NCBI GenBank assembly: GCA_903872035.1
Contig: CAIQIZ010000011.1
Span: 1 to 54,024 of the forward strand
Source: an uncultured bacterium
GTDB lineage: Bacteria; Patescibacteriota; Minisyncoccia; Phycocordibacterales; PALSA-1337
Length of the DNA stretch: 54,024 nt
Direction: 5' to 3'
Part shown: piece after piece, positions 1-54,024 of the stretch
Layout: every line of letters starts with the position of its first letter
Position numbering within the stretch: the first letter of the stretch is position 1
Made by a program: the position numbers and the translations under genes
Notes under the pieces: model-generated
What the model was told of the DNA's origin: nothing
What the model saw: the letters and a program-made list of their open reading frames with translations, nothing else
Database searches by the model: none

Positions 1-3000
1 AGGAACCGGTACTAGTGGCGAAATGCAATCCATCAGTTGAAGTGGCGGTGTAGAGAAGGATGGTAGAACCATTGTTTGCTGGAGCGTTGAAGTATATGGT
101 GGCTTGACTGTCGCCGCTAGAGACGGAAGTGATCGTAGGTGCATCGGGAATAGTTGCCGGCATGACAGAAATACTGGCCGCCGAAGGAGAGCTTGTCCCA
201 GTACTATTGGTCGCAGTAACGGTAAATGTATAGCTAGCACCATTATTCAAACCACTGATTGTGATCGGAGAAGTGGTGCCAGTCGCAGTCTGTCCCCCGC
301 TTGAGGTCACCACATATCGGATTATCGCAGAGCTTCCATTATCTACTGGTGGAGTAAATGTGATGGTCGCGCTATTGGAACCAGCAACAGCGACTATATT
401 CGTCGGTGGATTTGGGATATTTTGATAATTGAAATACGGATAAGTCGAAGCTTCAGCAATCTTCCAGATAAGCGAGGTGAAGTCCCAACCCGTATAAGTA
501 GCCTGGTGCTGCATGACTGGAGTAGTCGTTCCTGTCATGACTCCGATTCCTGAATTCATAAGATCAGTGAGTGCCGTTCCATCTTGGGCAACTGCTACAA
601 GCAAACCATTTCCATAAGCAACAGCATTCCATAAGCGAGCCGAAGCACTTGTCTGGCTCGTCCAAGTGATTCCATTCGGTGAAGTCATGATTTGAGTCGC
701 GACTGCTCCGTCATATGCGACTGCTACGAATAGCCCATTCCCAAATGTGACTGATGTCCACTGTCTGGCCGAAGGACTTGTCTGACTAAACCAGTTAACT
801 CCATCAGTAGAAGTCATGATCTGTGTCGCGACGGCTCCATCGTATGCGACTGCCACGAATATTCCATTTCCATACGTTACTGAACGCCATTGACGAGCTG
901 AAGGGCTTGTCTGACTGAACCAATTCACCATATCAGAAGATGTCATGATCTGATTGGCAGTAGTACCATCTTGAGCGACAGCCACGAACATACCATTACC
1001 GTATGTGACAGAACGCCATTGACGAGCTGAAGGGCTAGTCTGAATGAACCACTGTATTCCATCAGATGATGTCATGATCTGGCTTGTTGTCGCAGTGCTG
1101 GAAGCAACCGCCACAAAATATCCATTTCCATAAGTCACTGAGTACCACTGCAGTCCCGACGGACTAGTTTGGTTCGACCAATTGATCCCATTGGAAGATG
1201 TCATGATCTGGGTCGTAGTCGCGGTACTTGAGGCGACTGCTACGAATATTCCATTACCGAAAGTGATCGAGGACCATTGACTGGCAGACGGGCTGGTTCG
1301 AGCTAGCCATACCTGACCGTCGATCGACGTCATGATCTGGTTAGCCGTGGTACCATCCGATGCTACTGCCACGAAAATACCATTGCCATAAGCAACTGAA
1401 CGCCATTGACGGGCAGACGTGCTTGTCGCAACTGCCCAAGCAAAGCCTCCAGTAACTCCATTCAATTTTCCAGAATATGTAGCATCGAAATAATCTGAAA
1501 CATAGCTGCCACCCAATGAAGAACCTACCAAACCTCCGACATATTGTGTACCTGATCCGCCAAGTGTTCCTGCACCACCATTTGAACCACCTGTGCCACC
1601 AGTACCTTTTGCACCACCAGCGCCACCAGTAGCACCTGAAGTTTTTGTCCCACTAGGCGCTCCGATCGAATATGCATTTGTTACAGCTGAAGTGTTATTT
1701 GTTCCCAAAAGGCCGCCGACAAATGCATTGGCACCCGTTCCGCCGTTGCCGCCGGTCAAACCGTTCCCATTGGCACCATTACCTAAAGTTCCGGTTCCAC
1801 CATTTCCACCAGGGCCGCCAGGGCCTCCATTACCGGGAGTCCCTGCCGTCGAGCTGGCAGAACCAGTCGAATAAGCATTGGTAATGACACCTGTATTTTG
1901 TCCGACCAAACCTCCACCATAGACATCACCTCCGTTACCACCGTTACCGCCGGCAGATCCATCTCTTCCTGTGCCTCCAGTCCCAGAAGTTCCACCGGTA
2001 CCTCCAGCTCCACCTTGACCACCTGTCCCACCAACGACACCATTACCTCCGACCATGGTGACATTGCCAGATGAGTAGCTTGTGTTAAAACTTCCTGTCG
2101 TAAGGTTCGCCCCAATAAAACCTCCAGCATAGCTCGTTCCGCCAGCGCCACCATTGCTGCCACCGAGACTTGTTCCACCGTTGCCGCCGTTTTGATTGCT
2201 AGTGGTTCCAGCATCACCTCCTCTTCCTGCGGTACTGCTAGCTCCAGCTGTCCCACCATTACCTCCAACAGTATAAATATTTCCGGAAGACCAAGAATCT
2301 TGAACTATTCCAGCGGTGAAATTTTCTCCAAGAAAACCACCGGCAAATAGGTTACCGCCAGTTCCAGCCGCTGCAGTCGTATTCTCGTTACCACCCACTC
2401 CGCCAGCACCGGTCGGACCACCATCCCCACCTCTACCACCGTTGCCCCCAGCACCACCAGCACCACCGGTTCCACCATAGACATTCACATTTCCAATAGA
2501 ATAATCGGTGTAAAGCGTTCCAACGTTGTAGCCAACAAAACCTCCGGCGTATGCAATACCCCCAGCCGATCCTGCAGTCCTAACACCAGCCTGTCCGCCA
2601 GTTCCGCCAGCTCCACTTGCCTGACCATCTCCGCCCCTACCACCATCACCTCCCTCTCCGCCAGCTCCACCATTGCCGCCATACAAAGTCACCGTCCCAG
2701 TTGACCATGAATCCTTGATCGTTCTTCCTGATTCGTTTGCGCCAGCAAAACCTCCGGCATAGGCGTTTGTTCCTGCACCCGAAGCCGCAGCAGATCCTCC
2801 AGCACCACCGTTGGCTCCGGCACCGCCAGCACCCCCTACTCCACCTTGAGCTCCGATACCTCCCGCTCCACCAGCACCTCCTATTCCGGCTCTGCCAATG
2901 ACATTGCTAGTAGAATATGAATTTAAATATATTGTTCCATTATTATCTCCGACAAAACCGCCAACATATAGCGCGCCAGGAAGCGCTGCCACTGCTGAAC

Positions 3001-6000
3001 CGCCAGTAAATCCATCGCCGCCTTTTCCTGCCGTTCCTGGTAATCCTCCGTCACCTCCTTTACCGCCGTTACCACCATTACCGCTAGTAGCATCGATAGT
3101 CGTACCAGTGGCATAACTGGAAATAGTAGTACTGGCAGCGTTTTGGTTATAGCCGATAAGACCTCCGGAATAATTTGCTCCACCGATTCCACCAGTTCCA
3201 CCAGTGCCTCCAGGGCCTCCGATATGAGTGCTAGTTCCAGCTGACCCATCGCCACCCTTTCCACCTTCCCCGCCTGTGCCACCGTTTTGAGACACAGACA
3301 ATACCGAGCTATTTGCAAAGGAACTAATAATTATTCCTGTCGCTTCATTGTTACCGATGAGACCGCCAGCGTAAATAGCTCCACCGTTACCACCTGCTCC
3401 ACCATTACCACCAGAAGCTGCAGTACCTCCTGAAAGCGTTCCTGATATTCCTCCCGGACCTCCCTTTGCCGCAGTACCAACGCTGCCACTATAGGCAAAA
3501 ACATTTCCTGTAGCATAAGAAGTATCTTCTACAATACCAGTATTGTCTCCGACCAGTCCGCCGACATAGACTGCTCCACCGTTACCTGTCGCACCGCCGT
3601 TACCGCCAACTCCACCCTTCGCGCTAGTTACTCCTGGGCCGCCATGACCGCCGATAACTCCGATCTTTCCATCTCCCGATGTTCCTCCGGTTGCGTAAAC
3701 ATTAGCTGTCGAATAGCTACTGCTTATAGATAAGTTCATGCTTGCGGTTGAAACCGTCCTTCCAACCAAACCTCCTGCATAAGCAGCACCTCCGGCACCG
3801 CTTGTACCTGCTGCACCAGTCGCGCCTCCAGCGCTGTCCGTTCCTCCATAACCAGATGTTCCTGCAGTTCCTCCATCACCACCCTTACCTCCCATAGCAA
3901 TCACTGTATTGCTCAGCGAATATGAGTTCGTATAATTTCCTTCTCCAGCACTTGCCCCACCATAGCCAACCAGACCTCCGGCGTCTGCCTCACCACCAAT
4001 ACCACCGTTACCACCTATACCGCCGTTACCGCCAGCCGCAGTTGAAGTACCGTCAGCCCCGATGCCACCTGTATTTCCCATGCTGCCTCTGCCACCTAAG
4101 GCATAGACATTTCCCGTCGCGTATGAATTTAGAATATCGTTCACGCCTCCAGCCAAAGTCACCTTGTTGTTTCCAATGAGACCTCCAGCATAAGCGGCAC
4201 CTCCAGTTGAAACTGTAACAGCACCGCCTCCGTTAAGACCGGTTACGTTAGGGCGTGAAAGAGCAGCGTCGCCAGATTTTCCACCCGTTCCAGCATTTCC
4301 ACCAGTTGAAGTTGCGCTGACTGTAGCGAACACTCCGATGTAATCTATCTGTCCTGATGTAAGAGCGCTGTATCCAACCAAACCTCCAGCATCTGCTTCG
4401 CCACCGGCACCTGACTGTCCTCCGAGGACTGCCCCGGCAGCGACGTGACCGGAAACTCCCAAAAAGGCGCTTCCGGCTGCTCCAGCAGAGCCGCCATCGC
4501 CGCCATAACCTCCTTGAACAACGACATTTCCGGTTGCATATGAATTGACTATTTGCAGAATCGGACCAGTCGTTCCGCTTATGCGACCAACCAAACCTCC
4601 ACCATAGGCTGCGCCGCCAGCGTATCCAACAGCACCGGCAATACCTACAGCAGATGTTCCACCTGATACTGCTCCGGAAGCACCGCCAGATCCGCTATTT
4701 CCTCCTGTTCCACTTCCACCTCCAAAGACTTTTATGTTTATATTTGAATATGAACCTTGAATAGTTCCAGTAGTACCAGGAAGATAATCGCCGACAAGTC
4801 CGCCGATAGCACGGAGTCCGCCGTAACCTCCCGCTCCACCAATGACACCGATGCCTCCCATGCTCGACACTGAACCTGCACCGCCACTTCCACCATTACC
4901 ACCTTTGCCTCCCGGTTGTTCGGTTCCAGAAATCGTGATTCCATCCGAGAAAGATGAAGTGATGTTTCCGGAACTGAACCCAACGAGCCCACCAATAACC
5001 GCTCCGACCGCTCCGCTAGCCCCGCCTCCAGTTCCAGCCGCCGCCCCTCCCTGTCCGCCAGCGCTACCAACTAATAGTCCAGAACCACCATTACCAGCAT
5101 TTCCGCCTTTACCAGCCGAACCGCCATTCGCAACAATATTTCCTTCTCCAGTCGTTGAATCATAACCTGCATATGATGAGACAATGTCCGATGTCGTATA
5201 GCCTATGAGACCTCCTGCGTATATAGCACCTGGGGCACCGCCGTTTCCACCGTTCGAACCGGCCGTTCCGCTAGTTGATGTAGCTGTCCTTCCATCAGTT
5301 CCATCCATACCAGATCCGCCAGTGATATTGAGTGTTGTTGTAGAAAATGAATTGGTCTCAACGACTCCTGTTGTATATCCAACAAGACCACCTGCATATA
5401 TCTGCCCTCCAGCACCTCCAGCACCTCCAGCACCACCCAGACCATATATTGCTGCTGCCACGTTGACTGATCCTGCACCGCCTATTCCTCCAAAGGCCGA
5501 GGTTCCCCCTGACGCACCATTGATTGTTATTGTTCCACCTTTTGCATATGAACTAGTGACCGTCCCCAAAGTGATGCGACCTACTAGACCTCCGACTTGA
5601 ACAGCCGTGCCGGCACCAGTGGCTCCTGATCCACCAGCACCACCGACTCCACCGACTCCACCGATCTCGCTTGCACCAAGAGAGCCATCTCCACCATCGC
5701 CGCCTCTAGATCCAGCACCACCTGTACCGGCGATCACTGTTATATCAGTCGATGTAGCATATGAATTTCTTATGACCGCCAAGATCGTAGTATCTTCTCC
5801 GACCAGTCCACCGACGTTCATGAGTCCGCTCGCCCCTCCAGCGCCGCCTGTGCCTCCCTGACCAGCAGTAACCGCAGTCGTGCTTCCAGATTTTCCAGCT
5901 GCGCCTCCGATTCCACCAACACCGCCGTTGCCGCCGATAGCTTGAATGAATCCGGAATAATGATAACTGTTGTCTACAGTTCCAGTGAATTGACCGATGA

Positions 6001-9000
6001 GACCGCCAGTATAATTTGCTGCGCCAGCACCACCGATTATACCGTTACCTCCATCACCTCCTTTAAATCCGTATCCACCGGTGTTACCTGTTCCGCCGCT
6101 TCCTCCCACACCGCCAGTTCCAGAAGTTCCACTAACTATACTGGTCGAATATGAATCGACGACCAGGCCGATCGTTCCTATACCGATGAGTCCGCCGGTG
6201 TATGCTATGCCTCCAAGCGCAGTCGCGCCGCTACCTCCAGCACCTCCATTGCCCCCGATGGCGGCATTGCCAGCACCACCATCACCACCTTTTCCAGCCG
6301 ATCCAGCACTACCGGCAGTCGAGGATGCCATACCCATCGAATACGAGTCGCTCACCAAAATGTACGAGCTCGTGAGTCCGACCAAACCACCGACATAAGT
6401 GTAACCACCAAAACCTCCGACGCCCCCGGTTCCACCAAGACCTCCAGCCATCGATGCCGCCCCATCGCCACCAGTTGCTCCTTTTGCTCCCAAACCTCCC
6501 ATCTGTCCAATGACCATCACTGTACCGGTTGCATAAGAAAATCTGATAGTATCTCCAGCACCAGCCGCTGCTCCGATGAGCCCCCCGGCATAAGTGTAGG
6601 CTCCTGACGCTCCTCCAGCACCTCCAGCTCCGCCTGCTCCTCCTTGAGCTCCGATAGTTCCTGGAGTTGATGTCCCACCCGCTCCTCCGATACCCGCAGT
6701 AATGGACACATTGTTAGTCGAATATATAGTATCGAAAAGAATATAGTTTGATCCGCTATAACCAACCGCGCCTCCAGCGTAGCTCGCACCGGTGACACCA
6801 CCGTTACCACCAGTTCCACCTGTGCCGTTCTTACCAGCACCTCCACCACCGACTCCACCATTTCCACCAGTACCTCCTATGCCGCCACTCGAACCTGAAA
6901 CGATGGTGATATTTCCTCCGATCGCATGTGATAAAGAAATATTTCCGTTACCCTGACCTGCCAAACCTCCAAGGTATATGACGCCACCGTTTCCACCGTT
7001 TCCACCAGTGCCTGCGACCCCTCCATTGAAGCCAGCCAAGCCTCCGCTTCCACCATCGCCACCGTTACCACCATTACCCCCGTTTCTTCCGCTGGCAGAT
7101 ATACTTCCGATAACTTCCGAATTCAATATTACTCCTGGATTATCTCCAGCCAACCCTCCAACCAAAGTCGTTCCACCAATACCTCCAGCTCCACCACTAC
7201 CTGCCTGACCTCCAGTTCCTACTGAAACGCTTCCCGTCGTAGACCCCGCATTTCCACCTCTTGCACCATTACCTCCCCAGCCACCGATGACATTTATAGA
7301 TGTAATAGTGTAATGAATATCTCTGATGATCCCAGTATTTGATCCGGCGATACCACCTCCATAATCAGCCCCTCCGTTACCTCCGGCTCCGCCCGTGCCA
7401 CCACCTCCACCAGCAGCTCCGGTTCCTGCTCCACCAACTCCACCGATACCACCATCACCTCCGCTTCCTCCAGTTGAATTAATCCAACCAAGATTATTTG
7501 CATTTATTATCGTAGTCCCCAACACTCCGTTATATCCCATGACTCCTCCGACATATGCAGCTCCGCCGATTCCACCAGCACCACCCGCGATACCTCCAAC
7601 TCCCGTACCGCTCGTTCCTGCAGCACCGCTTGCGCCGCCTGCTCCACCATTTCCAGCGCGACCGCCAGTAGAAGAAGCATCGCCTGTCGCAAATGTATCA
7701 TCGCTGACCAGAGCCAAGCTGTAACCGACCAAACCTCCAGCGGAAGCCACGCCACCAGTTCCACCTATTCCACCCTGTATACCCACAATGCCAGCATTTC
7801 CATTTGTTGAGTTTCCGCTCGCCGCTCCTGTCGTCCCATCTCCACCTCTACCTCCCGTAGCATAAGCATCTCCCGAAGCATGAGATCCCCCTTGGATATT
7901 TCCACCAGCCGCATTGTATCCGAGAAGCCCACCGGAATATGCTGCGCCACCAGTTCGAGAAGTTATATTCCCAGCCGTATCTCCCAAACCATTTGCGCCT
8001 CCTGTAAATCCCAAACCTCCACTAACCACTCCATTTCCTCCTTTGCCACCAGAGCCAGGCATGCCTCCATAACCTCCTGTTGAAGATGCTATACCTGTAG
8101 CATATGAATTATTGATTATTCCATTGCTGTAAGCTACCAAACCTCCAGCATATGCGGCGGCCGGTGCTGAAACTGCTCCACCCGCTCCTCCGGCAGCTCC
8201 CAAACCACCAGCTCCACCAACCCCACCATTACCAGAACCTCCACCGATCGCACTGACTGAGACCAGAGCAAAAGAATTCTGCACAACTCCATTCTGGGTA
8301 CCGCTCGTAAAATTGTTTCCAACGATACCTCCTGCATATGCAATGTTCCCAGCAGCTCCCGCTCCACCGATTCCACCCTGACCTCCAGCCGATCCAGTTC
8401 CTCCCACACCTCCGTCACCACCGTTGACTCCATTTCCTCCAGCGCTTCCAACTGCCAGAACTGAACCTAGTCCGATATTCGCATTAGTGATCGTCGTGAC
8501 GCTCTGTCCAGCTATGCCTCCGGCATATGCGATCGCCCCAGCTCCACCAGCGCCACCAGTTGCTCCAGCCGCACCAAGGTGACCAAGGCTACCGAACGCA
8601 CCGCTTCCAGCAATTCCAGCTGCAGCTCCATTTTTACCTGCTGATGCCACAGCTATGACCGTACTAGAAGCGTAAACATTTGTGATTGCGTTCGTGGTAT
8701 CTCCGGCGATTCCACCCGCGAAAGCCGCCGCACCAGCTCCACCAGTTCCTCCAGTCTGACCAGCAGCCGCAGTTCCAGTGCTTATCGTTGAAGTGCTGTT
8801 CCCGCCATTGCCGCCATAACCAGCATCACCGGCGATCCCAGCAAAGGCCGAAACATTTCCCAACATGAGCGATGTCGAAATCGATGTGATCACTCCAGCA
8901 TTTCTTCCGACAAATCCCCCAGCATAAGCGACTCCTCCCTGACCTCCATTACCTCCGGTTCCCGAAGCGCCTCCAGCAAATCCAGTTCCACCATTTTTTC

Positions 9001-12000
9001 CACCATCGCCACCGGACCCGCCTCTGCCTCCGTTACCTCCAGCTCCGCCCGAGACTGTCGTGCTAGCCGTAGATGAGGCATTGGAGAGGGTGCCGATGAT
9101 AAATTTTCCAATGATCCCACCTCCATCGGCTTCACCTCCGGTCCCACCGTTCTGTCCTAGCTGTCCAGCACCCCCAGTCGTAGTCGTACCGTTAGCTCCA
9201 TTGCCTCCGGTTCCGCCGATTCCTCCCATACCGGCATTTACGATAATATTTCCTGCAGAATATGCATTGAGAATATCTCCAGCATTCTGATAACCAACTA
9301 TTCCAGCCACGTAAGCAACACCACCGTTAGCACCGGCAGTTCCGGCAGTACCAGCCATACCAAGGATCCCATCTATCCCATTGGCTCCGGCGCCTCCGGC
9401 TCCGGATGTGCCGATAACATCGCCGATAGAATACACATTTGTGAGTATTCCTCCAGAAGAACCAACTGTGCCATCAGCACCGGTAATTCCACCCTCATAA
9501 ATAATCGCGCCAACGGTTGCCGTTCCACCAGGACCAGCCAGACCGCTTCCGCTTCCAGCACCTCCTGCTCCAGCGGCACCTCCAGCTCCAGCGGTTCCAT
9601 TTATTGCTCCAGTCATATGATAGCTATCAGTGATGAGAAGCGTGTTGTTACCAGCAACTCCTCCGACGTAGATTACTCCTCCGGCGCCACCAGTACCACC
9701 GCCGGCCGCAGTCAAATTCGCCCGACCAGCTGCTCCGTTACCACCCGCGCCTCCAGCCCCAGCAGTTGCTGATATAGCGTTCGTAGAAAATGAATACTGG
9801 ATAGTTCCAATGTTGCTACCAGCTAGCCCGCCAGCGTATGAGTTAGCGATCGTAGCATTGTTACCTGCACCGCCATTTCCTGTAGTTCCAGCTGCACCAC
9901 TCAGACCGCTCGTTGCCAGACCACCAAGCCCACCCGTTCCTCCGATACCACCGATTCCACCATGTAAGTAAATCAATCCGGTTGTTGAATAGGCAGAAAC
10001 GATCAACCCAGAATTTTGTCCTGCAATACCGCCGACCAAGGCTGTTCCTCCAGTTCCTCCAGCAGCGGCGGCATCAGCACCGCCGGCTCCTCCACCCGTT
10101 GCACCAGAACCGCCGATGCCTCCAGCTCCAGCGATTTTTCCATCTGCTCCAGTGGCAGAGACAGAACCTATAGAATATACCTGACCAGCAGTGCCGTTAA
10201 TTATTCCACCCGTTCCATTTTGAGCAACGATGCCTCCAGCGTAAGCCACACCTCCAGCACCGCCGCTTCCACCATTACCGCCAGCCGCCGTATTATTTCC
10301 AGGACTCGTGCTAGCATTCCCTCCCGCAGATCCAACAGTAGCTATTCCGCCAAATGATTGGATGGTCCCGGTTGCAAAAGATCCCGCTTCGATCACGGCA
10401 TTATTTACTCCGACCAAACCGCCGGCATATGAGAAACCTCCAGCGCCACCAGCCGCTCCGTTCCCACCAATACCAGAAATCGATGGGAGAGTTCCTCCGG
10501 CACCACCATTTCCAGCGAGACCTGCCGCCCCTCCAACACCTCCGATAGCTGTGACATTTCCTTCGGAATTTGAGGCTGTTATAGTTCCGGAATTTGTCCA
10601 GCCGACCAAACCTCCGGTATAGCTTACCCCGCCGGCGCCCGGCACTCCAACTGCTCCGCCGGCGCCTCCAATACCTGTCCCTAGAGTGTATCCGCCTTCA
10701 CCGCCGTTACCGCTGGCTCCACCTGTTCCTCCTATTCCCATGACCATAGCAGTCGAACATGAATTTGTAATATTGCCTTGTTGGAAGAATCCAACCAAGC
10801 CCCCAACGTAAACCGTACCACCAAGAGCCGCCGCATTGCTGACAGAAAGCCCTCCGGCTCCGGCCGTACTAGCACCGCTTGCTATCCACCCTCCTTTGCC
10901 TCCATAACCTCCCAAACCTCCTGTTCCACCCATACCGATGATGCTTCCAGAAACATTCACATTTGTGATCAGTCCGGAATTATAAGCGACTAGACCTCCG
11001 ACATACAAAGTCCCACCCGCCCCACCAGCTGTCGGAGTAGTCGTTCCATTGGCGTTTGCTGAAGCTGTTACTGTTCCACCCATTACCCCGTCGTTGCCGT
11101 TCACTCCTGCTGTTCCAGGAGTACTGGTAGCATTGATAGAAATATTTGAAAGAGTGACATTTCTGATTTGACTGACAGAATATCCGAATAGTCCGACATA
11201 GCTCGATGAAGTCGTCGAAATATAAAGATTGCTTATCTTATACCCACCACCATCAAAATCGCCAGTGAAGTTTGTTGTGGCATTTCCGATAGGGATGAAT
11301 CCGGTGTTCTGATTCCACGCGGTCGTGGATGCGGCATCGATGTCGTTAAACAATTTGAACGAGCTCGTCAAGCTAGTCCTCATTGCCTGCAAACCGTAAA
11401 CATCATAGATCATGAACGGATCAGCGCTTATGCCTGTGCCAGTGTATCGACGAAATGTCCCGGCATTCAGGGCGAAGTTACCTGCCGCAGAAAAAGTGTT
11501 TACAGCAGGATTCATAGCAGTGAATGTGGCCGCTGATGTTTCCACAAAGTTACCGGATTGCCCACTAGTATTGACTATGAAAAGAGGTGCGTTCTGGACG
11601 ATTGTCCCCGTATATCCAGTCGAAGTTCCAATAGTAAACGAACCGACCGTCGTGGTCGCATTGATAGTCACGATTGAAGCACCCGTGCCTGAAAAGTTAT
11701 CGAAAAAGACGCTGGTATTAGGACCTGGCAGGTTCCCACTTCTAGCTATGCCATTCGACGAAGTAGCCCAATGGTTCGTATCATCAGACCAGTTTCCAGT
11801 CCCATTGACCCAGTAAGCGATATTCGGAGCTGGGTCGACGACATAGTCTATGTCGGTGTTCCCAATGATCTTCAGATCAAAAACTGCCGTCGGAATCAAG
11901 AGATCTGTGAGCAATATCCGATATTTGCCATCCTGGTCGATCTGGAAAGTGGCCTGGAGCGGACTGCCTTCGGTAGTATTTCCTAGAGCATCAGTGTAGA

Positions 12001-13207
12001 CAGGATATACCTGTATGGATGTCGGTCCTGACCCAACATGAGGCCGCGCATAGATAGTGATATCGTTCGAACTCTCCAGCCCCCTATCAAAAGTGACTCG
12101 AACATACTGCCCATCAGCCAGATCCGCAAAATTCTGATCCAGCATTCCGACAAGATCGAAAATATCGCCAATAGCATTCAAGTTAGAATCCAACTGCAAA
12201 GCGTTTGAAATATAAATTATTTGAAATGTTTGCGTCGACAAGTGCGGCACGATCCAACCAACGTGGTCGATAAATCCATTACCATCGTCATCATAAGCAA
12301 CGAATTGCATGTCGGCGCTCCCGTTGTTCTGCCATTTGATCTTGATCTTATCTTCTTCACCGACTTTGTATATTTCCGGTATAGCGATGCGAACAGGAAC
12401 ATCGATCATCGGCTGTACTGCTTCCTGCTCATCCGTCGCCGAGATAGTCACCAGTTTTCCATTCGCAGTCTCTTGCTCGACAATTTTTGGAGGTGTTGTC
12501 GTCGCCACCGATTCAGTAGTCGAGGCCGTTGATGTCGCTAACTGTTCGGTAGTCGAAGCAGTGATAGTGATAGCTGTTGTTGAAGCGGTAGTCCCTATTG
12601 AAGAGGTCGCCACTAGCAAAGTTGTGCTCGCTTGTGGGAGAGTAGTTGTCCCTTGAAGATTCGTGCCACCACTTGAACCACCGACTGAAGTTGGTTCTGT
12701 TGTCGAAGCTGTCGATGTAGAAGTTTCGCCTGGATTCGTAGACGATGCAAAAGAAGTTGTTGAGGAAGCCGTATATGAAGAAGTGGAGGTCGCAAATTCC
12801 GGAAAAGTTGATCCCGAGCCTGTTCCTGGATTTACAGGTTCTATGACAGGGGCTGCAGAAGACGCATTCGTTGATTCTGATGTCGAAGCGACTGATCCTG
12901 ATGATTGCGCATTTCCATCTGATGACGATGGTGACACAGTCGGCGACGGTGAGGTCGATGGTGTCGGCGTAGGATCTGGAGCAACACTGACCGACGGTGT
13001 CGGCGTAGGGACACTTGATGGTGAAGCTGATGGAGTTGCTGACTGAACATCAGGAGAGACTGATGGAGAAACTGCGCTTTCTACCGGTGGAGCCACTGCG
13101 GCATCCCCCGAAGCAACGTCGTCAGCGAGTGCTATGCGAGAGGAACCGACGAGAAGAAGCACGACCAAAATTAAGTTCACACCTAGACGAAAGGTTCGGG
13201 CCATCAT
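1..13207 (-). CDS. Giant secreted repetitive surface protein (signal peptide; P/S/T linker; GLUG-like/Gly-rich repeats; propeller-like repeats; Fn3-like), truncated at left window edge
   Basis: Minus-strand ATG at 13207 (or 13204) gives (M)MARTFRLGVNLILVVLLLVGSSRIALADDVASG..., a clear signal peptide. Frame checked by hand near 12.4, 11.9, 10.0, 8.9, 6.0, 3.0, 2.0, 1.4 and 0.1-0.3 kb, always open and protein-like. No minus ORF in the supplied track below 13.2 kb has this frame (all have end mod 3 = 0, this one is 1), so no in-frame stop closes it inside the window. Confidence 0.93.
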   Translation of the reverse strand, partial: MMARTFRLGVNLILVVLLLVGSSRIALADDVASGDAAVAPPVESAVSPSVSPDVQSATPSASPSSVPTPTPSVSVAPDPTPTPSTSPSPTVSPSSSDGNAQSSGSVASTSESTNASSAAPVIEPVNPGTGSGSTFPEFATSTSSYTASSTTSFASSTNPGETSTSTASTTEPTSVGGSSGGTNLQGTTTLPQASTTLLVATSSIGTTASTTAITITASTTEQLATSTASTTESVATTTPPKIVEQETANGKLVTISATDEQEAVQPMIDVPVRIAIPEIYKVGEEDKIKIKWQNNGSADMQFVAYDDDGNGFIDHVGWIVPHLSTQTFQIIYISNALQLDSNLNAIGDIFDLVGMLDQNFADLADGQYVRVTFDRGLESSNDITIYARPHVGSGPTSIQVYPVYTDALGNTTEGSPLQATFQIDQDGKYRILLTDLLIPTAVFDLKIIGNTDIDYVVDPAPNIAYWVNGTGNWSDDTNHWATSSNGIARSGNLPGPNTSVFFDNFSGTGASIVTINATTTVGSFTIGTSTGYTGTIVQNAPLFIVNTSGQSGNFVETSAATFTAMNPAVNTFSAAGNFALNAGTFRRYTGTGISADPFMIYDVYGLQAMRTSLTSSFKLFNDIDAASTTAWNQNTGFIPIGNATTNFTGDFDGGGYKISNLYISTTSSSYVGLFGYSVSQIRNVTLSNISINATSTPGTAGVNGNDGVMGGTVTASANANGTTTPTAGGAGGTLYVGGLVAYNSGLITNVNVSGSIIGMGGTGGLGGYGGKGGWIASGASTAGAGGLSVSNAAALGGTVYVGGLVGFFQQGNITNSCSTAMVMGIGGTGGASGNGGEGGYTLGTGIGGAGGAVGVPGAGGVSYTGGLVGWTNSGTITASNSEGNVTAIGGVGGAAGLAGNGGAGGTLPSISGIGGNGAAGGAGGFSYAGGLVGVNNAVIEAGSFATGTIQSFGGIATVGSAGGNASTSPGNNTAAGGNGGSGGAGGVAYAGGIVAQNGTGGIINGTAGQVYSIGSVSATGADGKIAGAGGIGGSGATGGGAGGADAAAAGGTGGTALVGGIAGQNSGLIVSAYSTTGLIYLHGGIGGIGGTGGLGGLATSGLSGAAGTTGNGGAGNNATIANSYAGGLAGSNIGTIQYSFSTNAISATAGAGGAGGNGAAGRANLTAAGGGTGGAGGVIYVGGVAGNNTLLITDSYHMTGAINGTAGAGGAAGAGGAGSGSGLAGPGGTATVGAIIYEGGITGADGTVGSSGGILTNVYSIGDVIGTSGAGGAGANGIDGILGMAGTAGTAGANGGVAYVAGIVGYQNAGDILNAYSAGNIIVNAGMGGIGGTGGNGANGTTTTGGAGQLGQNGGTGGEADGGGIIGKFIIGTLSNASSTASTTVSGGAGGNGGRGGSGGDGGKNGGTGFAGGASGTGGNGGQGGVAYAGGFVGRNAGVITSISTSLMLGNVSAFAGIAGDAGYGGNGGNSTSTISTGTAAAGQTGGTGGAGAAAFAGGIAGDTTNAITNVYASSTVIAVASAGKNGAAAGIAGSGAFGSLGHLGAAGATGGAGGAGAIAYAGGIAGQSVTTITNANIGLGSVLAVGSAGGNGVNGGDGGVGGTGSAGGQGGIGGAGAAGNIAYAGGIVGNNFTSGTQNGVVQNSFALVSVSAIGGGSGNGGVGGAGGLGAAGGAGGAVSAPAAAYAGGLVAYSNGIINNSYATGIASSTGGYGGMPGSGGKGGNGVVSGGLGFTGGANGLGDTAGNITSRTGGAAYSGGLLGYNAAGGNIQGGSHASGDAYATGGRGGDGTTGAASGNSTNGNAGIVGIQGGIGGTGGVASAGGLVGYSLALVSDDTFATGDASSTGGRAGNGGAGGASGAAGTSGTGVGGIAGGAGGIGGAAYVGGVMGYNGVLGTTIINANNLGWINSTGGSGGDGGIGGVGGAGTGAAGGGGGTGGAGGNGGADYGGGIAGSNTGIIRDIHYTITSINVIGGWGGNGARGGNAGSTTGSVSVGTGGQAGSGGAGGIGGTTLVGGLAGDNPGVILNSEVIGSISASGRNGGNGGNGGDGGSGGLAGFNGGVAGTGGNGGNGGVIYLGGLAGQGNGNISLSHAIGGNITIVSGSSGGIGGTGGNGGVGGGGAGKNGTGGTGGNGGVTGASYAGGAVGYSGSNYILFDTIYSTNNVSITAGIGGAGGTSTPGTIGAQGGAGGAGGAGGASGAYTYAGGLIGAAAGAGDTIRFSYATGTVMVIGQMGGLGAKGATGGDGAASMAGGLGGTGGVGGFGGYTYVGGLVGLTSSYILVSDSYSMGMASSTAGSAGSAGKGGDGGAGNAAIGGNGGAGGSGATALGGIAYTGGLIGIGTIGLVVDSYSTSIVSGTSGTGGVGGSGGTGNTGGYGFKGGDGGNGIIGGAGAANYTGGLIGQFTGTVDNSYHYSGFIQAIGGNGGVGGIGGAAGKSGSTTAVTAGQGGTGGAGGASGLMNVGGLVGEDTTILAVIRNSYATSTDITVIAGTGGAGSRGGDGGDGSLGASEIGGVGGVGGAGGSGATGAGTAVQVGGLVGRITLGTVTSSYAKGGTITINGASGGTSAFGGIGGAGSVNVAAAIYGLGGAGGAGGAGGQIYAGGLVGYTTGVVETNSFSTTTLNITGGSGMDGTDGRTATSTSGTAGSNGGNGGAPGAIYAGGLIGYTTSDIVSSYAGYDSTTGEGNIVANGGSAGKGGNAGNGGSGLLVGSAGGQGGAAAGTGGGASGAVGAVIGGLVGFSSGNITSSFSDGITISGTEQPGGKGGNGGSGGAGSVSSMGGIGVIGGAGGYGGLRAIGGLVGDYLPGTTGTIQGSYSNINIKVFGGGSGTGGNSGSGGASGAVSGGTSAVGIAGAVGYAGGAAYGGGLVGRISGTTGPILQIVNSYATGNVVVQGGYGGDGGSAGAAGSAFLGVSGHVAAGAVLGGQSGAGGEADAGGLVGYSALTSGQIDYIGVFATVSATSTGGNAGTGGKSGDAALSRPNVTGLNGGGAVTVSTGGAAYAGGLIGNNKVTLAGGVNDILNSYATGNVYALGGRGSMGNTGGIGADGTSTAAGGNGGIGGNGGIGGEADAGGLVGYGGASAGEGNYTNSYSLSNTVIAMGGKGGDGGTAGTSGYGGTDSAGGATGAAGTSGAGGAAYAGGLVGRTVSTASMNLSISSSYSTANVYATGGTSGDGKIGVIGGHGGPGVTSAKGGVGGNGGATGNGGAVYVGGLVGDNTGIVEDTSYATGNVFAYSGSVGTAAKGGPGGISGTLSGGTAASGGNGGAGGNGGAIYAGGLIGNNEATGIIISSFANSSVLSVSQNGGTGGEGGKGGDGSAGTSTHIGGPGGTGGTGGIGGANYSGGLIGYNQNAASTTISSYATGTTIDATSGNGGNGGKGGDGGLPGTAGKGGDGFTGGSAVAALPGALYVGGFVGDNNGTIYLNSYSTSNVIGRAGIGGAGGAGGIGAQGGVGGAGGAGANGGAGGSAAASGAGTNAYAGGFAGANESGRTIKDSWSTGTVTLYGGNGGAGGEGGDGGRGGDGQASGAGGTGGQAGVRTAGSAGGIAYAGGFVGYNVGTLYTDYSIGNVNVYGGTGGAGGAGGNGGRGGDGGPTGAGGVGGNENTTAAAGTGGNLFAGGFLGENFTAGIVQDSWSSGNIYTVGGNGGTAGASSTAGRGGDAGTTSNQNGGNGGTSLGGSNGGAGGTSYAGGFIGANLTTGSFNTSYSSGNVTMVGGNGVVGGTGGQGGAGGTGGTSGTGGTGRDGSAGGNGGNGGDVYGGGLVGQNTGVITNAYSTGSASSTAGTPGNGGPGGPGGNGGTGTLGNGANGNGLTGGNGGTGANAFVGGLLGTNNTSAVTNAYSIGAPSGTKTSGATGGAGGAKGTGGTGGSNGGAGTLGGSGTQYVGGLVGSSLGGSYVSDYFDATYSGKLNGVTGGFAWAVATSTSARQWRSVAYGNGIFVAVASDGTTANQIMTSIDGQVWLARTSPSASQWSSITFGNGIFVAVASSTATTTQIMTSSNGINWSNQTSPSGLQWYSVTYGNGYFVAVASSTATTSQIMTSSDGIQWFIQTSPSARQWRSVTYGNGMFVAVAQDGTTANQIMTSSDMVNWFSQTSPSARQWRSVTYGNGIFVAVAYDGAVATQIMTSTDGVNWFSQTSPSARQWTSVTFGNGLFVAVAYDGAVATQIMTSPNGITWTSQTSASARLWNAVAYGNGLLVAVAQDGTALTDLMNSGIGVMTGTTTPVMQHQATYTGWDFTSLIWKIAEASTYPYFNYQNIPNPPTNIVAVAGSNSATITFTPPVDNGSSAIIRYVVTSSGGQTATGTTSPITISGLNNGASYTFTVTATNSTGTSSPSAASISVMPATIPDAPTITSVSSGDSQATIYFNAPANNGSTILLYTATSTDGLHFATSTGS
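540..1430 (-). repeat. About 7 tandem 43-aa propeller-like repeats in the giant protein
   Basis: Translated repeats such as WFSQTSPSARQWRSVTYGNGIFVAVAYDGAVATQIMTSTDGVN; gtcatgat(c/t)tg recurs at ~685, 814, 943, 1069, 1198, 1330, spacing about 129 bp. Confidence 0.85.
1520..11010 (-). repeat. About 49 degenerate tandem repeats, period about 197 bp (66 aa): GLUG-like rung plus GGX-rich loop
   Basis: Recurrent plus-strand signature such as accaaacctccagcatatgc (minus: (A)YAGG(F/L)VG) at ~1527, 1710, 1906, 2114 ... 10604, 10794, 10990. Example units: YVGGFVGDNNGTIYLNSYSTSNVIGRAGIGG; TGGLIGQFTGTVDNSYHYSGFIQAIGGNGGVGGIGG. Confidence 0.9.
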
Positions 13208-13896
13208 TTGATACAATTTTATCAAGATATCATGACCGTGCATAGCGAAAATACACAGTAAATGTAAGCGTAATTTGAGCATTCCAATCAGACAGAGTAT
13301 TATCGAAAATCGGGTGACTTTAAGCACCTTCGCCTTACAAATTTACCCCGTAATTCAAGCAAAATGAGTGATAGAAATCAGGCCAAATCGACAAACTACG
13401 TATATATATTGTACAAATATTTTCTATTTCAAAATTGGTGACCTTTATAAACCTTAATAGTCTTTAATAGTTAATTGGAATACCACGGCTAACTTTCGTC
13501 CTCACCGTTTATGCACAAAATTTCTATGCGGTTGGCGGTCTCGAGTATTTCAATCGACGTTCTGAACAGCTTGAATCATGTAGGTCCTTCCGGAAGACAT
13601 GTTCAACCTTGTTCTAAATGAAGCGCCCAAGCAACTATGGTCAACGTCTCTACTCCCCACCGATCAACGGGCTCTGCAGTTATCCACACCAGTCTGTTCA
13701 AAATGTCCAAAAAAGCACATAAAATTTCCCTGACATTCATTTGACTACTTAACATTGATTTGCTTCAAACAATTACGACCAAGTTGACATCGGTAATTAT
13801 TGTGGTAATGTCAGCGACGGATTGTTATAAATATGCAATTCCATTGCCTGCCATATAAATTGACTGGCACATGAAAATACAGAAAGACAGGGTTCT

Positions 13897-14991
13897 ATGA
13901 AAAAGAAACAGATCGATCAGACACCACCACAAACACAGCCGCCCGCCAAAGCACCGCCAGCGCAACCGTGTTTCCATCCCAGCATCGAGGGTGCCCAGCA
14001 CGGGCCAAAGTCGCTTTTGGAGTTTCTCGATTACGCCAAGATGTCCGGAGCCGTCGGCGCGCAACCGTCCAACTTTCATTGCCAAAAGAAAGATGGGCGA
14101 CTCATGAACGCGAAGGAGGTCAAAGAAGCCTTCGACATAGCCGAACTCCGGCTCGACGGTATTTCCGCTCACTGCCCTTTCTGGGTGCACACTACTGCCT
14201 GGACCGGCAGCCCCACCATCCGACCTTTCATTCCGGCCGATGTGGCCAAATTGTCGCCGCAAGCAATCGAGAAGTGGGCCGAGAAATATATCCTCAAGCT
14301 ACTCGATCTCTGTGCCGAGCTCGGCGTCAAGATCATCCCGATGTTCTGGGGAGTCGCCTTCGGCTGGGAGGTCGCCACCGGATACCCATGGGGCTTCTGG
14401 GGTAGCGACGATTACAACCTTATCGTGGAAGGCAAGGAGCGCTTCGTGACGAAGACAGCCAAGATCCGCCGACATGCCAATTCGAACGGCCAGTCGCTCG
14501 CTCACGAGATCCACCCCGGCACCGGAGCCATGTGCGCCGACGATTTCCTGGAATTGGTCGCGATCTGCCAGGGCGACAAATGCCTGACCGTCAATGCCGA
14601 TCCCTCTCACTGCTGGGAAGGTGAGGACTGGGAAACTCGGTTCCTCAAGGTCGGCCACCGCATCTGCGCTTGCCATATCAAGAACTTCGTCATCCGTCGG
14701 GGCCTGCCCCTTCGCATGATGGAGCCAGCTTGGCAAAAGCGCGCCATGCAATTCGTGGACTTGCCGACAGGCCAAATCAACCTAGCTCGCTACGTCGAAC
14801 TCCTCATCCATGTCGGTTATCCTCAGCGTTACTGTATGCTGACAGGTGCCAAGACCGCTCCGCTTATCGTCGAAGCCGAGAGCGCTTACCGCGACCTGGA
14901 CGCCACCAGCGCCAATGGCATCCAATACGTGCTCAATAACCTCTGCTTCCCTATCGCCACCGGTTCCTTTGAAGACGGCATGGGCGCATAG
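13897..14991 (+). CDS. Sugar phosphate isomerase/epimerase-like (xylose-isomerase TIM barrel) protein
   Basis: 364 aa ORF; motifs ELRLDGISAHCPFWVH, IIPMFWG, HEIHPGTGAM, VNADPSHCWEGEDW, HIKNF typical of the AP_endonuc_2 family. Confidence 0.8.
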   Translation: MKKKQIDQTPPQTQPPAKAPPAQPCFHPSIEGAQHGPKSLLEFLDYAKMSGAVGAQPSNFHCQKKDGRLMNAKEVKEAFDIAELRLDGISAHCPFWVHTTAWTGSPTIRPFIPADVAKLSPQAIEKWAEKYILKLLDLCAELGVKIIPMFWGVAFGWEVATGYPWGFWGSDDYNLIVEGKERFVTKTAKIRRHANSNGQSLAHEIHPGTGAMCADDFLELVAICQGDKCLTVNADPSHCWEGEDWETRFLKVGHRICACHIKNFVIRRGLPLRMMEPAWQKRAMQFVDLPTGQINLARYVELLIHVGYPQRYCMLTGAKTAPLIVEAESAYRDLDATSANGIQYVLNNLCFPIATGSFEDGMGA

Positions 14992-15015
14992 TCGCCACAC
15001 CCAAGTAGCATCGTA

Positions 15016-15050
15016 ATAGCCGAGCAGGTCGTCTGCTCGGCTATTTTTAT
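15016..15050 (+). terminator. Rho-independent terminator after isomerase gene
   Basis: atagccgagcag-gtcgt-ctgctcggctat followed by tttt: 12-bp perfect stem, 5-nt loop. Confidence 0.85.
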
Positions 15051-15075
15051 ATGTCCCTATGACTGGATAAGAACT

Positions 15076-15567
15076 TTATTGCCTTCTATTTATCTCATCT
15101 TCTGCTTTGATCGCCATTTCGAGAAATGCTGATATATCCGCCATGCTCATAACTCTGGGTTTGATGTCTTTTATGCAGAAAACGCCGACTGGTAGGTTTG
15201 TTTTAGCATCATGTAGGGACCTGCCTGCATAGAATCTGATGAATGGTTCACCGATGACCATCGGATTATCGGCGAAAAGCGGATCCTTTAGAGTATCCTC
15301 GATGATAAACATTTCTTCATGTAGTAACGCATGAGCGCAAAATGATATATCCCGTGGTCCTTCACGTTGTTTCAATCCCTGCATCGATTTGTACCATTCT
15401 CGATCTTTGTCGATGATAGTGATAGTAGAAATTGGCACAGCAAATCGCAAAGCAGCTTCTCTGGTGATCTTATCGAACCTTTCCTCAATGGCCGTGTCCA
15501 GAATCTTCAGATCCTGAACGGCGCACATCCGATCTCTCTCATATCCTGGAACTAAGGGTTTATTCAT
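15076..15567 (-). CDS. GAF-domain protein
   Basis: 163 aa; FDKITREAALRFAVPISTITIIDKDREWYKS...DISFCAHALL...IEDTLKDPLFADNPMV...FYAGRSL is typical of GAF domains. Confidence 0.8.
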   Translation of the reverse strand: MNKPLVPGYERDRMCAVQDLKILDTAIEERFDKITREAALRFAVPISTITIIDKDREWYKSMQGLKQREGPRDISFCAHALLHEEMFIIEDTLKDPLFADNPMVIGEPFIRFYAGRSLHDAKTNLPVGVFCIKDIKPRVMSMADISAFLEMAIKAEDEINRRQ

Positions 15568-15635
15568 GTTGAGATAATTGTATCATACTAATTCCGAAGA
15601 TTTCCCTTTGCGTCAGCATGCTAATCCTGAACCTC

Positions 15636-18600
15636 CTATCTACTAAGTACCGCGTGCATAATGCGGCTAAATGCCCAATAAACGCTAGCAGTGAATTCTG
15701 ACGAACCGTTGTTTAGATCCATCGCAGCCGGACTACTTGAAGGGCTCGGTGTGTGACTCGGGGTTGGTGACGGAGATGACGATGGTGTTGGTGATGCTGT
15801 CACCGATACAGAAGGCGTCGGACTTGGCGCGTGACTAATGGAAGGTGTCGGGGATGGTGAGCTAGATTGGCTAGCTGAGGAACCGGCATAATAACTAGAT
15901 GTTCGAGCAGATTCGGACGCAGGTGCTGGTGTAGATGAAGGAGTAGGTGAAGGAGTCGGAGCTGATACTGATCCTTGTGAATACGGAATAGGTGTAGGTG
16001 ACGATGCGATACCGGAGATCGTCAGCGTCATATTGTTACTTGAACCTGTAACTGGGTGTGTGACTTGTACGGAATATACACCCACTGGAACATTTGGTAC
16101 GAATTGCAATGTAGAACCATTAGCCGAAACTACGGAATATGTCTTTGGTGTAGAGGGACGCCCCGCCAATTGTGCCATCAAAGTAACGACGTTTGCTGCA
16201 GTCTTAGAGAAGCGGACACCCGTGATCGTGACTGTCTGATTTGGAGTGGCAGGATTAGGTGAGAGCGAATTGAGATATGGCGAGACTTCGCCTATGATCA
16301 CGACGTTGTTCGTGGTGTTAGCAGTTGTTACAGGTATGAATTGGAGATTTGGATATTGACCGAGTACGACTTGGGTCAACGAACCATGATAAGCTCCAGC
16401 GAACATCTGCTTGGGATTGGCGGTCATAGTAACGGTGAAAGTCGACACTGTATTTGCTGGTAAGTTGAAATAACCGAAGCCGTCATCTGTCGCACCTCGT
16501 TGAGTATAAGTTTCCGGACCGCTCCAATTGAAGCCGTTTCCGGTCACATCGAAGATAGAGAACGCTCCTTCCTTCTGAAGCTTTTGTGGGACATTGCCTG
16601 GATTTATCCCGACCGTAAACGTATTAACCAAACCCGCTTCCCCACCAGACGGGTCATACTTCAAAGCTAGAGTCGGTGTACCAACGATCGTAACCGAAGC
16701 CGGCGTAGCGTTTGGATCCGTTATAGTGAACTCACCACTCTTACCACTCAACCCGGAATTGTTATCCTGTATGACGATTTTGTAGCTACCCGACGGGATA
16801 TCCGCCAAGACCCAAGCATTTCCATTGTAGTAATAATATTTACCAACTGTCCAGGTGTACGTGTTGTTTGCATAACTGGCAAGCCGATTTGGGTCGGCCA
16901 GATAATACATGTTGTAACCATTTGAATCTTCTGCCCAGATCTGCATCAATTGATTTCCTCCTCCAGTCCAAACGATATCTGCATGTGACCCAACTGAGAG
17001 GTTACTACCGGTTGCCGGAGCTGTGACAGATATAGGATCGAGAGCACCGAAAGTCAACGGGTTAGTCGAGGCATTGAAAGTAAACGGGACGACCTTATAA
17101 TTTGGTTGGAAACTATCAAGCCGCACACGATATGTATCCTTCAGCAAGCCATCACGTCTCACTGACCCCGTGAGCACAAACCGCGCTGTAGAATTCGGAG
17201 ATATTAGATAATATGGCCCAGGAACATCTGTAACATTCGTGCTTGGCATATCATATGACAGGTTTATGTTCGAATTATGATTGTCACCAGTTCCAACCAA
17301 TGTATAGGCAAAGGCACCAGACCTTAACACTTGTAATGCGGAAGGGCCAGCATGAATATCCACATTAAAAGTGGCATTCGCCCAATTCTGGTCACCCTGA
17401 CTGGTCTGCAAAGTCCCAACACCAACCACATTCGCTGTAACTCCTGGTGGCCGGATCTTCGTCAAAGCACAATGATTCAGAAAAGCAGATAGATGCGATT
17501 CATATACCTGCTTTGAGGTGAATGGTAAAGTTACAGCTATCGGATGATAAGTTTGCCCCATAGCCTGAGCAAAACTGGCCGAAGTGAAGTAGCTCGCGTA
17601 TTGGTAGAATCGTATCTTCAAATACTCGATCAGCATGGTCTTGTCGACATTGCTGTATGGGAACTGATTGACTAGAGCGATCATTTGATCGAGCGATGCT
17701 GAACTTCCAAATATGTTCCTAGCGATTCCATAATATGACGATTGATACGAAGGACGAATATCGTTGGACAGACCACTTATGAGTTGTGAGACGTACGTAT
17801 TGGCAGGATCCGCAACAGTCATGCCACACGAGAAAGCCGCGTCGAATCCATGTGGTATTATCTCTGTCTTACCAGTGGTCAAGTTTATGCCCCAATCTTC
17901 ATTATGAAGAGGCGCCACATCTTCCAGATTTAGAACTTCCGTCAACAAGAACAACCTGATCGTCGTATCCGGATCGAATGACAACTGATGGATATCCGTA
18001 TTATCTGTCTTGCTCACGATAGAGGCTGAAGTCAGTCTGTTTATCACATTAGGGGTCCAAGAAGCTTTCCCACCTTGGTTATCACCGGATTCATAAAGAC
18101 TCGAATTCAGATTGAATTGGGTTGTAAATGGAACCTCATCACTGCTTTCATTGTCTCTTGCGACCATCATGTAACGGAATGTGCGCCCGGCATATCCAGG
18201 ATCGGTAGTGAGGAATCTTACATTGGCGAAACCGACGATATCCGTTGTAGGAACACCAAAAGCTCTGAATATCTTGAATATTATGTATTCTCGGAGGTTG
18301 ACATTCAGTTGACCGCTGAAACCGATATCACTGCCATTGGCAGTGTAATCGTTCCAACCATCACATTCGGGAATGAGCCGGACTTTCTTATACTTCAATA
18401 TCGACTTCCCGTCATAAGTGCTCAAACCGTGGAACTTACCATCTGGATTTCCTGAAGAAAAAGTGACATTCAGGACTGGCGGACGACATTCTGAACGCAT
18501 ACCGCCCTTCCATTCGTATTTTATGCTCCAATCTTGGATAGTAGCGCCGTTTTGGCTTTCCTTCAGATCTCCAGAAGGATTGGGGGTTGTTCCAGTAATC

Positions 18601-18764
18601 AATAAGGACTGGCCGAGAGTATCGAATGTAAAATCGTGCATCGGATACGTGCTCGTCTGAGCAATCGCTAGTTTAGGAAACACCATCAGATAACCGACCA
18701 CGAGTGACGCCAAAGTGCCGCTTAATATAGCGGCTATAATAAGCGGACGAGATTTATTTTTCAT
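15636..18764 (-). CDS. Secreted multidomain protein (possible CotH-kinase-like N-terminal region, IPT/TIG domain, C-terminal P/S/T linker)
   Basis: 1042 aa; N-terminal signal/TM; IIPHGFDAAFSCG and HNEDWGINL resemble the CotH catalytic region; SPYLNSLSPNPATPNQTVTITGVRF is TIG-like; C-terminal PTPSPTPSSTP... linker. Confidence 0.75.
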   Translation of the reverse strand: MKNKSRPLIIAAILSGTLASLVVGYLMVFPKLAIAQTSTYPMHDFTFDTLGQSLLITGTTPNPSGDLKESQNGATIQDWSIKYEWKGGMRSECRPPVLNVTFSSGNPDGKFHGLSTYDGKSILKYKKVRLIPECDGWNDYTANGSDIGFSGQLNVNLREYIIFKIFRAFGVPTTDIVGFANVRFLTTDPGYAGRTFRYMMVARDNESSDEVPFTTQFNLNSSLYESGDNQGGKASWTPNVINRLTSASIVSKTDNTDIHQLSFDPDTTIRLFLLTEVLNLEDVAPLHNEDWGINLTTGKTEIIPHGFDAAFSCGMTVADPANTYVSQLISGLSNDIRPSYQSSYYGIARNIFGSSASLDQMIALVNQFPYSNVDKTMLIEYLKIRFYQYASYFTSASFAQAMGQTYHPIAVTLPFTSKQVYESHLSAFLNHCALTKIRPPGVTANVVGVGTLQTSQGDQNWANATFNVDIHAGPSALQVLRSGAFAYTLVGTGDNHNSNINLSYDMPSTNVTDVPGPYYLISPNSTARFVLTGSVRRDGLLKDTYRVRLDSFQPNYKVVPFTFNASTNPLTFGALDPISVTAPATGSNLSVGSHADIVWTGGGNQLMQIWAEDSNGYNMYYLADPNRLASYANNTYTWTVGKYYYYNGNAWVLADIPSGSYKIVIQDNNSGLSGKSGEFTITDPNATPASVTIVGTPTLALKYDPSGGEAGLVNTFTVGINPGNVPQKLQKEGAFSIFDVTGNGFNWSGPETYTQRGATDDGFGYFNLPANTVSTFTVTMTANPKQMFAGAYHGSLTQVVLGQYPNLQFIPVTTANTTNNVVIIGEVSPYLNSLSPNPATPNQTVTITGVRFSKTAANVVTLMAQLAGRPSTPKTYSVVSANGSTLQFVPNVPVGVYSVQVTHPVTGSSNNMTLTISGIASSPTPIPYSQGSVSAPTPSPTPSSTPAPASESARTSSYYAGSSASQSSSPSPTPSISHAPSPTPSVSVTASPTPSSSPSPTPSHTPSPSSSPAAMDLNNGSSEFTASVYWAFSRIMHAVLSR

Positions 18765-18827
18765 GTCCTAATGATAACTTTATTATCACCGCCATGATAG
18801 TGGATAACTCCGTGTTACAATGCCGCC

Positions 18828-19646
18828 ATGAAGACAGCACTAAAGATTGTAGCCTCCGTGATCGTCTGCATATTCGCTTTGATCGGCGTAGTCATGACGA
18901 TTGGCTTCGTCGCAATCAGGCTTCATTTGACCAACGTTCCTGGCATCGTTGATAACCAACATGATTATTTCAAGGACCAAGCCACAAGCGGGCAAAGCGG
19001 CAGCTACACAGATACCGAGTGGATAAAAAGCTCCGAATGGCAATCATTGAAGATAGCCATCTTCAAAGATCAATCGGATATTGAACGTGCGGCGAAAGCG
19101 GCTGATATCTCGCCACGCATGATAGTAGCGCCGCTCATCGTCGAACAGTTACGCCTATTCACAGACAATCGCGATCTATTCAAGAGCGTCTTCGAGCCAC
19201 TAAAGATCCTGGGTGTCCAAAGCCAATATTCCTGGGGAGTCATGGGAATCAAACAGGAAACGGCCAGACAGATCGAGGTTGGCGTAAGATCCAGCACCTC
19301 CACATATTATCTCGGACCAAAATACGAACACCTGCTCGATTCAACCTCGACCAATCCTGATACCACAAGGTTCAATCGCCTGACAGACGACAAGAATAGA
19401 TACTATTCATACCTCTACGCGGCTCTCTACGAAAAAGAGATACTGGGCCAATGGCAGAAGGCCGGTATAGATATCTCCAACCGACCAGATGTTCTCTTCA
19501 CTCTTTTCAACATCGGCTTTTCGCACTCTATTCCCCACACCGATCCACAAGTCGGCGGTGCAGAGATCAAGATAGGTTCTGTTACCTATAGTTTCGGCGG
19601 ACTAGCCGCGGATTTCTACTACTCAAGCGAGCTGTCTGAATTTTGA
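18828..19646 (+). CDS. Membrane-anchored protein, possible DUF1402/lytic-transglycosylase-like
   Basis: 272 aa; N-terminal TM; SWGVMGIKQETARQI and ISNRPDVLFTLFNIGFS...YSFGGLAADFYYSSEL resemble murein hydrolase-like proteins. Confidence 0.5.
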   Translation: MKTALKIVASVIVCIFALIGVVMTIGFVAIRLHLTNVPGIVDNQHDYFKDQATSGQSGSYTDTEWIKSSEWQSLKIAIFKDQSDIERAAKAADISPRMIVAPLIVEQLRLFTDNRDLFKSVFEPLKILGVQSQYSWGVMGIKQETARQIEVGVRSSTSTYYLGPKYEHLLDSTSTNPDTTRFNRLTDDKNRYYSYLYAALYEKEILGQWQKAGIDISNRPDVLFTLFNIGFSHSIPHTDPQVGGAEIKIGSVTYSFGGLAADFYYSSELSEF

Positions 19647-21113
19647 TCACCTCCAGTTTGGGAACCACATCCTGGACTGTAATTGTTCTTGTGAGAGAGG
19701 GGTACCGTATGATATCGGACTCCAGAAAATGAAAGCTGTCAGAGCCAATAGGATGGCCGCGCCTATCAGGATATATTTGCGCCTGCCTTTGAGCTGATCA
19801 AGAATGTAGGCGATCGCCAATATTGAAAAAACAAGGGCAGCCTGATAATGGTAGAGGAACATGACTCGGCCAATGAAAATGAATGGCAGGAAATTCACAA
19901 GGAATCCGACGGCGATGAATACCGGTGCACGATGGACGATCTTTCGATCTTTCACCAATGATCCGATCGACAGCAACCATAGACCGTTCACGATGAGGCC
20001 GGTCATGACCAAGGCTCCAAGCCAGTATATGAAGGGATTGCCGAAGAGATAAATATAAGAATTGACATCTCGGTCAGCGATCGGCGCCGTTGCAGTCCCC
20101 TCCACCATCGCTGCCGTCGACGAAGCTGACCCCTGCCAGTAGAATATCGGTCTGGCCATGAATGGCCAGGTATACCATTTGCTGGAATATTGATGGGCAG
20201 CATTCATGTGAGCGTTCACACTGTACATCTGTTCATTCAGTTCAAAAAATTTGACTAGGAAACCCGGCGTAGAGATGGTCGGATCGTTACGGTATGTACT
20301 ATCGATCAAAGTCTTTTGGAATGCTGCCGACATGAAGGCGTTTCCCTGGCCAGACTTTGGCAACAAGGTAAAATGCACAGCGAAAGTCACCATGTACACG
20401 GTTAGACCGACGACCAACAGCACGACAAAAAACTTGATGGCATGCTTTATAGCCACCATCTTTCGAGGCGCTCCGACGATATCCCAGAGTTCGATAAGCA
20501 CTATGATCAGGCTGAAGGCTAAACCTGTCCATTTGAAATCGAAAGCCACCGCTGCCCATAGAGCCGTTAAGATAAGCCATCCACAACGTCGCATTTCGAA
20601 GCGCTTCGTAAATGTAACCGGCACTTTCAAGGAACGATATTGCAGATACGCAGCCAAGGATGTAAATCCTGCCAAGATAAGCATGCTATCCAGAAAGGCG
20701 AACCTGGATTGGACAAGCAAAGAATTCTCCAGGATTATGAAAAGGCCTGCCGAAAAAGCCGCCAAAGCAGAAAAGCGCAGACGCCGACAGAGCCAGTATA
20801 CGACCAGAGGCAATAGGATACCGGCTAGAAGAGGCAGAAGCCGATACCAAATGTATGTATCCGTCTGATACTTGTTCCCGATGTTCGAATAATCATGATT
20901 GATGCCGCTGATACCAGAAAGATGACCCGCAGCGGCGAGCAAGAGCTTCCCCAACGGCGGGTGAGGATCGAAATAGTATGTTCCCAAAGAGTAATCGTTG
21001 GCATACGTCACGAAATAGACCTCGTCAAAGACGACTTCAGCCGGACGCGGAAAGAACAAAAGATGCGTAGCGGCGCTTAGGACAAAGAGTGCCAATAGAA
21101 GGTATTTATTCAT
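19647..21113 (-). CDS. PMT-family (GT39) dolichyl-phosphate-mannose--protein mannosyltransferase-like membrane protein
   Basis: 488 aa polytopic; N-terminal FDEVYFVTYANDYSLGTYYFDPHPPLGKLLLA matches the PMT acidic/HPPLGK motif. Confidence 0.85.
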   Translation of the reverse strand: MNKYLLLALFVLSAATHLLFFPRPAEVVFDEVYFVTYANDYSLGTYYFDPHPPLGKLLLAAAGHLSGISGINHDYSNIGNKYQTDTYIWYRLLPLLAGILLPLVVYWLCRRLRFSALAAFSAGLFIILENSLLVQSRFAFLDSMLILAGFTSLAAYLQYRSLKVPVTFTKRFEMRRCGWLILTALWAAVAFDFKWTGLAFSLIIVLIELWDIVGAPRKMVAIKHAIKFFVVLLVVGLTVYMVTFAVHFTLLPKSGQGNAFMSAAFQKTLIDSTYRNDPTISTPGFLVKFFELNEQMYSVNAHMNAAHQYSSKWYTWPFMARPIFYWQGSASSTAAMVEGTATAPIADRDVNSYIYLFGNPFIYWLGALVMTGLIVNGLWLLSIGSLVKDRKIVHRAPVFIAVGFLVNFLPFIFIGRVMFLYHYQAALVFSILAIAYILDQLKGRRKYILIGAAILLALTAFIFWSPISYGTPLSQEQLQSRMWFPNWR

Positions 21114-21807
21114 GCTTAAAATATAAATCGCGATAGACTAGCCAGCTGTCCTTCAAGGCTCTCATGATAACATGCGGCTTGGCACCACTGGAATGACCGA
21201 GTTGACGCGGTAAATGCTTAACCGGAACCTCCTTGAAAGCCAGGCCGGACCGCTTCAAACGGATAAGCAATTCCGCCGAAAACATCGCTCCGCCAGAGAT
21301 CATTGGCAGATCGGACACTGCTTCAGTCTTGAATAATTTGAAGGCGCAGTCTATATCACGAACCTTCAATCCAAAGACTGTCCGTATAAATATATTCCAA
21401 AGGAAAGCATTCAGGAGACGAAGATGGTTATCTTTGCGCGGATTCCGGAATCCAATTATAATTTTGTATTCCGGTACCCATGGCAATAATTTCTTGATCT
21501 CCCCGATATCAAATTGCAGATCGCCATCGGTGAAAAAGACATATTCAAAACGGGCAGACTCGATTCCGCTCATGACTGCCGCACCATATCCTTTGTTGAG
21601 CCGATGATGAACCAGGCGAATTCGTGGATCTCCCGCCGCGATCTCTTCGGCGATCTCTCGAGTCCGGTCTGTACTTCCGTCATTGACGATGATGACTTCG
21701 AAATCAGTTATCTCCCGAATCGTCGTGAGGACATGCGAAACAGCGTCTGTAGCCGATCTGATATTTTCCTCTTCATTGTGAAAAGGTAAGAATACTGATA
21801 AGCGCAT
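21106..21807 (-). CDS. GT2 glycosyltransferase, DPM1-like
   Basis: 233 aa; MRLSVFLPFHNEEENI, VNDGSTDRT, FFTDGDLQF; overlaps the PMT gene by 8 bp. Confidence 0.88.
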   Translation of the reverse strand: MRLSVFLPFHNEEENIRSATDAVSHVLTTIREITDFEVIIVNDGSTDRTREIAEEIAAGDPRIRLVHHRLNKGYGAAVMSGIESARFEYVFFTDGDLQFDIGEIKKLLPWVPEYKIIIGFRNPRKDNHLRLLNAFLWNIFIRTVFGLKVRDIDCAFKLFKTEAVSDLPMISGGAMFSAELLIRLKRSGLAFKEVPVKHLPRQLGHSSGAKPHVIMRALKDSWLVYRDLYFKHE

Positions 21808-22385
21808 CAGATATAGTAGAACTCCTCAAAGACTTTCCTGTACCTTCCGATCGTTTGTTTGGCTTCATATTGATTCAAGACAAATCCTGGGGTGTGGGCG
21901 ATCTCGTTTCTGACTTTATGCGCTTCCCAGGCATCATCCAAAGATTTCATATCTCCTTTCGCCACCCTTTTCAATTTTTCACCGATACTCTCGCCACGGT
22001 ATCCCATCTTTGTCAGCAGATCGTCTAGGATGATATCAGCATCGATTATGGCCTGTTTCCAATCATTCTCATTGTGAGACTCGATATGCTTCATGGTATT
22101 TTCCCAGCGATGAGCCATGACCGTGTCGCCTGCATTTCCAGCCTCGAAGGCCGGCTCGACTTTGAGGTCGTGCATGGCCCCTTCTTTATTACGGATCTTT
22201 TTCAAGCCTTCGACACAATAAATGATACCTATTAGAAGGAAAAATGAGATAGGTATAGAGATGCCTACGAGGAATCCGAAGATATGTTGGACAGATACTA
22301 TCGCCGATGGGTACCAGTTGATGAGCTTAGTCAGCAGTTCATTGATGATCGGCACCATTCCGCTCGGATGTGCTATTGGGGTCAT
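21807..22385 (-). CDS. Membrane protein with cytoplasmic helical domain and HEPN-like RNEIAH motif
   Basis: 192 aa; one TM (FGFLVGISIPISFFLLIGIIYC), C-terminal HKVRNEIAHTPGF. Confidence 0.6.
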   Translation of the reverse strand: MTPIAHPSGMVPIINELLTKLINWYPSAIVSVQHIFGFLVGISIPISFFLLIGIIYCVEGLKKIRNKEGAMHDLKVEPAFEAGNAGDTVMAHRWENTMKHIESHNENDWKQAIIDADIILDDLLTKMGYRGESIGEKLKRVAKGDMKSLDDAWEAHKVRNEIAHTPGFVLNQYEAKQTIGRYRKVFEEFYYI

Positions 22386-22479
22386 GGATTATAGTATAGC
22401 GACAAGTGAGGAATTGTGGAAGCGAAGCTTACACATATTCCGAGCGCAGTCGATATATGAGCGAAGCGAATATACAACT

Positions 22480-23949
22480 CTATTGCTCATTCAGAAAATC
22501 CTTACCGGCGGAGAAAAGCGCAGTTTCATCACCATGTCGAGCTGTGAGCTGAAGGCCGATGGGTAAAACCCCTACGCTTCCACAAGGTATGGAAACAGCC
22601 GGCATACCGGTTATGTTAGCTGTCACGGTAAATATATCCTCGAGATACATAGCAACCGGGTCGTCGGTTTTTTCGCCTATATTGAAAGCTGGAGAAGGCG
22701 CTGTTGGAGTAGCAACAAGGTCGACGTCTTGAAAAGCTTTAAGGAAATCGTCAGTTATCATGCGTCGTACCGCATTGGCACGATTGTAATAAGCGTCGTA
22801 ATAGCCTGAGGACAACACATAGGTTCCAAGAAGGATCCGACGGATGACCTCTCGGCCTAGGCCGGCGCGGCGAGTTTCGAAATAATCATCGATACCATTC
22901 TTCCCATCAACATGCAGACCGAATCTGACACCATCGAATCGCGCCATGTTAGCGGATACTTCGGCCGGCATCACGATGTAATACACCATTAGAGCATAAG
23001 AGATATTTGGTAACTGGATATCACGGATCTCATAACCCTTCTCTTTAAATAATGTAAGAGCCGATTCAAATGATTTCAAAACATCCTTATTGATACCATC
23101 TCCCCCAAGGAAATGTCGGGGTACCCCAATGATTGGTTTGGCAGATAGGAGGCCAGGCCTTGGTAGCCTTGTAGCGAAGGCCTGGCCTCTGTGTTCATCG
23201 ACTGTCGTACCATCTTTAATATCTTTTCCACGAATAGCATTGAAAACGATTTCCGCATCGGTGACTGTCTTTGTGAGCGGTCCTATCTGATCGAGCGAGG
23301 AACCCATGGCCATAACGCCATAGCGTGAGACAGCTCCATATGTAGGCTTGAGTCCGACAACGCCACAGAAACTCGCTGGCTGGCGTATGGATCCCCCAGT
23401 ATCAGAACCGAGAGCAAAGAGCGATCCGTCCATAGCCACGGATGCAGCCGACCCTCCTGAGGAACCACCAGCGACACGCTTCAGATCAAAAGGATTCTTG
23501 GTGACACCATAAGCCGAGTTCTCGGTAGAGCCGCCCATCGCAAATTCATCCATATTAGTTCGACCCAGGAATATCGCACCCTCCTTCTCAAGTTTGGAAA
23601 TGACAGTCGCATTATAAGTCGCATGATAGTCCTCCAAGATCTTTGAGGAACTGCTGGCAATCTTGCCCTTAATGAGAATATTGTCTTTGGTGGCGCAAGG
23701 AATACCCAGAAGCATCGAGCCTTGATCTTCGATCTTTGATTTTTTGTTTCTAATTTCGGCTATTTTAACATCTGCTTTCTTCGCCGCTTCCAACGCATCA
23801 TCGAAGACTTGAAGATAAGCATTGATATCTTTATTCTTCTTGGCGATCACATCCAAATAGGCTTGCGTCAATTCAACCGAAGTAAAATCGCCAGCCATCA
23901 GATGGTCATGGGCCTTCTTTATCGTTAAGTTGTGCAAATCGATTTTCAT
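22480..23949 (-). CDS. gatA: Asp-tRNA(Asn)/Glu-tRNA(Gln) amidotransferase subunit A
   Basis: 489 aa; amidase signature GGSSGGSAASVA, LGSDTGGSIRQPASFCG. Confidence 0.96.
   Translation of the reverse strand: MKIDLHNLTIKKAHDHLMAGDFTSVELTQAYLDVIAKKNKDINAYLQVFDDALEAAKKADVKIAEIRNKKSKIEDQGSMLLGIPCATKDNILIKGKIASSSSKILEDYHATYNATVISKLEKEGAIFLGRTNMDEFAMGGSTENSAYGVTKNPFDLKRVAGGSSGGSAASVAMDGSLFALGSDTGGSIRQPASFCGVVGLKPTYGAVSRYGVMAMGSSLDQIGPLTKTVTDAEIVFNAIRGKDIKDGTTVDEHRGQAFATRLPRPGLLSAKPIIGVPRHFLGGDGINKDVLKSFESALTLFKEKGYEIRDIQLPNISYALMVYYIVMPAEVSANMARFDGVRFGLHVDGKNGIDDYFETRRAGLGREVIRRILLGTYVLSSGYYDAYYNRANAVRRMITDDFLKAFQDVDLVATPTAPSPAFNIGEKTDDPVAMYLEDIFTVTANITGMPAVSIPCGSVGVLPIGLQLTARHGDETALFSAGKDFLNEQ
23149..23189. 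repeat. Perfect 13-bp inverted repeat (hairpin) inside gatA
   Basis: GAGGCCAGGCCTT-15 nt-AAGGCCTGGCCTC; encodes an apparent GatA insertion (RGQAFATRLPRPGLLSA). Confidence 0.85.
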
Positions 23950-23965
23950 ATTTACTCTTATGCGA

Positions 23966-24259
23966 TTAGTCTTGCGCGATAATCTTCTTCACAGCAATGA
24001 AATCCCCTTCTCTATCTGGCGCTTCATCAAGCAACCGCTCGCGATCTTCTGGCGAGACAGACTCTACTACGTCTGGACGCATGACATTCTTCACGGCACC
24101 GACGCGACCCTCAGCATCCATCTTTACCGGCACTTTCTTCAATTGGTCGACATAAGCCAAAATGGAGTCGAACTCTTTGATGAGCGACTTCTTATCCTCT
24201 TCGCTGAGCTTTATGCGGCTCAAGGTAGCCAAATGTTCCAATTCTTTGACGGTAATCAT
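23966..24259 (-). CDS. gatC: Asp-tRNA(Asn)/Glu-tRNA(Gln) amidotransferase subunit C
   Basis: 97 aa; ITVKELEHLATLSRIKLSEEDKKSLIKEFDSILAYVDQL, immediately upstream of gatA. Confidence 0.93.
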   Translation of the reverse strand: MITVKELEHLATLSRIKLSEEDKKSLIKEFDSILAYVDQLKKVPVKMDAEGRVGAVKNVMRPDVVESVSPEDRERLLDEAPDREGDFIAVKKIIAQD

Positions 24260-24329
24260 GCTGTTTATTTATTAGGCGATTGTAACATGCTGCAAAGAGA
24301 CGCGAAAGTACAGCTCAACCCACCGAGGT

Positions 24330-26579
<2,250 letters not shown>

Positions 26580-26592
26580 CTATCATAATTTA

Positions 26593-27162
26593 TCAATCTG
26601 GACTCGGCGCTTGTTGTGATTGATTGGTGATAATGATCTCTGGAACAGTATATTCTAAATAAGTCAGCCTGATAGCTCTTTCTGTTGTACGCGGCCCAGC
26701 CAGAGGACAGCTGCTACCGTCGCTCATATTGTATCCTCGTGACTCTACGATAGACTTTGGATTAAAAGGACTTGAATCGTCACGTCCAATAGTTATAGTG
26801 ACCAACGCACAAGTTGATCCAAAAAATATCGGTATGGGCGGCGTTTGTTTAACAGAGTCATGAAAATGCATATCCGGCACGTCGTTCTTGTTAACATTAA
26901 CATCAAAAGCTATTCCCAGATTTTGACCATTACAGGAAAAATATGCGAATTTATTCTGGAAGGCTTGAGCCACGCATTCTATCCCGCTATCTGCCGCGTA
27001 GATCGCCATCGTCGAATCACGTGCCACCGATGCCAAAATCATTTGTTTGCGGCTGATAGACGCGATGAAAGCAGCGATGGACAAGACGATCGCTGAAACG
27101 ATGATGGCGAAGAGGAGCGTATAGCCTTTTTGTCCGTGTATCATCATATTATCGTATGCCAT
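26593..27162 (-). CDS. PilX-like type IV pilus accessory protein
   Basis: 189 aa; KGYTLLFAIIVSAIVLSIAAFIASISRKQ...YAADSGIECVAQA. Confidence 0.7.
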   Translation of the reverse strand: MAYDNMMIHGQKGYTLLFAIIVSAIVLSIAAFIASISRKQMILASVARDSTMAIYAADSGIECVAQAFQNKFAYFSCNGQNLGIAFDVNVNKNDVPDMHFHDSVKQTPPIPIFFGSTCALVTITIGRDDSSPFNPKSIVESRGYNMSDGSSCPLAGPRTTERAIRLTYLEYTVPEIIITNQSQQAPSPD

Positions 27163-27571
27163 TAGTAATTAATTCTCGTAAATTCACACTATCGCTCCCA
27201 CCGGAAGGAGTTGCCCAAGAAACTTTTACATTTGGCATATATTGAGTTGTAGTGCCGGTCGATAACCAGTCGGTGGTTATAGTGAACAATTGACGCTCCC
27301 CGGTATTAGTACAAAGAAGGTCCGTAACACAATCGCTCCAACCCGTGGGAAATTGACCGCCAGCAGTGGCTAATGAGTTGTCTTTTTGATTGCTGATATA
27401 TTCGAGAGCCTCCTGTGCCAGATTGTAGGCGACTGCCTCATTACGCGCGTTAAGAGCCGCGGTATAAGCTTTGTTGGCAGCGGTGAGCGGTCCGGCGATA
27501 GCTATCATCAGGATGGCGATGGCCACCAGTGTCTCGACTATCGTAAATCCTTTTTGATTTCTCGTGATCAT
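27149..27571 (-). CDS. Type IV prepilin-like protein (PilV-like)
   Basis: Start reset to MITRNQKGFTIVETLVAIAILMIAIAGPL; prepilin motif G/FTIVE. Confidence 0.8.
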   Translation of the reverse strand: MITRNQKGFTIVETLVAIAILMIAIAGPLTAANKAYTAALNARNEAVAYNLAQEALEYISNQKDNSLATAGGQFPTGWSDCVTDLLCTNTGERQLFTITTDWLSTGTTTQYMPNVKVSWATPSGGSDSVNLRELITNGIR

Positions 27572-27579
27572 AAGATTGA

Positions 27580-28110
27580 TTAATCGGCGATACGCTGGGA
27601 AACGCCTGTCTGAATATCGAATGAATTTTGATCCTGCGAGCGCGCGCCGACAGAAGAACCTGCGAGGTGGATAAATATCCAATTATAGCCACCTGGACGC
27701 GCGGTCATTGTTAACTCTGAACCGCTCAAAGCGATACCACTATCGAGAATTGGGGAGGAACTATATGAGCCACAACCAGATTGTGACTTGTATATATTAT
27801 CCGAGATTACATATGTATATGTAATAGGGTTCTTACAACTATCAACATTAGGCGATAAAAACGAAACGCTATTAGACCCGCCGACAAATTTCGAACCCAT
27901 GCGCATTTCTCTGGACATCATTTCCAAAGCAGACGAAACATTGGTTATAGTCTTTTGCAGAGTCTGCGCTTGTCTATTTAAGGCCGTGATTCGCACCAGA
28001 GAACCGATCGCAAATACAGCTACTACGGTAAATATTCCCAGGGATACGAGCATCTCCAGAAGAGTGAAACCGCTTTGTTTGTGATGATGCGTAATCATGA
28101 ATGTGACCAC
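27580..28110 (-). CDS. Prepilin-like protein (PilW/GspJ-like)
   Basis: 176 aa; KQSGFTLLEMLVSLGIFTVVAVFAIGSLV. Confidence 0.8.
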   Translation of the reverse strand: MVTFMITHHHKQSGFTLLEMLVSLGIFTVVAVFAIGSLVRITALNRQAQTLQKTITNVSSALEMMSREMRMGSKFVGGSNSVSFLSPNVDSCKNPITYTYVISDNIYKSQSGCGSYSSSPILDSGIALSGSELTMTARPGGYNWIFIHLAGSSVGARSQDQNSFDIQTGVSQRIAD

Positions 28111-28115
28111 CGCTC

Positions 28116-28724
28116 TTAGTATGTTGTGCTACTAGTACTACCGGTGTAACAGGTCGTATCGCTTTCCACACTGATCTGGCCGCTTTGACGAACGATAATA
28201 TTACGACAAGAGGTCTTATCGCCGGATATGATCGTTAACCTGACAAAGTTATATGTCGTCGTTTTATTAAGATTGGGGGCAATGATTATCGCGCTAGGAT
28301 CAGGTCTTTTGAATGTGATATCTACGGTACCAGCGGAACTAGAATCACAACTACTACCATTTCCGATGCAGATATTGGATATCAGAGCGTTTTGTTGCAA
28401 ATGATAAGTGGTCACGGAACCGTCACCGACGACGTCATATACCCCATCGCTATTTGTATCGATGAATAATGGGAAGTAAGAAGTGTTCATCCGAAATTCT
28501 ACTCCGTATGGATAGCTGAAATTAGGACTGCTGGCGCTTGTCGTCATGACGCTTACGCCATACGTCTGTGCCTGACGAATGACTAGGGCGATATCGTAGG
28601 CCGTGTTGGTAAGCAATATGCCAGAATTATAAGAGTTATACCTAGCCAAAACGAGCGCTGTCATAAAGACAAAGATACTGATCGTAACCATGAGCTCTAT
28701 CAAAGTGAAGCCTCGCCTTGTCAT
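28116..28724 (-). CDS. Prepilin-like protein (GspH/FimT-like)
   Basis: 202 aa; MTRRGFTLIELMVTISIFVFMTALVLARYNSY. Confidence 0.82.
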   Translation of the reverse strand: MTRRGFTLIELMVTISIFVFMTALVLARYNSYNSGILLTNTAYDIALVIRQAQTYGVSVMTTSASSPNFSYPYGVEFRMNTSYFPLFIDTNSDGVYDVVGDGSVTTYHLQQNALISNICIGNGSSCDSSSAGTVDITFKRPDPSAIIIAPNLNKTTTYNFVRLTIISGDKTSCRNIIVRQSGQISVESDTTCYTGSTSSTTY

Positions 28725-28748
28725 ATATAGAATTATAACCTAAACGTC

Positions 28749-29552
28749 TTAAAGTAACGAGTTTATAACTGTCTTCAATAGACCAACATCCAATACCTGA
28801 ATGCCAAAAAGAAGCACCAGATACATGCCTAATATGAGATATGGCCCAAATGGTATCTCCGTTCGTGGCTTAAAGTGTCCATAGGTCACAAAAAGCCAGA
28901 TAATGCTAACGATAGCAGCGATCCAGAAAGCTAAAACGATAGCATTTATTCCTGCAGCAATACCAAGGAACCATCCTATGCCTAAAACTAGTTTAGCATC
29001 GCCTAGGCCCATCCACGTGCCTTTGGAAACCGCCCAAAGCAAGGCGAACGGTAATGCCAAGACCGGTCCAGCTACCAAAGCCGATATGGTTGGTATGTGA
29101 AGCCATGACGATCCGCCAACGCACAGATTGATTAGGGACAACAAAACAAATGAATATACGAATTGGTCCGGGATGATCTTGTGCTTTATATCGTAAACGG
29201 AAATGACGATAAGCAAGCACGTGGCTACGATATAGATCAAAGTAGTAACGGCCGAAAATATCGTCATCGGCGGGAATGTGAAGAATATCATGACGAATAT
29301 GACCCCGGCACAGAATTCAACCAGCGGATATTGCCAGGAGATCTTGCTCTTGCACTTCTTGCAGCTTCCCTTCTGGTAGGCAAAGCTAAGCAATGGGACC
29401 AATTCCTTCCAAGTCAATTGCTCCCCACAAGACATGCACTTCGACCGTCCATTAATGCCCATACCCGTATTGAATCGCAGCGAGACCACGTTCAAAAAAC
29501 TGCCGACTACGGTGCCGAAGACGAATGAGAGTATGAGCGAGAGAGTATCCAT
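28749..29552 (-). CDS. pilD: Prepilin peptidase (A24 family)
   Basis: 267 aa; VVGSFLNVVSLR, two CxxC motifs (CMSCGEQ, CKKCKSK), GLGDAKLVLGIG. Confidence 0.93.
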   Translation of the reverse strand: MDTLSLILSFVFGTVVGSFLNVVSLRFNTGMGINGRSKCMSCGEQLTWKELVPLLSFAYQKGSCKKCKSKISWQYPLVEFCAGVIFVMIFFTFPPMTIFSAVTTLIYIVATCLLIVISVYDIKHKIIPDQFVYSFVLLSLINLCVGGSSWLHIPTISALVAGPVLALPFALLWAVSKGTWMGLGDAKLVLGIGWFLGIAAGINAIVLAFWIAAIVSIIWLFVTYGHFKPRTEIPFGPYLILGMYLVLLFGIQVLDVGLLKTVINSLL

Positions 29553-30017
29553 TTATTTCGGCCCAACGCAATAGTTATAAGTGGAGGCTGTTGAATTACT
29601 AGCACAATTTAAATTTCCAGCATAGGGATCGCTTGAAAGACCGTCTTGAATTGCCGCATTATTATTTTCTAGACAAGTTTGCAGAACGTAGTCGGTAGGT
29701 TTGTTGTTATCGTTAATATCATAACCGTAACTCGAGACACAACTCCCACCCACTGGAGCAGTAGGCATAGTAGAGATATAAACAGTTCCACTGTTGTTTA
29801 TCGAATTCAAGGTAGTCGGATATGCGTTATTATGATCAAAATATTGTTCCAGAGCCCCCTGGATCTGTGCCAGATCCGAAACCCTTTTCCCATCGCGCGC
29901 CTTGGCCTTCGCGCTAGCAAGAGAAACGATGACCATCGCACTCAAGATGCCAATAATGGCGCAGACTACCATCAGTTCAATAAGCGTAAACCCTCTACTT
30001 TTTGAATGTATTTTCAT
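29553..30017 (-). CDS. Type IV pilin (PilA/PilE-like)
   Basis: 154 aa; SRGFTLIELMVVCAIIGILSAMVIVSLASAKAKARDGKRVSDLAQIQGALEQYF. Confidence 0.9.
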   Translation of the reverse strand: MKIHSKSRGFTLIELMVVCAIIGILSAMVIVSLASAKAKARDGKRVSDLAQIQGALEQYFDHNNAYPTTLNSINNSGTVYISTMPTAPVGGSCVSSYGYDINDNNKPTDYVLQTCLENNNAAIQDGLSSDPYAGNLNCASNSTASTYNYCVGPK

Positions 30018-30793
30018 GGTGTAATTCTAGCACTTTTCGTTTTGGCGCGCTTGTGGAGAAATCTAGCAATGCTCTTTATGTGATTCAGCAGCGGTTTTCC
30101 GACCTTTCCGGCGCTGGATCTGGCATATTCATGATAAATGGTAGTCGCAGGCCAATAGACGACATCATATCCGTATTTATTCGCCCGATAACAAAAATCA
30201 ACGTCATCATATACAGAGAAATAATACCCATCAAAATATCCTACTCGATCAAATATTGACCGTTGGATAATGAGACAAGCTCCCATTGCCCAATCAACGG
30301 TCTGCACTTTTGACGGATCGATGGAAACATATCTACGATATGGCGGAAAATTCGGCATAAGCCTATATAATCCGGAGCCACGCCAAAAGAGCCCCATGAG
30401 TGTCGGGAATGTCCTGACCGATTCCTGATCTTTCCCATTTGGATAACGCAATCGTGGTGCAACTATGCCAACGTCGCTGTGTGACTGAAAATATTCTTTG
30501 ATGGCAGGAAAATCGAGCGACTCGATCCACGCATCATCGTCTAGGAACATTATATGATCTCCTTTTGCTTCGCTAACTCCGAGATTTCGTCCTTTAGCCA
30601 CTCCAACATTCATATCCGAATAGATCTTCTTAACTGCCACCAAACCAGTCAGATATTCCTTCGTCCCATCCGTCGAGCCATTATCAACGACGACGATTTC
30701 CGCAGCCGGCAATTTCTCTTGAACAGATTGGAGACAGCGCTTGAGCTTATCCAGCCTGTTTCGGGTGACGATTATGACTGATAGTTCTTTCAT
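30014..30793 (-). CDS. GT2 glycosyltransferase
   Basis: 259 aa; ELSVIIVTRNRLDKLKRCLQS, VDNGSTDGT, MFLDDDAW; 4-bp overlap (ATGA) with the pilin gene. Confidence 0.9.
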   Translation of the reverse strand: MKELSVIIVTRNRLDKLKRCLQSVQEKLPAAEIVVVDNGSTDGTKEYLTGLVAVKKIYSDMNVGVAKGRNLGVSEAKGDHIMFLDDDAWIESLDFPAIKEYFQSHSDVGIVAPRLRYPNGKDQESVRTFPTLMGLFWRGSGLYRLMPNFPPYRRYVSIDPSKVQTVDWAMGACLIIQRSIFDRVGYFDGYYFSVYDDVDFCYRANKYGYDVVYWPATTIYHEYARSSAGKVGKPLLNHIKSIARFLHKRAKTKSARITP

Positions 30794-30807
30794 GGTACTA
30801 CTATATC

Positions 30808-31671
30808 ATGTATGATATGGCCATGAATCAGACCAAGACAGGACTTGAAAGAAAGCCATTTCGTGTGATAGAGCCTCCAACCAGATTCACGCCTATCTCC
30901 GAAATTAGGGATATTTGGCGCCACCGCGAGCTCTTATACCTCCTAGCCTGGAGAGACTACAAGGTTAGATACCGCCAAACCGTTATCGGCCTGTCCTGGG
31001 CGATATTTCAGCCCATATTGGCAACCATCGCCTTCGTCTTAGTCTTTGGTCGCCTAAAAGGGATCACTGACGGCGCTGTCCCCTATTCGCTTTTCGTCTT
31101 TTCCGGCATGGTCATATGGCAATTCTTTGCCAATTCCATCTCTGAATCAAGCCGGTCACTGGTAGCATCTAGCCAAATGATCACCAAGATATATTTCCCG
31201 CGGATCGTCATTCCTCTGGCCAAGATAGGGACACAAATCATCGACCTGATTCCTTCATTCATTATACTTCTGATTCTCATGATTTATTTGAAAGTTTTCC
31301 CGACCTTCCTCGGCATATTGTACGTAATCCCCCTGATCCTGATCTTGACTATAATCTCCGCTAGCATCGGCATCATCTTGTCGGCCATAAATGTCAAATA
31401 CCGCGACGTGCAATTCGTTGTACCGTTCTTCATTCAACTGGGACTGTTCTTGAGCCCCGTCATTTATTCAACAGCCAATCTCGGAAGATATTCCAAGCTC
31501 CTTCTTTTGAATCCAGTGACGGGAATAATCGATTCATTCCGGTCTGTGTTGTTTCAAACGGCCTTCCCATTGAAATCATTCACGGTCTCTTGCATCTTCG
31601 CCGCTGTATTGACGATGTTAAGCCTTCTATATTTCATCAAATCGGAAGGTGCTTTTTCAGATGTTATTTAA
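30808..31671 (+). CDS. ABC-2 polysaccharide export permease (Wzm/TagG-like)
   Basis: 287 aa; RDIWRHRELLYLLAWRDYKVRYRQTVIGLSWAIFQPI. Start may be the ATG at 30823. Confidence 0.92.
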   Translation: MYDMAMNQTKTGLERKPFRVIEPPTRFTPISEIRDIWRHRELLYLLAWRDYKVRYRQTVIGLSWAIFQPILATIAFVLVFGRLKGITDGAVPYSLFVFSGMVIWQFFANSISESSRSLVASSQMITKIYFPRIVIPLAKIGTQIIDLIPSFIILLILMIYLKVFPTFLGILYVIPLILILTIISASIGIILSAINVKYRDVQFVVPFFIQLGLFLSPVIYSTANLGRYSKLLLLNPVTGIIDSFRSVLFQTAFPLKSFTVSCIFAAVLTMLSLLYFIKSEGAFSDVI

Positions 31672-31903
31672 AAAAGAAACTCCGAATAATTTCTTCCGGA
31701 ATGCAAGCAGATATTGAGCGGACGATAGATCCGAGTGTACCTCTGTCAATCATTGGATGAAGCGGTATCGTCACGTAATAAGTGCAACCATCCTGTTTTT
31801 TCGCCATTCTCACATGGCTCCCACGTTGACGGGTAACAGAAAAGACGAGATTTTGTAAAATCTTAACCAATCTTCCTCCGGAAACGCGGATTAACCTAGG
31901 CAT
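31664..31903 (-). CDS. hicA: HicA-like toxin
   Basis: MPRLIRVSGGRLVKILQNLVFSVTRQRGSHVRM...TIPLH...IDRGTLGSIVRS: canonical HicA G-SH fold; directly follows and overlaps a HicB-like ORF. Confidence 0.82.
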   Translation of the reverse strand: MPRLIRVSGGRLVKILQNLVFSVTRQRGSHVRMAKKQDGCTYYVTIPLHPMIDRGTLGSIVRSISACIPEEIIRSFFFK

Positions 31904-32135
31904 ACACGACTTCGGAAAGATCAATATTCATCATGATGGTAGGAGAGTACTTTTTCCGACGAAGCGATCCAAAAATTTCTTCCACGGCCGTCTCTGTGGC
32001 TTCCTTAATGTTATGTAAAAGCTTCTCGAAGGTCTTGCCTTGAGTAATGATATTATAAGCATCGTTAGAGGCAACGTAATAGCCATCTTCGCCTCTAAAA
32101 ACCCTGAATAAAACGATTTTATTGCTTATCTTCAT
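31896..32135 (-). CDS. hicB: HicB-like antitoxin (UPF0150)
   Basis: 79 aa; EDGYYVASNDAYNIITQGKTFEKLLHNIKEATETAVE. Confidence 0.75.
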   Translation of the reverse strand: MKISNKIVLFRVFRGEDGYYVASNDAYNIITQGKTFEKLLHNIKEATETAVEEIFGSLRRKKYSPTIMMNIDLSEVVYA

Positions 32136-32206
32136 AGGCCTAGTATAATGCTTAAAATTATCGTTTGCAAACTAAATGGCAATCAGTGCCTAATGAACCA
32201 ACTTAA

Positions 32207-33439
32207 ATGTCCTCAATCATCGAAATCAACGGCTTGGGAAAGAAATACCCCATCGTTCACGACAAGGTCCAATATGGGACTTTGCGAGATTCTTTGATGG
32301 GCTTTGCCAAGAATCCATTCGCCAAGCAAACGACTCATGAAGAATTCTGGGCTTTGAAGGACATCGACCTTTCCATAGAAAAAGGCGATATCGTAGGCAT
32401 CATCGGCAAAAACGGCGCCGGTAAATCCACTCTCTTGAAGATCATAGCTGGCATAGCCAAACCGACGGAAGGTAACGTCAAACTTTATGGTCGCATATCT
32501 TCCCTGTTGGAAGTCGGCACCGGCTTCCACCCAGAACTCACTGGCCGAGAGAACATCTTCCTGAACGGCGTCATCCTCGGCATGACCAGAAAGGAGGTTG
32601 CCAAGAAGTTCGACCAGATCGTCGACTTCGCCGGTATCGAGAAGTTCCTCGACACGCCCGTCAAGCATTACTCTAGCGGCATGTACGTCCGCCTAGCTTT
32701 TGCAGTTGCGGCACATCTTGAACCGGATATCTTGATCGTAGATGAAGTTTTAGCAGTCGGAGATGCAGAATTTCAGAAGAAGTGTCTGGGGAAGATGGAA
32801 GATGTATCCAAGAAAGAGGGACGGACCGTATTATTTGTCAGCCATAATATGCAAGCGATCTCTTCTCTTACCAAACAGTGTCTTTACCTAAATGGCGGAC
32901 ATATCCGATCATACGGAGAAACTACGGACGTAACATCCCAATATCTTTCAAATATTTCAGCAAGAAACGCTATATATGTGGACGAGACGCCCTATAAACA
33001 GCCACGTATCACCGAAGTCGAAGCAGTCACCTCTTTACCTAGCGGTGTCCACGAATTCGGAAAACGGCTTTCCTTTAAGATAAAGGTAGAAACCAAGACA
33101 GTCCTCCGTGGCGCGGCCGTATCGTTCAAAATAATCAACAGCTTAGGTATTTCCACAACTCACATCCTTACCTTGGACAGCGAGATCCCATTGTGTCGAA
33201 CTGCTGGATCATATGAATTGGTATGCACTATCCCAAGGCCGCGATTGTATCCGGATAATTATTCGCTGACGGTGTACTTTGCGGAGAAATCGACCGAAAC
33301 GCTTTTTGAGACGCTACAGAATGTATGCCACTTCGAGGTCATCAAGATCGACGAGTTTAGAGACTACTATTGGGGTGTTCGAAATGCGGTCTATATCGAA
33401 GATGGCGCTTGGGTAATCAAAAAACATGAAAATCTTTAA
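32207..33439 (+). CDS. ABC polysaccharide export ATPase with Wzt-like C-terminal domain
   Basis: 410 aa; Walker A GKNGAGKST, signature YSSGMYVRLAFAVA, Walker B DILIVDEVL, plus ~150-aa C-terminal beta domain. Confidence 0.93.
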   Translation: MSSIIEINGLGKKYPIVHDKVQYGTLRDSLMGFAKNPFAKQTTHEEFWALKDIDLSIEKGDIVGIIGKNGAGKSTLLKIIAGIAKPTEGNVKLYGRISSLLEVGTGFHPELTGRENIFLNGVILGMTRKEVAKKFDQIVDFAGIEKFLDTPVKHYSSGMYVRLAFAVAAHLEPDILIVDEVLAVGDAEFQKKCLGKMEDVSKKEGRTVLFVSHNMQAISSLTKQCLYLNGGHIRSYGETTDVTSQYLSNISARNAIYVDETPYKQPRITEVEAVTSLPSGVHEFGKRLSFKIKVETKTVLRGAAVSFKIINSLGISTTHILTLDSEIPLCRTAGSYELVCTIPRPRLYPDNYSLTVYFAEKSTETLFETLQNVCHFEVIKIDEFRDYYWGVRNAVYIEDGAWVIKKHENL

Positions 33440-34202
33440 ACAGATAAAAGCATTAATCCCTGAGCCGATAAAGATTCCTATCAGAAAATTTCGGTCTTGG
33501 AAGTTCCGCGGTTTCCACTATCCTGTCAGACCTTATAGTGCAAACAAACTAACAAGAATATACAAAAATCTGGACACCTACGGAAAAAAGCAACTGACAA
33601 GATGGTTACGATACTGTGCCGGCTCACAAGATTTCTTCGCTTTCAGAACACGTGCCACGAACGGCCTCATGTTGCAACAGGTCACTGAGGAATATGCCGA
33701 TTATTTGACGTGGTTGAAGACAAAGAATATCAAAAAATACCTAGAGATCGGGATCGGTTCGGGCAGTTCATTCTTTATCAACAACATCTTCATAAAGAAA
33801 TCTGCAGAGCTGAGCATTGCCGTAGACAATGTGTCGTATGACTGTTTCGGCGACCAGCTGCGGAATATAAATGACAAATTCGAAACATTGCGATCTCTGA
33901 ATCGATCATGCACATTTAAATTCTATCAAGGAAAATCTGATGACTTCTTCAGACAAAATAGCGAGAAATTCGACTTAATCTTTATCGACGCGGATCATGG
34001 ATATGACAGCGTCAAATCTGATTACGATCACGCCTTACGCGCTCTAAGTCCCAATGGGTACATTATCTTCCATGATATTGCCAATGAATACTACCCTGGC
34101 GTGATTAGGCTTTGGAAAGAAATCACGGGTAGTGGTGCCAATGTTATAGAATATGTAACTAAAAATAATTACTGCGGAATCGGTATACTAAGCCTAAATT
34201 GA
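33426..34202 (+). CDS. Class I SAM-dependent methyltransferase
   Basis: 258 aa; KYLEIGIGSGSSFF, FDLIFIDADHGYDSVKSDYDHALRALSPNGYIIFHDI; overlaps the upstream ATPase gene by 14 bp. Confidence 0.85.
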   Translation: MKIFKQIKALIPEPIKIPIRKFRSWKFRGFHYPVRPYSANKLTRIYKNLDTYGKKQLTRWLRYCAGSQDFFAFRTRATNGLMLQQVTEEYADYLTWLKTKNIKKYLEIGIGSGSSFFINNIFIKKSAELSIAVDNVSYDCFGDQLRNINDKFETLRSLNRSCTFKFYQGKSDDFFRQNSEKFDLIFIDADHGYDSVKSDYDHALRALSPNGYIIFHDIANEYYPGVIRLWKEITGSGANVIEYVTKNNYCGIGILSLN

Positions 34203-34224
34203 TGTGAGCCAGCGATTATCCGGA

Positions 34225-35262
34225 CTAGAGAATCTCGTCCTGAAGTTCCGATATAACTTTCATCGAGTCCTTAATATGGAACTGTAAAAGAGTTCCACTA
34301 CTGGACCAATAGTGCCGAAACTCCGCTCCTGGCCTAATAATTCCTGAGGCATCGTATCTTTCCTGATCAAAAACCACTGAACTATATTTATCTTTTCTTT
34401 GATCCATCAAAGCCGGATACATATTCTGGTCTGCCACCCATAGATGCTCGTTCAGTACAGTCGATGAGGTTACTAGCCTTTCTATGAGATCAAGATCCAT
34501 AATATCCGTATAAACGCAAGCGGCCGCCAAGGTTAGATGTGGGGGGAAACTGCACCCGATCTCTTCGAGAAATTCCTTCTGGTAGGCCGGGCTTGATTCA
34601 TAAACATACAGATATGATCGAGGATCAATATTCAACCAATCGATCAGCTGGCAAGGTCTCTTAAGAAAAAGTATGTCGGAATTCATGGTAATGATCCTTT
34701 CCGTGTTTGCTAGGATGATGTGATCGAGAATCTCAAGCGAGTCCACGATTTTTTTCCGATATGAGCGTATTTGCGGATATTCCTTCAAAATAGGTTCGAG
34801 TTTAGAATCAGCCTCGCTTCTGACGATTATATTTATGCCCGGTATATGTTTTTCGATCAATTGCATGTCTTCTTGAGACAGACTGCCGTCGTCGTGGGCA
34901 ACAACAGAAACATCGTTGGTGAACCGTAGAAGTGATTTTAACGCTAGAATATACATGTTTACGTGGTGATGACATGTCAATGTGTGCAGTTCAACGCCTG
35001 CACCTATCTTACACGGGATCGGTCGAGTCAATAGAACGCCCTTGAAGACTTCCTGAAGCTGCTTCTTGTATTCCTCGGTTAGATGCTTATTTCGATCGTA
35101 TTTTTTCTTCCAGCGTCGGTGAGCAACGCGGTTATTCCATTCAAAAATTGGCTTTATAGTACGATCCTTGCAATAAAAAAATATCCTCCAGCAAAGCTGA
35201 TTTGATGTCTTTTTTGTTTTTAAATAATCTCGGAGTTTTTTAAGTTGATTTGTCATACACAT
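34225..35262 (-). CDS. Glycosyltransferase-like (nucleotide-diphospho-sugar transferase fold)
   Basis: 345 aa; VVAHDDGSLSQEDM, ITMNSDILFLKRP (DxD-like). Confidence 0.6.
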   Translation of the reverse strand: MCMTNQLKKLRDYLKTKKTSNQLCWRIFFYCKDRTIKPIFEWNNRVAHRRWKKKYDRNKHLTEEYKKQLQEVFKGVLLTRPIPCKIGAGVELHTLTCHHHVNMYILALKSLLRFTNDVSVVAHDDGSLSQEDMQLIEKHIPGINIIVRSEADSKLEPILKEYPQIRSYRKKIVDSLEILDHIILANTERIITMNSDILFLKRPCQLIDWLNIDPRSYLYVYESSPAYQKEFLEEIGCSFPPHLTLAAACVYTDIMDLDLIERLVTSSTVLNEHLWVADQNMYPALMDQRKDKYSSVVFDQERYDASGIIRPGAEFRHYWSSSGTLLQFHIKDSMKVISELQDEIL

Positions 35263-35431
35263 AGACGTTGTTCGATTACAACCCGGCTTACAAATTTAAT
35301 TGATTATCCATAAGGAAAATACTATACTCAAAAGGTACGTATATTCTAACGTAGATAACCGCAAAGGACACTATTGACATAATGATCGGAACGGAGGTAA
35401 GTATATGACTAACAAGTAAGTATAAACAAAA

Positions 35432-36355
35432 ATGACCATATCTATCGTCTCAGCTTCAGATGATAAGTTTGTCCCCTACTTGGGTGTGATGCTATTTTCT
35501 CTCCTGCGAAATAAAAATACGGATACCTCTGTCGAGATATACATCATCGATAACGGCATATCGGCAAAGAACAGGACAAGGCTGTCTAAGTTGATAGGTA
35601 AATTCCGATCGTCACTTATCTTCCTGTCGGTCAATGCTGACATCTACAAAAACTTCCGGATCGATAGCCACATAAACCATACAACGTATTGTCGCCTATC
35701 TATACCCGAGCTGTTCAATAGAGAGATAAAGAAAATACTGTATATAGACGGAGATGTGGTTGTTCGTAAAGATCTTTCCAGCTTATGGAACATCGACATC
35801 TCTGACTACTATATGGCAGCGGTTAAAGATTGGGGTATCACGTCAGATTTACCGAGAAATAATAGCTACTTCAACGCAGGAATCATGCTCTTAAACCTGA
35901 ACAAGATACGGTGTGACAGTATAATGTCCAAAACTATAACTTATATAGAACAAAATAGGCCAGCAATGCATGATCAAGACGGACTCAATGCTATAGTCAA
36001 AGAAAATTACTTATCTTTGCCCGTGATATATAATACGATGTCTTGTTTCTTTTTTAGAAAGAAACTGAATAACAAGCTCGTATACAAATACTCAGGTGGC
36101 CCGATAATCGACCCGTATATGATTCATTTTACGGGATCTTACAAAGTCGGACTGCTATGTAATAATCCTTATAGATACCTATACTATAGGTATCTATTGC
36201 AGACGCAATGGAGATGGCATGCCCTTGGTCAGTTTCTACATATTCCCAGCGAATACACAGATTATACAAAACTGAAATATAAGTTTCTGAAGAGATACCA
36301 GCCGTTACACAAATTATTGAGAACGATCAAAGCGAATACGTCCAAGACAAAATGA
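35432..36355 (+). CDS. GT8 family glycosyltransferase
   Basis: 307 aa; KILYIDGDVVVRKDLSSLWNIDISDYYMAAVKD...YFNAGIMLLNLNK. Confidence 0.92.
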   Translation: MTISIVSASDDKFVPYLGVMLFSLLRNKNTDTSVEIYIIDNGISAKNRTRLSKLIGKFRSSLIFLSVNADIYKNFRIDSHINHTTYCRLSIPELFNREIKKILYIDGDVVVRKDLSSLWNIDISDYYMAAVKDWGITSDLPRNNSYFNAGIMLLNLNKIRCDSIMSKTITYIEQNRPAMHDQDGLNAIVKENYLSLPVIYNTMSCFFFRKKLNNKLVYKYSGGPIIDPYMIHFTGSYKVGLLCNNPYRYLYYRYLLQTQWRWHALGQFLHIPSEYTDYTKLKYKFLKRYQPLHKLLRTIKANTSKTK

Positions 36356-37353
36356 CCACCCACGCAAACAATTTTAGCGTAGACATAATAATTCCGTCAC
36401 ATAATCGTGCTGGCTTTATATGTCAGGCTTTGGATTCGATACTCTGGCAAACTATCAAACCGGCACGGGCCATCGTCATCGACGATGGATCAACAGATAA
36501 TACAAGAAATCTGGTAGCCTCATACTTGCCCCTTTTCCAACAAAAAGGCATCGTATTATCTTACATCTTCCAAAATAAACGGGGCGTGAGTTCCGCGCGA
36601 AATTTGGGCATTGCACATTCAACTTCAGCATATATCTTGTTCTTGGATTCTGATGACATGATCCGACCTACGTATATTTCAGAATTTATGAAATTTTACA
36701 GTAACAATCCCGCAGACATCGCTTATACATCACTTGAAATCATTGACGACAAAGGAAATGTCGTCAAGAACCATCCGGAGCTGAAAGATTTTGAAAATCA
36801 TCAACAAAATATATTTAATGACCTGCTTCGCGATAATCTATTTATTAGAAATGCGGCACAGGTTCTATTTCCACGGAGGATCATAGCGAACGGCTTACGA
36901 TTTGACGAAAGCCTGACATATGCGGAAGATCTGGATTTTTTACTCAAAATTGCGGCAAATAATAGTTTTGTTTTTCTAAACAACGAACTTTTTCTTTATA
37001 GACTGCATGCGTCAAATGTTTGCCGTGATAAGACGTATGTATTTCGAGAATCTATCAGATTCTATAAACTTTGGATCGATAGAGGCGCAGGACAAAGCAT
37101 AACAAACCTTTGGGGGAAATATCTTCTCTACAGGATCATCCTTCGTTTTCCACATCTGGATTTTTACAAGATAGCCGATGCATCCCTGGCCGACTTAAAA
37201 TACAAAATGGCGCTATTCCCCAGATTTTCCGGAAACATCATATGGAATTCGGTCTGGAGCTTCGCTGACTACGCATGGCGCAGTATTGTGACCGGCTCTT
37301 TTGTAAAAGACGTTAGGCGTTATATTTACACAAGAAAAAAATATTTTAAATAG
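36352..37353 (+). CDS. GT2 glycosyltransferase
   Basis: 333 aa; VDIIIPSHNRAGFICQALDSIL, IDDGSTDNTR, FLDSDDM. Confidence 0.92.
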   Translation: MTTHANNFSVDIIIPSHNRAGFICQALDSILWQTIKPARAIVIDDGSTDNTRNLVASYLPLFQQKGIVLSYIFQNKRGVSSARNLGIAHSTSAYILFLDSDDMIRPTYISEFMKFYSNNPADIAYTSLEIIDDKGNVVKNHPELKDFENHQQNIFNDLLRDNLFIRNAAQVLFPRRIIANGLRFDESLTYAEDLDFLLKIAANNSFVFLNNELFLYRLHASNVCRDKTYVFRESIRFYKLWIDRGAGQSITNLWGKYLLYRIILRFPHLDFYKIADASLADLKYKMALFPRFSGNIIWNSVWSFADYAWRSIVTGSFVKDVRRYIYTRKKYFK

Positions 37354-37415
37354 AATTTTGTAATGATAAAGATCTCTATGCTCATAACGGGTCATCCTTA
37401 CAATAAGTCACTGTC

Positions 37416-39131
37416 ATGCTAATCAAAGATGTCAAGACCCCTGTCTCAGGTTGGATGCGCAGAAACTGGCTATTTCTTATTACTTTCTTTGTACTCGCCG
37501 TTGTGGCAAATCTCTTTCTTTTTCAATTTTATGGCCAAGAGAAATACATTTATTTCTGGGATTATTCAGGATATGAATTGAGTTTTACGTTAATCGTCCA
37601 TGTGTTCAGTCATAATGGTCTCTTGGCGGCTATCGGAACTTTGCTTGACTCAATAGCCATAAGTGACCATAGTTTTATAGCACCTTTTATAATCTCTCCG
37701 GTGGGTCTGCTTTTTGGAACCAGCCGGCCGGTATATCTGTTTTCAGTTTTAAATGTCCTGGCATTGCCGGCGGTATTAGCGATAGGGTGGCTGTTCATGC
37801 TCCTGACAGACGAGCGAAATGCCAATCGTTGGTATTATGCATTGATCCCCATAACCATAACGTGGCTTACGCCGCAGTTTTGGGTACCAATAACTTCAGG
37901 ATATTATGATGTGTCGACTCTGATCGTTGCAAACCTGATCTGGGGCATTACAGGATCCGACTGGAAGCGTAATCCGACATCCAAAGCAATCCTCGTTGGT
38001 ATGCTTCTGACGATGTCGATATTTGTTCGCCGTTGGTTCGGATATTGGGTCTTTAGTTTTTTTCCTGCCGTCATTATAATCTGGGCAATCGCTAAATGGA
38101 AACAAAGTACGCCACTGTTGACTCTGAAAAATATTTTCATTTGCGGAATCTCAGCATCTTTGTTCTTTGCCTTCACAAGCTCTCCGGTCATGTATTCAAT
38201 GATACGGAATGATTATAGTGTAATGTTCCAAGCTTATAAGCTCGGCAACTCGACTTTACAAGTTATGCTAAAAGCGGTTTCCTATTATGGCTGGTTAAGC
38301 ATTGCATTTGCGGTCGTGGGTTTGATTTTGGCATTAAAATACAATCCGAAAAAACAATTTATATGCTTTATCGCAATACAAACTTTTCTAACCCTACTCT
38401 TATTTTCTCACGTTCAGCTAGTTGGCGCTCAGCACCATTATCAATTCATGCTAGCAATCATATTATTCCAAGCTTTATTTCTATTTTATCTTTGGCGTTC
38501 CCGACTTAGAAACTGCTGGAAATATGTCATAACATCGGTATTTTGTGTAATTACACTGATTAATTTTGTGCAAAGCTTGATTCCACAATTCACCCATTTC
38601 CATCTACAGAGTACGCATATGCTTGCGGAAGCCGAGCATTATCCACTAGTCAGGAACGACATCCCACAAATAGAATCTTTGATGCGATTTCTCGATCAAT
38701 ATTCAGACATATATGTTGTCGCCGCTTCCATGACGTTGAACGATGACATGCTTAGAGAATCTTGTCATTACATTCCCGTAGCTTTGCTAGTCTGCAGTCG
38801 TATTATGCAAAGCAGCGTAGTGGACCTAAGAGATGGTTTTCCGCAACAATTTTTAAGTGCAAATTACGTTCTTGTAGGAGATCCAATCCAATATCATCTT
38901 CAACCAAAAGATGAACGAGTGATCGGTATATTAGCCGATGAGATTCTCAACAAAAATAACATTGGAAATGCTTTCGAAATAATACCTCGTCAATTTACTT
39001 TAGATAATGGTGTCCAGGTAAAAATATATAAAAAGGTAAGGGATTTCACACCGCAAGAGCTACAAAAATTAGAAAATATATTCCTAAGTTTTTACCCATC
39101 TCAACGGGCGCTGTTTAGGATAGCGATTTAG
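37416..39131 (+). CDS. Polytopic membrane protein, GT-C glycosyltransferase-like
   Basis: 571 aa, many TM segments, soluble C-terminal part; within polysaccharide locus. Confidence 0.6.
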   Translation: MLIKDVKTPVSGWMRRNWLFLITFFVLAVVANLFLFQFYGQEKYIYFWDYSGYELSFTLIVHVFSHNGLLAAIGTLLDSIAISDHSFIAPFIISPVGLLFGTSRPVYLFSVLNVLALPAVLAIGWLFMLLTDERNANRWYYALIPITITWLTPQFWVPITSGYYDVSTLIVANLIWGITGSDWKRNPTSKAILVGMLLTMSIFVRRWFGYWVFSFFPAVIIIWAIAKWKQSTPLLTLKNIFICGISASLFFAFTSSPVMYSMIRNDYSVMFQAYKLGNSTLQVMLKAVSYYGWLSIAFAVVGLILALKYNPKKQFICFIAIQTFLTLLLFSHVQLVGAQHHYQFMLAIILFQALFLFYLWRSRLRNCWKYVITSVFCVITLINFVQSLIPQFTHFHLQSTHMLAEAEHYPLVRNDIPQIESLMRFLDQYSDIYVVAASMTLNDDMLRESCHYIPVALLVCSRIMQSSVVDLRDGFPQQFLSANYVLVGDPIQYHLQPKDERVIGILADEILNKNNIGNAFEIIPRQFTLDNGVQVKIYKKVRDFTPQELQKLENIFLSFYPSQRALFRIAI

Positions 39132-39148
39132 TTATTTTCCCGCCCGCT

Positions 39149-39748
39149 TTAGAAAAAGCCACAAACAATATAACCTATCCCGCCGGCCAACATCCATCCC
39201 CCAATCACATCCGAGAACCAATGCACTCCCAAATAGATCCGGCTGACCCCGACTAGAAATATTATCGAGCCACAGATAGTTACGCATAATACTTTCATGG
39301 GCCTATTTTTTACGATCCTGGACAAACCCAAAGCTAGGATCAGAAAAACGATGGTTACACCAGTCGTGTGGCCACTGGGATAACTCCAATTGCCGATATT
39401 GGATGCCAACGGCATATTCGGCCTAGCGATCAGGTAAAAATTCTTTAGATAGGATGTCAGTAAATTGACAAATAGAAACCCGAAACCAAGACAGGCGGCC
39501 ATTCTCCATTCAGCCAATAACATAAATATTACTAAAGCGACTATTACAATAATGGTTAAATCACCCCCGTCTCCGAGACGAGTTATATGTGACATGAGAT
39601 ACGTTAACGTTGACGTTTGCGATGCCAAACCTGCGTTGTTTACAACAGTATCTATCTCATGGATTCCTGAATTTCGAGACGAAACGAGCATGCTAATACC
39701 CAGAAATAGAACGAGAAGTATGAGACCAGCAATTATTTTCTTGCGCAT
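39149..39748 (-). CDS. PAP2-family phosphatase
   Basis: 199 aa; SYPSGHTTGVTIVF, SRIYLGVHWFSDVIGGWMLA. Confidence 0.92.
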   Translation of the reverse strand: MRKKIIAGLILLVLFLGISMLVSSRNSGIHEIDTVVNNAGLASQTSTLTYLMSHITRLGDGGDLTIIVIVALVIFMLLAEWRMAACLGFGFLFVNLLTSYLKNFYLIARPNMPLASNIGNWSYPSGHTTGVTIVFLILALGLSRIVKNRPMKVLCVTICGSIIFLVGVSRIYLGVHWFSDVIGGWMLAGGIGYIVCGFF

Positions 39749-39778
39749 GCTATTATTATACTATAATACATCTTACTT

Positions 39779-41086
39779 ATGAGACCTGGCCGAATAACCC
39801 TTTTTACCATCGACTCCCTGAGCATCACCCTGGCTTTCCTAGCCTCCCTGTTCATTCGCCAATCATCGGTTATCACATCTCATTTTGGTTACATTCATTA
39901 TGGCACGACTATCTATTTGTGGTCATTTATAGTCGCAGCTTTGCTTCTTTCTACTGTCTTTGGAGCCTTCAAGCTATATCAGGTCAGAACCATTGAGATT
40001 TCTGCCAGAATATTCACGGTATTGAAATCGCTGGTCGTTTGGACGCTCCTCATCACCTTGCTAGTGTATATCTTGAAATTCGATTTCTCCCGTGCAGTGC
40101 TATTCATGACGGTAATCTTAACAGCCATACTTATCTGCTTTGGAAGGTTCGCTTACTTCAAATATCGCCTGAACAAGAAAGCGGATGACGACACTGACGT
40201 TCACATCATCGGAACACGCGGACGCGCTCAGGATATCGAAAAGCAACTGAAGAATAGCCTACCAAATCTCTCTGTCATACATTTTGATTTTCAGAATCCC
40301 AAATCACGCGCACATTTGGCCGCAATGGAAAGCCGGGATATTTTTATCGCGGATGAGCACCTGACTCGACAGCAAGTGATGGAAATCCTGGCTGACGACA
40401 GTTTCAATCATCACAGCTTCCGGGTCATCTTGGACACTTTTAGGTTGGCGACTGGCGAAGTTCGACTGAACGATCTTGATGAGATACCTTCAATCTCTCC
40501 CAATTGCCAGCCAAATACAGTCTATTTGATCGCAAAGCGTCTATTAGACATCACGATCTCTGGACTCGGTATCATCGCCGTCTCCCCTCTTTGGTTGACG
40601 ATCGGAGCCATCATCAAAATCGATTCCAATGGACCAGTCTTCATAAAGCAGATCCGCATGGGCTCGAATGCAAAGCCCTTTACGCTCATAAAATTCCGAA
40701 CCATGCATTGCGATACGACGCTCTATGAATATTCGCCAAATAATGGAGACGACCCTAGGATAACCAGGAGTGGCCGTCTCTTACGCCGTTTCAGCCTGGA
40801 TGAACTGCCTCAATTGTGGAACATCCTCAAAGGCGACATGAGCCTAGTCGGCCCACGGCCGGAGATGGAATTCATCGTCAAAAGCTACCAGCCTTGGCAA
40901 CAGATCCGCCTCAAAGCTAAACCTGGTTTGACTGGTCTGTGGCAAATCCTCGGACGCAAAGATATTCCGTTACACAAGAACTTGGAATATGATTTCTACT
41001 ACATTTGTAATCGTAATTTCCTCCTTGATTCAGTAATCATGCTGAAGACTATTCCGGCAGTGCTATTTGGTAGAGGTGCTTACTAG
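39779..41086 (+). CDS. Polyprenyl glycosylphosphotransferase (WbaP/WcaJ-like)
   Basis: 435 aa; KRLLDITISGLGIIAVSPLWLTIGAIIKIDSNGPVFIKQIRMG...RRFSLDELPQLWNILKGDMSLVGPRPE. Confidence 0.95.
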   Translation: MRPGRITLFTIDSLSITLAFLASLFIRQSSVITSHFGYIHYGTTIYLWSFIVAALLLSTVFGAFKLYQVRTIEISARIFTVLKSLVVWTLLITLLVYILKFDFSRAVLFMTVILTAILICFGRFAYFKYRLNKKADDDTDVHIIGTRGRAQDIEKQLKNSLPNLSVIHFDFQNPKSRAHLAAMESRDIFIADEHLTRQQVMEILADDSFNHHSFRVILDTFRLATGEVRLNDLDEIPSISPNCQPNTVYLIAKRLLDITISGLGIIAVSPLWLTIGAIIKIDSNGPVFIKQIRMGSNAKPFTLIKFRTMHCDTTLYEYSPNNGDDPRITRSGRLLRRFSLDELPQLWNILKGDMSLVGPRPEMEFIVKSYQPWQQIRLKAKPGLTGLWQILGRKDIPLHKNLEYDFYYICNRNFLLDSVIMLKTIPAVLFGRGAY

Positions 41087-41192
41087 ACCACGGCGAAGGA
41101 GACATCCGAGACAATATGAAGGAAGGATACTGCTGCGCGCATTTACATGGCGGGAATCTGAATATTGTCGAGGAGGTGCTCATTCGCCGTGG

Positions 41193-43097
41193 TCATCGAA
41201 TCCCCGCAATCTTAACTTTCAAATCATTGAGTTTTTTCAGATTCGCGCTCATAGTAGCCGAATTCGGATCTGAAGAATACCAGAGAACGGATTGGTAATG
41301 TGTATAAATAGGTGAAACCTTATCAATTAGAGCGATGGCTGCCTGGTATTTCTTGTTTGCATAGTAGAAGTTCGCCAATTTCACCTCATTAGTCAGATCC
41401 GATGCTGGAAAGTATTGTATTGCTTTCAATAAATGTCCTTCATAACCTGAATAATCCTTTTCCGCTTCATCTGTTGTTGCTAAGGCCGAATAATATGTCC
41501 CGCTTTGAGGAAATAGAGATATGGCTTTTTCTATAGATATCCTAGCTGCTTTGTAATCACCCAGATCATAAGACGCTCCCCACAAATAATACTGCGTCAG
41601 CGGATCATAAGGATTCAGTTTAACTGATTCATTATAGTCGTCGATAGCGAGAACAGTATTGATTGTGTCTTTTGAGCTATGTTTAATAGATAAGTCATAA
41701 TCCCCGATAGCCCTGGCGCTAGTGGCCCTAAAGATTTGGAGCGTAACGAGGCAGGCGACAATTAGCACGACAATGTAGGCGTAGTTAATCCAAGCAGGTA
41801 ATGGCTTCGCTATTTGACGTTTAAATTCCGGATATTCCTGAATAACGCCATACAAAGCACCGGCGAAGCAAAAAAATACCAATAGAACTAGATTGTAACT
41901 CCAATCAAAGTCCATAAGTCCGTGAACTGTGCTGGCAATCAGACCAGTAAATATCGATACGAATAACCAAGAATTACAAGAGGGTTCCGATATTAAGCGG
42001 CCCTTTATCAGCTTCCATATCTCCCAAAAGTAAGACCCGAGGAAGATTACGAACAAAAGCGCAGCGAATATCCCGTCCTCTACCATCATTCTTAATAGCC
42101 AATTGTGAGGATCGGCGAATGATCCGTAGTTTGGGTCCGTCTTGAAGATCCGTAATGCAGACGCATAATTTCCGGAACCAAAGCCGATCAAGGGATTATG
42201 AGTGAATGTCCGCAACGCGTCAGCAAAATAATGCAAACGAGCGGTAAAAGCGTTATTGTCGCTGTCTTCGTTAGAAAACACAATTGTATTGGCTGAGTGC
42301 ACGAGATTGCTGGCAACCGTGTTGTGTCTGGCCGCCAACCAAATACCGCCGGTCATTAACACGGTCGACGCGATCAAAACACCCGATACAAAAAGCGGCT
42401 TTTTGAAATTCCAACCGCCAGCTTTCGCGAGACTGACGAGACTTTTCCTAAACAATACCAAAGAGATTATCACCGCTGCAACCAATGATAACCACGTGCC
42501 TCTCGAAAAGGTCAAAATGATACTTGAAAATATTATGACGCTTGAAATAATCCACAATATCCTTTGCCAAATAGGGCTTCCCTTAAAAGAAAAATATAAA
42601 CTCAAGAGAAGTGGGATCAAAAGGAATCCGCCATAGACGTTATGATTCCCTACTATTCCATCTAGTCTATTGTAAGCAGTCAGACCTATCTGAATAAACG
42701 CCAGGATTGACATGACACCAAATATCGCTGTTAAAGCGACAAATATACCTGAAATCCATTTGAGTATTCGCTCATCACGAACTATTCCTTGAAATGAAAG
42801 GAAAATGCCTAGATATACGATCCACCAGATAACAGCCTGAACAGAGTGAATTGGTAATAATGAAAACGGAATCAGCACGATAAGCGCAGCCACAAAGACA
42901 AGAAAAGCCTTATTAGGCCACGTTCTTACTGCTGGTACGCCCCAACGACTAAAGATCATAAAACTTAGAAGGACCAGTGTAAGCGCAACAAGAGTTGAGT
43001 AATTAGTAAACGACCCGCTTAATAGGAATGGCGTTGCCAGGACCAAAGATATGAGTACACATATGAACTTTTTCATGTATAGACAGTATAGCGTCAA
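41193..43097 (-). CDS. O-antigen ligase/polymerase-like membrane protein with C-terminal TPRs
   Basis: 634 aa; central HNPLIGFGSGNYASALRIF...DPHNWLLRMMVEDGIFAALLFVIF plus TPR-like C-terminus. Confidence 0.85.
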   Translation of the reverse strand: MTLYCLYMKKFICVLISLVLATPFLLSGSFTNYSTLVALTLVLLSFMIFSRWGVPAVRTWPNKAFLVFVAALIVLIPFSLLPIHSVQAVIWWIVYLGIFLSFQGIVRDERILKWISGIFVALTAIFGVMSILAFIQIGLTAYNRLDGIVGNHNVYGGFLLIPLLLSLYFSFKGSPIWQRILWIISSVIIFSSIILTFSRGTWLSLVAAVIISLVLFRKSLVSLAKAGGWNFKKPLFVSGVLIASTVLMTGGIWLAARHNTVASNLVHSANTIVFSNEDSDNNAFTARLHYFADALRTFTHNPLIGFGSGNYASALRIFKTDPNYGSFADPHNWLLRMMVEDGIFAALLFVIFLGSYFWEIWKLIKGRLISEPSCNSWLFVSIFTGLIASTVHGLMDFDWSYNLVLLVFFCFAGALYGVIQEYPEFKRQIAKPLPAWINYAYIVVLIVACLVTLQIFRATSARAIGDYDLSIKHSSKDTINTVLAIDDYNESVKLNPYDPLTQYYLWGASYDLGDYKAARISIEKAISLFPQSGTYYSALATTDEAEKDYSGYEGHLLKAIQYFPASDLTNEVKLANFYYANKKYQAAIALIDKVSPIYTHYQSVLWYSSDPNSATMSANLKKLNDLKVKIAGIR

Positions 43098-43160
43098 GCG
43101 AGGGTGCGTGACAACTCATCATATGAGCGAAGCGATTATAGCATTGATTGGCATATAGCA

Positions 43161-43188
43161 AACCGCCCACCAAATGGTGGGCGGTTTT
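43161..43188. terminator. Strong GC-rich hairpin downstream of pilin gene
   Basis: aaccgcccacca-aa-tggtgggcggtt with flanking T/A tracts; possibly bidirectional. Confidence 0.7.
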
Positions 43189-43210
43189 CAAACTCCTCAT
43201 TCTTTTACCA

Positions 43211-43678
43211 TTATTGACACGTATTTGCTAAGTGATTAATCGTAGACTGTTCTGTATTTCCAGCTGAATCAATACAGAAATATGTTCCATTATTAGTACT
43301 CGGTAATGAACCATATATAGCATAGGCTGTTACGGGTGTCGCGCCACCAGTTACAACATAAAATGCTGTGCTGCCGTTACTATTAGCGTCGTCCCACAAT
43401 TGTTTGGCGACCGCACTACCAGCATAATTTATTCCGTTTTTGGTTGTCTGACCGTTTATATTAGCAACAATAGGCGACCCAGTTGTGTCATATTGGGCAC
43501 CATTGTATTTAGATTCCGCTTCAGTCCTAAACTGCTGAACATCCGAAATAACTCTGGTATCATTACCCTTCTTTCTGGCACTCTGCAATGAGACCAAGAC
43601 CACTGATGCCAAGATACCGATGATGGCGATGACGACTAGCAATTCGATAAGAGTGAAACCTCTTGTGTACTTTTTCAT
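43211..43678 (-). CDS. Type IV pilin (PilA-like)
   Basis: 155 aa; MKKYTRGFTLIELLVVIAIIGILASVVLVSLQSARKKGNDTRV. Confidence 0.92.
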   Translation of the reverse strand: MKKYTRGFTLIELLVVIAIIGILASVVLVSLQSARKKGNDTRVISDVQQFRTEAESKYNGAQYDTTGSPIVANINGQTTKNGINYAGSAVAKQLWDDANSNGSTAFYVVTGGATPVTAYAIYGSLPSTNNGTYFCIDSAGNTEQSTINHLANTCQ

Positions 43679-43813
43679 ATTATGAAATTAATAATAATTA
43701 TTAAGCTAATAACGAACCTTTATAAGTGAAGGTTGTTCCGAGTAATTATAGCACTGATTGGCGTACGGCAAGATGATGGTGCTGTGGATAAGTCATTTAA
43801 CAACTTCTCGGCT

Positions 43814-45025
43814 CTACTGCGCGCCGGCAATGTTATAGATAGGCACCAGAACTGAAGCCAAAAGAATGGCTACACCACCGCCCAACATAACGATCATGAT
43901 CGGTTCAATAAGGGACACCAACGAATCGACCGCCGTGGAAACTTCCCTTGTATAGAAATGTGCCAAGGTCTTCAGGATGCTACCGACCTCTCCCGTTTCC
44001 TCACCAACCTTGGTCATCTGCACCAAGATTCCAGGAATTTGATCCGGATGATTGGAGAGCGACTCGGATAGCGTCTTACCGCCTTTTACCGACTCCTCGG
44101 CCTCATGCATGATGGCTTCATAGACCTTGTTGTCGATGACGTTGGCGGTCAACTCCAAAGCTCGGACGATAGGTATTCCGGAGATGAGCATAGTATTCAA
44201 GTTGTCAGCCAAACGCGCTAGGTAAAGCTTTCTATAGAGACCTGAGATATAAGGAACACCCAGTTTGAAACGGTCGAAGGCAATAGCTCCGGCTTTCGTT
44301 CGGATGAAGCGGACTACAAAAAATACCACTATGACAAATACCCCTAAAAGGATGAAGCCGTACTTGACCAAGAAGTTACTCATCCCAAGGATAATCGTGG
44401 TGTAAATAGGTATCGGCACATTTGAAGAAGTGATGATACCGCTGATCTTGGGGATGACCATGGTGAACATGAGGATCATAACAGTAAAGAAAGTTACCAC
44501 AACGAAGGCGGGGTATATGAGGGCGCCACGGACTTTAGAAGATAGTTCGTAGGTTCGATCGAGATAATCAGCTAAATATAGGAACGTTTCGTTGAGCTTG
44601 CCTGATTCTTCACCGGCTTTGACCATGTTCACGTAAAAATCGTTGAAAATCTTGGGATGCTTGGCTAGGGCCCCGGAAATAGAGCTGCCACTTTGCAAGT
44701 CGTCAGCGATGATCTGCAACTTGCTGGCCAACAGACGGTTCTCGCTTTCAGCCCCCAAAAGACGGAATACTCTGAGTGCGGAGACCTGGGCTTCAAAAAG
44801 TGTCGAAAGTTGGCGAGACAAGATGACTATATCCTTGGAAGCAACACGGTCAAATAGATTGATGTTACGAGAAAAAATACCGCCTTTTTCGTCGGCCGCA
44901 TGGATACCTGAGAGAACTAGACCGCGGCGTTGCAGAGAAGAAATGGCCACATCGACGTTGACGGCATCTATCGAGCCGATTTTCTTGGCTCCAGTATTAT
45001 CGATAGCTTCGTAGTTAAATAGCAT
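43814..45025 (-). CDS. pilC: Type IV pilus inner membrane platform protein
   Basis: 403 aa GspF/PilC architecture; GEESGKLNETFLYLADYLDR, VGEETGEVGSILKTLA, SLIEPIMIVMLGG. Confidence 0.93.
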   Translation of the reverse strand: MLFNYEAIDNTGAKKIGSIDAVNVDVAISSLQRRGLVLSGIHAADEKGGIFSRNINLFDRVASKDIVILSRQLSTLFEAQVSALRVFRLLGAESENRLLASKLQIIADDLQSGSSISGALAKHPKIFNDFYVNMVKAGEESGKLNETFLYLADYLDRTYELSSKVRGALIYPAFVVVTFFTVMILMFTMVIPKISGIITSSNVPIPIYTTIILGMSNFLVKYGFILLGVFVIVVFFVVRFIRTKAGAIAFDRFKLGVPYISGLYRKLYLARLADNLNTMLISGIPIVRALELTANVIDNKVYEAIMHEAEESVKGGKTLSESLSNHPDQIPGILVQMTKVGEETGEVGSILKTLAHFYTREVSTAVDSLVSLIEPIMIVMLGGGVAILLASVLVPIYNIAGAQ

Positions 45026-45111
45026 TTTATTATTAGTTAGAAAGTTAGAAAGTTAGAAAGTTTTGAAAGCATTATACATTATGAACTTGATAAACTTTAT
45101 GAACATTTAAA

Positions 45112-46170
45112 CTAAATCATGCGTTCTAATGTCTTAGGATTAAGCGAATTCATATATGCGGTCTCGACTGTGATCTCTCCTGCTCTGACCAATTCGGCCA
45201 ATGAGCGATTCATATCTATCATTCCCTCTTGTGAGCTGGTCTCTATCACCGAGTTCAATTCATGCGTTCTACGCTCTCGGATCAGATTTGAAACGGCAGT
45301 ATTGCTGATCAAAAGCTCATAAGCTGGGATAAGGCCCCCGGAGATACGTGGTACCAAACGCTGAGAAAAGATACCGGACAGAGAACCAGCCAATTGTATC
45401 CTGATCTGATCTTGCTGGTCGGATGGAAAAGAGTCGATGATACGATCGACCGATTGGGCGGCGTTGTTGGTGTGTAGAGTAGAGAATATCAAATGTCCGG
45501 TCTCGGCAGCGGTCACAGCAGTGCTTATCGTATTATTGTCGCGCATCTCGCCGACCATGGCCACATCAACATCTTCGCGGAACATGGCTATCAAGGCATT
45601 GCTGAAATCCGGCGTATCCATACGGACCTCACGTTGATCGATGACGGACTTCTTGGATTCGAACATATACTCGATCGGGTCCTCAATGGTCAATATGTGC
45701 TCGGTCCTGGTCTGATTGATGACTTCGATGAGCGTTGCTAGTGTCGTGGTCTTGCCTTGACCGATCGGACCTACACAGAGGAAAAATCCTTGCGGCTTCC
45801 TGGTAAAAGTTTCCAAAATCGGTGGCAGATTTAGTTCTGAGAGCGTCCGGATAACTTTGGGAATGAGGCGCAGGGCGATGGAAATCACTCCTTGGTGAAA
45901 AAAGACGTTACCGCGAAAACGGGCATGCGTCAGACTATAGGAAAAGTCCACATCTCGAGCCGTTTGGAGCAAGCTCACGTTGGCCGCAGTAAGGAAAACA
46001 TTCATGAACCCTTTCATATCACCATCAGAAAGAACCGGCTTTTTCATGAGCGGAATCAAGTTGCCTGCGACTCGGATGATCGGATGGCGTCCAATGGACA
46101 AATGCAGATCAGAAGCACCTTCTTTGATTATCAGGTTCACCAACTCTTCGATTTCGTTTTTGTAGTCCAT
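45112..46170 (-). CDS. pilT: Twitching motility ATPase PilT
   Basis: 352 aa; GPIGQGKTTTLATLIE, MVGEMRDNNTISTAVTAAETGHLIFSTLHTNNA. Confidence 0.94.
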   Translation of the reverse strand: MDYKNEIEELVNLIIKEGASDLHLSIGRHPIIRVAGNLIPLMKKPVLSDGDMKGFMNVFLTAANVSLLQTARDVDFSYSLTHARFRGNVFFHQGVISIALRLIPKVIRTLSELNLPPILETFTRKPQGFFLCVGPIGQGKTTTLATLIEVINQTRTEHILTIEDPIEYMFESKKSVIDQREVRMDTPDFSNALIAMFREDVDVAMVGEMRDNNTISTAVTAAETGHLIFSTLHTNNAAQSVDRIIDSFPSDQQDQIRIQLAGSLSGIFSQRLVPRISGGLIPAYELLISNTAVSNLIRERRTHELNSVIETSSQEGMIDMNRSLAELVRAGEITVETAYMNSLNPKTLERMI

Positions 46171-46237
46171 GATATTAGTTATAAAGTTTATAAAGTTAGA
46201 AAGTTTGTAAAGTAATCTTTATGAACTTGATGAACTT

Positions 46238-46633
46238 TTAAACTTTCTTGCTTTTTGTAATCTTTTCCACTTCCGTTAATACTTCCGACGGGATCGTGGT
46301 TGCTTTGACGATATAACCGTCCACACTGAGCTTTTGCGCCTTAGCGATATCTTCCGACGCGCCCTGGTTGGTAAGCATGATGATAACCGATTTGGAGATA
46401 AGCTTCTCTTTGCGGATTGCGCCGACCATGTCCAGACCATCCAAACCTGGCATGACTATATCGCAGAGGACTATTTCCGGTTCATAGCCATCACGGATGG
46501 TTTTGAGCGCTTCCTCGGTTGAATCTGCTGTCTTAACATCGTAACCAGCCTTGTTGAATTTCAGGGAGTACATGTCCAAAAGGAACTTGTCGTCGTCGAT
46601 AATGAATATTTTTTTACCTGAGTCATTGGCCAT
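46238..46633 (-). CDS. Receiver-only response regulator
   Basis: 131 aa; KIFIIDDDKFLLDMY, VLCDIVMPGLDGLDM, IIMLTNQ. Confidence 0.92.
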   Translation of the reverse strand: MANDSGKKIFIIDDDKFLLDMYSLKFNKAGYDVKTADSTEEALKTIRDGYEPEIVLCDIVMPGLDGLDMVGAIRKEKLISKSVIIMLTNQGASEDIAKAQKLSVDGYIVKATTIPSEVLTEVEKITKSKKV

Positions 46634-46729
46634 ATTGATATTGTATCACATTGCCATATTACGTGGTGTGAATAACAGAATAGTTCATAAAGTCGGACTT
46701 TACAAACTTTCAAACTTGCAACTTTCAAA

Positions 46730-48469
46730 CTACAATTTGTTCACCTCCTCGATTGGTATCCTCTTTTCAAAAGCCTTGACGATAGCGCTTTCTTTGATAG
46801 AAAGCATGCCTTTCTGCCTGCAGATCTTTTGGATCTCTATCTCTGTGGCATTCCGAAGGATAGCCTGTTCGATTTCTTTGTCCATACCGAACATCTCAAA
46901 GACGGCCATGCGACCACGCGTGCCTTTGGGCAGATCTGGAGTAGGTTTGACCTTCATGACCGTATCGGAGAACGGTATCTCCTTCTTGAACTCATCTGGT
47001 AAATCAGCGAAAGAGCGGTCGACGATAGCTTTCAAGCTTCCATCCACAGGGACCTGTTGACCACTACCTGCCGGCAACATACCGACCAATCTTTGAGCTA
47101 CGGCCAAAATAAGGGTCGGAGCGATGAGGTATGGATCTACACCCATGTCGATGAGACGTGGGATGACACCGGCGGCGTTGTTGGTGTGCAGAGTCGAGAA
47201 TACCAAGTGACCGGTCAAAGCAGCTTGTACGGCCAATTGGGCGGTTTCTTTATCACGGATCTCACCGACCATGATGACATCCGGGTCCTGACGCAAAGTG
47301 GTGCGCAATCCGCTACTGAAGTCATAACCTATCTCCGGTCTGACTTGAGACTGGCTAACGCCTTCGATCTGGTACTCGACTGGATCCTCCAAGGACAAGA
47401 CGTTATATATCTCGCGATCTATCTCGCTCAAAAGCGAATACAAAGTGGTCGACTTTCCGGAACCGGTCGGTCCGGTGACAAGGATCATTCCGTAAGGCGC
47501 ATCAATAGCTTTGCGCATCATCTCCTCGTAGCGCGGCGAGAGACCGAGGTCGGTCAATTTACGGATTCCGCTAGCTTGATCAAGGATACGCATTTCAACC
47601 TTTTCCCCATAAAAGGCTGGGAAGGTCGAGACGCGGAAATCTACCCTTCTTCCATCGATCCTGGCAGAAAAACGTCCGTCCTGCGGTTTACGCTTCTCGT
47701 CCAATCGCATATTGGAAAGGATCTTGATACGAGATACGACCTGATTGTGAACGGCCGGCGGCAAGACCAGACTAGTATTCAAAATGCCGTCGACACGGAA
47801 ACGTACACGGACTTTGTCGCGCATATGCTCGATATGCACGTCGGACGCCTGTCCTTCAACGGCATACCGCACGATAGTGGCCACGATCTTGACCACCGGA
47901 GCATCTTCGATGATTAGAGTCTCTTCCTCCCCTCCCTTGCCTTTAGCGCCCTTGGCAGCCGATTTGGCTGGTTCCGGTTTCTTTACAGCTTCGGCTTCCG
48001 TCGAAAGTTCAGTCTCCAATTCTGATAGAGCCTTGGTCACTTCCCCGGTCAAACCTTTGTACATATTGACGACTTTATTGAAATCGTCGAGAGTGATCAG
48101 AAAGATCTTATAAGGGATATTCTTCTTTCCGGCCAAGAAGTTCAGAGCGTCGCGCGCCTCCATGTTATCCGGATCGACGACTCCAACCTCCAACGTGTCA
48201 TCTTTGAGTCCTATCGGTACAAAGCGATAATGTGTTGCAGAATCTTCTGGAATATAATCAAGCACCTCGAAAGGTATGCTGCCTTCGGCAACTGAACGAA
48301 CTGGGATATTTAGAAATTCACCCCGCGCAGCGATGATATCTTCCGGCTTGAGGCCACGAGCCAACAATGCTTCATCTAAGGACACTCCGGCAGCCGTCTG
48401 TTTTCTGACATCACGGATATCGTCGCGACTTATTTGGTTCTTTTGTAGGAGAATGTCGAGGACTGACAT
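46730..48469 (-). CDS. pilB: Type IV pilus assembly ATPase PilB
   Basis: 579 aa; GPTGSGKSTTLYSLL, EDPVEYQIEGVSQSQV, VGEIRDKETAQLAVQAALTGHLVFSTLHTNNAA. Confidence 0.95.
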   Translation of the reverse strand: MSVLDILLQKNQISRDDIRDVRKQTAAGVSLDEALLARGLKPEDIIAARGEFLNIPVRSVAEGSIPFEVLDYIPEDSATHYRFVPIGLKDDTLEVGVVDPDNMEARDALNFLAGKKNIPYKIFLITLDDFNKVVNMYKGLTGEVTKALSELETELSTEAEAVKKPEPAKSAAKGAKGKGGEEETLIIEDAPVVKIVATIVRYAVEGQASDVHIEHMRDKVRVRFRVDGILNTSLVLPPAVHNQVVSRIKILSNMRLDEKRKPQDGRFSARIDGRRVDFRVSTFPAFYGEKVEMRILDQASGIRKLTDLGLSPRYEEMMRKAIDAPYGMILVTGPTGSGKSTTLYSLLSEIDREIYNVLSLEDPVEYQIEGVSQSQVRPEIGYDFSSGLRTTLRQDPDVIMVGEIRDKETAQLAVQAALTGHLVFSTLHTNNAAGVIPRLIDMGVDPYLIAPTLILAVAQRLVGMLPAGSGQQVPVDGSLKAIVDRSFADLPDEFKKEIPFSDTVMKVKPTPDLPKGTRGRMAVFEMFGMDKEIEQAILRNATEIEIQKICRQKGMLSIKESAIVKAFEKRIPIEEVNKL

Positions 48470-48472
48470 AGA

Positions 48473-48814
48473 TTAAGGCGTATTGCCATCGTTCGTGACT
48501 GGAGTTTTGACTCCAGGAATAGGCGCGAATGGATTAGCCCGACCAACATTTTGAGCAGGAACGGGCACACTATAATCTTTTAACGTCACGTAGCCAGTAT
48601 CAGTAAAAAGAGCCGTGTCTATCTTCAATGACTTGATCTGATTTAGGATGGCGGTGACCTGAGCGCTGACATCGGATGTATCACCAGTAGCCTGCAAAAG
48701 ACCGGAAACATTTGAGGTGCTGGTTCCTTGGAAATAGAAGTATGCGCTTGCCGCCAATACGACAACGATGGCGATGATGATATATGGCTTTTTTGATGAT
48801 GCTCGCTGGTTCAT
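48473..48814 (-). CDS. Membrane protein, PilP-like
   Basis: 113 aa; single TM, C-terminal GRANPFAPIPG; in pilB-pilO interval. Confidence 0.5.
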   Translation of the reverse strand: MNQRASSKKPYIIIAIVVVLAASAYFYFQGTSTSNVSGLLQATGDTSDVSAQVTAILNQIKSLKIDTALFTDTGYVTLKDYSVPVPAQNVGRANPFAPIPGVKTPVTNDGNTP

Positions 48815-48826
48815 GATGGTGGTGAT

Positions 48827-49405
48827 TTACTGCTGACGGAGCCAGTATGTCTTGAGGCTTACTTTATACGTGTAAACTCCGCTATCAGTTGCTGCCATTG
48901 AAAGGCTGGTGACATCCAGCAAACGAAGATCTGCCTCCAGGTCCTGCATAAAGCCTTTGAACTGGATGTATGGCGCTGATACCTCAAAACCTATATTGAC
49001 CGTATCGAGCTTGGGACCAGGGTTCGATGATTGGTTAGCAGTTGCCACAGCTTGGCCTGGGTTTTGTTTTGTTCCAGCACTATCCGGAACCGAGGTCTTG
49101 ATTTTCTGCAAAGAAAAACCGTGTTTCAAAGCCACACCGTTCAAATCGATGATCAATCGTATATTGTCCACAGAGTTCGGCACGATCTTATCAAGACGAT
49201 CGCGGTCATTTTGAGAGATGTTATTGTAACTGCTTATGACTTGATTCAAGGCAACGATGGACTTGTTAGCACTTTCGATGGCAGCTTGATACTGCGTATT
49301 TATGACCTGAACCTGACCTGCTTGATCCATGACAGATTGTGTCACGGTAAAATATATGCCGATAGCGAGAACGATGAGGATTGTGGCAATGACGTTGCGA
49401 TTCAT
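48827..49405 (-). CDS. pilO: PilO-like type IV pilus assembly protein
   Basis: Start reset to MNRNVIATILIVLAIGIYFTV; coiled coil then FEVSAPYIQFKGFMQDLEADLRLLDVTSLSM. Confidence 0.72.
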   Translation of the reverse strand: MNRNVIATILIVLAIGIYFTVTQSVMDQAGQVQVINTQYQAAIESANKSIVALNQVISSYNNISQNDRDRLDKIVPNSVDNIRLIIDLNGVALKHGFSLQKIKTSVPDSAGTKQNPGQAVATANQSSNPGPKLDTVNIGFEVSAPYIQFKGFMQDLEADLRLLDVTSLSMAATDSGVYTYKVSLKTYWLRQQ

Positions 49406-49406
49406 G

Positions 49407-50054
49407 TTATTGATTTGGGGTCGATGTTCCACTCAACATATTTTCGTATGATAAACCGCTCTGATCTATCGCGGCTGAAAAGCCAAAAGAGACAGTACCG
49501 ACCGGATCAAGAGTCGGATCGGCAATGATAGGATTCTTCACGACATTGTGCACGTTGTATTCCTGAAGCGAGCCCAACACGTCTGATTGAAAAGCGACGG
49601 AGCTCAAGTTTGCACCGTATCCGGTCATAGAGATATTCAAATCATCTGTAGGTAAAACTGGCGCGCCAAGCTTTAGAGTCAAAAACCGGACATTTTCTAT
49701 AGTGAACTTTGAGATAATATCAAATAATTGCGACATGGCCGTATGGTTCGTCAGAAGTTGCCTAGCCGTGTCGATCTGCAAACCGGCCTGCTTTAGTTGT
49801 GCGATCTGATCTGGATTGAACTGCTTTTCAAGATCGGTCAGGGTCTTCTTGTACTTTTCTTGAGTTGAAACGAGATATTGTTTCCACACGTAAGCTCCAC
49901 CGACTCCAGCCAAAGAGGCAACGAACAGCACGATTGCCAAAATCATAAAGACGCTCGTGCTAGTGCCCCCAGTCTTGTGGACCGACTGGAAGGTTGTACC
50001 CGTGCTGATCACAGGCTTTTTGGGGATAAATGAGGTTTGGAATTTAGGCTCCAT
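49407..50054 (-). CDS. pilN: PilN-like type IV pilus assembly protein
   Basis: 215 aa; one TM, LTNHTAMSQLFDIISKFTIENVRFLTL; between pilM and pilO. Confidence 0.68.
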   Translation of the reverse strand: MEPKFQTSFIPKKPVISTGTTFQSVHKTGGTSTSVFMILAIVLFVASLAGVGGAYVWKQYLVSTQEKYKKTLTDLEKQFNPDQIAQLKQAGLQIDTARQLLTNHTAMSQLFDIISKFTIENVRFLTLKLGAPVLPTDDLNISMTGYGANLSSVAFQSDVLGSLQEYNVHNVVKNPIIADPTLDPVGTVSFGFSAAIDQSGLSYENMLSGTSTPNQ

Positions 50055-50109
50055 GATTCGAATCTAATTATAGCAGATACGGCCTAAGTCAAGGCTGTGT
50101 ATAACCAAG

Positions 50110-51207
50110 CTATTCCAACTCTGAAAGCCTACGCAAAGCCACACCGATAGCGACGGCGAATTCGGGGCCAGCCTGGGCGAACTCTTCTGCCAAAAAGGCC
50201 GGTGTTTCCAATTTGCCGAAAGGATCCGCATAGACTATCTCGGTCTGAAAACTGATCTTGGCAAGATCTGTAAAGCCCCGGAGCAGCACACCGCCACCAG
50301 TCAAGATGATTTTGCTGACATTCTTGCCATATTTTTTCTGATAATTGAGCAAAGTGGCATTAGACTCATAGAACATATAATCCAGATTAACCGTGATTAT
50401 CTCTGTGAGCTCCTTATATTCCGGTCCACCCTTCAGCCCGTAGGTACGTTTTAGGCTTTCAGCTTCACCGACAGAAATAGACAAAGCCTTTGAAAGAGCC
50501 AAGGTGATATCCTGACTGCCCTTATTTATGATGTGCGAGGAACGGAGCATGCCGCGTTCGACGATGTACAGTTTGGTAGAACGAGCGCCCATGTCAATGA
50601 CCATGTTCGTGGTCACACCTTGATCGAGGATGGCTCGGATCGAACTAAAGATCTCTATCTCATAGAAGCTAGGGGTTAGACCGCAACCGGTCATGATCGA
50701 CTGGTATTCATTGATGTAATCATTGTGTATAGCAACAACCAAGACATCTTTGCCCTGCTTCTCTGTCTTACTCGATTCATCTTCGCTCACATAGGCTTCT
50801 TCCTTGGGGATGATCGAGTAGTCGAGCAATACTTCATTGAGCGGCACTGGAATATACTTCCTGGCTTCGATCTGCACGACATCGCCGATCTTGCTGTCCT
50901 CGACCGGTGGTATGGTGATGAAAGTTATGAGGCTAGCTGAAAGCGGTAGAGCCGATCCGCAAGTGACGGTGGTAGTTTTAGCCTCACGAAGGATATCTTT
51001 GACAGCCTCGATGACTTTTTCCGGCGGCAATTGTACCGCCCGACCGACTTCGATCTGACCATAAGGACCAAGCGCCAATTCTCCGTAAGTTTCCAATACG
51101 GCCTTGCCACGCTTCTTTTTTATTTGCACGACCTTTATGGCAGATGAGCCGATATCGAGGCCGAGCACGCTTGTTTCTTTCTTAAAAAATGACGACAAGA
51201 ATGACAT
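50110..51207 (-). CDS. pilM: Actin-like type IV pilus assembly protein PilM
   Basis: 365 aa; VLGLDIGSSAIKVVQIKK...NMVIDMGARSTKLYIVERG...IILTGGGVLLRGF. Confidence 0.94.
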   Translation of the reverse strand: MSFLSSFFKKETSVLGLDIGSSAIKVVQIKKKRGKAVLETYGELALGPYGQIEVGRAVQLPPEKVIEAVKDILREAKTTTVTCGSALPLSASLITFITIPPVEDSKIGDVVQIEARKYIPVPLNEVLLDYSIIPKEEAYVSEDESSKTEKQGKDVLVVAIHNDYINEYQSIMTGCGLTPSFYEIEIFSSIRAILDQGVTTNMVIDMGARSTKLYIVERGMLRSSHIINKGSQDITLALSKALSISVGEAESLKRTYGLKGGPEYKELTEIITVNLDYMFYESNATLLNYQKKYGKNVSKIILTGGGVLLRGFTDLAKISFQTEIVYADPFGKLETPAFLAEEFAQAGPEFAVAIGVALRRLSELE

Positions 51208-51246
51208 GGTTATTAGTATACACTATTTGGAGTATACTAGTCCCAT

Positions 51247-51927
51247 ATGTCGCCCATCCGCGCCATTTTTTTGACCGTCATAGAAGCCCTGTTCCCTACT
51301 CCAACAGCCGAACGGGAGGTTATATCCATGGGCGCATTTGAAGCATGGAAATCTCTTCCCCGTGCCAAGAATTTTCCTATATCGGACGCCTGTTCCATCT
51401 TCGCCTACAAGAACGAGATGGTTTGGCGACTTATCTGGGCAATTAAGTACAAGAAGTCCCGCCCGGCCGCCACCATTGCCGCTCATGCCCTATTTCGAAT
51501 CTTGCGAACCTACGCTTCAGTTGCTCCGTCGCTCGTCATCATTCCCATGCCTATCACCCGGAAACGCCGTCGTGAGCGCGGCTACAACCAATGCGAATTG
51601 ATCTTAGAAGAAATCGAAAAACTGGAGACCCGTGAACCGAGTATTGGCGGACTGGATAATCGCATGAAATTCGTCCGCGATCTCCTCATCCGCCCACATC
51701 ATAAATCGCGACAGACTTTGAAGGATCGGGCCGAGCGCATCGAGAGCGCTGAAGATATATTCATGGTCGATAAAAAAGTGCTCGAAAGATTCGGTCAGCC
51801 GACAAAAGATTCTCTTGTGATCATTATTGACGATGTGGTCACTACTGGTTCGACGATAAGAAATGCCGTGCAAACTTTGCGACGCGTCGGATTCGCAAAT
51901 GTCTTCGGGCTTTCGGTGGCGCATTAA
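51247..51927 (+). CDS. comF: ComF-family phosphoribosyltransferase
   Basis: 226 aa; IPMPITRKRRRERGYNQCELI...VIIIDDVVTTGSTIRNAVQTLR. Confidence 0.88.
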   Translation: MSPIRAIFLTVIEALFPTPTAEREVISMGAFEAWKSLPRAKNFPISDACSIFAYKNEMVWRLIWAIKYKKSRPAATIAAHALFRILRTYASVAPSLVIIPMPITRKRRRERGYNQCELILEEIEKLETREPSIGGLDNRMKFVRDLLIRPHHKSRQTLKDRAERIESAEDIFMVDKKVLERFGQPTKDSLVIIIDDVVTTGSTIRNAVQTLRRVGFANVFGLSVAH

Positions 51928-53124
51928 TTAAATTACAATCTTCACAAACCTCCTCTTCCCAATTTTCAAAATAGTCGTTTTGGCCGGATTGAAATTTGGA
52001 TCAGTAATCTTTTGATCAGCTTCGGTTCGGACGGCACCTCCATCTATCAATCGTCGCCACTCGGCCTTCGAAGGAATAAGACGGCCTTTGATCAAAGCTT
52101 CAGAAAGCACTTCGCCTTTGGCAAGCTTAACTTTTTGGATATCTTCTGGAACTCCGCCTTTGGCGAAAGTATCATTGAAAGCATTCTCGGCTTCTTTGGC
52201 TTTCGGTTCTCCATGGAAGCGTTTGACTATATCGAAGGCGATAGCAGCCTTGGCATCTCTGGGGCCTTTGGCCATCAATGCATCCTTTTCACTTAGCCGG
52301 ATGCGTGTGCAATTTACAAATAATGGGTCGATCATCGGATCAGGTAAAGCCATTATGGAACCGTAAAGCTCATTGGCCGACACATTTATGAATACGCCGG
52401 TTCCATTGCTCTTTGACATGAGCTCACCAGTCTTGGGATTGGCGATCAAGTTTACCGCGATTACGAATTTATCTTTATTTTTCAGGCGCTTGAGAAGTGT
52501 GCGGCCAGCCAAAGCGTTGAAGATCTGATCTGTTCCGCACAATTCAGCGTCGACTTCCATGGCCACGCTATCATAGCCCTGCATCAAAGGATACATGAAT
52601 TCATGCAAATGGATCGGTGTCCCCTCTTTCAAGCGCTTCTCGAACATATCTCGCTCTATCATTTGTTGAACGGTAAAATTGGAAGCGATACCTACGATAT
52701 CAGCGAAGGTCAATTTTGAAAGCCATTCAGAGTTATAGAGGACCTTTGCCGGATTTTCCTTATCAGTAAGATTTATGATCGGCTTCACCTGCTCCAGCCA
52801 TGTCGCCATATTATGTTTGACTTCTTCGGCCGTGAGCTGTTTCCTGGTAGCGCTTTTGTCGGAAGGATCACCGATCATGGCAGTGAAATCACCGAACAAC
52901 AAGACGACTTCGTGCCCAAGCGCACGCAAATCTTCAAGGAACATGATATTCTTGGCACCACCAAGATGAAGCGCCGTGAAAGTGGGGTCAAAACCGATAT
53001 AAATTTTAATACGATCGCCGGACATGAGTTTTTTCACAAGCTCTTCCTTTGACGGCAACACCTCCACAACCGTGCCGCGGGCAAAAATCTCTTCTATCCT
53101 AGCTTTGTCTGTTATGGTTTTCAT
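51928..53124 (-). CDS. tyrS: Tyrosyl-tRNA synthetase
   Basis: 398 aa; IYIGFDPTFTALHLGGAKNIMFL (HIGH-like), LMSKSNGTGVFI (KMSKS), C-terminal S4-like region. Confidence 0.94.
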   Translation of the reverse strand: MKTITDKARIEEIFARGTVVEVLPSKEELVKKLMSGDRIKIYIGFDPTFTALHLGGAKNIMFLEDLRALGHEVVLLFGDFTAMIGDPSDKSATRKQLTAEEVKHNMATWLEQVKPIINLTDKENPAKVLYNSEWLSKLTFADIVGIASNFTVQQMIERDMFEKRLKEGTPIHLHEFMYPLMQGYDSVAMEVDAELCGTDQIFNALAGRTLLKRLKNKDKFVIAVNLIANPKTGELMSKSNGTGVFINVSANELYGSIMALPDPMIDPLFVNCTRIRLSEKDALMAKGPRDAKAAIAFDIVKRFHGEPKAKEAENAFNDTFAKGGVPEDIQKVKLAKGEVLSEALIKGRLIPSKAEWRRLIDGGAVRTEADQKITDPNFNPAKTTILKIGKRRFVKIVI

Positions 53125-53197
53125 GGCTCTATATTAGCGTGAATCATCGAAAAAGAAAACGGCGGTTTTGATCTTGGATATGGCCAGTGTTCAAGGT

Positions 53198-53233
53198 AAA
53201 AAAAGGCCCCGGCGGATTGCATCACGTCGAGGC
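53198..53233 (-). terminator. Rho-independent terminator of 53297..53773 gene
   Basis: Minus strand GCCTCGACG-tgatgcaatc-CGCCGGGGCC followed by T-run. Confidence 0.6.
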
Positions 53234-53296
53234 TTGAAAAAAAAGATGCGGTACTGCGAATCGTTCAGAACTATCGCGTGCGGGCGTAAGGCCCGC

Positions 53297-53773
53297 TCAG
53301 ATCGGCAAATTTCGACAGTCACCGCTATCGGACGGCACGATCGCCTGATCGTGAAGGGTTGAAGCCGACACATCAACGAACTGTGTTTTCTTGGCGACGA
53401 CCTGTTCAACACGGTCAGTGGCCAGATTTAATACCATCGGATTTGCACGACGGTCGCCTGTCCAGGAGGTACCAGGCACCGTCATCACCGAAATGGGATT
53501 GAATGAGCTAGGCTGTAGGCCGGGAATGCTCTCGGCCACGGTTCCGGTAGGAATATCAGCTATCACAACCGCGAACATTTCCATTCCAAATGCCGCAATA
53601 GCGTTCTGACTTCCACCCGTGACTATCACCGACTGCACTTCCTCAACAGGGGGAACTCGAGACCCCTCGAATAATGGAAGTACATGATTCGCCCATAGGT
53701 CTGGTGCCCGGGCAAGGCTGGCCGCGAGCAATAGGACGATGCTCGCCGGCGTTACCATGAACCGAATGCTCAT
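53297..53773 (-). CDS. Small putative secreted protein of unknown function
   Basis: 158 aa; N-terminal MSIRFMVTPASIVLLLAASLARA signal-like; plausible SD (gaaagga) upstream. Confidence 0.55.
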   Translation of the reverse strand: MSIRFMVTPASIVLLLAASLARAPDLWANHVLPLFEGSRVPPVEEVQSVIVTGGSQNAIAAFGMEMFAVVIADIPTGTVAESIPGLQPSSFNPISVMTVPGTSWTGDRRANPMVLNLATDRVEQVVAKKTQFVDVSASTLHDQAIVPSDSGDCRNLPI

Positions 53774-53916
53774 TTGTTGTTTGATCCTTTCGGTTTAGCC
53801 GCTCAATGACTTTAACTATTGATTTCTAAAAAGAGCGACTGGGAAAGAGTCTAAACCAAACCAACATTGCAGTCAAGTGTGTGTGGTTCTTGGAGAATTA
53901 GTGTTGTGGATATCTA

Positions 53917-53988
53917 ATGAAAAAGGCGGTGTTACGCTGTGATTTGTAGTTTCCCAATTACCAATCACATAAACAACGCCTTTTTCAT
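53917..53988. repeat. Nested inverted repeat preceding truncated ORF
   Basis: ATGAAAAAGGCGGTGTT / AACAACGCCTTTTTCAT (16 of 17 complementary) enclosing TGTGATT / AATCACA. Confidence 0.8.
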
Positions 53989-54024
53989 GAAAAAAGATAT
54001 CATGGAATGGTTCCAACTTCGAGG
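53987..54024 (+). CDS. Start of truncated ORF (MKKDIMEWFQLR...)
   Basis: ATG at 53987 open to window end. Confidence 0.35.
   Translation, partial: MKKDIMEWFQLR

Follow-up and report, generated by a model that had tools for sequence, protein, structure and literature searches.

A giant gene at one end of the 54,024-nucleotide window analysed here (the whole of contig C11 of this genome, hereafter G000), taken together with its apparent remainder on a second contig, C23, probably encodes a secreted fibre with a minimum length of about 5,020 aa. As we reconstruct it, the fibre would carry a distal repeat array of fixed length and an Fn3 stalk of variable length, and would be docked to the cell by a cohesin-dockerin joint. 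The genome that invests in this protein belongs to a member of the Patescibacteria and is small: 1.05 Mb in 31 contigs, listed as 100% complete.

The giant open frame

A minus-strand frame read directly from the sequence is free of stops across 2..13327 (4442 codons). From the ATG at position 13207 it encodes 4402 aa up to the window edge, as the first-pass annotation had proposed, and each of the five other frames over 1-13207 contains 133 to 257 stops. In a codon comparison of the giant gene with two orthologs, third positions differ at 64-66% and first and second positions at 27-31%; third positions thus differ about twice as often, indicating that selection acts on the protein, repeats included. 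The order of parts that had been described (signal peptide, Ser/Pro/Thr linker, beta-rich region, repeats, propeller-like repeats and Fn3-like sequence) holds, with the signal peptide judged by eye. All of the following features lie on the minus strand.

2..13207, minus strand: stop-free portion of the giant gene, encoding 4402 aa from the ATG at 13207; cut by the end of C11, with its presumed continuation on bases 1-1650 of C23
13121..13207, minus strand: signal peptide of about 29 aa, by eye
12488..13120, minus strand: linker rich in Ser, Thr and Pro, with low conservation (about 30% identity to the G071 ortholog over the first 200 aa)
11006..12481, minus strand: N-terminal domain together with the stretch leading into the array; identity among the five orthologs 52-64%
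1457..11005, minus strand: array of 49 repeats, each about 65 aa long and made up of a GLUG-like beta part and two Gly-Gly-X runs
488..1453, minus strand: propeller-like region of seven blades, which the four orthologs in other genomes lack
173..409, minus strand: first Fn3 domain, a Pfam match
2..172, minus strand: start of a second Fn3 domain, truncated where the contig ends

The N-terminus, MMARTFRLGVNLILVVLLLVGSSRIALA followed by DD, resembles a signal peptide. The first part of the N-terminal domain (11006..12481) is common to other long Patescibacteria surface proteins, and the region includes a stretch like annotated GLUG-motif proteins. Where about 49 GLUG-like repeats had been counted at first, segmentation yields exactly 49. 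A single unit passes the Pfam GLUG model (PF07581; 22.6 bits against a cut-off of 20.5) and the other units fall below it, so that "GLUG-like" is the apt term for the remainder. The seven blades match Pfam EPTP (3.3e-10), and the sequence first called Fn3-like gives a full Pfam Fn3 match (1.7e-8). An NCBIfam search returned no match above its cut-offs, and the window contains no Rfam matches or tRNAs.

A protein-O-mannosyltransferase gene (19647-21113, minus strand; Pfam PMT 1.7e-43, PMT_4TMC 1.4e-44) lies some 6 kb upstream of the gene for the giant, and its product could glycosylate the giant's Ser/Thr-rich linker. Envelope or surface genes elsewhere in the window encode a Wzt-like ABC transporter (32207-33439, plus strand), an O-antigen ligase-like protein (41193-43097, minus strand) and a type II/IV secretion (pilus-type) ATPase (46730-48469, minus strand). 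Two long frames, of 1042 aa (15636-18764, minus strand) and 571 aa (37416-39131, plus strand), have no Pfam match at 1e-5.

The C-terminal end on a second contig

Where does the protein end? Because the window edge is also the contig edge, it is the contig that truncates the protein, not the choice of window. A search of the genome's contigs for Fn3 (PF00041) gave ten matches, with values above the Pfam cut-off on both C11 (2.9e-11) and C23 (three domains, up to 3.4e-14), the latter being the sole other contig with a match at its end. The first base of C23 already lies inside an Fn3 domain, and from there a frame of 549 aa (bases 1-1650) runs through further Fn3 domains to a stop, with a type I dockerin at its very end (PF00404; 2.7e-10, scoring 40.7 bits where the cut-off is 22.9, over residues 495-543). 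The stop and the C-terminal anchor that the first-pass annotation had sought beyond the window were thus located on C23, but the anchor is a dockerin, not a sorting signal or a membrane helix, and, lying on another contig, it could not be seen within the window.

The end of C11 and the beginning of C23 fall at different positions within an Fn3 domain and differ in sequence, so that about 74 aa or more are unassembled between them, and the gap possibly spans several Fn3 domains. The join rests on orthologs in other genomes. In G071, which belongs to the same order and another family, an unbroken frame of 5194 aa extends from signal peptide to dockerin, without the propeller (50% identity to the C11 part over 4377 aligned columns and 58% to the C23 part). 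Two further unbroken orthologs, of 6437 and 5025 aa, occur in Candidatus Falkowbacteria (on a chromosome) and Candidatus Wolfebacteria. The three contiguous proteins have the same order of parts, with identities of 50-54% to the C11 part and 58-63% to the C23 part, and from them we infer that C11 and C23 carry the halves of one gene. On this join the complete giant would measure at least about 5,020 aa, of which the C11 part would be the N-terminal nine tenths. That the two contigs are unrelated, C11 ending in one truncated giant and C23 beginning with the end of another Fn3 protein, would agree with the lack of DNA overlap between their ends, yet it is extremely unlikely given that no other contig has Fn3 at its end, that three orthologs run unbroken between these same two ends, and that the G275 ortholog, a fourth, stops short in the Fn3 region just as in G000.

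A dockerin followed by a membrane-anchored cohesin

A cohesin-type gene starts 21 bases after the dockerin gene on C23. Its 339-aa product consists of a leader, a domain, a Pro/Thr-rich linker, one membrane helix and a short charged tail. The protein itself does not match Pfam Cohesin (PF00963), a model that is matched by 7 of its 13 aligned relatives (best 5.3e-9). For one relative (L060), 75% identical over the domain, a model was obtained with a pLDDT of 96.6, and a fold search with this model placed cohesins at all of PDB ranks 1-46, headed by that of OlpC from Clostridium thermocellum. When the cohesin protein and its profile were searched against PDB sequences, no convincing match emerged; the best profile match, 7urp (E 0.013), is a cohesin by title and too weak to use. 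The relatives, together with the modelled fold of one of them, point to the C23 domain being a cohesin, present as one copy and without a match to a carbohydrate-binding module. The C-terminal dockerin of the giant and the adjoining, apparently membrane-anchored cohesin support a surface location, in agreement with the early view that a small genome here encodes a giant secreted surface protein, albeit one longer than could be seen in the window.

An array of constant length beside a variable stalk

The array was segmented by script with a unit spacing of 56-74 aa, and the repeat alignment is based on disjoint blocks. Segmentation gives 49 units each in G000, G071, G275 and G806; in G805 the script finds 48, and a forty-ninth (YVGGVVN...) can be read by eye just beyond the script pattern. 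Reciprocal best matches between units of different species pair the same unit number almost without exception (37 of 37 between G000 and G071, 44 of 44 between G000 and G805). The Fn3 region is variable, a script counting 10 to 22 copies of its motif across the three complete proteins, and the propeller blades occur in G000 alone among the five. Repeats that stay constant in number and order across distant species, beside a stalk that varies, are unusual for a repeat protein and suggest that the length of the 49-repeat array itself matters.

What shape might such an array take? A four-unit model (pLDDT 85.7) has beta strands in each unit, and its fold matches, all weak and with low TM-scores, are led by the polyproline II bundles of springtail antifreeze proteins, followed by IgA1 protease. 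A PDB sequence search with a repeat block gave nothing convincing. From the four-unit model and these weak matches we read the array as an elongated, probably stiff rod. It resembles the GLUG-motif surface proteins (PF07581, which include the IgA1 protease beta-helix) in its one unit above the Pfam cut-off, in its lead-in region, which is like annotated members, and in the weak fold match to IgA1 protease; it differs in that its units of about 65 aa carry two long Gly-Gly-X insertions and are fixed in number at 49. With the antifreeze proteins of springtails and snow fleas, which are polyproline/polyglycine II bundles, it shares the Gly-Gly-X runs and the best, though weak, fold matches, but in this bacterial surface protein the runs alternate with beta parts, and the likeness serves as a lead only. 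We also take the Gly-Gly-X runs to resemble mycobacterial PGRS domains.

Rarity and apparent transfer of the giant gene

The N-terminal region of the giant was matched in 3 of 384 genomes of the phylum, G000 included, and in only two over nearly its whole length. Identities of the array run counter to those of DNA ligase: relative to G000, the ligase is 58-59% identical in G275 and G071 versus 45% in G805 and G806, whereas the array is 53-55% identical in the former pair and 57-59% in the latter. G805 and G806 share 72.5% identity in the array and 49.8% in the ligase. This contradiction, combined with the rarity of the giant, suggests that the gene moved horizontally, as judged from one marker and five genomes. 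Viral contigs gave short partial matches only, and matches on plasmids were limited to the GLUG-type part.

Long proteins of G294, G321, G199 and G415 were rejected as orthologs, sharing only the N-terminal domain and having no GLUG array or dockerin by the motifs used. Giants of 2663 to 5673 aa in the same order (L153, L154, L155, L156 and L157) share only the N-terminal domain; in L153, L154 and L155 a C-terminal end resembling a membrane helix, by eye, takes the place of the dockerin.

Spread of the dockerin-cohesin operon

A scan of species genomes identified 471 relatives of the C23 cohesin, from which 78 loci were kept, 69 of them with room upstream. The 78 loci include members of many Patescibacteria groups, among them Kaiser-, Adler-, Taylor-, Nomura-, Doudna-, Falkow- and Wolfebacteria. 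A dockerin-ended gene lies directly before the cohesin gene in 60 of the 69 (62 with two more by a stricter pattern), a fraction that may not hold for remote loci because these were picked for their similarity to the cohesin of C23. Elsewhere in the same loci the dockerin motif appears in 2 of 926 frames. Usually two successive cohesin proteins are encoded, about 300 and 580 aa long, and a C-terminal membrane helix is predicted for most of them. Cohesin is present in 97 of 384 sampled genomes of the phylum and Pfam dockerin in 43 of 101 relatives. Among the complete dockerin-ended proteins of such operons, the shortest has 278 aa and the longest more than 6,000. A second operon in G000 (L057, contig C15, 1794-5697) has the order dockerin, cohesin, cohesin, with products of 497, 317 and 501 aa.

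We tentatively propose, with somewhat less than even confidence, that Patescibacteria possess a widespread plug-in display system, in which a dockerin-ended protein is paired with one or more membrane cohesins, the cargo varies and the plug stays constant, and of which the 49-repeat variant would be a horizontally moved form that mediates cell contact. In the open-licence full-text literature on dockerins and giant proteins in this group we recognised no description of the operon or of the giant, and we regard the novelty of both as provisional.

A fibre for contact?

How would the fibre work? The giant would leave the cell by its signal peptide, and its C-terminal type I dockerin would bind the cohesin of the adjoining membrane protein, so that the fibre is held on the cell via a non-covalent plug. 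The N-terminus would then point outward, with the N-terminal domain at the far end, followed by the elongated array of 49 GLUG/Gly-Gly-X repeats, by the propeller in G000 only, and by an Fn3 stalk whose number of domains differs by species. We take the purpose of such a fibre to be contact with another cell or surface.

Would that other cell be a host? Patescibacteria include epibionts. In a Saccharibacterium epibiont, the dockerin-domain, envelope-linked protein SEML1_0315 is reported to be essential, and in the passage cited a role in adhesion or glycan attack is speculated (PMC10633639). Together these two points make it plausible, by analogy, that the giant contacts a host cell. The likeness is one of description, a dockerin-domain protein tied to a Patescibacterium envelope, and the same passage names no cohesin partner, operon or giant repeat protein.

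The main rival of a contact fibre is a structural or protective coat, in which docked fibres would form a surface layer or matrix with no particular partner cell. The Gly-rich repeats hold few charged residues (147 in about 3,265), neither a domain with a known ligand nor a ligand-binding domain was recognised in the giant, and an array of constant length would suit a layer of even thickness. The rare and patchy presence of the gene and its apparent transfer fit an accessory contact protein better, and although this is not decisive we consider a coat rather unlikely.

Could the giant instead be the structural member of a cellulosome-like complex, in which dockerin enzymes assembled on cohesins digest polysaccharide? 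Cohesin and dockerin genes reported as expressed in Ca. Shapirobacterales, a Microgenomates bacterium, have been read in this way (PMC9123182). The resemblance to our loci lies in the two domains and the shared phylum; the reading there is of cellulose degradation, and the passage in question describes neither an operon arrangement nor non-enzymatic cargo. In G071 an 843-aa protein with a polysaccharide deacetylase domain, putative Ig domains and a weak dockerin (L055, 62-3304), followed by a 234-aa cohesin-like membrane protein, represents possible enzyme cargo. Enzyme domains are scarce, however: 17 of 18 operon proteins scanned have a Pfam dockerin without a recognised catalytic domain, and the remaining one carries a polysaccharide deacetylase. 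Nor do the cohesin proteins form a multi-cohesin scaffoldin with a carbohydrate-binding module; the loci mostly encode two separate proteins, each a cohesin with a membrane helix. A degradative complex is therefore very unlikely. The type I cohesins OlpC and OlpA of C. thermocellum (PDB 4dh2 and 3ul4) offer a parallel in that an exported protein's terminal dockerin meets an anchored partner of cohesin fold. The present system differs from those of cellulosome producers in its single cohesin with a membrane helix, encoded right after the presumed partner, and in its mostly non-enzymatic sampled cargo, the dockerin-cohesin pairing itself being predicted. This suggests that the joints serve display and not cellulose digestion.

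The conserved operon, dockerin gene first and cohesin gene next, bears on the attachment of such tiny, mostly uncultured bacteria to other cells, and would give them a definite means of retaining exported proteins at the surface.

Follow-up and report, generated by a model that had tools for sequence, protein, structure and literature searches.

A giant, probably dockerin-bearing protein of an uncultured bacterium with a predicted GLUG β-solenoid and a candidate poly-glycine II wall

Few stand-alone poly-glycine II proteins are known. The snow-flea and springtail antifreeze proteins (3bog, 2pne, 7jjv) form antiparallel polyproline II (PPII) bundles of 6–13 helices that stand without a β-solenoid scaffold. 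Mycobacterial PE_PGRS proteins have been modelled as poly-glycine II sandwiches (PMC7830552, PMC9436101, PMC10216338) in which one glycine strand leads straight into the next and the repeat number is polymorphic (PMC10216338). In the phage S16 gp38-type adhesin, a small tail-fibre tip protein, a poly-glycine II domain presents variable loops for attachment (PMC8409303, PMC7830552). GLUG-repeat proteins (PF07581), which include the IgA1 proteases 7uvl and 7uvk and the putative IgA1 protease 3n6z, usually devote ~22–30 aa to each coil (genome G295 encodes a giant example), and cellulosome dockerin/cohesin pairs (PF00404, PF00963) hold enzymes.

Here we analysed a window of 54,024 nucleotides from an uncultured bacterium that is tiny, small-genomed and probably host-associated. 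A single reading frame on the minus strand (window 13207 to 2) carries 50 GLUG rungs and 49 glycine-rich inserts. The array shares the rung motif of the GLUG proteins (47 of 64 rungs) but adds a GGX hairpin of ~40 aa to each coil. It resembles the PE_PGRS proteins in its GGX triplets, with no more than five triplets per helix, and in the proposed flat wall at the cell surface with Gly inside and X outside; in contrast to those proteins, a GLUG coil lies between pairs of glycine strands and sets their spacing, and the repeat number is fixed. The antifreeze proteins are its best fold matches, although the wall proposed here would comprise ~98 arms. In the literature searched, we found no paper that mentions GLUG together with polyglycine and none that mentions GLUG together with β-helix.

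Architecture of the protein and anatomy of the array

The encoded protein of ~5,000 amino acids runs from a putative secretion signal through a linker and an N-terminal domain into the GLUG array and then the C-terminal modules (Table 1). A Pfam scan of the whole protein revealed no PE domain; in its place the N terminus carries a putative signal peptide and a domain of unrelated type.

Table 1 Features of the giant reading frame in window coordinates
Feature	Position	Strand	Basis or remark
Putative signal peptide, MMARTFRLGVNLILVVLLLVGSSRIALA	13124..13207	-	Sequence reading; position same in orthologs
Ser/Thr/Pro-rich linker	12482..13123	-	Read off the translation
N-terminal domain, without Pfam match	11789..12481	-	Lower boundary approximate
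GLUG coil entry cap, FTGDFDGGGYKISNLYI type	11201..11788	-	Boundaries approximate
Entry rung (rung 0) and first glycine-rich insert	11006..11200	-	
Rung above the Pfam Glug curated cut-off	10937..11014	-	Genome search, 22.6 bits against a cut-off of 20.5
Rungs 1–49 (GLUG) and 48 further glycine-rich hairpin inserts	1448..11005	-	
AlphaFold2 fragment, units 42–46 and rung 47 (five units)	1841..2968	-	Mean pLDDT 83.9, pTM 0.82
Seven 43-aa repeats, SVTYGNGIFVAVA, Pfam EPTP	530..1447	-	Boundaries approximate
GLUG coil C-terminal cap, WDFTSLIWKIAEASTYPYF	410..526	-	Conserved in G070 and G273
Fibronectin type III (fn3) domain	173..409	-	PF00041, E 1.1e-9
Second fn3 domain, truncated by contig end	2..172	-	

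An initial annotation had placed GLUG rungs alternating with about 49 Gly-rich loops at 1520–11010, in units of ~66 aa. These points are borne out: rungs 1–49 extend from 11005 to 1448 on the minus strand, the units average 65.7 aa (SD 3.8, range 56–74, 48 full units), and there are exactly 49 inserts, with 50 rungs once the entry rung is included. Its description of simple loops of 25–35 residues has to be corrected, as the inserts are ~40 aa long and each consists of two GGX arms and a connecting turn, with ~15 aa of (GGX)5, a turn of ~8 aa and a further ~15 aa of (GGX)5. Gly makes up 47% of the insert residues.

The reading of the rungs as GLUG was upheld by the family HMM, whose failure on them had been named as a possible refutation. 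Pfam Glug matched 47 of the 64 rungs scanned singly (E ≤ 1, best 2.2e-5), and no other Pfam family matched more than one of these 64. In the genome search only one place lies above the curated cut-off, and Glug is absent from the list of the whole-protein scan. The sole relevant match by sequence in the PDB, a weak one, was the putative IgA1 protease 3n6z.

The inserts follow a three-residue period in register with the next rung. Gly at position i is accompanied by Gly at i+3 at a rate of 0.703, compared with 0.427 ± 0.013 (maximum 0.472) in 2,000 within-loop shuffles, and the register contrast against the next rung is 0.566, compared with a shuffle maximum of 0.148. Across 144 units from three orthologs, positions -3/-4, -6/-7, -9/-10, -12/-13 and -15/-16 ahead of the next rung are 60–79% Gly, whereas positions -5 and -8 are only 4–6% Gly. 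GGX triplets in a fixed register, one mark of a poly-glycine II or PPII bundle, are therefore present, and all inserts share their point of exit from the rung as well as their register. The two arms present different faces (chi-square p 2e-10): the X residues of arm 1 are polar (47% N/D/K/E/R/Q/H) and those of arm 2 are rich in Ala (37.5%).

Conservation of the 50-rung array

Relatives were sought in genome contigs with a profile of the N-terminal domain, and the rows of the array alignment were in-phase and non-overlapping. Four intact arrays, from the window and from genomes G070, G273 and G989, represent four families in two orders; each contains exactly 50 rungs, and the rungs pair one to one at 53–60% identity. 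The N-terminal regions of the window and G070 proteins are 62% identical. Between the inserts of these two proteins, Gly residues are 88.6% identical and all other residues 28.9%, and the conserved Gly is encoded by a different codon in 67% of cases. With synonymous sites saturated, Gly is kept at 87–89% in orthologous inserts versus 80% between non-matching inserts. The median identity between units is 48% for DNA and 39% for protein.

Short tandem runs of 9–18 bp occur within the inserts, and glycine-rich repeats are prone to slippage, so the array could in principle be a recent, low-complexity expansion of glycine codons with no selected structure. The age of the units, the matching count of 50 in four arrays at this level of divergence and the retention of Gly across codon changes make such an origin extremely improbable, and we rejected it. 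Judged by these comparisons, the array is an old family.

The unit length differences between orthologs show no bias to multiples of three, contrary to the expectation that poly-glycine II would confine them to such steps, and the length changes lie in the turns or elsewhere. Related genomes encode further giant proteins with the N-terminal domain; these lack GLUG rungs, differ at the C-terminus and were discarded as array orthologs. Weak matches in G121 and G243 proved to be ordinary GLUG proteins with no GGX inserts. Searches of viral contigs, phages and plasmids returned no relatives of the array protein. One of the orthologs belongs to the bin AlinenLipids, probably from a boreal lake.

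Predicted solenoid and glycine arms

AlphaFold models of the five-unit window fragment and of an ortholog (pLDDT 85.4, pTM 0.83) were computed from an alignment of internal repeats and one ortholog only, and glycine-rich sequence can be over-idealised in such models. Both show a coil with regular short strands in each turn (strand pLDDT mostly above 90), glycine arms mostly at pLDDT ~75–95 and hairpin tips falling to ~47–68. The arms are assigned to neither helix nor strand in the DSSP output, which as reported has no PPII state. The β-helix with a poly-glycine II side bundle that was initially suggested is thus supported: the coil is predicted with confidence and the arms appear ordered rather than disordered, while their packing as poly-glycine II is a prediction.

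A Foldseek search of the PDB returned 7jjv, a nine-helix PPII springtail antifreeze protein, as the top match for both models. The PPII antifreeze proteins scored E 0.007–0.024, followed by IgA1 proteases of the GLUG-bearing group and other β-helices, also with E above 0.001; 7uvl reached a probability of 0.98 with the ortholog model. No match attained E ≤ 0.001 with either model, TM-scores were low, and as Foldseek also scores amino acids, the Gly-rich composition may favour the antifreeze matches.

We considered whether, on a genuine solenoid, the inserts might form no poly-glycine II and instead be flexible and mostly disordered, acting as spacers or sticky bristles. The low scores of the tips, the poor conservation of X residues (29%) and the ortholog length differences are consistent with this idea. 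A disordered linker, however, needs no triplet register, and that register against the next rung is maintained over 144 units. The scores of the arms (pTM 0.82–0.83 for the models), the excess of Gly conservation in orthologous over non-matching inserts at saturated synonymous sites, and a PPII bundle as the top PDB match for both models also argue against it, and we judge disordered inserts unlikely.

The same structural matches raise the question of whether a flat glycine wall might bind ice or order water in seasonally frozen lakes, as springtail antifreeze proteins do. The small X residues of arm 2 (Ala/Thr/Val) and the probable boreal-lake source of the AlinenLipids bin would fit such a role. 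However, the arm 1 face is rich in Asn/Asp/Lys, the similarity may reflect the PPII fold alone, and a surface anchor has no need of ice binding; we consider this role very unlikely.

C-terminal modules and a putative surface clip

The contig ends within the second fn3 domain of the gene. Another contig of the same genome, C23 (piece L089:1-1647), encodes about four fn3 domains and a C-terminal dockerin (PF00404, 2.7e-10, 40.7 bits against a cut-off of 22.9). Because this piece is 57% identical to the C-terminus of an ortholog, the gene very probably continues on C23, across a gap. The C-terminal dockerin is conserved in G070, G989, G767 and G799. Genes for cohesin-like transmembrane proteins lie directly downstream in five genomes, namely that of the window and four others. 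Pfam Cohesin (PF00963) matched 2 of 11 of these proteins at borderline to significant levels, most scored below the Pfam cut-off, and a PDB sequence search with their profiles found nothing significant (best cohesin match E 0.51). The dockerin above its curated cut-off and the adjacent cohesin-like genes recall cellulosome pairs and suggest that the giant protein may bind the neighbouring membrane proteins, although here the clip would hold a single giant structural protein and not enzymes.

We regard it as fairly probable that the protein is a secreted surface blade, anchored by its dockerin and probably used for attachment. The data show the anatomy of the sequence, its GLUG membership, the register, the conservation, the dockerin and the gene cluster; the solenoid and the order of the arms are predictions, and poly-glycine II packing, binding of dockerin to cohesin and adhesion are inferences. 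The core would be a GLUG β-solenoid of 50 coils, each with a two-armed GGX hairpin inserted at an equivalent turn. Stacked from coil to coil as poly-glycine II helices, the arms would build a single continuous wall of two layers that follows the solenoid and measures ~24 nm by 4.6 nm, with glycines inside and X side chains outside; the layers would be commensurate because a spacing of ~4.8 Å is common to β-solenoid rungs and adjacent poly-glycine II chains. The C-terminal fn3 modules may form a stalk and the dockerin a clip to the membrane-anchored, cohesin-like products of the genes immediately downstream, which would hold the blade away from the cell. Attachment to a host, a neighbour or a surface would be its most likely function.

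The recurrence of the 50-rung design in other families and the probable cell clip make this look like a real, undescribed surface structure. We lean, by a modest degree, towards regarding the composite as a fold not described before, in which a GLUG β-solenoid acts as a ruler for a ~98-arm poly-glycine II wall, with the count kept at exactly 50 rungs in distant bacteria and with dockerin–cohesin display. If so, the 4.8 Å β-solenoid rise serves as the template on which evolution builds a poly-glycine II sheet that is large, ordered and of defined length, and structural biologists could obtain such sheets from a natural source that is modular. It would also suggest a way in which certain bacteria with small genomes, probably host-associated, keep very large proteins at their surface, through a dockerin on the protein and cohesin-like membrane anchors encoded beside its gene. 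The constant rung count poses the question of what is being measured.

The seven EPTP repeats, placed ahead of the C-terminal cap, probably form a seven-bladed propeller; by sequence comparison, this block is missing from the G070 and G273 orthologs.

Architecture of the giant gene and its array

The window starts at a contig end (G000:C11, 54,024 bases), where the giant gene is truncated, breaking off within fn3 modules. The gene is a single frame, open all the way from its start codon, that encodes from the N-terminus a signal peptide, a Ser/Thr/Pro-rich linker, an N-terminal domain, a GLUG entry cap and the array. The array contains 50 rungs (GLUG motif segments) and 49 glycine-rich inserts; the initial annotation had placed about 49 such loops at 1520–11010, and both its count and its coordinates were correct. 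A unit of rung plus insert averages 65.7 aa (SD 3.8, 48 full units).

Each rung spans ~24 aa with the pattern YAGGLVGxNxGxIxNSYSxGxV. When rungs were scanned singly, 47 of 64 matched Pfam Glug and no other Pfam family matched more than one of the 64; a rung profile search led, with a weak E value, to 3n6z, the solved structure of a putative IgA1 protease. Ordinary GLUG giants of related genomes have no such glycine inserts. The ordinary GLUG giant of genome G295 (locus L065; 4,314 aa), also devoid of them, offers a useful comparison as a coil without inserts, and its C-terminus appears peptidoglycan-binding-like by eye.

Glycine makes up 47% of insert residues in the window array, and the inserts exhibit a strong three-residue period, well above that of within-loop shuffles. 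Alignment of 144 units from three orthologs, anchored on the following rung, revealed glycine at 60–79% at positions −3/−4, −6/−7, −9/−10, −12/−13 and −15/−16 before the next rung, whereas −5 and −8 hardly ever carry it. The other run, of about five GGX triplets, begins ~25–32 residues past the rung start, and the turn between the two runs is poorly conserved; each insert is thus a hairpin with two arms of ~15 residues. The third residue of the triplet differs between the arms, with polar residues (Asn, Asp, Lys and others) in arm 1 and Ala in arm 2 (p = 2e-10). A wall whose two faces differ would require such an asymmetry, which does not prove one.

The N-terminal domain is common to other giants (1,700–3,200 aa) in related bacteria (loci L036, L037, L038, L059 and L060–L063), which are without GLUG rungs and have different ends, such as a transmembrane segment. 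The EPTP-like repeats, located within the C-terminal cap, are missing from the orthologs in genomes G070 and G273 and probably form a seven-bladed propeller. Their DNA copies are still 75–78% alike, indicating that the insertion is recent.

Features of the window and of a second dockerin locus
Feature	Location	Strand	Remarks
Giant gene	13207 (start codon) to 2	−	
N-terminal domain	11789–12481	−	No Pfam match
EPTP-like repeats	530–1447	−	Seven repeats of 43 aa
Secreted protein	15636–18764	−	1,042 aa; no Pfam match
Protein O-mannosyltransferase (PMT) adjoining family 2 glycosyltransferase	19647–21807	−	Near giant gene
Two tandem repeats	45035–45062; 46177–46213		8-bp and 17-bp units; AGTTAGAA in both
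Other dockerin protein, then two cohesin-like membrane proteins	G000:C15, L090:1794–5694		

Predicted structure of the array

Two AlphaFold2 models were built with internal-repeat alignments, one of window units 42–46 (mean pLDDT 83.9, pTM 0.82) and one of units 27–31 of the G070 ortholog (mean pLDDT 85.4, pTM 0.83). Similar short strands recur in every modelled coil. DSSP assigns the arms to neither helix nor strand, and their pLDDT is mostly 75–95, falling to 47–68 at the hairpin tips. Foldseek searches of the PDB ranked a nine-helix polyproline-II springtail antifreeze protein first for both models; the G070 model also matched IgA1 protease 7uvl with a probability of 0.98 and, with a target TM of 0.40, the snow-flea antifreeze protein 3bog, all matches having E >0.001 and low whole-model TM-scores. 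These results provide good but indirect support for a predicted solenoid with ordered arms that may be poly-glycine II helices.

The repeat distance is about 4.8 Å in beta-solenoids (rung to rung) as well as between poly-glycine II chains. This shared spacing allows the arms of one coil to stack in register on those of the next, and 50 coils would extend about 24 nm. The arms may thereby build a poly-glycine II wall. With a poly-glycine II pitch of 9.2 Å per triplet (PMC7830552), each arm would be about 46 Å long. The GLUG coil and the polyglycine bundle are each already known separately, the former from GLUG proteins and the latter from PGRS, antifreeze and phage adhesin bundles; an open-access paper library yielded no report of GLUG combined with polyglycine or with a beta-helix.

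Relatives and conservation

Units within the window protein have a median identity of only 48% in DNA and 39% in protein, indicating that the duplications are old. Relatives occur in G070 (CAIKZC010000010.1, AlinenLipids bin-9080), G273, G989 (another order), G767 (same phylum; array truncated by a contig end) and G799 (Prado154 bin; a fragment). The four intact arrays, including that of the window, have exactly 50 rungs each, which match one-to-one at 53–60% identity, and the best match of an insert in another protein is the same-number insert in 29–30 of 48 cases (1 by chance). Between the window and G070, 88.6% of insert glycines are identical, against 28.9% of other residues; non-matching inserts also align glycine at 80%, so part of this identity reflects the shared pattern. 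A different codon is used at 67% of conserved insert glycines, about the value that the codon counts predict if the glycine codons present were drawn at random. Few genomes carry the family: 2 of 147 relatives, 2 of 380 genomes sampled from the phylum, 2 of 384 sampled from the class and, among 397 sampled from the order, three true members, each count including the window's own genome.

Candidate anchor, neighbouring genes and source organism

Contig C23 of the window's genome carries a piece that is 57% identical to the C-terminal end of the G070 ortholog and very probably represents the missing end of the giant gene. It comprises roughly four fn3 modules as well as a dockerin (PF00404, 40.7 bits), and the gene after it encodes a cohesin-like domain and then a transmembrane segment. 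The same clustering, a dockerin end followed by two cohesin-like/transmembrane genes, was observed in G070, G989, G767 and G799, the dockerin end in G767 and G799 lying on a separate contig linked to the array by sequence similarity only. PF00963 was matched by 2 of 11 cohesin-like proteins, making the assignment weak for most. The window's genome (1.05 Mb, 31 contigs) has only two dockerins, both adjoining cohesin-like membrane-protein genes; at the second locus (contig C15), one of the two cohesin-like proteins passes the Pfam Cohesin cut-off. The dockerin may clip, in a calcium-dependent manner, to these putative membrane cohesins, and the giant protein could serve as an adhesin or as a stiff blade on the cell surface.

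Speculatively, the Ser/Thr-rich linker could be a substrate of the O-mannosyltransferase and glycosyltransferase encoded nearby. Records with N-terminal-domain relatives carry the names Candidatus Paceibacterota and Staskawiczbacteria; we infer that the bacterium is a member of the Patescibacteria and, from their known lifestyle, that it is probably host-associated. The N-terminal half of the secreted 1,042-aa protein resembles CotH-type kinases by eye. Both tandem repeats sit between long reading frames.
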